From Clostridia bacterium (GTDB lineage Bacteria > Bacillota > Clostridia > Saccharofermentanales > UBA5734), in contig SABL01000019.1 of NCBI GenBank assembly GCA_009928985.1, positions 1 through 33,012 on the forward strand: DNA of 33,012 bases, read 5' to 3'. This document shows positions 1 to 33,012 of the stretch, piece after piece (position 1 is the stretch's first letter; the number at the start of each line of letters is the position of its first letter). The position numbers and the translations under genes were made by a program. The notes beneath the pieces were generated by a model. That model saw only the letters and a program-made list of their open reading frames with translations, did not search any database and was not told the origin of the DNA.

Positions 1-1
1 T

Positions 2-262
2 TCCTTCGCCAACGTCTACGCCGAGTCCAAAAAACGTGGCTGCGAAGTGGTCATGATCGTCGAGGAATACAACACCGAGCTATTCAGCCAGTGCGACCGT
101 GTCTTCTGGCTCAGCCGCTTTCCCCAGCCAGCAGGATTGCTGCCCTACGAGAAATCTAGAACCGTGTTTTTCATCTACTTTGAGGAAATCATCCAGCGGA
201 TGATCTACCGGAAGAAGGCCGAGCAGGCGGCGGTTGAGAATGGGAAAGTGATACAAGATTGA
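2..262 (+). CDS. RpiR-like SIS-domain regulator, C-terminal part only (5' end outside window)
   Basis: The reading frame is open from the first bases of the window to a TGA at 260-262, so the start lies outside. The visible 86 residues fit the end of a sugar isomerase (SIS) domain as found in MurR/RpiR transcription factors. They show a beta strand reading EVVMIVEEYNTELF after a helix, then a strand with CDRVFWLS where family members have ADxVLxxP. A final helix follows the SR dipeptide (SRTVFFIYFEEIIQRM), matching the usual S-R-hydrophobic helix of this domain. RpiR proteins bind DNA with an N-terminal helix-turn-helix and sense phosphosugars with the SIS domain; the helix-turn-helix is not visible here. 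A stand-alone SIS isomerase is the alternative. Confidence 0.5.
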   Translation, partial: SFANVYAESKKRGCEVVMIVEEYNTELFSQCDRVFWLSRFPQPAGLLPYEKSRTVFFIYFEEIIQRMIYRKKAEQAAVENGKVIQD

Positions 263-278
263 TCTGTTAAGTAAGCCA

Positions 279-398
279 TTGAAACGTGAAAACACGACCG
301 GTTTGGTTACTGACCTTGCGGCTTATACGCTCTGGGGCTTTTTGCCCGTGTACTGGAAAATGCAAAACCGGATTCTTTCCAGGACGTTATCCCAGTAA
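279..398 (+). pseudogene. decayed N-terminal fragment of a rarD-like (EamA) permease gene
   Basis: From a TTG at 279 the frame reads LKRENTTGLVTDLAAY, then TLWGFLPVYWKMQN, and ends at TAA 396-398. This matches the first 28 residues of the intact RarD protein encoded at 23698, which has MNREKSIG and then the same AYTLWGFLPVYWK block. In the best 42 bases (321-362 against 23740-23781) I count 35 identities. Six of the seven differences are at third codon positions, so the fragment diverged as a coding gene before it was truncated. Everything beyond the first transmembrane segment is missing; the homology stops where an inverted repeat begins. It is most likely the stump of a second rarD copy. 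Confidence 0.7.
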
Positions 399-410
399 AA
401 ATCCGGTTTT
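364..410. terminator. inverted repeat, possible bidirectional terminator
   Basis: AAAACCGGATT (364-374) and AATCCGGTTTT (400-410) form a perfect 11-bp stem with a 25-base loop. The A-tract on one side and T-tract on the other suit termination on both strands. It sits between the plus-strand remnant and the 3' end of the minus-strand oxidoreductase gene. The long loop lowers confidence. Confidence 0.5.
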
Positions 411-434
411 ATTTACGTGGGTTGAAACAAGGCT

Positions 435-1745
435 CTAGATCATCTCCAGCGCCAGGACTTTTTCACTCCGAACGGATTCATCCGCCGAAAATCCGATCAA
501 ATGGCCATAAATGGAATCTTCGATCGTCGTCGACGAAATCGAGGGCGCCTGACCTTGCAGGACTTTGACAAAATCATCGACCAGGCGCAAGTCTCCGCCG
601 CCGTGCATGTCTCCCATAACGTCGATCTGAATGATTTCACTGGCATAAATGTGGTCTTTTCTGGCATCAGGAGTCCGGATCTCAATGGTCCCATCTTCCA
701 TGTTCCCGACCAGTTCACCTTTGGAACCAATGACATGGATTGTGCGGCAGCCTTTGGCGGCAGCACTGTTCAGGTGATGGACGGCGGTACTGCCATCCTC
801 AAATTCCACCATGACCATCTGATGATCAGCCACCGTGTTATCGCAGTTCCAGACGCAACGGCCATGGGGATTGTCCGTTTTCTGAGATTCGATCTTTTGT
901 TCGACTGTTGGATTCAGGGAAATGTGCTCGATTCCTTCCCAGGCATAGAAACGCCACAAGTCCTGTTCGATGTAGTTTTTATAGGCCGAATAGGGGCAAT
1001 CCTTTTCAATGGTGCAATCCACCAGGCAGCGCAGGCCCGACCCCGATGGAGCCCTGTCCGGCCGGAAAAATGACCGCTGGCCAAAAGAACTCACCTTGAC
1101 TGGGCGGACGCCGCTTTTCAGCCAGGTGATCAGATCCAGGTCATGGCAGGATTTGGCCATCAGGAAGGATGATCCGCCGCTTTCCAGGCGACTCCATTTA
1201 CCCCGGACAAAGGATACAGCCATGTGATGGTAGCTGACATTTTCTTCAGTGTTTAGGGTCAGGATATCTCCAATCGCACCAGACAGCAGCTGTTTCTTGA
1301 TTTCAACATAAAAGGGGGCATACCTGAGGACATGGCAGATCAGGACTTTGCGGCCGTACTGCCGGGCTGTTGCGAGCAATCCCAGAACCTCTGCTTTGGC
1401 GACACCAATCGGTTTTTCCAGAAGAATGTCATAGCCCGCCTGCAGCAAGGGCAGGCTGGTGGGGATGTGGACTTTATCCATGGTGCCATTGATGACTGCA
1501 TCGGCAATTTTCGGCCCCCGGACCAGCTCTTCGACGGAACAAAAGCAAGCCTGTTCCGGAAGATCGAATCTTTCCGCCACGTGCTTGCGTCTGATTTCGT
1601 TAGGATCAACGACCCCAACCACTTTCATCTTGTCAGGATTTTCCAGTGCGTAGGATGCATAGAGCAGACTCCTGTGCCCGGCGCCGACGATCACGACCCG
1701 GATCACGGCTGATTCACGTCCAGTTTGCATGTTTTCCACGTCCAT
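435..1745 (-). CDS. Gfo/Idh/MocA-family NAD(P)-dependent oxidoreductase
   Basis: A 436-residue cytoplasmic dehydrogenase. The N-terminal Rossmann fold shows VVIVGAGHRS (residues 17-26) and an acidic strand end (VVGVVDPNE). The family signature EKPIG is at 110-114, with Lys111 the usual catalytic lysine, and His201 in SCHDLDLITW sits where family members carry their active-site histidine. The C-terminal domain carries NPHGRCVWNCDNTVADHQ and HGGGD, typical of a large clostridial/Bacteroidetes subgroup of unknown substrate. Family members oxidise or reduce sugars, inositols and sugar nucleotides. It is the last gene of the minus-strand sugar operon, separated from the binding-protein gene by a terminator, so it may be expressed at a lower level. 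An alternative start is the ATG at 1730. The substrate cannot be read from sequence; an N-acetylhexosamine derivative is possible from context. Confidence 0.85.
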   Translation of the reverse strand: MDVENMQTGRESAVIRVVIVGAGHRSLLYASYALENPDKMKVVGVVDPNEIRRKHVAERFDLPEQACFCSVEELVRGPKIADAVINGTMDKVHIPTSLPLLQAGYDILLEKPIGVAKAEVLGLLATARQYGRKVLICHVLRYAPFYVEIKKQLLSGAIGDILTLNTEENVSYHHMAVSFVRGKWSRLESGGSSFLMAKSCHDLDLITWLKSGVRPVKVSSFGQRSFFRPDRAPSGSGLRCLVDCTIEKDCPYSAYKNYIEQDLWRFYAWEGIEHISLNPTVEQKIESQKTDNPHGRCVWNCDNTVADHQMVMVEFEDGSTAVHHLNSAAAKGCRTIHVIGSKGELVGNMEDGTIEIRTPDARKDHIYASEIIQIDVMGDMHGGGDLRLVDDFVKVLQGQAPSISSTTIEDSIYGHLIGFSADESVRSEKVLALEMI

Positions 1746-1780
1746 TTCTTTGGATGCCCCTTATTATTGGATCTGGTTGA

Positions 1781-1828
1781 AGAAAAAAGAACGGCATGTG
1801 TGCAGGCTTTTGACCCGCACACATGCCG
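1781..1828 (-). terminator. rho-independent terminator between binding protein and oxidoreductase genes
   Basis: CGGCATGTGTGC (1792-1803) pairs perfectly with GCACACATGCCG (1817-1828), a 12-bp stem with a 13-base loop. On the minus strand it is followed by a pyrimidine run containing TTCTTTTTTCT (1791 down to 1781). It lies 54 bases after the stop of the binding-protein gene, so it should end most transcripts there and let a fraction continue into the oxidoreductase gene. Confidence 0.8.
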
Positions 1829-1881
1829 ATTCCATGAGGTTTCAAGCTAGAACAGGCGATGCAACGGTCATAATGATCAAA

Positions 1882-3516
1882 TCATTTCCCCAGCATTTTG
1901 TTGTAAGCTTCTGTCATGGCTGCTTCTGTTTCAGTGCCGCCATTGTCGTTGAAAGTTTTGACGAATGTATCAAAATAGTCAACCGGCTGATCACCCGTGA
2001 TGATCTCAATGAAGGCTTTCTGATAGATTTTCTTCAGAGTTTCCGCATTCTTGGAGTAGGTTTCGGTCGCCGGAACGATGGGACGGACATAACCGGGGCC
2101 CTTGGCATAGGTTTCGGCGTACTCATAACGGGAAGGCATGTACTTCTTGTACAGGTCTGCGCTGCCGGAACCAAAGAAGAAGACGGTGATGCCCTTTTCG
2201 CGCAATTCAGCGGCAGTGGCGGATGCTCTTTGCAGATTATTGTCGACGATGGAGTAGTTTTCGCCTTCGATACCCCAGGAAACCAATTTGGAATATTCTT
2301 CATCCGTAAACAAGGCATCGACCATGCTCATGATGGCTTTGACCTTGTTCGGATCTTCCATTCCCTTGGTCGTGATGACAAATTTCTCACCCAGGCCGCC
2401 ACCGCTTTCCGTGCCGGACTGTCCATTCGGGCCGGCGAAAGCCACAGCAGGCTCAAACTTCATGTCGGGATTCACGCTGATGGATTCCTTGTAGCAAGGT
2501 CCACCGGCTTCACCTTCAGCTGTATTCGGCGGTGAATAATGGTAGAAGGCAACTTGTCCGGTCACACCAACCCGGTTGTTCATGAAGGAATGTGACAGAG
2601 CCCAGTAGCCACCGGTGTTTTCACCTGTGACAAACTCAGGGTCAATGATGCCATCTTTGTAGTACTGGGCCAGCTTGGCCAGAGCCAGCTTGGCTTCGGG
2701 CTGGGTGGCATTGAAGACAACTTTTCCATCCTTGATCGAGGTCGCCATCTGCTCTGCTTCGCTTGTGATGGCTTTGCCTGATTCCAGGATGCCATGGGCG
2801 CCAAAGACGGCCTGGATGGTCGTGGTGGACATGCCATAAGTATCTTTCTTGCCATTCTTGTCCGGGTCTTCATTCCTGAACTTGTACATGGCGGTTTCAA
2901 ATTCTTCCAGTGTGGAAGGAATTTTTTCGATGCCGACATTTTTCAGCCAGTCCGTTCTCCACATCAGGACAGTTGGATACGTACCGTCAATGGCGACCAT
3001 GGAGAAGCCATAGTTCTTGCCATTGTATTTGGTGGCATTCCAGATCATGTTGTTCTGGTCATAAGCATCCACTGTTTTGGCGTAGTTCGGCGCCAATTCC
3101 CGGATGGTGCTTTCCGGCAGTTCGCCGACGATGCCCATGTCAACATATTTGCCGAGATTGCCCAGGTTGTTGACCCGCATGACATCTGGCATTTCACCAG
3201 CGGCCAATTTGACATTCAGCGCATCATCCCAGCTCTGGTTATCGATGAACCAGAAGTTGAACTTCACGTTGAATTTTTCTTCGACAGCCTTCACGATCGC
3301 AGAATCGGGATTCGGCTGGCCAGAGGTCTGGTAAGCCAGCCAGTCGATGGTGATGGGTTCACTGCTGGCTGCTTCAGTGGCTGCACCTTGCGCAGCTGTG
3401 GTAGATGCTGCTGCAGGGGTGGTTGTCGCAGTTGTGCCTGCACAGCCAGCCAGCGACACTGCCAGCAGAGTCACTGTCAGCAATGTGGCGATGCTTCGGG
3501 ATAACTTGTTAGCCAT
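1882..3516 (-). CDS. Lpl-type extracellular sugar-binding lipoprotein (family 1 solute-binding protein)
   Basis: A 544-residue lipoprotein. The signal peptide ends in the lipobox LAGC (Cys24), followed by an Ala/Thr/Ser-rich flexible linker to about residue 50. The mature part begins PITIDWLAYQTSG and is of the long LplA/YtcQ class (about 500-550 residues). These proteins capture oligosaccharides, often host- or plant-derived, for CUT1 ABC importers. Its two permeases are encoded immediately upstream. The start is set by GGAGGA upstream of the ATG at 3516. No ATPase gene is present, which is normal for this class because a shared MsmX-type ATPase is used. Substrate is unproven; the neighbouring N-acetylhexosamine kinase suggests an amino-sugar oligosaccharide. 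Confidence 0.9.
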   Translation of the reverse strand: MANKLSRSIATLLTVTLLAVSLAGCAGTTATTTPAAASTTAAQGAATEAASSEPITIDWLAYQTSGQPNPDSAIVKAVEEKFNVKFNFWFIDNQSWDDALNVKLAAGEMPDVMRVNNLGNLGKYVDMGIVGELPESTIRELAPNYAKTVDAYDQNNMIWNATKYNGKNYGFSMVAIDGTYPTVLMWRTDWLKNVGIEKIPSTLEEFETAMYKFRNEDPDKNGKKDTYGMSTTTIQAVFGAHGILESGKAITSEAEQMATSIKDGKVVFNATQPEAKLALAKLAQYYKDGIIDPEFVTGENTGGYWALSHSFMNNRVGVTGQVAFYHYSPPNTAEGEAGGPCYKESISVNPDMKFEPAVAFAGPNGQSGTESGGGLGEKFVITTKGMEDPNKVKAIMSMVDALFTDEEYSKLVSWGIEGENYSIVDNNLQRASATAAELREKGITVFFFGSGSADLYKKYMPSRYEYAETYAKGPGYVRPIVPATETYSKNAETLKKIYQKAFIEIITGDQPVDYFDTFVKTFNDNGGTETEAAMTEAYNKMLGK

Positions 3517-3547
3517 AATTCTTCCTCCATTTTTTTATGATCTTTCA

Positions 3548-3563
3548 GGCAGCTGGTGCTGCC
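3548..3563 (-). promoter_or_regulatory. small hairpin upstream of the binding-protein gene
   Basis: GGCAGC-TGGT-GCTGCC is a 6-bp perfect stem with a 4-base loop, 31 bases before the binding-protein start and within the 80-base gap after the permease gene. There is no U-tract on the minus strand, so it is not a convincing terminator. It could protect the binding-protein mRNA after processing. A similar small hairpin precedes the binding-protein gene at 17584. Confidence 0.3.
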
Positions 3564-3596
3564 AATGATCCCCTGGGAATTAAACAGTGTGTCTTG

Positions 3597-4466
3597 TTAA
3601 CCTTTGACCGAACCAATCAAGAGACCTTTGACGAAATATTTCTGCAAGAACGGATAGACCATGATGATCGGCACCGTAGAAACCACCAGGGTGGCCATTT
3701 TCATGGTATCCGAGTTGACAAAACTGGTGACTTCCACGCCCGACGTAAACGCTGTCCCTTCCATCAGGATCATTCGGAGCACGTATTGCAGGACGAATTT
3801 TTCCTGGGTTTTCATGTAGAGCATGTTGTCAAACCAGCTGTTCCAGTGGTTGACGCCATACCAGAGTGAAATCGTCGCCAGAATGGGCAGGGAGAGCGGG
3901 ATAATGATCTTGAACAAGATGTAGATGTCGTTCGCGCCGTCAATCCGTGCGGACTCCTCGAGCGATTCGGGTATGGTCATGAAAAAATTCCTGGCGACGA
4001 TGAGGGTGAAAGCACAGATGGCGCCGGGCAGGATCAACGCCCCGAGGGTATCCCTCAGTCCCAGGTTGTTAACCAGGATGTACAAAGGTATCAGGCCGCC
4101 ACTGAAATACATGGTGAAGACGATGAGCCCCGTCCTGAGTTTCCGGTTGGGCAGGTATTTTTTTGACAAAGGGTAAGCCCCCAGGACCGTCAGTAAAACA
4201 GACAGGGAGGTTCCGGCCAGCGTCCGGATGATCGTATTCAGATAGGAATTCCAGATCAGGCCATTCTGGAAGACCCGGATGTATCCTGATAAATCGATCT
4301 TGGTCGGGAACAGTTTGAAGCCGTATTTGAGCACTTCCGAAGACGGACTGAATGATATCGTGATCACCTGGAGAAAGGGCAGCAGGGTGATCAGGGACAA
4401 TAGACCCAGCAGCAAGTAGATCAGCCCGTCGATCATGAGGTCAGTCTTTTTACGTTTTCCTACCAT
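3597..4466 (-). CDS. LplC-type carbohydrate ABC transporter permease
   Basis: A 289-residue inner-membrane permease of the binding-protein-dependent MalG/LplC group, with about six transmembrane segments. The first is LIYLLLGLLSLITLLPFL. The cytoplasmic coupling loop (EAA motif) is ESARIDGANDIYILFKIIIP, which docks on the ATPase. I chose the ATG at 4466 because AAAGGA stands 6 bases ahead of it and it begins 10 bases after the stop of the preceding permease. The frame is open upstream to 4517, but that would overlap the neighbour and adds an atypical leader. It partners with the permease at 4477-5439 and the lipoprotein at 1882-3516. Confidence 0.9.
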   Translation of the reverse strand: MVGKRKKTDLMIDGLIYLLLGLLSLITLLPFLQVITISFSPSSEVLKYGFKLFPTKIDLSGYIRVFQNGLIWNSYLNTIIRTLAGTSLSVLLTVLGAYPLSKKYLPNRKLRTGLIVFTMYFSGGLIPLYILVNNLGLRDTLGALILPGAICAFTLIVARNFFMTIPESLEESARIDGANDIYILFKIIIPLSLPILATISLWYGVNHWNSWFDNMLYMKTQEKFVLQYVLRMILMEGTAFTSGVEVTSFVNSDTMKMATLVVSTVPIIMVYPFLQKYFVKGLLIGSVKG

Positions 4467-4476
4467 GGTTTTTCCT

Positions 4477-5439
4477 TTACAGAATCGAATAATCGCTTGT
4501 TCTTTTGGCGATCGCATTCGTCAGCATGACGAGGGAAAAGGCGACGATATTTTTGAAGAGACCCACTGCGGTTGCATAGCTGTAATTCATGCGCTGCAAG
4601 CCTTCCCGGAACGTGTAGGTGGACAGCACGTCACCGACATCCATGACTTTTGAGTTCAGCAAATTGAAGGTCTGGTCAAAATCATCGTTGATGATGCTGC
4701 CGGTCGCAAAGATGAACATGATGATGATGACTGGCGCCATGCAAGGCAGGGTAATGTTGATGATCTTGCGAAACCGCCCCGCGCCATCGAGTTCCGCAAC
4801 ATCATAGAGCTCAGGATCGATGCCGGTGATCGCGGCCAGGTAAATGATGGAAGACCAGCCCAGTTCGCGCCAGATGCCAGATCCGACGACAATTTTCCGG
4901 AACCAGTCTGGCTCAGCTATGAAGAAGATGGGTTCCAGGTTCAAATTCTGCAGGACGATGTTGATTGGTCCGCGCGAGGGCGAAAAGAGCTCGATCACCA
5001 TGCCCGCCAGAACAACCCAGGAAATGAAATGGGGCAAATACGTAACCGACTGCACCAGCTTCTTGTATCTCAGGTTGCGCACCTCATTGAGCAGGATGGC
5101 CAGCAGGATGGGCGCAGGAAATCCAAAAATCAGCTTGGAGAAACTGATGATCAGGGTGTTTTTCAGGACTGCTTTGAAAAACAGGCTGTCGAATATTTCC
5201 TGGAAGTGCTCCAGGCCTGCCCAAGGAGAGCCCATAATCCCTTTCAGTGGATAGAAATCCTTGAAAGCAATGACGATGCCATACATCGGTCCATAGTGAA
5301 ACAAGCCAAAATAGGCAAAGACAGGAATCAGCATGAGAAAAAAGCTCCTGTATTTGACGTACTGGCTTAATGGCCCCTTATTCAGGCTCATTTTTGGCGC
5401 TTTGTCTGTTTTAATCACCTTGGCACTCATCGAGTTCAT
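4477..5439 (-). CDS. LplB-type carbohydrate ABC transporter permease
   Basis: A 320-residue permease with about six transmembrane helices, beginning with RSFFLMLIPVFAYFGLFHYGP after a polar leader of about 30 residues, which is typical of LplB/YtdP proteins. The conserved stretch YGPMYGIVIAFKDF and the EAA loop (LYDVAELDGAGRFRKIINIT) are present. It forms a heterodimer with the next permease. AGGAGA precedes the ATG by 7 bases, and the gene starts 12 bases after the stop of the kinase gene, so the two are co-transcribed and probably translationally linked. Confidence 0.92.
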   Translation of the reverse strand: MNSMSAKVIKTDKAPKMSLNKGPLSQYVKYRSFFLMLIPVFAYFGLFHYGPMYGIVIAFKDFYPLKGIMGSPWAGLEHFQEIFDSLFFKAVLKNTLIISFSKLIFGFPAPILLAILLNEVRNLRYKKLVQSVTYLPHFISWVVLAGMVIELFSPSRGPINIVLQNLNLEPIFFIAEPDWFRKIVVGSGIWRELGWSSIIYLAAITGIDPELYDVAELDGAGRFRKIINITLPCMAPVIIIMFIFATGSIINDDFDQTFNLLNSKVMDVGDVLSTYTFREGLQRMNYSYATAVGLFKNIVAFSLVMLTNAIAKRTSDYSIL

Positions 5440-5451
5440 TCAACGTCTCCT

Positions 5452-6564
5452 TCAGCAGCGCAGCATCTGACACCGCTGTGCGTACTGGTTCCATTTGCAT
5501 TCCATGTCAGCGACTAATTTGAACTGAGTCCGGGCCCGGACCAGGTTGTGATCTGGATACTGGATTTTAAAGTACTGGTCCTGATTCAGATAATCGGTCA
5601 AAAACCGCATGCCACATTCCAGAGTCATGATTTTAGCACCCCAAGGCGCCAATTCAATCTCCCTTGGGGTCAGGATGGTTCCAGCTTTTTCAAAAAATCC
5701 CCTGGTAAAAGCTTCGGCCTTGTCGAGATCAAACCAGACCTTTTCCATGTCGCTTTCATCTTCTGCCGCGGTTGATGCTCCATAGCGGATCGCATCGCCA
5801 TAATCGTACAATGCCAGGCCGGGCATCACGGTATCCAGATCAATGACACAGATACCTTCGCCCGTTTCACTGTCCAGCATCACATTGTTGAGCTTCGTGT
5901 CGTTATGCGTCACACGAAGCGGTAAATCACCGTTCTTCCAGGCCTCAACCAGCAAGGACAGTTCAGATTCGTGTGCTTTGACAAATGCCAGTTCACTTTG
6001 GACTTGACTGGCCCTCCCAGCCCGGTCCTGCCTGGCAGCTGTCAGCAGATCCTGGAACCTTTTCGGTGTGTTATGGAAATCCGCAATTGTTTCATGCAGG
6101 ACCTCTGCCGGAAAACCCTGCAGCAATTGGTGGAAGCGGCCAAAAGCCAGAGCAGCCTGGAAAAACTGGTCATTATTATCTGCCTGTTCCAGACTGACTG
6201 CACCTTCAATAAACAGGTAGGCGCGCCAGAATCCCCCATCCTCTGCCAAATACCAGGCTTTATCCTCCCGGGTCCGGATCAGCGTCAGAGTCTCCCTGTC
6301 AGCGTCACCACCAGCCGCATCAATGGCGCGCCGCAAGTGGCTGGTGACTTGCTCGATATTTTCCATCAGGGCGACTGGGTCGCGAAACACGCGGGTATTG
6401 ATGCTTTGCAGGATATACCGTTTGATCTGGCCTCCGGGCAACAGGAAACGAGCTTCGTAGGTGTCATTGATGTGCCCGTGACCGTAGGGGAGGGCTGACA
6501 GGAACTGCCCTGCGAAGTTGAATTGCATGACCACATGCAACAGGGCGGAATCACTCAAGCCCAT
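5452..6564 (-). CDS. nahK: N-acetylhexosamine 1-kinase (NahK-like, APH fold)
   Basis: A 370-residue kinase of the aminoglycoside phosphotransferase fold that closely resembles Bifidobacterium NahK, which phosphorylates GlcNAc or GalNAc at C1 with ATP. Visible landmarks are the glycine-rich strand PYGHGHINDTY (26-36), RYILQSINTRVF, the catalytic loop VTHNDTKLNN (218-227, Asp222), the metal-binding IDLDTVMPG (241-249), and near the end TLECGMRFLTDYL and YPDHNLVRARTQ. All are nearly word-for-word in NahK as I remember it. Length matches (about 360). The start at 6564 makes TGATATG with the stop of the upstream gene; an earlier in-frame ATG at 6588 would overlap that gene. The pathway role is phosphorylation of imported N-acetylhexosamine, feeding the nucleotidyltransferase encoded just upstream. 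Specificity for GlcNAc versus GalNAc cannot be told from sequence. Confidence 0.85.
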   Translation of the reverse strand: MGLSDSALLHVVMQFNFAGQFLSALPYGHGHINDTYEARFLLPGGQIKRYILQSINTRVFRDPVALMENIEQVTSHLRRAIDAAGGDADRETLTLIRTREDKAWYLAEDGGFWRAYLFIEGAVSLEQADNNDQFFQAALAFGRFHQLLQGFPAEVLHETIADFHNTPKRFQDLLTAARQDRAGRASQVQSELAFVKAHESELSLLVEAWKNGDLPLRVTHNDTKLNNVMLDSETGEGICVIDLDTVMPGLALYDYGDAIRYGASTAAEDESDMEKVWFDLDKAEAFTRGFFEKAGTILTPREIELAPWGAKIMTLECGMRFLTDYLNQDQYFKIQYPDHNLVRARTQFKLVADMECKWNQYAQRCQMLRC

Positions 6565-6565
6565 A

Positions 6566-7516
6566 TCAGGAAACCTCTTCCTGGGCACACGCCGGCCACA
6601 ATTTTTCAGGGTAGAGTCCCTTGTCCTTCATTGCCTGCATGGCTTCTGCTATCAGAGCCTTATCTTCAGGGTAGGTCATGCCATGCCACAGATCGGGGGT
6701 CGACAGGACCTTGACACGGCTGCTGCCGGATTGGATGCCCTGGTTGACAACAGCATTGAGGAAAAATTCAGCCTTCAGGGGATCTGCTTTCATCTGCCCT
6801 TCCCAAAAGGCCGCAAATTCAGCTGCCAGAACCTTAAGGAACTCAGGTGCGAAGCCCCAGGCGTTCATCGATACCTTCGTGTCGGCTGCTATTTTTTCCC
6901 AGGTCTGCGCCTTATCGTCAAAATAGGCCAGATCGGCCCCTTGCCGGGCGATTTTGCTTCTTTCGACCACACTGGCCAGATGGCCGTTCTTATCGATCTG
7001 GCACACACCCCTGGAAACAGAACCATGCTCGGAAACAGTATTGCCGAGCAAATAGGATACCATGACATCGTCCGTGGTTTCGCCACGGCCCAATGCACTC
7101 AAATGCGTGTAGATGAACACAAACGCCTGCGGTCCGTAGTAATCGTCAGCATTGATCACCGCAAAAGGTTCATGGATCAAATGGCGGGCCGCCAGGATTG
7201 CATGTCCGGTGCCGTAAGGTTTGCTGCGGTCCTGGGGAACCACACAGCCAGCCGGTACATCATCCAGGCGCTGGTGTGCATATTCGACTTCGATAGACTT
7301 GGCCAGACAGTCACCGATTACCTGCCGGAAAGCTGGTTCCATGTCTGGTGAAATAATGAATATGACACGCTTGAATCCGGCCCGGATCGCATCGTAGATG
7401 GAAAAATCAATGATCCTCTCGTGCTGCAAGGTGACGGACTCGATCTGCTTCAAGCTACCAAAACGGCTGCCGAGTCCGGCAGCCATGACAACAAGGGCAG
7501 GTGTTTTAGTTTCCAT
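6566..7516 (-). CDS. sugar-1-phosphate nucleotidyltransferase
   Basis: A 316-residue nucleotidyltransferase with the GT-A like fold. Signature elements are VVMAAGLGSRFGSLKQ (9-24; the G-x-G-x-R loop and Lys that bind the nucleotide), KPYGTGHAIL (99-108), and INADDYYG (121-128), whose acidic residues bind metal. Such enzymes couple sugar 1-phosphates to UTP or dTTP. It is the first gene of the operon, starting 41 bases downstream of a TATAAT box, and its stop nearly touches the kinase start. The pairing with a NahK-type 1-kinase suggests the product is a UDP-N-acetylhexosamine, but the true sugar and nucleotide are inferred. Confidence 0.85.
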   Translation of the reverse strand: METKTPALVVMAAGLGSRFGSLKQIESVTLQHERIIDFSIYDAIRAGFKRVIFIISPDMEPAFRQVIGDCLAKSIEVEYAHQRLDDVPAGCVVPQDRSKPYGTGHAILAARHLIHEPFAVINADDYYGPQAFVFIYTHLSALGRGETTDDVMVSYLLGNTVSEHGSVSRGVCQIDKNGHLASVVERSKIARQGADLAYFDDKAQTWEKIAADTKVSMNAWGFAPEFLKVLAAEFAAFWEGQMKADPLKAEFFLNAVVNQGIQSGSSRVKVLSTPDLWHGMTYPEDKALIAEAMQAMKDKGLYPEKLWPACAQEEVS

Positions 7517-7533
7517 GTATAAAACCCCTCGGT

Positions 7534-7559
7534 AATTTAAACAATCATTTGTTCAAATT
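7534..7559. promoter_or_regulatory. near-palindrome across the transcription start region
   Basis: AATTTAAACAA-TCAT-TTGTTCAAATT has 10 of 11 paired positions around a 4-base centre. On the minus strand it begins inside the -10 box and extends through the expected start of transcription, a usual place for a repressor operator. It is separate from the direct repeats farther upstream. Confidence 0.45.
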
Positions 7560-7585
7560 ATACGGACGGGGCTTCAGGGTGTATT
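7557..7585 (-). promoter_or_regulatory. minus-strand promoter of the nucleotidyltransferase-kinase-ABC operon
   Basis: A perfect TATAAT on the minus strand (7562 to 7557) has a 17-base spacer, but the expected -35 position (7585 to 7580) has no good match to TTGACA. A strong -10 with a poor -35 is typical of promoters that need an activator; the proximal direct repeat overlaps the -35 position. Confidence 0.6.
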
Positions 7586-7614
7586 TGCAGAATTAACAAT
7601 AATGTTTGCAGAAT
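7584..7614 (-). promoter_or_regulatory. AraC-type operator: two direct repeats 21 bp apart
   Basis: On the minus strand ATTCTGCAAA occurs twice in direct orientation (7593-7584 and 7614-7605), with exactly 21 bases between repeat starts, i.e. two turns of the helix. The proximal copy overlaps the -35 position. AraC-family activators bind such repeats, and a gene for one lies immediately upstream (7683-8879). The response regulator at 8893-10446 has the same type of DNA-binding domain and is an alternative binder. Confidence 0.65.
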
Positions 7615-7682
7615 CCTATTGGATTTGACGGGCTGCCTGAATTTGGCGGACGATGCTCCAGTTGGTCCTGTTGGCTGGATCT

Positions 7683-8879
7683 TCAGCGAATGGCTCGCGA
7701 ATATTCCGATGGAGAGATCGAATACTTGGTTTTAAATAATCTGGAATAGTAGTGGACGGAATTGAAGCCGAGTGCTTTGGCTATTTCGGTCAAGTTCAGA
7801 TTCCCCTCGCGAATCATGTCCTTGCTTTTTTCCAGCTTGACATGGGTGATGTATTCGACCAGCGTCATGCCTTGCCGCCTTTTAAACACGGCTGACACAT
7901 ACGATGGACTGACATGAACTTCCGCAGCAATCTCGGCAATGGAGATTTTATTGTTCAGATTCAAATGAATGTAGGACATGGCTCGGCTAATCATGTCCTT
8001 TTCGACATTGATTCTCAGATGATTCTCCAAGGTCTGGACAGGACTAACCTGGAGGTTGGACCGGACCAGGGTGATCACCAGTTCTTTCAGGTAGCACAAA
8101 ATCAAATCATCCGTGAAATAAGATGGATTGTCTTTCTCACGGAGGATGCGGTTGAGGATGTCGACTTGTTCGCGCTTCAGGTGGAAAACCTGATTGGTGA
8201 TCAAGGATTCGTCTTGCATCGCCATGCCAAACGTGACAGTGATAAAATTGGCCGCAACCTCTGCGTCCGAATACTGGCAATGAAATTGGCCCGGACTATA
8301 GAAGATCGCGTCACCTTGCTGCAATTTAAACCGTTTTCCATCCACTTCAGTGACGAGAGAGGCTTTGTCGACATACGTCAACTCCCAGAACGGGTGACGT
8401 TCCCCATTGAAACGAAACCCCCGGTCCTTTTCCTGGTAGAACAACGTATAGATGCACAGAATGTTGAAGCGTGGCAATACTTGCAGAGGCTTGTGCAGCA
8501 GTTCGCTGTCCAGGTCTTCGGCGATCAGCCGGGAACAGTGGCTCTCCCCTGGTTTGACCCACAGCATCACATGGCACCGGTCATTGAGAGCCTGGATGCA
8601 AAAGTTGAGCGGATGGTTCAGAACGACTTTCTTGTCGAGCAGAAACGTCTTCAAATCCGTCAAATCAGACTGAAAAGAGACACTAAGCAAGGCGACCCCG
8701 TCTCTCAACTCAATCAGGAGCTCGCCCGAGGTTAAACGGTATAGATGGGATAGATCTTCGCCAACTTCCAGATCTTCCAGCAATTGCCAGGCGGAATCCG
8801 GTTGCACAGAGCGTTCTGGGTTCTCGTGCAAAACGACCCCGTAAGCAGAAAAATTCTGGACGTTCAGATGGTTGATCAT
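7683..8879 (-). CDS. AraC-family transcriptional regulator with cupin-like sensor region
   Basis: A 398-residue cytoplasmic regulator. The C-terminal 100 residues hold two helix-turn-helix units: ISIAEIAAEVHVSPSYVSAV, then the second, with LTEIAKALGFNSVHYYSRLF and the closing SPSEYSR. The middle region (about 165-260) carries a cupin-like AraC_binding pattern (HPFWELTYVD, GDAIFYSPGQFHCQY), which binds small molecules such as sugars. The N-terminal 150 residues are not recognised. GGAG precedes the ATG by about 7 bases and the start lies 13 bases after the response-regulator gene, so all three regulatory genes form one transcript. It probably activates the operon that begins at 7516 through the repeats at 7584-7614. 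Confidence 0.9.
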   Translation of the reverse strand: MINHLNVQNFSAYGVVLHENPERSVQPDSAWQLLEDLEVGEDLSHLYRLTSGELLIELRDGVALLSVSFQSDLTDLKTFLLDKKVVLNHPLNFCIQALNDRCHVMLWVKPGESHCSRLIAEDLDSELLHKPLQVLPRFNILCIYTLFYQEKDRGFRFNGERHPFWELTYVDKASLVTEVDGKRFKLQQGDAIFYSPGQFHCQYSDAEVAANFITVTFGMAMQDESLITNQVFHLKREQVDILNRILREKDNPSYFTDDLILCYLKELVITLVRSNLQVSPVQTLENHLRINVEKDMISRAMSYIHLNLNNKISIAEIAAEVHVSPSYVSAVFKRRQGMTLVEYITHVKLEKSKDMIREGNLNLTEIAKALGFNSVHYYSRLFKTKYSISPSEYSRAIR

Positions 8880-8892
8880 GAAATGACTCCGT

Positions 8893-10446
8893 TCATTTCA
8901 GCAACATCTCCCGGTAATCGCGTGGTGTCATGTCCATATATTTTTTAAAAGTCATCGTAAAATATTGTGGCTCATTGTAACCCACGGCATAGGCGATTTC
9001 CGTTATCTTCTTCTTAGAGTCCGAAAGCAGTTCAGTCGCTTTCTGGATCCGGACTTCATTGAGCAGATCGGAAAACCCTTTGCCAGTTTCATTTGAGATG
9101 ATCGAGCTCAGGTAGGTGGGTGACAAATATACTTGCTTGGCTATGTCATTGAGTGTGATTCCGTTGTGGTAGTTGCTTTGGATGTAACTCAAAATCCGGT
9201 TCATCAAGGTTTGTCGGCTCAACGATTTGATGGAACGGTAATCAGCGAGGTCCATGATCAGGCCATTGAAAACGTCATTCAGTTCACCCATGGATTCACA
9301 GCTGACAATTTTCCGGAAGCTGGCATACTTGTCAAACAAGAGGCTGATCTGTCGCATGTCATCTTTGAGAACGCGTTTGATGATGAGAATGATCGACGTG
9401 ATGGTTACACTTTTGATCAGGTCGATCTCATCCCCCAGTTTTTCTATGGTCTCATTGAACAACTGGTTGCAGTCCCTGCTCAACGTACTATTGTCAGGCC
9501 TGTCCAACCATTCTACAACCTGATCGCAGATATGATTGATGGTCTTGTAATCTTGATGGCTCTTTTCGTGGCTGTCGGTTGCATCCGAAATGAAGAAATT
9601 GATGCTGCCATTACCGGAAAAGAATTTGCGGCCAAGCGCCCGCAGGCTTTCGATGTAAGCTTCGTGGAGCTGGTCGAGACGGTCATGAACGAGGCTGACC
9701 CCCAGGGAAAGGGTTGCCCGGAAAGTGTCTGTGACCCGGACCAGGATCTGATTGAGGAACTGGCGCAATGAGTCACTGTCCGCGTGTTGGGTATCACTTT
9801 TCACGACCATGGCCAGGTTCTGGTCATCGACCCGTGTCAGGGTGACCGCTTGACCCGTAATCAACGTTTCAAGATAGGTCTGCAAGTTTTGCTGCCGGAC
9901 CAGGTCACCCATTTCGTAGTCAAAGCGAAAGACAACGACCTGGAACCGATGGAGACTGTCAAGGAAATTCTTGACCTCTGGCACAATCTCCGAGGATTTG
10001 TAGATCTTGCCAGTCAGTAGATAGCGCAAAACTTGCTCACGCTGGTTGAGGATGCGCTTGTTTTCCTGCTGGCTATAGATTTTATCAATCAGCTTGTTGA
10101 TCGCATCCAATAATTCCGAATAGACAACCGGTTTGGTCAGAAAACAGGACGCACCCAGATTGATTGCGTCTCTGGCGTAATCGAAATTGCGATGTCCAGT
10201 CAAAATGATGAACTGGGTTTCCGGGTATTGTTCGCGCACATAGCGGAGAAAAGTCAAACCATCTACGCCAGGCATGACGATATCCGATATGATGATGTCC
10301 GGCTGGTTTTTCATGCACATGGCCAGGGCACTGATGCCTGAATCAGCTACATCGATCAATTCGCAGCCCATCTCATGCCACGGGAAAGCTTTGGCCAGGC
10401 TATTTCGGATACCAGCCTCGTCTTCAACGATGAGTATCTTGATCAT
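8893..10446 (-). CDS. YesN-type response regulator (receiver + AraC DNA-binding domain)
   Basis: A 517-residue response regulator. The receiver domain (1-120) has Glu8/Asp9, the phosphoacceptor Asp55 in IIISDIVMPG, Thr83 and Lys105 in LTKP. A long linker of about 270 residues follows, as in YesN proteins. The C-terminus is an AraC helix-turn-helix pair (ITLNDIAKQVYLSPTYLSSI and KKITEIAYAVGYNEPQYFTM, then TPRDYREMLLK). The gene overlaps the 3' end of the sensor kinase gene by 23 bases, so they are translated together as a cognate pair. Targets probably include a sugar transport operon next door. Confidence 0.95.
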   Translation of the reverse strand: MIKILIVEDEAGIRNSLAKAFPWHEMGCELIDVADSGISALAMCMKNQPDIIISDIVMPGVDGLTFLRYVREQYPETQFIILTGHRNFDYARDAINLGASCFLTKPVVYSELLDAINKLIDKIYSQQENKRILNQREQVLRYLLTGKIYKSSEIVPEVKNFLDSLHRFQVVVFRFDYEMGDLVRQQNLQTYLETLITGQAVTLTRVDDQNLAMVVKSDTQHADSDSLRQFLNQILVRVTDTFRATLSLGVSLVHDRLDQLHEAYIESLRALGRKFFSGNGSINFFISDATDSHEKSHQDYKTINHICDQVVEWLDRPDNSTLSRDCNQLFNETIEKLGDEIDLIKSVTITSIILIIKRVLKDDMRQISLLFDKYASFRKIVSCESMGELNDVFNGLIMDLADYRSIKSLSRQTLMNRILSYIQSNYHNGITLNDIAKQVYLSPTYLSSIISNETGKGFSDLLNEVRIQKATELLSDSKKKITEIAYAVGYNEPQYFTMTFKKYMDMTPRDYREMLLK

Positions 10447-12220
10447 GGTTGTCCTTTCCCTCAGTTTTCAGCAAGGGGATGCGTAGCGTGACGCAGGTCC
10501 CCCTGGTTAGATTGCTTGCGATCGTCAAACCATACCCATCCCCATACAGCAAGTGGATGCGCTGCTGAATGTTCGCCAATGCGATACCATGCCGTCCCGT
10601 GGATTCCGTTTCATTGTCCACAGCATCCAGATTCAATGCTTCTTTCAGCACATTGCTGCGCATGCCAACCCCGTCATCCACGACTTGGATGACCATGTCT
10701 TCATTGTCCCGGAACACTTCAAGGGAGACTTGGCCAGACGAAGTCTTAGGTGCCAGACCATGTGTGATGGCATTTTCCAGGATAGGCTGGATGACGAGCT
10801 TGGGAATCTGATAGCTGAAAAGCTCCCCTGGAACATGGATCTGAACCGCGATCTTGTCGACGTATTTTGAACGAATGATTTTGACATAGTGTTCAATATA
10901 CTGTAGTTCCTCAGCCAATGTAAACGTCTGGTCGCCATCGGCATAAAGTTCTGTCTCGAGCATGTAACTCAGACTATGGATCATGTCACAGACCTGGTCT
11001 GCTTCATATTCGTGGGCTTTCCAGCTGATCATCTGAAGGGTGTTGAATAAAAAATGCGGGTTAATCTTGGCCAGGAGATTGCGCAGCTGGGCCTCCTTTT
11101 CAGCGAGGCGAATTCTATAGACAGTGTTGATCAGATTGTTCAGCTTTGCCGTCATCTCGTTGAATCCGTGATTGAACAGACTGACCTCCCGGATCGATGA
11201 GTGTGTTTCGAGGCTCGTCGACAGATGGCCTTGCTGCGCCTGGTTCATGGCCCTGACCAGACTGCCGATCGGTCTGCTGACCCGCTGCGCGATCATGACC
11301 GCAAGAATGATTCCCATGGCCGCGATCACGACAGCAAAGGCATAGAGAAAGCCGGCCAGTTGGTTCAGGTTGGCAAACAGGATGTCCTTGTCTATCAGGA
11401 CAATGGTGGTCCATTTCTCATAAGGGAAAGAAGCTGCAACATCTTCCAGGCGGCTGAATATGATCAGCTGGCTGGAGTTGCTGATGGTACCGGACTGCTT
11501 GTTTTTGATCAGGTCAGCATACTCTGCTGTCGTCCCGAGGGCTCTTTTATCGTTGGCACCCATTACCCGTGCCTGATCATCGGCAATGAACATTTTGTCG
11601 ATGCTGATGGTATTGAATGCATTGAACTTGTCGAGCAGGAAATCAACAGACATGCGGATGACAAGCAGGGCTTCTGTTTCGTAGGTTGCAGGATTATAAA
11701 TCAGGCGGGAAATATCAATACTGTCCACTGTCGAATTGTAGCCGATCCAATTCAGCTCCATGGGATAGACCAACGCTTGCTTCATGTAATCACTCTGGAA
11801 AGGCTGGCTCAGACGAGTCGGCTTGCTGCCATAGGAGTAGACTGCACCAGATGATTTGACATAGAGGTCGATGTTCTGGACATAATACTGGTCCAGTGAG
11901 CGGGGAGACAAGTAGTCAGACATCAATTGACTGAAGCCAAAATTCAAGACTGAATCAGGCGCATCAGATTCGACAAGCAGCTGAAAAGCAGGTTCTTCAA
12001 TCAGCTGGTCAATTTTGGCATCAAAATCGCGCAAGGCATAGGCAATTCCCGTGCTGGTCTGCACGGCAATATCCTGTGAATAATTCTCTGCCTGGTCGGC
12101 GTAGATGGATTCATAGAGATTTTTCGGAACGACCAGCAAAGCCAGTGTCATCAAAACAACAACACTGGAGATGAACAGAACCATGTAGTTTTTCAAGCTT
12201 AGCGTCAGTTTCAATTTCAA
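10424..12220 (-). CDS. YesM-type sensor histidine kinase
   Basis: A 598-residue membrane kinase. Transmembrane helix 1 is near residues 12-32. An extracellular sensor region of about 250 residues follows, then helix 2 (LAGFLYAFAVVIAAMGIILA), a HAMP linker starting at RVSRPIGSLVRAM, the His_kinase domain with the phosphorylated histidine in INPHFLFNTLQMISW, and an ATPase domain with N-box PILENAITHG and G-box VVDDGVGM. This is the LytS/YesM architecture used for sensing extracellular sugars or cell-wall compounds. The longest frame starts with TTG at 12220 (GGGA 8 bases ahead), giving a basic leader before helix 1; the first ATG is at 12184. It is divergently transcribed from an orphan binding-protein gene, which might supply its ligand signal. 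Confidence 0.93.
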   Translation of the reverse strand: MKLKLTLSLKNYMVLFISSVVVLMTLALLVVPKNLYESIYADQAENYSQDIAVQTSTGIAYALRDFDAKIDQLIEEPAFQLLVESDAPDSVLNFGFSQLMSDYLSPRSLDQYYVQNIDLYVKSSGAVYSYGSKPTRLSQPFQSDYMKQALVYPMELNWIGYNSTVDSIDISRLIYNPATYETEALLVIRMSVDFLLDKFNAFNTISIDKMFIADDQARVMGANDKRALGTTAEYADLIKNKQSGTISNSSQLIIFSRLEDVAASFPYEKWTTIVLIDKDILFANLNQLAGFLYAFAVVIAAMGIILAVMIAQRVSRPIGSLVRAMNQAQQGHLSTSLETHSSIREVSLFNHGFNEMTAKLNNLINTVYRIRLAEKEAQLRNLLAKINPHFLFNTLQMISWKAHEYEADQVCDMIHSLSYMLETELYADGDQTFTLAEELQYIEHYVKIIRSKYVDKIAVQIHVPGELFSYQIPKLVIQPILENAITHGLAPKTSSGQVSLEVFRDNEDMVIQVVDDGVGMRSNVLKEALNLDAVDNETESTGRHGIALANIQQRIHLLYGDGYGLTIASNLTRGTCVTLRIPLLKTEGKDNHDQDTHR

Positions 12221-12319
12221 TTAAAATCCCGTTATACGCTTCTTCATCCACTTACCTTTGCATGAATTGGCAAGCACTTTCCTTATAACACGGCTGACAC
12301 TCACTGTCCAGAATGAATA

Positions 12320-12343
12320 GAACAGGCGTAAAACCGCCTGTTC
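12320..12343. promoter_or_regulatory. perfect inverted repeat just upstream of a plus-strand promoter
   Basis: GAACAGGCG-TAAAAC-CGCCTGTTC is a 9-bp perfect inverted repeat. It ends three bases before the -35 hexamer of the plus-strand promoter in the kinase/binding-protein divergent gap. It may be an operator. A terminator role is less likely because it lies at the head of divergent genes and is followed only by ATTTTGG. Confidence 0.45.
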
Positions 12344-12346
12344 ATT

Positions 12347-12375
12347 TTGGATAGTATGCCTATATTTTATATAAT
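12347..12375 (+). promoter_or_regulatory. sigma-A type promoter for the CUT2 sugar operon
   Basis: TTGGAT (12347-12352), a 17-base spacer and a perfect TATAAT (12370-12375). The surrounding 60 bases are markedly A/T-rich. It would give a leader of about 110 bases before the ATG at 12494. Confidence 0.65.
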
Positions 12376-12493
12376 TTTATCATTCTCCTGTGATCGTAAT
12401 AAATTATAAGTGAAAAACCTGATGATAATTGATTTACTTAAGGTTCATAAAATCTTAACATCTATCTGTCACAAGGTTGAAATTGGAGTGTAC

Positions 12494-13861
12494 ATGACCA
12501 AAAAGGGTTGTAAGCTAGTCAGGTCGATCATCGTCTTATGGATGACTGGTGTCTTGCTGGCAGGTTGCCAGTCCAGTCAGGTCGCTCCTTCCGATTCCAG
12601 CATAACACCTGCGAGTGGGATAAGTCAGGCATCTGAAAAGCCAGTCGAGATCAATGTCGCCTGGCAGTATATCAAGGATAGCCAGCAGCAGGTTTGGTTC
12701 AAATACATTTTTGAACCATTTACCACCAAACACCCTGAAGTGAAGGTCAACTTCCGGACCTACCCAGACTGGCAGACATCGGTCCGAATCCAGATCGAAG
12801 CTGGTGCGGGGCCAGACATGTTCTACATGGACAGTTTTGATGTGCCATACTACGCGACCCGCAATCAGATCTTGAACCTTGAAAACTATCGCAAACAGTA
12901 TAACCTGGACCAGGTCATGTATGACTGGGCCATCCGGGCGACTCTGTTCAACGGACAAATGTATGCATTGCCTCAATCCGTGGAAGCAACGGCCCTTACT
13001 TATAACAAAACCTTGCTCAATCGACTGGGACACGATGTGCCCAGGACACGTGAAGAATATGTCGCCCTGTGTGAGTCGGCCCTGGATGCCAACCTGATAC
13101 CGGTTGCTTTTGGCTACAAAGGAGTCAACATCCTGTTGAACTGGTATGTCGAGCACTATTTGACGACCTATTGTGGAGCTGATGTCATCCGTGAAATGCT
13201 GCAGGGAACTCGCCCGTTCAACGATCCTGTCATCAGTGACGCGTTCAAATTGATGAAAGCCGACTGGGATGCAGGATACATTGGTGGGCGGCGCAGCGCT
13301 GCAACTCCACTCAATGAAGCCCGGGAGCAATTCACCAACCAGCAGGCTGTGATGAATTTCGAAGGAGCTTGGCTGACCTTGGTTGATACAGCACCTGGCA
13401 CGTGGAAATTCGAATGGGGACAGACCATCTGGCCCTCCATGCGCGACGGGGTCCCACCTGCTTCAGCCATTTCCCTGGGCGAAGCCATTGGCATCTCCTC
13501 CGCCTCGAGACATGCTGACCTCTGCGTCGAGATGATGATGGACTACTACCTGGACGAGAAAGTAGCCGCCCAAGTGGTCGCCTCCGGCTTTTCCACACCA
13601 GCCCGGCCAATCGACCCCTCCCTCTACCCTGCAGACATGTCAGTTGACATCAAAAAGGCCCTCGACGCCCAGGTTTACAACATGAACCAGCCAGGAACAG
13701 GCTATGCGCCCTGGGGATTTTTCCCGACCAGGCTGAATGAATACATTTTGAACAACTTCGAAAAGCTGCTCTACAACCAGATGAGCCTTGACAGCTTTAT
13801 GGCTGGTGGCCAGCCCATACTCGAACAGGATTTTGCAGAAGGTTTTGTCTTCGCCGGTTAA
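12494..13861 (+). CDS. orphan family-1 (CUT1-type) sugar-binding lipoprotein
   Basis: A 455-residue secreted lipoprotein: basic start MTKKGCK, hydrophobic core, and lipobox LLAGC. The mature protein is a family 1 solute-binding protein, with INVAWQYI, the FEPFTTKHPEVKVNF strand-helix and the ligand-pocket region AGAGPDMFYMDSFDVPYY. The ATG at 12494 is chosen because GGAG lies 6 bases upstream and the signal peptide begins there; the frame is open further upstream without a signal. Family 1 proteins normally serve two MalF/MalG-like permeases, but here the next genes encode a ribose-type (CUT2) importer that has its own binding protein. It is therefore either a second specificity factor or, being divergent from the sensor kinase, an extracellular sensor component. 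Confidence 0.85.
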   Translation: MTKKGCKLVRSIIVLWMTGVLLAGCQSSQVAPSDSSITPASGISQASEKPVEINVAWQYIKDSQQQVWFKYIFEPFTTKHPEVKVNFRTYPDWQTSVRIQIEAGAGPDMFYMDSFDVPYYATRNQILNLENYRKQYNLDQVMYDWAIRATLFNGQMYALPQSVEATALTYNKTLLNRLGHDVPRTREEYVALCESALDANLIPVAFGYKGVNILLNWYVEHYLTTYCGADVIREMLQGTRPFNDPVISDAFKLMKADWDAGYIGGRRSAATPLNEAREQFTNQQAVMNFEGAWLTLVDTAPGTWKFEWGQTIWPSMRDGVPPASAISLGEAIGISSASRHADLCVEMMMDYYLDEKVAAQVVASGFSTPARPIDPSLYPADMSVDIKKALDAQVYNMNQPGTGYAPWGFFPTRLNEYILNNFEKLLYNQMSLDSFMAGGQPILEQDFAEGFVFAG

Positions 13862-13902
13862 ACGGCCAGGCACAAAATAAAAAGAAAGAACAGGAAACGG
13901 CG

Positions 13903-15411
13903 ATGGAAAGTGAATATTTTCTCCGTGTCAGGAATGTCAGCAAGACATTCCCCAGTGTTAAAGCACTCGATAACGTCTCCTTCAGTGTCAAAAAAGGGGA
14001 AGTCCATGCTTTGATTGGTGAAAATGGCGCTGGCAAATCTACCTTGATCAAGGTTCTGGCGGGCGTTTATGAGCCTGATCCTGGTGCTCACATCGAAATC
14101 GAAGGCGAGGTCATCGGCAAGCTGAATCCGATCACCTCTGTCCGCCATGGCATTTCAATCATCTTCCAGGATTTCTCACTGTTCGCCAATTTGACAGTGG
14201 CCGAAAACATTGCGATCAGCAGCTCCCTGCAGCAGGGAAGCACCCTGGTTGACTGGAAAAACATGCGGCAAGTCGCTCGCAAAGCCATCGAATACCTCGG
14301 TGTGGATATCCCACTGGACAGCCGGCTGGGCAATCTGTCAATCGCCAGGCAACAACTGGTCGCGATCGCCCGTTCGCTGGCCAGCAACGCCAAAATGATC
14401 ATCATGGACGAACCGACATCAGCCCTCTCCAAAGGCGAGGTCGACTTACTTTTCAAAATCATCCGGAATTTGCAGGCCGATGGTATTTCCGTTGTTTTTG
14501 TCAGCCATAAGCTGGAAGAACTTTTTGAAGTCTGCGAAACCTTCACGATCCTCCGCGATGGCAAATACATAGGCGAATACCCGGCCAGGGAAATGGACAA
14601 CAACAAACTGATCGCCCTGATGGTCGGGCGATCGGTATCTTATGACCGCCTGGCTGCCAAGGAAATCGGCGAGACGGTTCTGGAGGTCCAGAACCTGACC
14701 AAAGCTGGCAATTTCAAGGACATCTCCTTCCAGCTCCACAAAGGGGAGATCCTGGGAATTACTGGACTGGTGGGATCCGGGCGAACCGAGATGGCCCATG
14801 CTTTATTCGGTTTGAACAAACCAGACAGCGGCAGGATCCTGCTCAACGGCAGCCAGGTTGAATTTTCAACCCCCACGGCTGCCGTGGCAGCCGGAATCGC
14901 ATTTGTGCCAGAAAACCGTGCACTCGAAGGCCTGGTCCTACGCCAGAACATGCGTGACAACATCACGTTGGCGGTGCTCAACCAGTTAACGAACTCGCTC
15001 AAATTGATCGACAAGAAACGCCTGACTGACGAAGCAGATCAATGGATCAAGGAGATCAATGTCCGTCCAGCAGTCCCGGACATGCTGGCAGGCCAGTTCT
15101 CTGGCGGCAACGCGCAGCGGATTGTCATCGGCAAATGGTTGGCTACTCACCCGAAAATCCTGATCATCGACGAGCCAACCAACGGCATCGATGTCGGAGC
15201 CAAGGCAGAAATCCATCGCCTCATGCGTCAATTGGCTGATGCTGGCATGGCTGTGATCATGATTTCATCCGAGCTGCCCGAAGTGCTCGCGATCAGCGAC
15301 CGGGTCCTGGTCATGCGCCGCGGCCGGATCAATGGCGAATTCACAGGCAGCCAGATCAATTCTGAAGCCATCATGAACAAGGCCTTCCTTGCTGACAACA
15401 AGGTTGGTTAA
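13903..15411 (+). CDS. CUT2 sugar ABC transporter ATP-binding protein (RbsA/MglA type)
   Basis: A 502-residue cytoplasmic ATPase with two fused nucleotide-binding domains. Domain 1 has Walker A GENGAGKST (39-47), Q-loop Gln88, signature LSIARQQ (144-150) and Walker B MIIMDEPTS (164-172). Domain 2 has the degenerate Walker A GLVGSGRTE, signature FSGGNAQ and Walker B ILIIDEPTNGIDVGAK. The degenerate second P-loop and LSI-type first signature are normal for this family, in which one site hydrolyses ATP. It powers the two permeases encoded just downstream. Length agrees with RbsA/XylG/MglA (about 500). The start has AGGAA 6 bases upstream. Confidence 0.95.
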   Translation: MESEYFLRVRNVSKTFPSVKALDNVSFSVKKGEVHALIGENGAGKSTLIKVLAGVYEPDPGAHIEIEGEVIGKLNPITSVRHGISIIFQDFSLFANLTVAENIAISSSLQQGSTLVDWKNMRQVARKAIEYLGVDIPLDSRLGNLSIARQQLVAIARSLASNAKMIIMDEPTSALSKGEVDLLFKIIRNLQADGISVVFVSHKLEELFEVCETFTILRDGKYIGEYPAREMDNNKLIALMVGRSVSYDRLAAKEIGETVLEVQNLTKAGNFKDISFQLHKGEILGITGLVGSGRTEMAHALFGLNKPDSGRILLNGSQVEFSTPTAAVAAGIAFVPENRALEGLVLRQNMRDNITLAVLNQLTNSLKLIDKKRLTDEADQWIKEINVRPAVPDMLAGQFSGGNAQRIVIGKWLATHPKILIIDEPTNGIDVGAKAEIHRLMRQLADAGMAVIMISSELPEVLAISDRVLVMRRGRINGEFTGSQINSEAIMNKAFLADNKVG

Positions 15412-15438
15412 GGATCAAAACATGAGGAGAATCATCGC

Positions 15439-16410
15439 ATGAAAGAATGGATGAAAACAAAGGAGTTCATGATCCTGACGATCGTGACGACTGTTTTCCT
15501 GATCATTTCAATCGGGAACCCCACCGCATTCCTGACCACCGGCAATCTATTCGACATCGTCAAATCCAACCTGGTCCTGGCCATTGCAGCCATGGGCATG
15601 TTGCCAATCATTCTGACGGGCGGTATCGATGTCTCTGTCGGTGCCTTGATGGGTGTCGCTTCCGTCATGTCAGCCTATTTCATGATCAATGTGTCTGACA
15701 ACATTGCCCTGGGCTTCCTGGCAGGCGCCCTGACAGGCATCTTGCTGGGCGCAGTCAATGGTGCTTTTATCGCTTTCATGAAAATGCCGCCGATCGTCGC
15801 GACACTGGGTACTTTGTCCATTTACCAGGGCTTGATGAACTTTATCACCAACGGCAACTGGATCACCAATATTCCTGCTGGTTTCGTCGAATTCGGTAAA
15901 AAATACCTGTTCGACCTGATCCCTGTCCAGTTCATCTTCCTGGTCGCCATGGTTGTGCTCACCTGGTGGCTCCTGAAATACACCTATTGGGGCCGCGGTG
16001 TCTTTGCCATCGGCGGCAACATCATCTCAGCTGAACGAATTGGCTTTAATGTCAAGCGCCTCCAATTCATGCTCTATATGTTCATCGGATTTGCCAGTGG
16101 CATTGCAGGGGTTGTTCGGACCAGCATTTTCGGTCAAGTTGATCCAAAAGTCTTCACGGGATTCGAACTTAAAGTCATTGGAGCAGTAGTTGTTGGCGGT
16201 GCCAGCACCTCTGGTGGATATGGCAGTGTCTTGGGAACCTTGCTGGGTGTTGTCCTGATGGGGCTACTCGAAAACGGCATGATTCTGCTCAAGATTCCTA
16301 CGTTCTGGCAGAAGATCTTTATCGGCACAGTCATCCTGTTCGCCGTCACAGCGGACATCCTCCGCGCTAAAAGAGCCGAAGCAAAACGCATCAAAGTTGA
16401 TGTGGCCTAA
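15439..16410 (+). CDS. CUT2 sugar ABC transporter permease (RbsC type), first copy
   Basis: A 323-residue permease with 8-10 hydrophobic segments. The family hallmark GGIDVSVGALMGVASVMSAY is near residue 55, and the C-terminal glycine-rich loop (AVVVGGASTSGGYGSVLGTL) is near 255. A GAGGAGA ribosome binding site precedes the ATG. It probably pairs as a heterodimer with the following permease; many CUT2 systems use two different permeases. Substrates of the family are monosaccharides such as ribose, xylose, rhamnose, allose, or autoinducer-2. Confidence 0.93.
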   Translation: MKEWMKTKEFMILTIVTTVFLIISIGNPTAFLTTGNLFDIVKSNLVLAIAAMGMLPIILTGGIDVSVGALMGVASVMSAYFMINVSDNIALGFLAGALTGILLGAVNGAFIAFMKMPPIVATLGTLSIYQGLMNFITNGNWITNIPAGFVEFGKKYLFDLIPVQFIFLVAMVVLTWWLLKYTYWGRGVFAIGGNIISAERIGFNVKRLQFMLYMFIGFASGIAGVVRTSIFGQVDPKVFTGFELKVIGAVVVGGASTSGGYGSVLGTLLGVVLMGLLENGMILLKIPTFWQKIFIGTVILFAVTADILRAKRAEAKRIKVDVA

Positions 16411-16425
16411 GAGGAGGTGCCCAAG

Positions 16426-17496
16426 ATGGTTAAGACTAAGAAAAATCCAGCTGCCGTTGTCAAGGTAGTCTCGCCCTTGCAACATCCCCTGTTTAAGTCC
16501 ATTCGAGGTAATTCCAAAGAATTTACCCTGATCATCGTTCTGGTCGTCATCACCTTGCTGCTGACCATCCTGACCAAAGGAAAATTCCTAAGCTCAGCCA
16601 ACCTCGTTTCCATGGCTTTCCAACTGCCGGAGTTCGGTTTCATCGCACTCGGCATGATGGTCGTCGTTCTGACAGGCGGCATCAACCTTTCGGTTGTCAA
16701 TACGGCTGCCATGTCATCCATTTTTGGTGCCTTGACCATTTCCAAAATCTTTAACCAAGGGGAAGGCAATGCCACCTTGGCTCTGGTCGCAGGTCTGGCT
16801 GCCATCGCAGTCGTCGCTTTGCTGGGTGGGACACTGAACGGTCTGGCTGTTGCCCAGTTTGGCGTCGCCCCGATGCTGGTCACGATCTCGACCATGATGA
16901 TTTTTGAAGGAGTCGGTTTGCTGTTTACCAAAGGTGGCGCAATATCTGGATTCCCATCCAATTACATGTGGATCGGAGCCGGGAAAATCTTTGGCGTTCC
17001 CTTTCCCATGGTTCTCTTCATGCTCGCAGTCATTGTCTATGTGATCTTGCTCGAACATACAGTCTGGGGCAGACATGTCTATATGGTTGGCTGCAATCCC
17101 ACAGCGACCTACTTCTCAGGGGTCAACAACCGCTCGGTCCTGATGCGTGTCTACCTGTTATCAGCCGCCTGTGGCATCTTTGCCGCACTTCTGATTTCCT
17201 CACGATACAATTCAGCCAAAGTCGATTACGGTTCGTCCTACCTGATGAAATCGATCGTAGCCACCGTCCTCGGTGGGACAGATATCAACGGCGGTTACGG
17301 AAAAGTCATTGGCACGGTCACAGCCGTACTGATTATCCAGGCCATTTCTTCAGGTCTGAACTTGCTCAATGTCAATCGTTTCCTGACCGACGTCATCATG
17401 GGCGGCCTGCTGCTGGTTGTCCTGGCGATCAACTTCGCCAGCATGGTCCTTTCTGCCCGGCGCAGCAAACAGCAGGCTGCAGCCAAAGCGGCTTGA
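16426..17496 (+). CDS. CUT2 sugar ABC transporter permease (RbsC type), second copy
   Basis: A 356-residue permease homologous to the preceding one: LTGGINLSVVNTAAMSSIFG corresponds to the GGIDVSVG region, and the loop VLGGTDINGGYGKVIGTV matches near the C-terminus. GAGGAGG at 16411-16417 lies 8 bases before the ATG at 16426, so that start is preferred over an in-frame GTG at 16417 inside the binding site. It lies 15 bases after the first permease. The helix with ASMVLSARRSKQ ends in a basic cytoplasmic tail. Confidence 0.93.
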   Translation: MVKTKKNPAAVVKVVSPLQHPLFKSIRGNSKEFTLIIVLVVITLLLTILTKGKFLSSANLVSMAFQLPEFGFIALGMMVVVLTGGINLSVVNTAAMSSIFGALTISKIFNQGEGNATLALVAGLAAIAVVALLGGTLNGLAVAQFGVAPMLVTISTMMIFEGVGLLFTKGGAISGFPSNYMWIGAGKIFGVPFPMVLFMLAVIVYVILLEHTVWGRHVYMVGCNPTATYFSGVNNRSVLMRVYLLSAACGIFAALLISSRYNSAKVDYGSSYLMKSIVATVLGGTDINGGYGKVIGTVTAVLIIQAISSGLNLLNVNRFLTDVIMGGLLLVVLAINFASMVLSARRSKQQAAAKAA

Positions 17497-17542
17497 TATC
17501 GGACACATTCTATCGACGGATTCTATTTTTCCCAGATATCAT

Positions 17543-17558
17543 GCATGCACCAGCATGC
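17543..17558 (+). promoter_or_regulatory. small hairpin upstream of the CUT2 binding-protein gene
   Basis: GCATGC-ACCA-GCATGC, with flanking ATCA/TGAT able to extend the stem past one bulged T. It lies in the 87-base gap between permease and binding-protein genes, 25 bases before the start. There is no T-tract after it, so it more likely acts on mRNA stability or processing than on termination. Confidence 0.35.
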
Positions 17559-17583
17559 TGATAAAATAAAAGGAGGAAGACCC

Positions 17584-18642
17584 ATGTTCAAAAAAGCAAT
17601 CTCAGTCATGCTCGTCCTCGTGATGGTCACCCTGGTTGGCTGCTCAGCGGCTACCACCACAGCCACCACAGCGGCTCCTGCGGCTACCACAGCTGCAGCT
17701 GCCGAAACCACCGCAGCCCCGGCTGGCGGCAGCGAACCCTACACCATCGTCGTCATGCCCAAGCTCATCGGTATCCCCTACTTCAACCGTTCCCAGACCG
17801 GTGCAGAACAGGCTGGCAAAGATCTTGGTGTCAACGTCATCTACAACGGTCCTTCCGTTGGTGACGCAGCCCAGCAAGTCCAGATGATCGAAGACTACAT
17901 CACCCAGGGTGTTGACGCCATCTGCGTAGCCCCGAATGATGCTGCTGCCCTGACCCCTGTCCTGCAGAAGGCCAAAGACGCCGGCATCAAAGTCCTCGAC
18001 TGGGATACGCCTGCTGAAAAATCCGTTGTCGAACTGTCTGTCCACCAGATTGACGACAAGGAACTCGCCCAGGTCTATTATGACCAGCTCGTCGAGATCG
18101 CCGGCACAGATTCCGGAAACTATGCCATCATCACCGGCGGCCTGTCTGCTGCCAACCTCAACACCTGGATCGATCTCGGTGCTGAGTACGCCAAGACCAA
18201 ATACCCGAACCTCAAGCTGGCCACCGAAAAAATCGGTTCCGACGAATCTGCCGACATCGCCTACCAGAAGGCCCTCGACCTGATCAAGACCTATCCGGAC
18301 CTGATCGGTATCCTCGGCTATTCCACCCCGGCCCCGCTCGGCATTGCCAAGGCTGTCCAGGAAAAAGGTCTGCAGGACAAGATCGCTGTCCTCGGCACCG
18401 CTATGCCGACTGACTCCAAGCCCTACCTGCAAGACGGCTCCCTTGATGCCTCCCTGCTCTGGGATCCGGCTACCCTCGGCTACCTGACTGTTTACCTGGC
18501 CAAGGCTGTCCTCGATGGCACCCCTGTCACCGATGGCATGGATGTTCCGAATGTTGGCAAAATCGTTGTCAGCGGCAAAGACGTTGTCATGGGTCCTCCG
18601 GCCGTCTTCACCAAGGAAAATGTTGACAACTATCCTTTCTAA
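17584..18642 (+). CDS. CUT2 sugar-binding lipoprotein (periplasmic binding protein type 1, RbsB-like)
   Basis: A 352-residue lipoprotein. The signal peptide ends in lipobox LVGC, followed by a long Ala/Thr linker of about 35 residues, then a Peripla_BP_4 fold (YTIVVMPKLIGIPYFNR, GVDAICVAPNDAAAL, KVLDWDTPAEK). This is the ligand-capturing subunit for the importer encoded at 13903-17496. GGAGG stands 7 bases before the ATG. Codons here are unusually rich in C-ending forms, consistent with high expression. The AI-2/rhamnose/simple-sugar binding subfamilies look alike, so the ligand is inferred from the ketose enzymes downstream. Confidence 0.93.
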   Translation: MFKKAISVMLVLVMVTLVGCSAATTTATTAAPAATTAAAAETTAAPAGGSEPYTIVVMPKLIGIPYFNRSQTGAEQAGKDLGVNVIYNGPSVGDAAQQVQMIEDYITQGVDAICVAPNDAAALTPVLQKAKDAGIKVLDWDTPAEKSVVELSVHQIDDKELAQVYYDQLVEIAGTDSGNYAIITGGLSAANLNTWIDLGAEYAKTKYPNLKLATEKIGSDESADIAYQKALDLIKTYPDLIGILGYSTPAPLGIAKAVQEKGLQDKIAVLGTAMPTDSKPYLQDGSLDASLLWDPATLGYLTVYLAKAVLDGTPVTDGMDVPNVGKIVVSGKDVVMGPPAVFTKENVDNYPF

Positions 18643-18686
18643 ACCACAGTTGACGCCGATCTGACGAATCATCTGATTGGATCACG

Positions 18687-18724
18687 GGCTCCCACTAAAC
18701 ATCACACTTTAGTGGGAGCCTTTT
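18687..18724 (+). terminator. rho-independent terminator between binding protein and kinase genes
   Basis: GGCTCCCACTAAA (18687-18699) and TTTAGTGGGAGCC (18708-18720) make a perfect 13-bp stem with an 8-base loop, followed by TTTT. It ends 20 bases before the kinase start. It should stop most transcripts after the transporter genes and leave the two enzymes at lower level. Confidence 0.85.
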
Positions 18725-18744
18725 CAAAACGGGAGGCAATGCTG

Positions 18745-20247
18745 ATGAATTACTATTTGGGTCTCGATAATGGTGGCACACTGGTCAAGGCCGTCCTGTT
18801 TGACCAAAACGGGCGGATGGTCAATCGTGCGTCCGAGAAATTGACCATGCTGACACCAGCGCCCGGTTTCACCGAACGTGATATGGATGAGCTGTGGGCA
18901 GCCAATGTCCGGGTCCTGCGCACAGCAGTCGAGAAAGCCGGTCCAGAAATCGCTGCCCAGATCAAAAGCGTCGCCTGCTCCGGCCATGGCAAAGGACTGT
19001 ACCTCTGGGGCAAAGACCAGCGTCCCGCCTATCGTGGGATTGTCTCGACCGATGCCCGGGCTGTCGACTTTGCCGACCGGTTCAATTCCGATGGAACGAT
19101 CGAAAAAACTTTTGCAACCAATTTCCAGCAAATCCTGGCCAGCCAGCCCGTGTCGATTCTGCGCTGGCTCCAAGACCATGAACCGCACGTGCTTGCCAAT
19201 ACCCAATGGATCTTCGAGTGCAAGGACTACATCCGCTTCCGTCTCACAGGCGAAGCTTTCGCCGAGATCACGGATTATTCCGGTTCGAACCTTCTCAATC
19301 TCAGGGAGCGTCGCTTCGATCAGGACCTGATGGCAACCTTTGGCCTGGGTGACCTGTACAGAGCGCTGCCGCCACTCAAGCATTCGACCGATATCTGCGG
19401 TTTTGTCACGCCTGAAGTAGCAGCCCAAACTGGCCTTCCCACCGGTATCCCCGTAGCTGGTGGTATGTTCGACATCGACGCCTGCGCCATCGCCATGGAT
19501 ATCCTCAGTGACGACAAATTTTGTGTCATCGCAGGCACTTGGAGCATCAACGGCTTCATCTCCCGACAGCCTGTCAATGACCACAGTGTGATGATGAATT
19601 CCATCTATGCTTTGCCGGACTACTATTTCATCGAGGAAAGCAGCCCGACGTCTGCCGGCAATCATGAATGGTTTATCGAACGTTTCATGAGCGAAGAAAA
19701 GCAACTGGCCGAAACGCGCGGCATCAGTGTCTATCGTCTGACCGATGAAATGGCAGCTTCTGTCGCACCCAAAGACCACGACATCATTTTTCTGCCGTAT
19801 ATCTATGGTTCCAATTACAATCCCCGGGCCAAAGCCTGCCTGATCGGGCTGGACAGCTCCCATACCCGGTCCCAGATCATCCGGGCCGTGATGGAAGGCA
19901 TCTGCCTCGGTCACCGGGTCCATCTGGAAAAACTGCTGGCCCATAAAAAACCCCGCGTCATCCGCCTGGCTGGCGGAGCAGCGAACTCGCCCTTCTGGGT
20001 CCAACTGTTCGCCGATATCTTCCAACTACCGGTTGAAACCCTGGAATCCAGCGAACTCGGCGCCCTGGGCTGCGCCATGGCTGCCAGTGTAGCCGATGGT
20101 CAATACCAGGACCTGGCAGCAGCCAGCCGCGCCATGGTCCGGGTCAGCCAGCGTTACGAACCTCAGATTGAACTCGCTGACCTTTACGAACGCAAATACA
20201 AACGCTTCAGGCAATTCTCCGAACAGCTCGATGCGTTATGGGAATAA
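18745..20247 (+). CDS. FGGY-family sugar kinase, L-xylulokinase-like
   Basis: A 500-residue cytoplasmic kinase of the FGGY family. The N-terminal phosphate-binding strand is YYLGLDNGGTLVKAVLFD. Its pattern follows Escherichia coli LyxK (L-xylulokinase) along the whole length: ERDMDELW, ACSGHGKGLYLWGKD, SILRWLQDHEP, the GGMFDIDA segment with the likely catalytic Asp, GTWSINGFIS, ESSPTSAGNHEWF, FLPYIYGSN and ESSELGALGCAMAA. GGGAGG at 18731-18736 is 8 bases before the ATG at 18745, which fixes the start; an ATG at 18739 is too close. Together with the epimerase it could convert an imported ketose to a pentulose or hexulose phosphate. The exact substrate is not settled by sequence. Confidence 0.88.
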   Translation: MNYYLGLDNGGTLVKAVLFDQNGRMVNRASEKLTMLTPAPGFTERDMDELWAANVRVLRTAVEKAGPEIAAQIKSVACSGHGKGLYLWGKDQRPAYRGIVSTDARAVDFADRFNSDGTIEKTFATNFQQILASQPVSILRWLQDHEPHVLANTQWIFECKDYIRFRLTGEAFAEITDYSGSNLLNLRERRFDQDLMATFGLGDLYRALPPLKHSTDICGFVTPEVAAQTGLPTGIPVAGGMFDIDACAIAMDILSDDKFCVIAGTWSINGFISRQPVNDHSVMMNSIYALPDYYFIEESSPTSAGNHEWFIERFMSEEKQLAETRGISVYRLTDEMAASVAPKDHDIIFLPYIYGSNYNPRAKACLIGLDSSHTRSQIIRAVMEGICLGHRVHLEKLLAHKKPRVIRLAGGAANSPFWVQLFADIFQLPVETLESSELGALGCAMAASVADGQYQDLAAASRAMVRVSQRYEPQIELADLYERKYKRFRQFSEQLDALWE

Positions 20248-20275
20248 ATCACGCTAACCGATCAAGGAGGCATCC

Positions 20276-21142
20276 ATGAAACACGGAATCTACTACGCCT
20301 ATTGGGAAAAGCAATGGCAGGCCGATTACATCCCCTATATCGAGAAGGCCGCCCAGCTCGGCTTTGACATCCTGGAAATTGCCGCCAGTCCCCTGCCCTT
20401 CTACTCTGAGCAGCAAATGAAAGATATCAAGGCTTGTGCCGAGGCCAATGGCATCACATTGACGTGTGGCCACGGCCCCAGTCCTGACCAGAACCTGGCC
20501 TCATCAGACCCTGCCGTCCGAGCCCATGCCAAGTCATTTTTCACCGACCTGCTGTCACGCCTCGAAAAAATGGACATCCATGTCATCGGCGGCGGGATCT
20601 ACTCCTACTGGCCAGTTGATTATTCCATGCCGATCGACAAACCTGGCGATTGGGCCCGCAGCGTCGAAGGCGTGGCCGAAATGGCCAAAGTCGCCGAATC
20701 CTGCGGTGTGGACTATTGCCTGGAGGTCCTCAACCGTTTTGAAGGCTACCTCTTGAACACTGCCGAAGAAGCTGTCCAGTTTGTCCAGGAGGTCAACCAC
20801 CCTCGAGTCAAAATCATGCTCGATACCTTCCATATGAACATCGAAGAAGACAGCATCGGCGGCGCCATCCGTCGCGCCGGCCAGCATCTGGGCCATTTCC
20901 ATACTGGTGAATGCAACCGCCGCGTACCCGGCCGAGGCCGCACCCCCTGGCGCGAAATCGGCGAAGCCCTGAGGGACATCGGCTACACAGGCGCCGTCGT
21001 CATGGAGCCCTTCGTCCGCATGGGCGGCCAAGTCGGCTCCGATATCAAGATCTGGCGCGAAATGAATCCCGGTGCCGATGACGCCCAGCTCGACCTCGAC
21101 GCCAAAAACGCTGTCACATTCCAGCGCTACATGCTGGATTGA
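20276..21142 (+). CDS. D-psicose/ketose 3-epimerase (DTEase family)
   Basis: A 288-residue TIM-barrel epimerase that follows the clostridial D-psicose 3-epimerase (C. cellulolyticum type) nearly throughout. The four metal ligands fall at the same numbers as in that enzyme: Glu150 (CLEVLNRFE), Asp183 (MLDTFHM), His209 (GHFHTGE) and Glu244 (VMEPFVRMG). Glu156, His186 and Arg215, which contact substrate in the family, are also present. The enzyme inverts C3 of free ketoses (D-fructose to D-psicose, D-tagatose to D-sorbose, L-ribulose to L-xylulose), usually with Mn2+ or Co2+. AGGAGG precedes the ATG, 28 bases after the kinase. The natural substrate here is probably what the adjacent transporter imports. 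Confidence 0.93.
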   Translation: MKHGIYYAYWEKQWQADYIPYIEKAAQLGFDILEIAASPLPFYSEQQMKDIKACAEANGITLTCGHGPSPDQNLASSDPAVRAHAKSFFTDLLSRLEKMDIHVIGGGIYSYWPVDYSMPIDKPGDWARSVEGVAEMAKVAESCGVDYCLEVLNRFEGYLLNTAEEAVQFVQEVNHPRVKIMLDTFHMNIEEDSIGGAIRRAGQHLGHFHTGECNRRVPGRGRTPWREIGEALRDIGYTGAVVMEPFVRMGGQVGSDIKIWREMNPGADDAQLDLDAKNAVTFQRYMLD

Positions 21143-21169
21143 CAGATTTCTGGGACTTTTTCATCCTCT

Positions 21170-21222
21170 CCTCAACAAACAAGAGATCGAACGGTGGCCG
21201 TTCGATCTCTTGTTTGTTGAGG
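21170..21222. terminator. 25-bp perfect hairpin between convergent genes
   Basis: Arms 21170-21194 and 21198-21222 are perfectly complementary, with a 3-base loop (TGG). The core is GATCGAACGG/CCGTTCGATC, and the outer part is A-rich on the 5' side and T-rich on the 3' side (TCTTGTTTGTTG). This suits termination on both strands, for the epimerase operon on plus and rnfC on minus. Confidence 0.8.
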
Positions 21223-21230
21223 AGGAGGGG

Positions 21231-22568
21231 TTACTGGATCTTATTGTCCCTGTCTCGCACAGACCCTTTTCCAGCGCGAATGTTCTGCACCAGGTATCGT
21301 TTGGCGGGGCAGACATAGGCGCAGCATCCGCACTCGATGCAGTCCAGGACGTGGTGGTCCTTCAGCTGTGCGACGTCTTTGCGGCGTGCGCCATCGTCCA
21401 GCACAAAGGGCAGCAAGTGCATCGGACACACATTGACACAGCGGCCACAGCGGATGCATTGCGATTCATCAGGCAGGCCTGCTTCATTTTTGTCAAAAAC
21501 CAGGATCATGTTGTTCTGCTTGATGATCGGCACGTCCAGGCGGTCGATGGCTACACCCATCATCGAGCTGCCCATGATGATCTTGCCAGCCTCTGCCGCA
21601 TGGCCTCCGGCGTGGGCGATCACGTCCGGAATCATGGCACCGATCGGGACATTAACGTTGCAGGGCGTCTTCAGGCCGCTGCCATCGAGCGTCAGGCGTT
21701 TTCGCACCAGGGGCATGCCCGTTTTCAGGTGTTTGGCGATGAAACGCACGGTGCTGACATTGAGCATCACAACTCCGACATCGATCGGCAGGCCGCCCGA
21801 AGGCACTTCCCGGCCGGTCAGGGCATGGATCAGCATTTTTTCCGCGCCTTGGGGATAGATTGTTTTCAAAAGATGGACACTGACCGCTGGTTTTTGATTG
21901 AGCTGGGAGGCAAGCTTGGCCAGTTCGTCCTTGAGCATCTTGGCGGCCAATGGTTTGTTGTCCTCGATCCCGATCATTGCCCGTGGAATTGCGAGGTACT
22001 GCATGACCAGCATGATTCCCGCGATGATTTCATCCGGATGCTCGGCGCACTGGCGGAAGTCCGTCGTGATGTACGGTTCACATTCAGCGGCATTGATCAA
22101 AAGAAACTCAGCCTTCTTGCCGTCGGGAATCCTCAGCTTCCTGTGGGTCGGAAACCCAGCACCACCCAAGCCGACCAGGCCAGAATCGTGTAAAGCCGTG
22201 AGGAAGCTCTCCCTATCTGTGACAACAGGCGGACAAATCGATTCGTCCCAGGTATACTGCCCATCTGATTCGATCAGGACAACCTCGACCGAATGTCCGG
22301 TACTGGAAACTTCCTTGCGAATGGCGGTCACCTGGCCGGACACACTGGAATGGATCGGCACGGCCATGGGGCCTTGAGCTTCGCCGATCAGCTGGCCGAC
22401 CTTGACCCGGTCACCGACTTTGATAACGGGGGTGCACGGAGGTCCGATGTGCATGCTCATCGGGATGTGGATTTCCTTGAAGTCATCCAGATGGACCGTC
22501 GGAAGTGCGTCCGTGTTTTTGTGGCTCTTTGGATGAACCCCACCAGAAAGATGTCCAAGTCTGAACAT
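21231..22568 (-). CDS. rnfC: RnfC-like electron transport subunit (solitary)
   Basis: A 445-residue iron-sulfur flavoprotein-type subunit. The N-terminal RnfC domain has LGHLSGGVHPKSHK and a barrel-sandwich lipoyl-like region (VGDRVKVGQLIGEAQG, SSVSGQVTAI). GLGGAGFPTHRKL (133-145) belongs to the NADH/FMN-binding fold shared with NuoF. Two [4Fe-4S] motifs are complete: Cys371/374/377/381 and Cys410/413/416/420. In the Rnf complex this subunit takes electrons between NADH and ferredoxin-linked subunits at the membrane. Here no rnfD, G, E, A or B gene is adjacent on either side, so it is an orphan. The start at 22568 has GAGG 8 bases upstream; the frame is open to 22607 but that leader is outside the family pattern. 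Confidence 0.9.
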   Translation of the reverse strand: MFRLGHLSGGVHPKSHKNTDALPTVHLDDFKEIHIPMSMHIGPPCTPVIKVGDRVKVGQLIGEAQGPMAVPIHSSVSGQVTAIRKEVSSTGHSVEVVLIESDGQYTWDESICPPVVTDRESFLTALHDSGLVGLGGAGFPTHRKLRIPDGKKAEFLLINAAECEPYITTDFRQCAEHPDEIIAGIMLVMQYLAIPRAMIGIEDNKPLAAKMLKDELAKLASQLNQKPAVSVHLLKTIYPQGAEKMLIHALTGREVPSGGLPIDVGVVMLNVSTVRFIAKHLKTGMPLVRKRLTLDGSGLKTPCNVNVPIGAMIPDVIAHAGGHAAEAGKIIMGSSMMGVAIDRLDVPIIKQNNMILVFDKNEAGLPDESQCIRCGRCVNVCPMHLLPFVLDDGARRKDVAQLKDHHVLDCIECGCCAYVCPAKRYLVQNIRAGKGSVRDRDNKIQ

Positions 22569-22615
22569 GGCAAAAACCTCATGGGTCTTGAGGGGGAAAA
22601 AGTCCAACAGAAAAT

Positions 22616-22644
22616 ATTATACGCCTGGTGCGGGAGACTGAGGA
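22616..22644 (-). promoter_or_regulatory. minus-strand promoter for rnfC
   Basis: Perfect TATAAT on the minus strand (22621 to 22616), a 17-base spacer, and a weak -35 TCCTCA (22644 to 22639). It is about 48 bases upstream of the chosen rnfC start. Confidence 0.45.
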
Positions 22645-22681
22645 GATCTTTTTTGCTGCTATGGTCCCGTATCCCTCGCAA

Positions 22682-22710
22682 TCGCCAGTGTCTGGATTGT
22701 CGTGTACAAT
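22682..22710 (+). promoter_or_regulatory. plus-strand promoter for the efflux-rarD-hydrolase genes
   Basis: TCGCCA (22682-22687), a 17-base spacer and TACAAT (22705-22710), 40 bases before the GTG start at 22751. It is divergent from the rnfC promoter. No obvious metal-regulator palindrome was seen. Confidence 0.4.
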
Positions 22711-22750
22711 GAATCACCAGAACATTTGAGCGTACCAGGAGGTGGTCTTT

Positions 22751-23683
22751 GTGCTGGAACACGAACATGACCATGACCATGATCACAGCCACAATCATCA
22801 CCATCATCATGATGTCGCACATCTGTCGGGCACCCGGATCTTCTGGGTCACCGTGCTCAATTTCGTCATCACGCTGGCCGAGGTCATTGGCGGTCTCTTG
22901 TCAGGCAGCCTGGCGTTGCTGTCCGATAGCTTGCACAACCTCAGTGATACGGTTGCCATCGCCCTGAGCTATGTCGCGAACCGGATCGCCCAGCGGCCAA
23001 AAAATCCCAAAAAGACCTTCGGCTACAAACGAACGGAGATTCTGGCTGCTTTTGTCAACTCGACTTTCCTGATCATGGTCTCTGTTTTTCTGATGGTTGA
23101 GGCGGTCCAGCGCTGGCGCCACCCTGAAGCCATCGACGGGTTACTGATGATGGTCGTGGCCACCATTGGCTTGCTGGCGAACCTGTTGTCCGTCATCCTG
23201 CTGCGCCGAGAATCCCATGGCAACATCAACATCAAGTCGAGCTACCTCCACCTGATGAGTGACACAGTGTCCTCGGTCGGTGTCGTGCTTGGTGGCCTCC
23301 TGATCAAATTCTGGGGCTGGTATTGGGTCGATCCCCTGATCACGCTCCTGATCTCGCTGTACATCATGCGTGAAGCCTGGACCATCGTCCGGTTGTCCAT
23401 CGATATCCTGATGCAGTCGGGTGCCAACCTCGACTATGAAAAGATCCGCCAGGGAATCGAGGCGATGGATGGGGTCAACAACATCCACCATGTCCATTCG
23501 TGGATGACCAACGAGAACACGATCTTTTTCGAGGCCCATCTCGATCTTGACGACATGAGCCTGTGTGAGGTCCAGAATATCCTGGTCAAAGTTGAGCACT
23601 TGCTGGTTGAAGGGCATGGGATCAGCCATGTGACCCTCCAGCCTGAGGTCAACAAATGTCCCAATAAAACCATGTTCGGATGA
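22751..23683 (+). CDS. cation diffusion facilitator (CzcD/ZitB-like zinc efflux)
   Basis: A 310-residue membrane transporter exchanging Zn2+ (or Co2+/Cd2+) for protons. The N-terminus is very His/Asp-rich (HEHDHDHDHSHNHHHHH), a presumed metal-binding tail. Six transmembrane segments follow. The two metal-site motifs are present: SDSLHNLSD in helix 2 and SSYLHLMSD in helix 5. The cytoplasmic C-terminal domain has MDGVNNIHHVHSW, with the usual metal-binding histidines. The start is the GTG at 22751, 8 bases after AGGAGG (22737-22742). It is the first gene of a run with overlapping or abutting starts (rarD, hydrolase). Confidence 0.93.
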   Translation: MLEHEHDHDHDHSHNHHHHHDVAHLSGTRIFWVTVLNFVITLAEVIGGLLSGSLALLSDSLHNLSDTVAIALSYVANRIAQRPKNPKKTFGYKRTEILAAFVNSTFLIMVSVFLMVEAVQRWRHPEAIDGLLMMVVATIGLLANLLSVILLRRESHGNINIKSSYLHLMSDTVSSVGVVLGGLLIKFWGWYWVDPLITLLISLYIMREAWTIVRLSIDILMQSGANLDYEKIRQGIEAMDGVNNIHHVHSWMTNENTIFFEAHLDLDDMSLCEVQNILVKVEHLLVEGHGISHVTLQPEVNKCPNKTMFG

Positions 23684-23697
23684 AAGGCGATGCATCT

Positions 23698-24573
23698 ATG
23701 AATCGTGAAAAATCCATCGGCGTGGCGACGGCTGTTGTCGCTTACACCCTCTGGGGCTTTTTGCCTGTCTATTGGAAAGTCCTTGGCGCAGTGCCTGCCC
23801 TGGAGGTCCTCTCGCACCGGATCATCTGGTCGCTGGTTTTCGTCGCCCTGATCATCGGCTTTGGCCGCCAGTGGGGCAGGATCCGCCCGATCATCAGCGA
23901 CCACCATCAGGTGCGCCTGATCATCCTGGCCGCTATCATGATCGCCCTCAACTGGGGCCTTTTCATCTGGGCCGTCCAGTCCAACCGACTGCTTGACTCC
24001 AGCCTGGGCTACTACATCAATCCTTTGATCGCCGTCCTGCTCGGCGTGATTGTATTCAAGGAAAAGCTCAATCCCTGGCAGAAGCTGGCGATCGCGTCCG
24101 CTGCCATTGGCGTCCTGATCCTGATCGTCAAGGCTGGACGCGTGCCTTGGCTCTCATTCGCCCTGGCCCTGACCTTTGGCATCTATGGCGCCATTAAAAA
24201 GGCCGTCAAGGCAACCTCACTAATCGGTCTGGCGCTCGAGACAGCCGTCCTGGCTCCGCTTGCCCTGCTCTTCATCATTTCCCGGCAAGTCTCCGGACAA
24301 GGTGCACTGGGCGGGTCAAGCCTGACCGTCACGCTGTTCCTGCTCGGTGCCGGGGTGGCCACAGCGATCCCGCTGATCCTGTTCGCCTTCAGTGCCAAGC
24401 GCATCCCGCTCTCAACCCTCGGCATCACCCAGTACATCGCCCCAACCTTGATGTTCTTGTTCGGTGTTTTCGTCTATCACGAGCCGTTCCAGGTCGTCAA
24501 TGGCATCAGTTTTGCCTTCATCTGGCTGGCGCTGGTGATCTACAGCCTGTCACAGGTGAAAGTAATCCTATGA
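23698..24573 (+). CDS. rarD: RarD-type EamA permease
   Basis: A 291-residue membrane protein with about ten transmembrane helices in two EamA repeats. RarD hallmarks are visible: AYTLWGFLPVYWK near the start, EVLSHRIIWSL, LNWGLFIWAVQSNR, SLGYYINPLIAVLLG, and near the end STLGITQYIAPTLMFLFGVFVYHEPF. The family is linked to chloramphenicol sensitivity and drug/metabolite transport; its substrate is not known here. The ATG at 23698 is preferred because the remnant at 279 aligns from this position. An ATG at 23680 overlapping the upstream stop (ATGA) is also possible and would add six residues. Confidence 0.92.
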   Translation: MNREKSIGVATAVVAYTLWGFLPVYWKVLGAVPALEVLSHRIIWSLVFVALIIGFGRQWGRIRPIISDHHQVRLIILAAIMIALNWGLFIWAVQSNRLLDSSLGYYINPLIAVLLGVIVFKEKLNPWQKLAIASAAIGVLILIVKAGRVPWLSFALALTFGIYGAIKKAVKATSLIGLALETAVLAPLALLFIISRQVSGQGALGGSSLTVTLFLLGAGVATAIPLILFAFSAKRIPLSTLGITQYIAPTLMFLFGVFVYHEPFQVVNGISFAFIWLALVIYSLSQVKVIL

Positions 24574-25295
24574 AAACCGCAAAGAAAATCATCATTGGTA
24601 TCCTTATACTCCTGCTGACCCTCGTCATCGCGTTTTGGATCTACACCCTGGATTATTACCGGGCTGATCCATCTGCAATCGAAATGGCCAGCACAGGCAG
24701 CGGTATCGATATTTCCCATAGTGACGGTGCTCTTGTATTTGATCCTGGCCATGCCGACACAGCGCTGGTCTTCTATCCGGGCGGCAAAGTGGAATTCACG
24801 GCCTACCAACCCCTGATGACCCAGCTCGCAAAGCAAGGCATCCTCTGCATCTTGCCCGAAATGCCTTTCAATCTGGCGGTCTTTGATATCCACGCAGCCG
24901 ATGCGTTTGTTGCCCAGAATCCTGCCATCACGCATTGGTATGTCGGCGGGCACTCGCTCGGTGGCAGCATGGCTGCCAGCTACGCTGCGAGCAATACCAG
25001 CCAGATCGAAGGCCTGGTTCTGCTTGCTTCCTACACGACAACGGATCTATCAAGCAGCGGACTTCGGGTTCTGAGCATTTATGGGGACCAGGATGGCGTA
25101 CTGAATCTGGATTCCTATCAGAAATACCGGTCGAACCTGCCGGCAGAGTTGTATGAACGTGTCCTCGCCGGCGGTAATCACGCTGGATTCGGGAATTACG
25201 GGACGCAAAAAGGCGACGGTGAAGCCACCCTCACTCCTCTGCAACAGCAAGAAAAAACCGCGCAGGCCATCGCAAATTTTTGCGGCATAGGCTGA
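24570..25295 (+). CDS. membrane-anchored alpha/beta hydrolase
   Basis: A 241-residue protein with an N-terminal signal-anchor (IIIGILILLLTLVIAFWIY, residues 7-25), so the enzyme domain is probably outside the membrane. The nucleophile elbow is GGHSLGG (126-132, Ser129). The acid is probably in GDQDGVLN (Asp173 or Asp175), and the histidine is His204 in GGNHAGFG. The family (Abhydrolase_5 type) includes esterases and lipases; no substrate can be assigned. The start codon overlaps the rarD stop (ATGA), showing translational coupling. No terminator is evident in the 212 bases that follow before the convergent gltS gene. Confidence 0.85.
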   Translation: MKTAKKIIIGILILLLTLVIAFWIYTLDYYRADPSAIEMASTGSGIDISHSDGALVFDPGHADTALVFYPGGKVEFTAYQPLMTQLAKQGILCILPEMPFNLAVFDIHAADAFVAQNPAITHWYVGGHSLGGSMAASYAASNTSQIEGLVLLASYTTTDLSSSGLRVLSIYGDQDGVLNLDSYQKYRSNLPAELYERVLAGGNHAGFGNYGTQKGDGEATLTPLQQQEKTAQAIANFCGIG

Positions 25296-25507
25296 TACAA
25301 TGCTTCTACCCATGCACTATAGTCCGGTTGATTCTATTAAAAAATCCCTGACAAGAGAAGAACAAGAATTGTAATCGGCGGTTGCAAAGATTGGATCTGA
25401 CCGGTAGGGCAAGGCATTCTGGCGGGTATTCACGCCGCTTATTGGTTTTGACACGCATGTCCAAGGCAGGGGTTTTCCTGGCTATTTTCAGCAACCAGCG
25501 GTTTGCA

Positions 25508-26911
25508 TCAGGAGGCCTCGTTCTGCTTGGGTTTCCAACGTCGCAGCATCAGCACGTTCAGGATGATCGCATAAGCTGCGGCCAATCCGAGGGTCAGGTA
25601 CAGCAGGGCGGTGGACTGGGGCGCCAGGCCGACCATCAAAAGGATCGGGAACCCGAGCAGGATCGCCACGGAACTGCCGATAACGAGATTGTTGGCGGCC
25701 GGGGTCTGGAACGCGGGGTCGACTTCGCGCAGCAAGAGGATGCCGGTGCTGACGGTGCCGGTCATCATGCCATACATGGAGAGCATGCCGGCAACGGGAT
25801 AGTCTGGATAGAGGCGCCTGGCCATGGCCACGTTGTAAGCCAGAGTCAGGACGCCGCCCAAGGTGGACATCAGGATGAATGGGATCCAGAGACCTTGGAG
25901 ATCATCGATTTGGATCGAAATGATCGAGGCTGTGATCATCAGGTCAAAAGCGAAGCCGGAGATCCGGTTAAGCAAATAGGAATTGGGGTACTGACGGGTC
26001 ATCCAGCCGATCTGGCGCAGCCGCTGCAAACTGCCGCGGATGCCCAAGGCCAGGGAAGATCCGATCAGGAAATTGAAACCCCAGATCAGGGGCGAGATGG
26101 TCTTTTTGGCACCAGCCAAGGCTGGCGAGAGGTCAAACAGACTGACCACCCCGAGTGAGATCAGGAAGGTCAGCAGGTAGATGCTCATGACCAGCGCGAT
26201 CTGGATGGTCAGGCGGTCCACGGCCTCGGTGAGGGGGATCTCATCCGGATCTTCAAAAATATCACAGCCTTGTTCCTTCGGACTGGCAGCGACTTGAGCG
26301 GGCAGTTTGTTTTGCCGTTGCAAAATATTGAGGTAGAATATTCCGCCAATCGAGGCCCAGAGGAAACCGGCTGTCGCGAGGGCCAGGCCAAAGGATTGTC
26401 CGCCGGTAAAGCCCCAGATGTTTTCGTAGACTGAGCCAATGTTGTTGGCCTGTCCCGGTCCCTGGCCATAGCCCATCGGCAGTAGCAGGCCCGCGGCCTC
26501 AAAAGTGCCTGGCAAGAATGTATGTGCCAGTACGATCATGGTCACAAGGCCCAGGACGCCCTGGATCAGGTAATTGGAGACGATCAGCATGCCTGTTTTA
26601 GTGCCATCGTGCGATGTAGCCCCATGACGTTTGACGTCTTTGCGGCGGGGTATGCGCAGGCCGAGGGCGATGAATCCGATGGCGATTGTGTGGTAGGTTA
26701 TGCCGTTGAGAAAACCCTGGTCAAAGCGCAAAAGACCGGTCTGCACAAGCAGCAGGCCCAGAAATCCGGCGATGACCGAGGTCGGCAGCAAGGCTTGCCG
26801 AAACCAGCGGATCTTGCGCCGCACCAGGTTACCAACCAGAAGGATCAGGCAGATCCAGCCAAACTGGATGACACCGTCCCAGATGACAGGATTATCAGCA
26901 GAAAAGTCCAT
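25508..26911 (-). CDS. gltS: GltS-type sodium/glutamate symporter
   Basis: A 467-residue inner-membrane carrier with 10-12 hydrophobic segments. It has family features: LPTSVIAGFLGLLLVQTG near the start, the reentrant-loop motif GYGQGPGQA (147-155), GFTGGQSFGLALATAGF, and a second Gly-rich segment later (GMLSMYGMMTGTVSTG). GltS proteins import glutamate with Na+. It is longer than the E. coli protein (about 400), with an extra hydrophilic loop around residues 200-230. GAGG lies 7 bases before the ATG. It starts 17 bases after the acyltransferase stop, so the two are one operon. Exact substrate specificity could differ within the family. Confidence 0.85.
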   Translation of the reverse strand: MDFSADNPVIWDGVIQFGWICLILLVGNLVRRKIRWFRQALLPTSVIAGFLGLLLVQTGLLRFDQGFLNGITYHTIAIGFIALGLRIPRRKDVKRHGATSHDGTKTGMLIVSNYLIQGVLGLVTMIVLAHTFLPGTFEAAGLLLPMGYGQGPGQANNIGSVYENIWGFTGGQSFGLALATAGFLWASIGGIFYLNILQRQNKLPAQVAASPKEQGCDIFEDPDEIPLTEAVDRLTIQIALVMSIYLLTFLISLGVVSLFDLSPALAGAKKTISPLIWGFNFLIGSSLALGIRGSLQRLRQIGWMTRQYPNSYLLNRISGFAFDLMITASIISIQIDDLQGLWIPFILMSTLGGVLTLAYNVAMARRLYPDYPVAGMLSMYGMMTGTVSTGILLLREVDPAFQTPAANNLVIGSSVAILLGFPILLMVGLAPQSTALLYLTLGLAAAYAIILNVLMLRRWKPKQNEAS

Positions 26912-26928
26912 GGGATACCTCGCTCAAT

Positions 26929-28278
26929 TTAGTGTGGGTCTGGTTGCTTGACAGAAGCGCCTGGCTGAGATTTGAGCAGCTCGATCATCACCAGGTAGCG
27001 GTAGGCCGAACGGGGGCGATCCGAATGTACTTCGTAGACCAGATTGGTACGGGCATCCTGGAACTGCAGTGTCTGGGGACCATGAACGGCTGTGAATCGG
27101 ATTTCCGGGAGCGGAAATTCCAGAGTGGCTTCACCAGCCGGCTGGAAAGCCAGACGATCTGAGTAAAGGGCCAGCTGGCCGTCGAGCGTTTTCTCTTCGT
27201 GGCTGGCCCGCTGCACGATCGACAGCCTCTCTCCTTCATCCGTGAAAAAAGGCTCTGCCTGGTGTGTCTGGCGGACGCCAGTTTGTTCGAGCCAAGTGGC
27301 TAGATACTGGCGCTGGAATTGGTCGAAAGCTTTGACCTGGGGGAGTGCGGCCAACTGATCGGGGCCGTTTTTTGTGGCAGCAGCTGTGTCAGGGGTGTAG
27401 AAATAGCCATCCTCGCCGTAGCGGACAGAAAAACCGCAGGGGCAGGACAGGCGATCGCCCTTGGAGCGCAAGGTGTTGAGGTGATGGCACTGGGGGCAGA
27501 CGAAGAGGACACGTTCGAGGTATTCGGCCAGACGTATACCTTTGTATCGCTGCAGGGGATACGACGGGATCCGGGTGGCTGGCAAGACCCGATTGGGAGC
27601 TGAAGCCAGAGTCGGCAGCGGGGCGGAGGTTTCCAGGTAGGGATCTGCATCCAATTCTTCCCGAATGAGCTTCAGCAGGGCCTCCGGCGACATGGCGGCG
27701 ACCTCGTCCACACGAAGCGCACGGACCACGCGGCCGTTCATGCTGCCTTTGCGCGTGGTGACGCCCCAGCGCGGCCGGGTCAGATACCCGCCCTCAAACC
27801 GGAACAGCAGGACCGGCAGCTTCAGCAACCGCGCCAGCTTGGCTGTCCCGAGGTGTATGGGCATTTCCGGCCCAGTGAAGGAGCCATTACCCGAAGGGAA
27901 CAAGCCAATGGTCCCACCTTCCCTGCTGATTGTTGACATCTGGTGAATCGCGCGCAAATCAAGCTGAGCCTTGACGATCGGGATCGGGGCCGCCAGGAAC
28001 CGGATCAGTTTGCTGGCAAATCCCCAGCGGAAGATGTGGTCGCTCGCGACATAATAGATTGGCTGGCGAAAGCTCAAGGCCAGCAGGATGGGATCGACCG
28101 CACCGTTGTGGTTGGCCAAGATCAGGTACGCCTGGTGCGGATCCTCCTCGTGATAGCGCTCGCCACGATACCGGTATGACCAGCCGTAATACAGCCGCAG
28201 AAGCGGGCGCAGCAAAACCTGGACAGCGCGATGCCGCCAGTGGATCCAAGGCCTCGGTTTTTCAGCAGTATATCTCAT
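26929..28278 (-). CDS. PlsC-like acyltransferase with C-terminal zinc-ribbon domain
   Basis: A 449-residue protein. Residues 15-215 are a glycerolphosphate acyltransferase (PlsC) domain with the catalytic HNGAVD (57-62, H-x4-D) and a second motif FPSGNGSFTG (127-136), where PlsC enzymes usually have FPEGTRS. The last 200 residues are an unusual extension starting with a cysteine cluster C261-P-Q-C264 and C279-P-C281, resembling a zinc ribbon, then a region predicted to be a beta-rich domain that I do not recognise. Ordinary 1-acylglycerol-phosphate acyltransferases are about 200-250 residues. It likely transfers an acyl group to a lipid precursor at the membrane face. The Shine-Dalgarno sequence at the chosen start is weak. 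Confidence 0.78.
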   Translation of the reverse strand: MRYTAEKPRPWIHWRHRAVQVLLRPLLRLYYGWSYRYRGERYHEEDPHQAYLILANHNGAVDPILLALSFRQPIYYVASDHIFRWGFASKLIRFLAAPIPIVKAQLDLRAIHQMSTISREGGTIGLFPSGNGSFTGPEMPIHLGTAKLARLLKLPVLLFRFEGGYLTRPRWGVTTRKGSMNGRVVRALRVDEVAAMSPEALLKLIREELDADPYLETSAPLPTLASAPNRVLPATRIPSYPLQRYKGIRLAEYLERVLFVCPQCHHLNTLRSKGDRLSCPCGFSVRYGEDGYFYTPDTAAATKNGPDQLAALPQVKAFDQFQRQYLATWLEQTGVRQTHQAEPFFTDEGERLSIVQRASHEEKTLDGQLALYSDRLAFQPAGEATLEFPLPEIRFTAVHGPQTLQFQDARTNLVYEVHSDRPRSAYRYLVMIELLKSQPGASVKQPDPH

Positions 28279-28569
28279 TTAGTTAGAATAGCTCTGAAAG
28301 GCATGCAGGCTCAACATGGGAATGTAAATTTTCTGTGCAGGTGCTGATGGTGAGGTTTCTGGGTGTGGTATCGCGTGAAGGGTAGTGTGATGTCGCGTGA
28401 TCGCGCGATGGCGAGTCCCAAAACTGGCAATTGCCGGTGAGAGGGCCGGACTGGTGGCGAGGCGCTCGGCTACCAGGAGGTAGATGTCAGAGAACGACTT
28501 TTTGCGCTCGAGGTCACTGCCATTGAGCACGCCGTCACAGTCGCACAGGATGGCGGAGAAGGGGGATGA
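28279..28569 (-). pseudogene. HAD-like remnant in a 385-base gap
   Basis: After a TAG (28572-28570) the minus-strand frame reads FSAILCDCDGVLNGSDLERK, then SFSDIYLLVAERLA. The DxDGVL pattern is HAD motif I at the expected distance from a helix. There is no ATG ahead of it, only a GTG inside the motif, and the next 58 residues are low in hydrophobic content and resemble no domain. It is best read as the stump of a HAD-type gene adjoining the intact HAD gene upstream. The rest of the 28279-28663 gap holds no other feature I can support. Confidence 0.4.
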
Positions 28570-28663
28570 CTATGGGTTCATGGTTTAGGCTTTCGAAACG
28601 TATAAGTGCGTGCGATGTATCTCAATCCATACAAAGGTATTTTTTCGTATGTTCCCGTATGTT

Positions 28664-29323
28664 TTACAACTGGCCGATCAATTCCTCGAGGCTATCTACG
28701 TAGAGATCGGAGACTTCCTGCAGGTGGGTGGCGTGCGGGGCATTGGCCGCATCGTTCACCCCGATGACCCGGAATCCGGCGGCTTTGGCGGTGCGGGCAG
28801 CGAAATAGGCATCCTCGATCACAATGCACTCGGATGGGGCGACATTGAACCGACGTGTGATTTCAAGCCAGATGGCAGGTTCGTGTTTGCCGACACCGAC
28901 GTCCTCGAAGGTCACTAGAGTATCGATCATGGATCCCACGTTCTGGCGCTGCAGGGCCAGCTTGACGATCGCGCGTTCCGACATCGTAGCAATTGCAATC
29001 TTTTTGCCGCGGCTTTTCAGATCGGCCAGCAGCTCCAGGGCGCCTGGCTTGTACGGCAGTTTGTTTTGAAAAGCCTCGCGCGCCCGTTTCCCCCAGGCTG
29101 CAAAAATGTCGTCAGCCGTTCCCAGCACCGGGTAGTGGTCCGCCTGGTAGTCTGCCGCTTCGCGCATGGTCATTTCCGGCAGGCGCCGCAGCAGCTCTTC
29201 GTCCGGCTCGAGACCGTGCTGGGTCAGGGCACTCAAAGCCAATCCATCCCAAAAGGGCATGGAGTCGAGCAGGGTGCCGTCCAAGTCGAAGATGATCACG
29301 CTGGGGGTGGGGTGAATGTTCAT
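28664..29323 (-). CDS. HAD-superfamily phosphatase (beta-phosphoglucomutase-like)
   Basis: A 219-residue hydrolase. Motif I is FDLDGTLLDS (residues 12-21, Asp13 nucleophile and Asp15), with a helical cap domain, motif II IAIATMS, motif III in a lysine-containing GVGKHEPAIW, and motif IV CIVIEDAYFAARTAKAAG. This is the subfamily of phosphoglycolate phosphatase and beta-phosphoglucomutase; the substrate is undetermined. The ATG at 29323 has GAGG 6 bases upstream and is preferred to one at 29335. It lies 16 bases after the AlbA_2 gene and is probably co-transcribed with it. Confidence 0.88.
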   Translation of the reverse strand: MNIHPTPSVIIFDLDGTLLDSMPFWDGLALSALTQHGLEPDEELLRRLPEMTMREAADYQADHYPVLGTADDIFAAWGKRAREAFQNKLPYKPGALELLADLKSRGKKIAIATMSERAIVKLALQRQNVGSMIDTLVTFEDVGVGKHEPAIWLEITRRFNVAPSECIVIEDAYFAARTAKAAGFRVIGVNDAANAPHATHLQEVSDLYVDSLEELIGQL

Positions 29324-29339
29324 GGTTTGCCTCATGGTA

Positions 29340-30638
29340 TCATTTCAATCGATACCGTACATTTTTGCCAGATCCGATTTTTTCAATAGCATGATTATCC
29401 AGCAGTTTTTTTAAGAGTTTGACGGCCATGGGTTGAGAGATTCCGATTGCTTGCTCGATGTCTTTTCTCTGGATCGTTGTCTTTATTTTTAACAGTTCAA
29501 GGATCTTCATTTCGCTGCCATGGTGTTCTGGCTCGTTTTTTTTGTCTAGCCGGTTCAGTTTGATCGCAGGCAGGGTGATTTTGAATGCGTTATCTGTAAT
29601 CTCAAAAACAGGTTCGGCGTCCATACCCTCATAGGACTCTTTTATTCTCAAAATCCCAGTGCCGTAAGCTTCGATCCACTTCAGCCGGTAAAAGACATTG
29701 GCCAGGTTCTTATTTCTGAGCACGGATGTGCCAATCATAATGTCATCTTTCGTCAAGCCCTTGACCAGGCCACCCACTGTCAGAATTTCCAGCCTGTCAT
29801 CAAAGACACTGACCAATGAACTGCTGCCAAATGAATAATCCTTGTGGACGATTGAGTTTAGCAGCACCTCTCTCACGGCTGTTTCCGGGTATTCCCTGAC
29901 ATCGATGCGATCAAGGCCTCTAACCACGGACCGAGTCCGGTTATAACGGTCAAGAAATCCATAGACCTCTCTCATTTGCCGGATCAAAGACCCTGTAAAC
30001 TCAAATCGATCTTTGAATTCATTTTTACTCGTGCCCTCAAAAACGGCGGCTTTCGTCGTGTGCGGGCATTGATCTGACAAGAGCAATCCCAGGTTGGTAA
30101 ACAATTCATCCTCACCGATGATCTGCAAAGTCCGCATTTGTGGTTTTCCCAGGGGAATGTGAGCAAGAGCAAACTCTTTTTCCAGAGTTTCAAATGTCAA
30201 ATCCTGATTCAAAGATCGCAGCTGTTCATAACTGTCGCCATCTGTTTCTTTGATCATCTTCAAAATCTGTGATTCTGATGCCGGTACAGACGATGATCCC
30301 TGCCTGATGTAGACCCCCTCCGGCCTTAATCCTTTTGCAGTCAGATAATACGGGCAAGCTGTTCCCTTTTGCACTTCGAAGACAATGATCTGTCTATTGT
30401 CCCTCTTCTCTAATGTGCTGGATGTAAACTGCGTCACATCTGGCCTGATCCCGTCTCTCACAGAATTGGTCAGTTGGAGAAACTCTTTATCCGGATCCGT
30501 GACGCCGATCACCTCACCCAAGTCATCCACTCCGAAATAAATTTTCCCGCCACTGGTATTGGCAAACGCCACAACCGTCTTGAGTGTGTCATTGGTATAC
30601 TCACGTTTCAGTTCTAAATGAACATCTTCAGTAAACAT
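29340..30638 (-). CDS. AlbA_2 (Schlafen-like) DNA-binding regulator with winged helix
   Basis: A 432-residue protein. The N-terminal AlbA_2 domain (ELKREYTNDTLKTVVAFANT, GGKIYFGVDDLGEVIG) is a putative nucleic-acid-binding fold. The middle has the HATPase_c_4-like region of this family (REVLLNSIVHKDYSF, GTGILRIKESYE). The end is a winged helix (ILELLKIKTTIQRKDIEQ, then ISQPMAVKLLKKLLDN). Such proteins are commonly annotated as putative transcriptional regulators or RecG-like ATP-dependent helicases; no helicase motor is seen. Tandem repeats over its own promoter suggest autoregulation. GGAGAGG precedes the ATG. Function beyond DNA-binding regulation is inferred. Confidence 0.8.
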   Translation of the reverse strand: MFTEDVHLELKREYTNDTLKTVVAFANTSGGKIYFGVDDLGEVIGVTDPDKEFLQLTNSVRDGIRPDVTQFTSSTLEKRDNRQIIVFEVQKGTACPYYLTAKGLRPEGVYIRQGSSSVPASESQILKMIKETDGDSYEQLRSLNQDLTFETLEKEFALAHIPLGKPQMRTLQIIGEDELFTNLGLLLSDQCPHTTKAAVFEGTSKNEFKDRFEFTGSLIRQMREVYGFLDRYNRTRSVVRGLDRIDVREYPETAVREVLLNSIVHKDYSFGSSSLVSVFDDRLEILTVGGLVKGLTKDDIMIGTSVLRNKNLANVFYRLKWIEAYGTGILRIKESYEGMDAEPVFEITDNAFKITLPAIKLNRLDKKNEPEHHGSEMKILELLKIKTTIQRKDIEQAIGISQPMAVKLLKKLLDNHAIEKIGSGKNVRYRLK

Positions 30639-30673
30639 GGTAGTCCTCTCCAGCCGGCATTCGAATTCTAATC

Positions 30674-30713
30674 TATTCTAATACTTTCTGATACTATTCT
30701 AATACCTTCTGAT
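30674..30713. repeat. tandem 19-bp repeats with 21-bp period (operator candidate)
   Basis: TATTCTAATACTTTCTGAT (30674-30692) and TATTCTAATACCTTCTGAT (30695-30713) differ at one base. A partial copy (ATTCTAAT) begins at 30665, 10 bases before that in the first repeat. The spacing equals one and two helical turns, placing all copies on one face of DNA. A short inverted repeat CTGAT-CAT-ATCAG (30709-30721) overlaps the second copy. Confidence 0.75.
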
Positions 30714-30724
30714 CATATCAGCAA
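30696..30724 (-). promoter_or_regulatory. minus-strand promoter of the AlbA_2 gene
   Basis: TTGCTG (30724 to 30719), a 17-base spacer and TAGAAT (30701 to 30696) on the minus strand, about 58 bases before the ATG. The -10 box lies inside the second tandem repeat, so binding there would block transcription. Confidence 0.55.
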
Positions 30725-30897
30725 GTCCAGTCCAGCTGGAGTCACTCAGAGCAGAGACGATGGTCTTGACGATGCCTTGGTGGTCAAATGTCTCTACAGA
30801 GATTGAATCTTGTTGCCGGTGGAACTACGATAGCAGAAGACACATCTGGTTGTTCCGGCTGTATTGTCACGAGATAAGCAAAACAGGAGGCACCCCT

Positions 30898-31260
30898 ATG
30901 AAATTTCTCTGGACGACCCTGACAGTCACTGACATGGACGCTTCGCTGGCTTTTTACCAGGACATCGTTGGCCTCAAGCTGCAGCGCCGCTATGTCGCAG
31001 GCCCGGGGATGGAGATTGCTTTTCTCGGCGAAGGTGAGACACAGGTGGAGCTGATCAAGGCCGATGCCAAGCCGGCCGTCACGATCGGCAAGGACATTTC
31101 GATCGGTTTCCAGGTGGAATCGCTCGACCGGATGCTCGATTTTGTGCGCGAAAAGGGGATTGCGGTCGCCGTGCCACCGGTTCAGCCCAATCCACATATC
31201 CGTTTCTTCTATATCGAGGACCCCAACGGATTGCGCGTCCAGTTTGTCGAGATGATGTGA
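30898..31260 (+). CDS. VOC (glyoxalase/bleomycin-resistance) family protein
   Basis: A 120-residue single-domain protein with the paired beta-alpha-beta-beta-beta modules of the vicinal oxygen chelate fold: FLWTTLTVTDMDASLAFYQD at the N-terminus, VELIK, then IEDPNGLRVQFVEM at the C-terminus. Family members include lactoylglutathione lyases, dioxygenases and antibiotic-binding proteins, usually as dimers with a shared metal site. The first metal ligand, normally His in the opening strand, seems replaced here (WTTLTV), so metal use is uncertain. AGGAGG lies just before the ATG. It is a single-gene unit ended by a terminator. Confidence 0.88.
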   Translation: MKFLWTTLTVTDMDASLAFYQDIVGLKLQRRYVAGPGMEIAFLGEGETQVELIKADAKPAVTIGKDISIGFQVESLDRMLDFVREKGIAVAVPPVQPNPHIRFFYIEDPNGLRVQFVEMM

Positions 31261-31281
31261 CTGTAATCTGACGACTGGCAG

Positions 31282-31316
31282 CAGCGGTCTGGTCTAGCCC
31301 GACCGCTGGTTTTTTT
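31282..31316 (+). terminator. rho-independent terminator after the VOC gene
   Basis: CAGCGGTC (31282-31289) and GACCGCTG (31301-31308) form a perfect 8-bp stem with an 11-base loop. A run of seven T (31310-31316) follows. Confidence 0.85.
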
Positions 31317-31381
31317 GTCCTTGCTTGTTTTGCGCTCGATACCAAGCATTTGTCGTGCCAGATGCCGGTGCATGAGGCGCG

Positions 31382-31510
31382 TTACAGTATCCCCTTGGTG
31401 GCCAGTTTGTTTTCATACATGTTCTTGTCAACGATCTTGATGAAAGCATCGCTCGACAAGCCACTATTCCGGTCGTACAGGGCATACCCCAGGCTCAATT
31501 GAATTTTGCA
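31382..31510 (-). pseudogene. C-terminal remnant of a GGDEF (diguanylate cyclase-type) domain
   Basis: The minus-strand frame reads CKIQLSLGYALYDRNSG, then LSSDAFIKIVDKNMYENKLA, and ends at a TAA (31384-31382). This matches the last 40 residues of GGDEF domains: the SxGxA-type strand, then a helix ending (A)DxxMYxxK. The GGDEF catalytic loop and everything before it are missing. The remnant is in the same frame as the upstream binding-protein gene, separated from it by that gene's TGA and 11 codons of unrelated sequence. It is not expected to be active. Confidence 0.6.
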
Positions 31511-31543
31511 TGGTGCGTGGCTGCCCTGATTGAATACTACCCA

Positions 31544-32641
31544 TCATCCCGCCTCTTCTTCCTTTTTCTTACCCTTGAACCAGCGAATGACCACGATCAG
31601 TGTGGACAGGAAAGCCATGATGGATCCGGCAATATTTTTGATGGAATCGACAAACTCCATGGTAAAGATGGACTGGTCTCGCTTTAAATAGTGTCTTGTG
31701 CCAGCTGACAGCGGAAAAATCGAGGAACTGCTGCCGTCTTCTTCAACAATTGGCTGGTGAATCACCGATTCGGCTGAGGATTGATAAAGCGTTTCCAGAA
31801 AGGCAGTAATGGCCTTGGGGTCGGTGCCGGCATGAGCAATGATTTCAATGCCCACTCCGAGCGTGGGCAGGTTATCCAATGGGACAGCCGGATCGACCTT
31901 GTAGATACCAGCCGGAACTTCGGTCGTGGATGCCCAGTGGTAGCGATAACTGATGGAATCGGCAAAAGGCAGGGCAATCAGCTGGTAGCCATGGGCTTGG
32001 ACAAAATAATCTACCAGGTACGAAGGCATGTAGGAGATGGCAAACAGGGCATCCGGTAAACGGTCCGCTCTCAGGCTCGTCAGTTCTTCATCCGTGTACT
32101 GAGTTTCAATATAGTCGACATCGGGGAAAAGCCCGGCATACCCGAGTAGACCCGCTGCCAGATCGCGCTGATAGTAGCCCAGGGCACCTGTGTTGACTAC
32201 CCGGCTTTTCAAACCTGCGAGATCGGTTATGCCAGGCTGGACGAGCAAGTGAACCGTTTCGGCAGGTAATGCGGCGACGTGTTCAACGTCCGGCAGGCGA
32301 CTAGTCGAGCCACTTGGGACCAGGGCCAAGTCAAGTTCACCCGAGCTGACAGCCTGCAGGGCGGCAGCAGGACTTGCAACTGGAAACACGTCCAGTTCAA
32401 GTCCATTTCGCAGGCCCTCCTGCTGCAATACTTTGACCAGATAATGGCTTTTGGACAGGATATCCCCACCGCTGATTGACAATTGATAGTGTCCCGGTAA
32501 GAGTCCGGCAACAAAGTAATATAGAGCACCGAGCAGGGCCAGAATCAGGAGGGTCGCGATGATCCGGCGGATTTTATGATTGCTTTGTGCATTTTCCAGC
32601 ACTCGGTACAGGATGTCATAGGCTTCAGATGAATCTGGCAT
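31544..32641 (-). CDS. TAXI-type solute-binding protein with membrane anchors at both ends
   Basis: A 365-residue protein. A cytoplasmic leader of about 25 residues precedes helix 1 (IIATLLILALLGALYYFVAG). A binding-protein fold follows: YQLSISGGDILSKSHYLVKV, then SGELDLALVPSGS, a pattern typical of NMT1/TAXI family receptors. Near the C-terminus a second hydrophobic segment (IAGSIMAFLSTLIVVIRWF) leads to a basic and acidic tail KGKKKEEEAG. Standard TAXI proteins are free or N-terminally tethered receptors of TRAP transporters; no TRAP permease is present. The topology places the binding domain outside between two anchors, as in a sensor that has lost its output domain. A strong GGGGGG-type binding site precedes the ATG. 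Confidence 0.8.
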   Translation of the reverse strand: MPDSSEAYDILYRVLENAQSNHKIRRIIATLLILALLGALYYFVAGLLPGHYQLSISGGDILSKSHYLVKVLQQEGLRNGLELDVFPVASPAAALQAVSSGELDLALVPSGSTSRLPDVEHVAALPAETVHLLVQPGITDLAGLKSRVVNTGALGYYQRDLAAGLLGYAGLFPDVDYIETQYTDEELTSLRADRLPDALFAISYMPSYLVDYFVQAHGYQLIALPFADSISYRYHWASTTEVPAGIYKVDPAVPLDNLPTLGVGIEIIAHAGTDPKAITAFLETLYQSSAESVIHQPIVEEDGSSSSIFPLSAGTRHYLKRDQSIFTMEFVDSIKNIAGSIMAFLSTLIVVIRWFKGKKKEEEAG

Positions 32642-32684
32642 GATAAATCCCCCCTGGTCTGGTTACCAGACGTGGCTGTCATAG

Positions 32685-33012
32685 TCAGTAGACAGCAATG
32701 GCACCGAGTGACTCGATCACTTGCTGGCCATCATGACTACGTACAAAATCGATGAAATCGAGAATAGCTGCCGAGCGCAGCTGTTCGACTTGCTCTTTGT
32801 CTTGTTTGAAAAAACGGATGGCCCGCTCAATCAGGCCTTTAGGCTCAGAATCTGGTTCGAGGGTATCTTGCTGCAGGCTGATGACCAGATAGAAAGATCG
32901 GACCAGCGGGTATCGCAGGGTCAGGATGGTTTCCCGGCTGATGCGGACGTGGTTGATGGCCAGAAACCGGGCAGAAGAAGACTGGCCTTCGTGCCAGGCC
33001 AGGAATCCTATG
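32685..33012 (-). CDS. PstS-like binding-protein domain, C-terminal part only (5' end outside window)
   Basis: The frame is open from the window edge to TGA at 32687-32685. The visible 108 residues include ISRETILTLRYPLVRSFYLV, then AAILDFIDFVRSHDGQQVIES and LGAIAVY at the end. This fits the last third of PBP-like (PstS-type) domains: the yPlxRxxYL strand, FxxFxxSxxGQxxIxxxG helix and final strand. The TAXI-type gene begins 43 bases after its stop, so the pair is probably one operon of two extracellular-ligand proteins. The ligand is unknown; phosphate is not implied. Confidence 0.65.
   Translation of the reverse strand, partial: IGFLAWHEGQSSSARFLAINHVRISRETILTLRYPLVRSFYLVISLQQDTLEPDSEPKGLIERAIRFFKQDKEQVEQLRSAAILDFIDFVRSHDGQQVIESLGAIAVY

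Follow-up and report, generated by a model that had tools for sequence, protein, structure and literature searches.

The genes at one divergent locus of a clostridial genome point to a likely three-component sensor of the CuaDSR type, made up of an orphan family-1 (CUT1-type) solute-binding lipoprotein (SBP1), a YesM-type sensor kinase and a YesN-type response regulator, and placed before a CUT2 operon of the allulose type. We favor this reading because the lipoprotein and the importer differ in class, no CUT1 permease is encoded in the operon, the lipoprotein/kinase pair is conserved, and relatives of the importer occur without SBP1 or the kinase. It is strengthened by purifying selection, the conserved block at 12393-12465, the relatives of the kinase that lie beside extra PF01547-like proteins, the fold match to NagS and the precedent of CuaD.

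Gene content of the divergent locus

The window, i.e. the whole stretch of 33,012 nucleotides that was analysed, is contig C422 of a 3.0-Mb genome in 433 contigs (completeness about 97%, estimated contamination 7.7%) from a little-studied lineage within the Clostridia. The features considered are the following:

8893 to 10446, minus strand: YesN-type response regulator (PF00072, PF17853, PF12833), with a 23-bp overlap with the kinase frame
10424 to 12220, minus strand: YesM-type sensor kinase (PF06580 His_kinase, HAMP, HATPase_c), with a predicted extracytoplasmic double-Cache-like domain at about residues 30-285
12393 to 12465, plus strand: near-invariant non-coding block 5' of SBP1, candidate operator/promoter
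12494 to 13861, plus strand: SBP1, family-1 (CUT1-type) solute-binding lipoprotein, proposed co-sensor (PF01547, lipobox LLAGC)
13903 to 15411, plus strand: ATPase of the CUT2 importer with two ABC domains (PF00005, two stretches)
15439 to 16410, plus strand: CUT2 permease 1 (PF02653, 128.7 bits)
16417 to 17496, plus strand: CUT2 permease 2 (PF02653, 99 bits)
17545 to 18642, plus strand: SBP4, CUT2-type binding lipoprotein of the importer itself (PF13407, 208.6 bits)
18712 to 20247, plus strand: FGGY sugar kinase (PF00370, PF02782)
20276 to 21142, plus strand: D-psicose 3-epimerase (NF051856, 469.8 bits versus a cut-off of 300)

The first-pass annotation had described a family-1 lipoprotein heading the operon of a CUT2 importer that already has its own binding protein, and the Pfam assignments agree with this description. 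SBP1 matches PF01547 with 80.4 bits (cut-off 26) in the open reading frame 12410-13861 on the plus strand, and downstream of it, on the same strand and with short gaps between the genes, lie the double-domain ATPase, the two PF02653 permeases and the PF13407 binding protein of a CUT2 importer. According to Pfam, no CUT1 (BPD_transp_1) permease is present in the SBP1 operon, which contains only PF02653 permeases, and the sister species have the same genes. The lipoprotein had also been described as divergent from a YesM-type kinase with a large extracytoplasmic domain, and this holds as well: the genes lie on opposite strands, the Pfam domains are those of such a kinase, and hydrophobic stretches around residues 5-36 and 280-316 enclose about 250 extracytoplasmic residues. 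The start of SBP1 had to be revised, since 12393-12465 behaves as non-coding regulatory DNA and GTG 12410 is thus probably too early; ATG 12494, which has a GGAG Shine-Dalgarno motif and is conserved across the four species, appears to be the more likely start.

Regarding the substrate, the AP_endonuc_2 enzyme of the operon is a D-psicose 3-epimerase by a score above the cut-off curated by NCBI. The nearest NCBIfam models are RhaS and LsrB for SBP4 and XylB for the FGGY kinase, all with scores under cut-off. Several psicose-epimerase loci elsewhere in the class also carry CUT2 genes; in one of them, L094, YesM/YesN genes are transcribed away from the importer. The genome of the window also encodes, at L018:6216-10104 (G000:C268), a second FGGY kinase closely paralogous to that of the operon (554 bits) and facing away from a CUT1 importer; the end of this contig matches C115 (L103), and both contigs probably join.

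Conservation of the block and of the intergenic region

The regulator, the kinase, the divergent SBP1, the CUT2 genes, the FGGY kinase and the epimerase are found in the same order in three other species, within the reach of their contigs. Protein identity across the block is about 87-99% relative to these species and dN/dS is about 0.01-0.20 across all genes; the block is therefore not a chance association. Strong purifying selection is observed in the four species both for SBP1 (dN/dS 0.05-0.13), where signs of decay are absent, and for the sensor domain of the kinase (0.05-0.10). The conservation of the divergent lipoprotein/kinase pair, which the first proposal had named as a check, thus extends to four species, all of one genus.

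Of five genomes of the genus that were searched, four have SBP1, which was not found elsewhere among 23 genomes of the family; the N-terminal half of the kinase is distributed in the same way across these genomes, save for distant matches at 22-27% identity. A search of 391 genomes from the class gave no SBP1 (E<=1e-25) and no kinase sensor (E<=1e-12) outside the genus, and when 84,980 genomes were scanned with a pattern, a method that reaches close relatives only, the genus alone was returned. The closest importers outside the family (L124-L126, with SBP4 54-62% identical) show an unchanged gene order for the ATPase, the permeases and SBP4, and neither SBP1 nor YesM/YesN genes were found in their neighbourhoods. 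Within the family, one genome (G008) encodes an SBP4 that is 78% identical, and the searches of it, in which the contig concerned is short, gave neither SBP1 nor the sensor. Since neither was found with these relatives of the importer, the kinase and SBP1 seem, by sequence comparison, to be gained and lost as a pair, independently of the importer. This co-occurrence is suggestive and not statistical, because the joint gain is probably one event, the four species being members of a single genus.

Between the divergent genes, only 3 of the 73 columns of 12393-12465 are variable in the four species, versus 27 of 92 and 9 of 28 in the flanks, and this block is likely to be a control region. No repeats that could serve as regulator sites were found within it beyond those given by shuffles, and no RNA element was returned by the Rfam search. 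A perfect 9-bp inverted repeat at 12320-12343 (GAACAGGCG/CGCCTGTTC), terminator-like and also located between the divergent genes, was rejected as a candidate, being imperfect in the sister species.

Sensor domain, described co-sensors and related neighbourhoods

The AlphaFold2 model of kinase residues 30-300, built on 30 sequences (pLDDT 82.8, pTM 0.76), predicts a double-Cache-like sensor domain. Its top fold match is the sensor of the histidine kinase NagS (8w7p; Foldseek E 1e-11; Z 18.7, rmsd 2.9, 228 residues), tied with the next matches, which are chemoreceptor and cyclase domains (Z 18.2-18.0); the profile made from the 30 sensor sequences also recovers NagS (E 2.6e-13). We take NagS to come from Paenibacillus sp. 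FPU-7, the same strain as the orphan binding protein NagB1 considered below. The kinase alone has no match to dCache_1 (PF02743), and 24 of the 30 aligned sensor sequences do match it. In the regulator, a receiver (PF00072, residues 4-117) and an AraC-type HTH (HTH_18, residues 435-513) are separated by a long region with a GGDEF-like middle domain. For SBP1, the nearest solved structures are AbnE, NagB2 and XBP1, which are oligosaccharide-binding proteins, mostly from importers; its AlphaFold2 model, built on four near-identical sequences, reached a pLDDT of 38 and was left out of the analysis. The tree computed for 37 binding proteins leaves SBP1 unplaced, its long branch lying outside the common co-sensor clade, and this counts, as far as such a tree can tell, against the sensor reading.

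In Ruminiclostridium cellulolyticum, CuaD is a family-1 lipoprotein with a 20 nM affinity for cellobiose (PMC10384115, PMC5663094), and in two-hybrid assays it binds the sensor domain of CuaS, whereas CuaA, which belongs to the importer, does not (PMC10384115). CuaD improves growth and sensitivity, and CuaSR without CuaD still responds (PMC10384115, PMC5663094). The window resembles the CuaD-CuaS-CuaR system in having a family-1 lipoprotein, here without permeases of its own class, beside a YesM kinase and a regulator with an AraC-type HTH, together with an importer served by a separate binding protein, here SBP4. It differs from it in two respects: (i) both binding proteins of the Cua system are of family 1, so that co-sensor and importer match, whereas the importer here is CUT2; and (ii) cuaD is co-transcribed with cuaSR, whereas SBP1 is divergent from the kinase and lies inside the transport operon.

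The kinase could also sense its ligand directly through the double-Cache-like domain, with SBP1 co-induced for some other job, such as scavenging, or left over from a CUT1 importer since lost. In favor of this, the predicted fold resembles ligand-binding chemoreceptor domains and most of the aligned sensors match dCache_1. Two further points weigh against the sensor reading: sensors of the double-Cache kind are able to bind ligand without a partner, and CuaSR responded in the absence of CuaD (PMC10384115). Direct sensing sits poorly with the strong purifying selection on SBP1, with its position adjoining the kinase in all four species and with the distribution that the two share, and we regard it as rather unlikely.

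Among other described co-sensors, XylFII is of the PF13407 type, matching its CUT2 importer, whereas the co-sensor proposed in the window is SBP1, for which Pfam gives PF01547 only. As outlined in the published accounts of the XylFII-LytS-YesN system of Clostridium beijerinckii (PMC10384115, PMC13068155), this system is like the window in having separate binding proteins for sensing and transport, and a kinase and regulator that control the importer. AraPST with AraEGH of Geobacillus stearothermophilus, cited in PMC5663094 and with its genes araPST and araEGH named in PMC4194401, is likewise a three-component sensor tied to a CUT2 monosaccharide importer, and PMC10384115 summarizes both C. beijerinckii and G. 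stearothermophilus as cases in which two binding proteins share sensing and uptake. The Parageobacillus protein AOT13_11420, annotated PF13407 (PMC13068155), is likely the equivalent of AraP; by this likely equivalence the sensor and importer classes match in AraPST, whereas those of the window differ. In Paenibacillus sp. FPU-7, the orphan NagB1 is found beside two-component genes and its twin NagB2 beside permeases (PMC8233162). NagB1 is thus, like SBP1, an orphan family-1 protein adjoining kinase and regulator genes, but NagB1 is closely homologous to its transport twin and of one class with it, whereas SBP1 and SBP4 differ in class. What is new in the window is this mismatch between the classes of co-sensor and importer, the described cases that we checked being all class-matched.

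Gene neighbourhoods were inspected for 20 of the nearest kinases found in the class, which are 23-34% identical. In nine of them (L196-L203, L212) the kinase comes after a PF01547-like protein and before a regulator, save in L197, which has no clear regulator match; an LplB-LplC importer lies alongside, mostly with its own LplA-like binding protein. Pfam confirmed PF01547 in two of the nine kinase-preceding proteins (L198 and L203). A PF01547-like protein is divergent from the kinase in L213, and at L221, the locus of an SBP1 relative, a second PF01547 protein, a kinase and a regulator come after an importer. The tree of binding proteins points to several separate origins for the proteins that occupy the co-sensor position, some of which (L213, L221) are sisters of the transport protein at their own locus.

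The mixed arrangement of classes had been called unusual at first pass; it is indeed uncommon in the sample examined, and it is not confined to the window. At L208:6985-18463 (genome G103, another family of the class), the row reads PF01547 protein, YesM, YesN, CUT2 ATPase, permease, PF13407 protein, dehydrogenase and FGGY kinase, which by its gene content is an independent case of the class mismatch. Like the window, L208 associates a PF01547 protein and YesM/YesN with a CUT2 importer; unlike the window, all its genes are on one strand, no psicose epimerase was seen in it and its proteins are distantly related, the binding protein falling on a far branch relative to SBP1 in the tree. In the genus of the window, a second CUT2 operon (L144:14160-17914 in G020, L150:2408-5955 in G017) starts with a PF13407 protein that is apparently anchored in the membrane; divergent from it lies a regulator of 765 residues with an AraC HTH and a weak dCache match. 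It is a class-matched parallel, with sensor and regulator in one protein.

Possible transport roles of SBP1 and the proposed mechanism

Another possibility, which we consider improbable, is that SBP1 is an ordinary transport binding protein feeding CUT1 permeases encoded elsewhere. PF01547 is a transport family, the nearest structures are those of mostly importer-derived proteins, and the genome has several CUT1 systems, with nine PF01547 proteins and 37 BPD_transp_1 matches. Matching permeases co-regulated elsewhere would have counted against the first proposal, and no free CUT1 permease pair was found in the contigs inspected of this incomplete assembly: each of the CUT1-like pairs (C268 continuing on C115, C399, C335, C166, C133 and the LplBC pair of the window) has its own binding protein nearby. 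In addition, SBP1 is tied to the CUT2 operon and to the kinase in four species. On one of these contigs (L021:8559-10049, G000:C166), a second PF01547 protein lies near the CUT1 importer without permeases of its own and is possibly an accessory binding protein.

Downstream of the regulator, window positions 435-8879 encode an AraC protein, a nucleotidyltransferase, an APH-type kinase, LplB, LplC, an SBP-like lipoprotein for which Pfam returned nothing and a Gfo/Idh/MocA oxidoreductase, a set that resembles a sugar-1-phosphate salvage cluster. The kinase and regulator might mainly control this cluster, from AraC to the LplB-LplC-LplA-like genes, with SBP1 sensing its sugar. The AraC gene begins 13 bp past the stop codon of the regulator, so that co-transcription is possible, and the order SBP-kinase-regulator-LplBC is common in Clostridia. 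However, the genes after the regulator differ in two sister species, with a convergent ATPase-like gene in L016 and another two-component pair in L014, whereas the CUT2 operon is constant. The LplABC-like cluster, which the sister species do not keep, was rejected as the real target of the regulator, and we give this explanation very little credence. That SBP1 is a second receptor docking on the CUT2 permeases and widening the range of the importer, as its adjacent position in the same operon would allow, is hardly credible, given that homologous importers exist without SBP1 and that PF01547 proteins pair with BPD_transp_1 permeases, a family distinct from BPD_transp_2.

The three-component sensor, in which the first-pass annotation had the lipoprotein presenting its sugar to the kinase, is retained as the probable reading: the conserved pair, the operon devoid of a CUT1 permease, the importer relatives lacking the pair and the CuaDSR precedent are all in agreement with it. 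The support for the first proposal is partial, as the pair is conserved in one genus only, so that the co-occurrence may reflect a single event, and as the double-Cache-like domain could sense by itself. In such a sensor, SBP1, lipid-anchored at the outer face of the membrane, would capture the sugar and, either loaded or sugar-free, would contact the extracytoplasmic double-Cache-like domain of the kinase, which would phosphorylate the YesN-type regulator. The phosphorylated regulator would bind near 12393-12465 and turn on the operon, leading to more SBP1 and to the production of the CUT2 importer with SBP4, the FGGY kinase and the epimerase. With SBP4 serving uptake, SBP1 would be a signal receptor and not a transport subunit. 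We infer the SBP1-kinase contact, the phosphorelay and the target promoter, as well as the ligand of SBP1, which would be a ketose, for example D-psicose, or else a related monosaccharide or oligosaccharide. We also put forward, tentatively, that SBP1 as co-sensor detects an oligosaccharide, polyol or glycoside of the environment and switches on the uptake of an accompanying monosaccharide, e.g. D-psicose.

If this holds true, the signal would be decoupled from the transported substrate, and either class of binding protein would be an interchangeable input for YesM-type kinases. For a rare-sugar operon of the allulose type, the locus offers a candidate regulator; it also yields a simple genomic rule for recognizing co-sensors, namely a binding protein that adjoins a YesM-type kinase and lacks permeases of its own class. 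More generally, the locus suggests that a three-component sensor can take its binding protein from a class other than that of the importer under its control, and that the sugar sensed and the sugar imported can differ.
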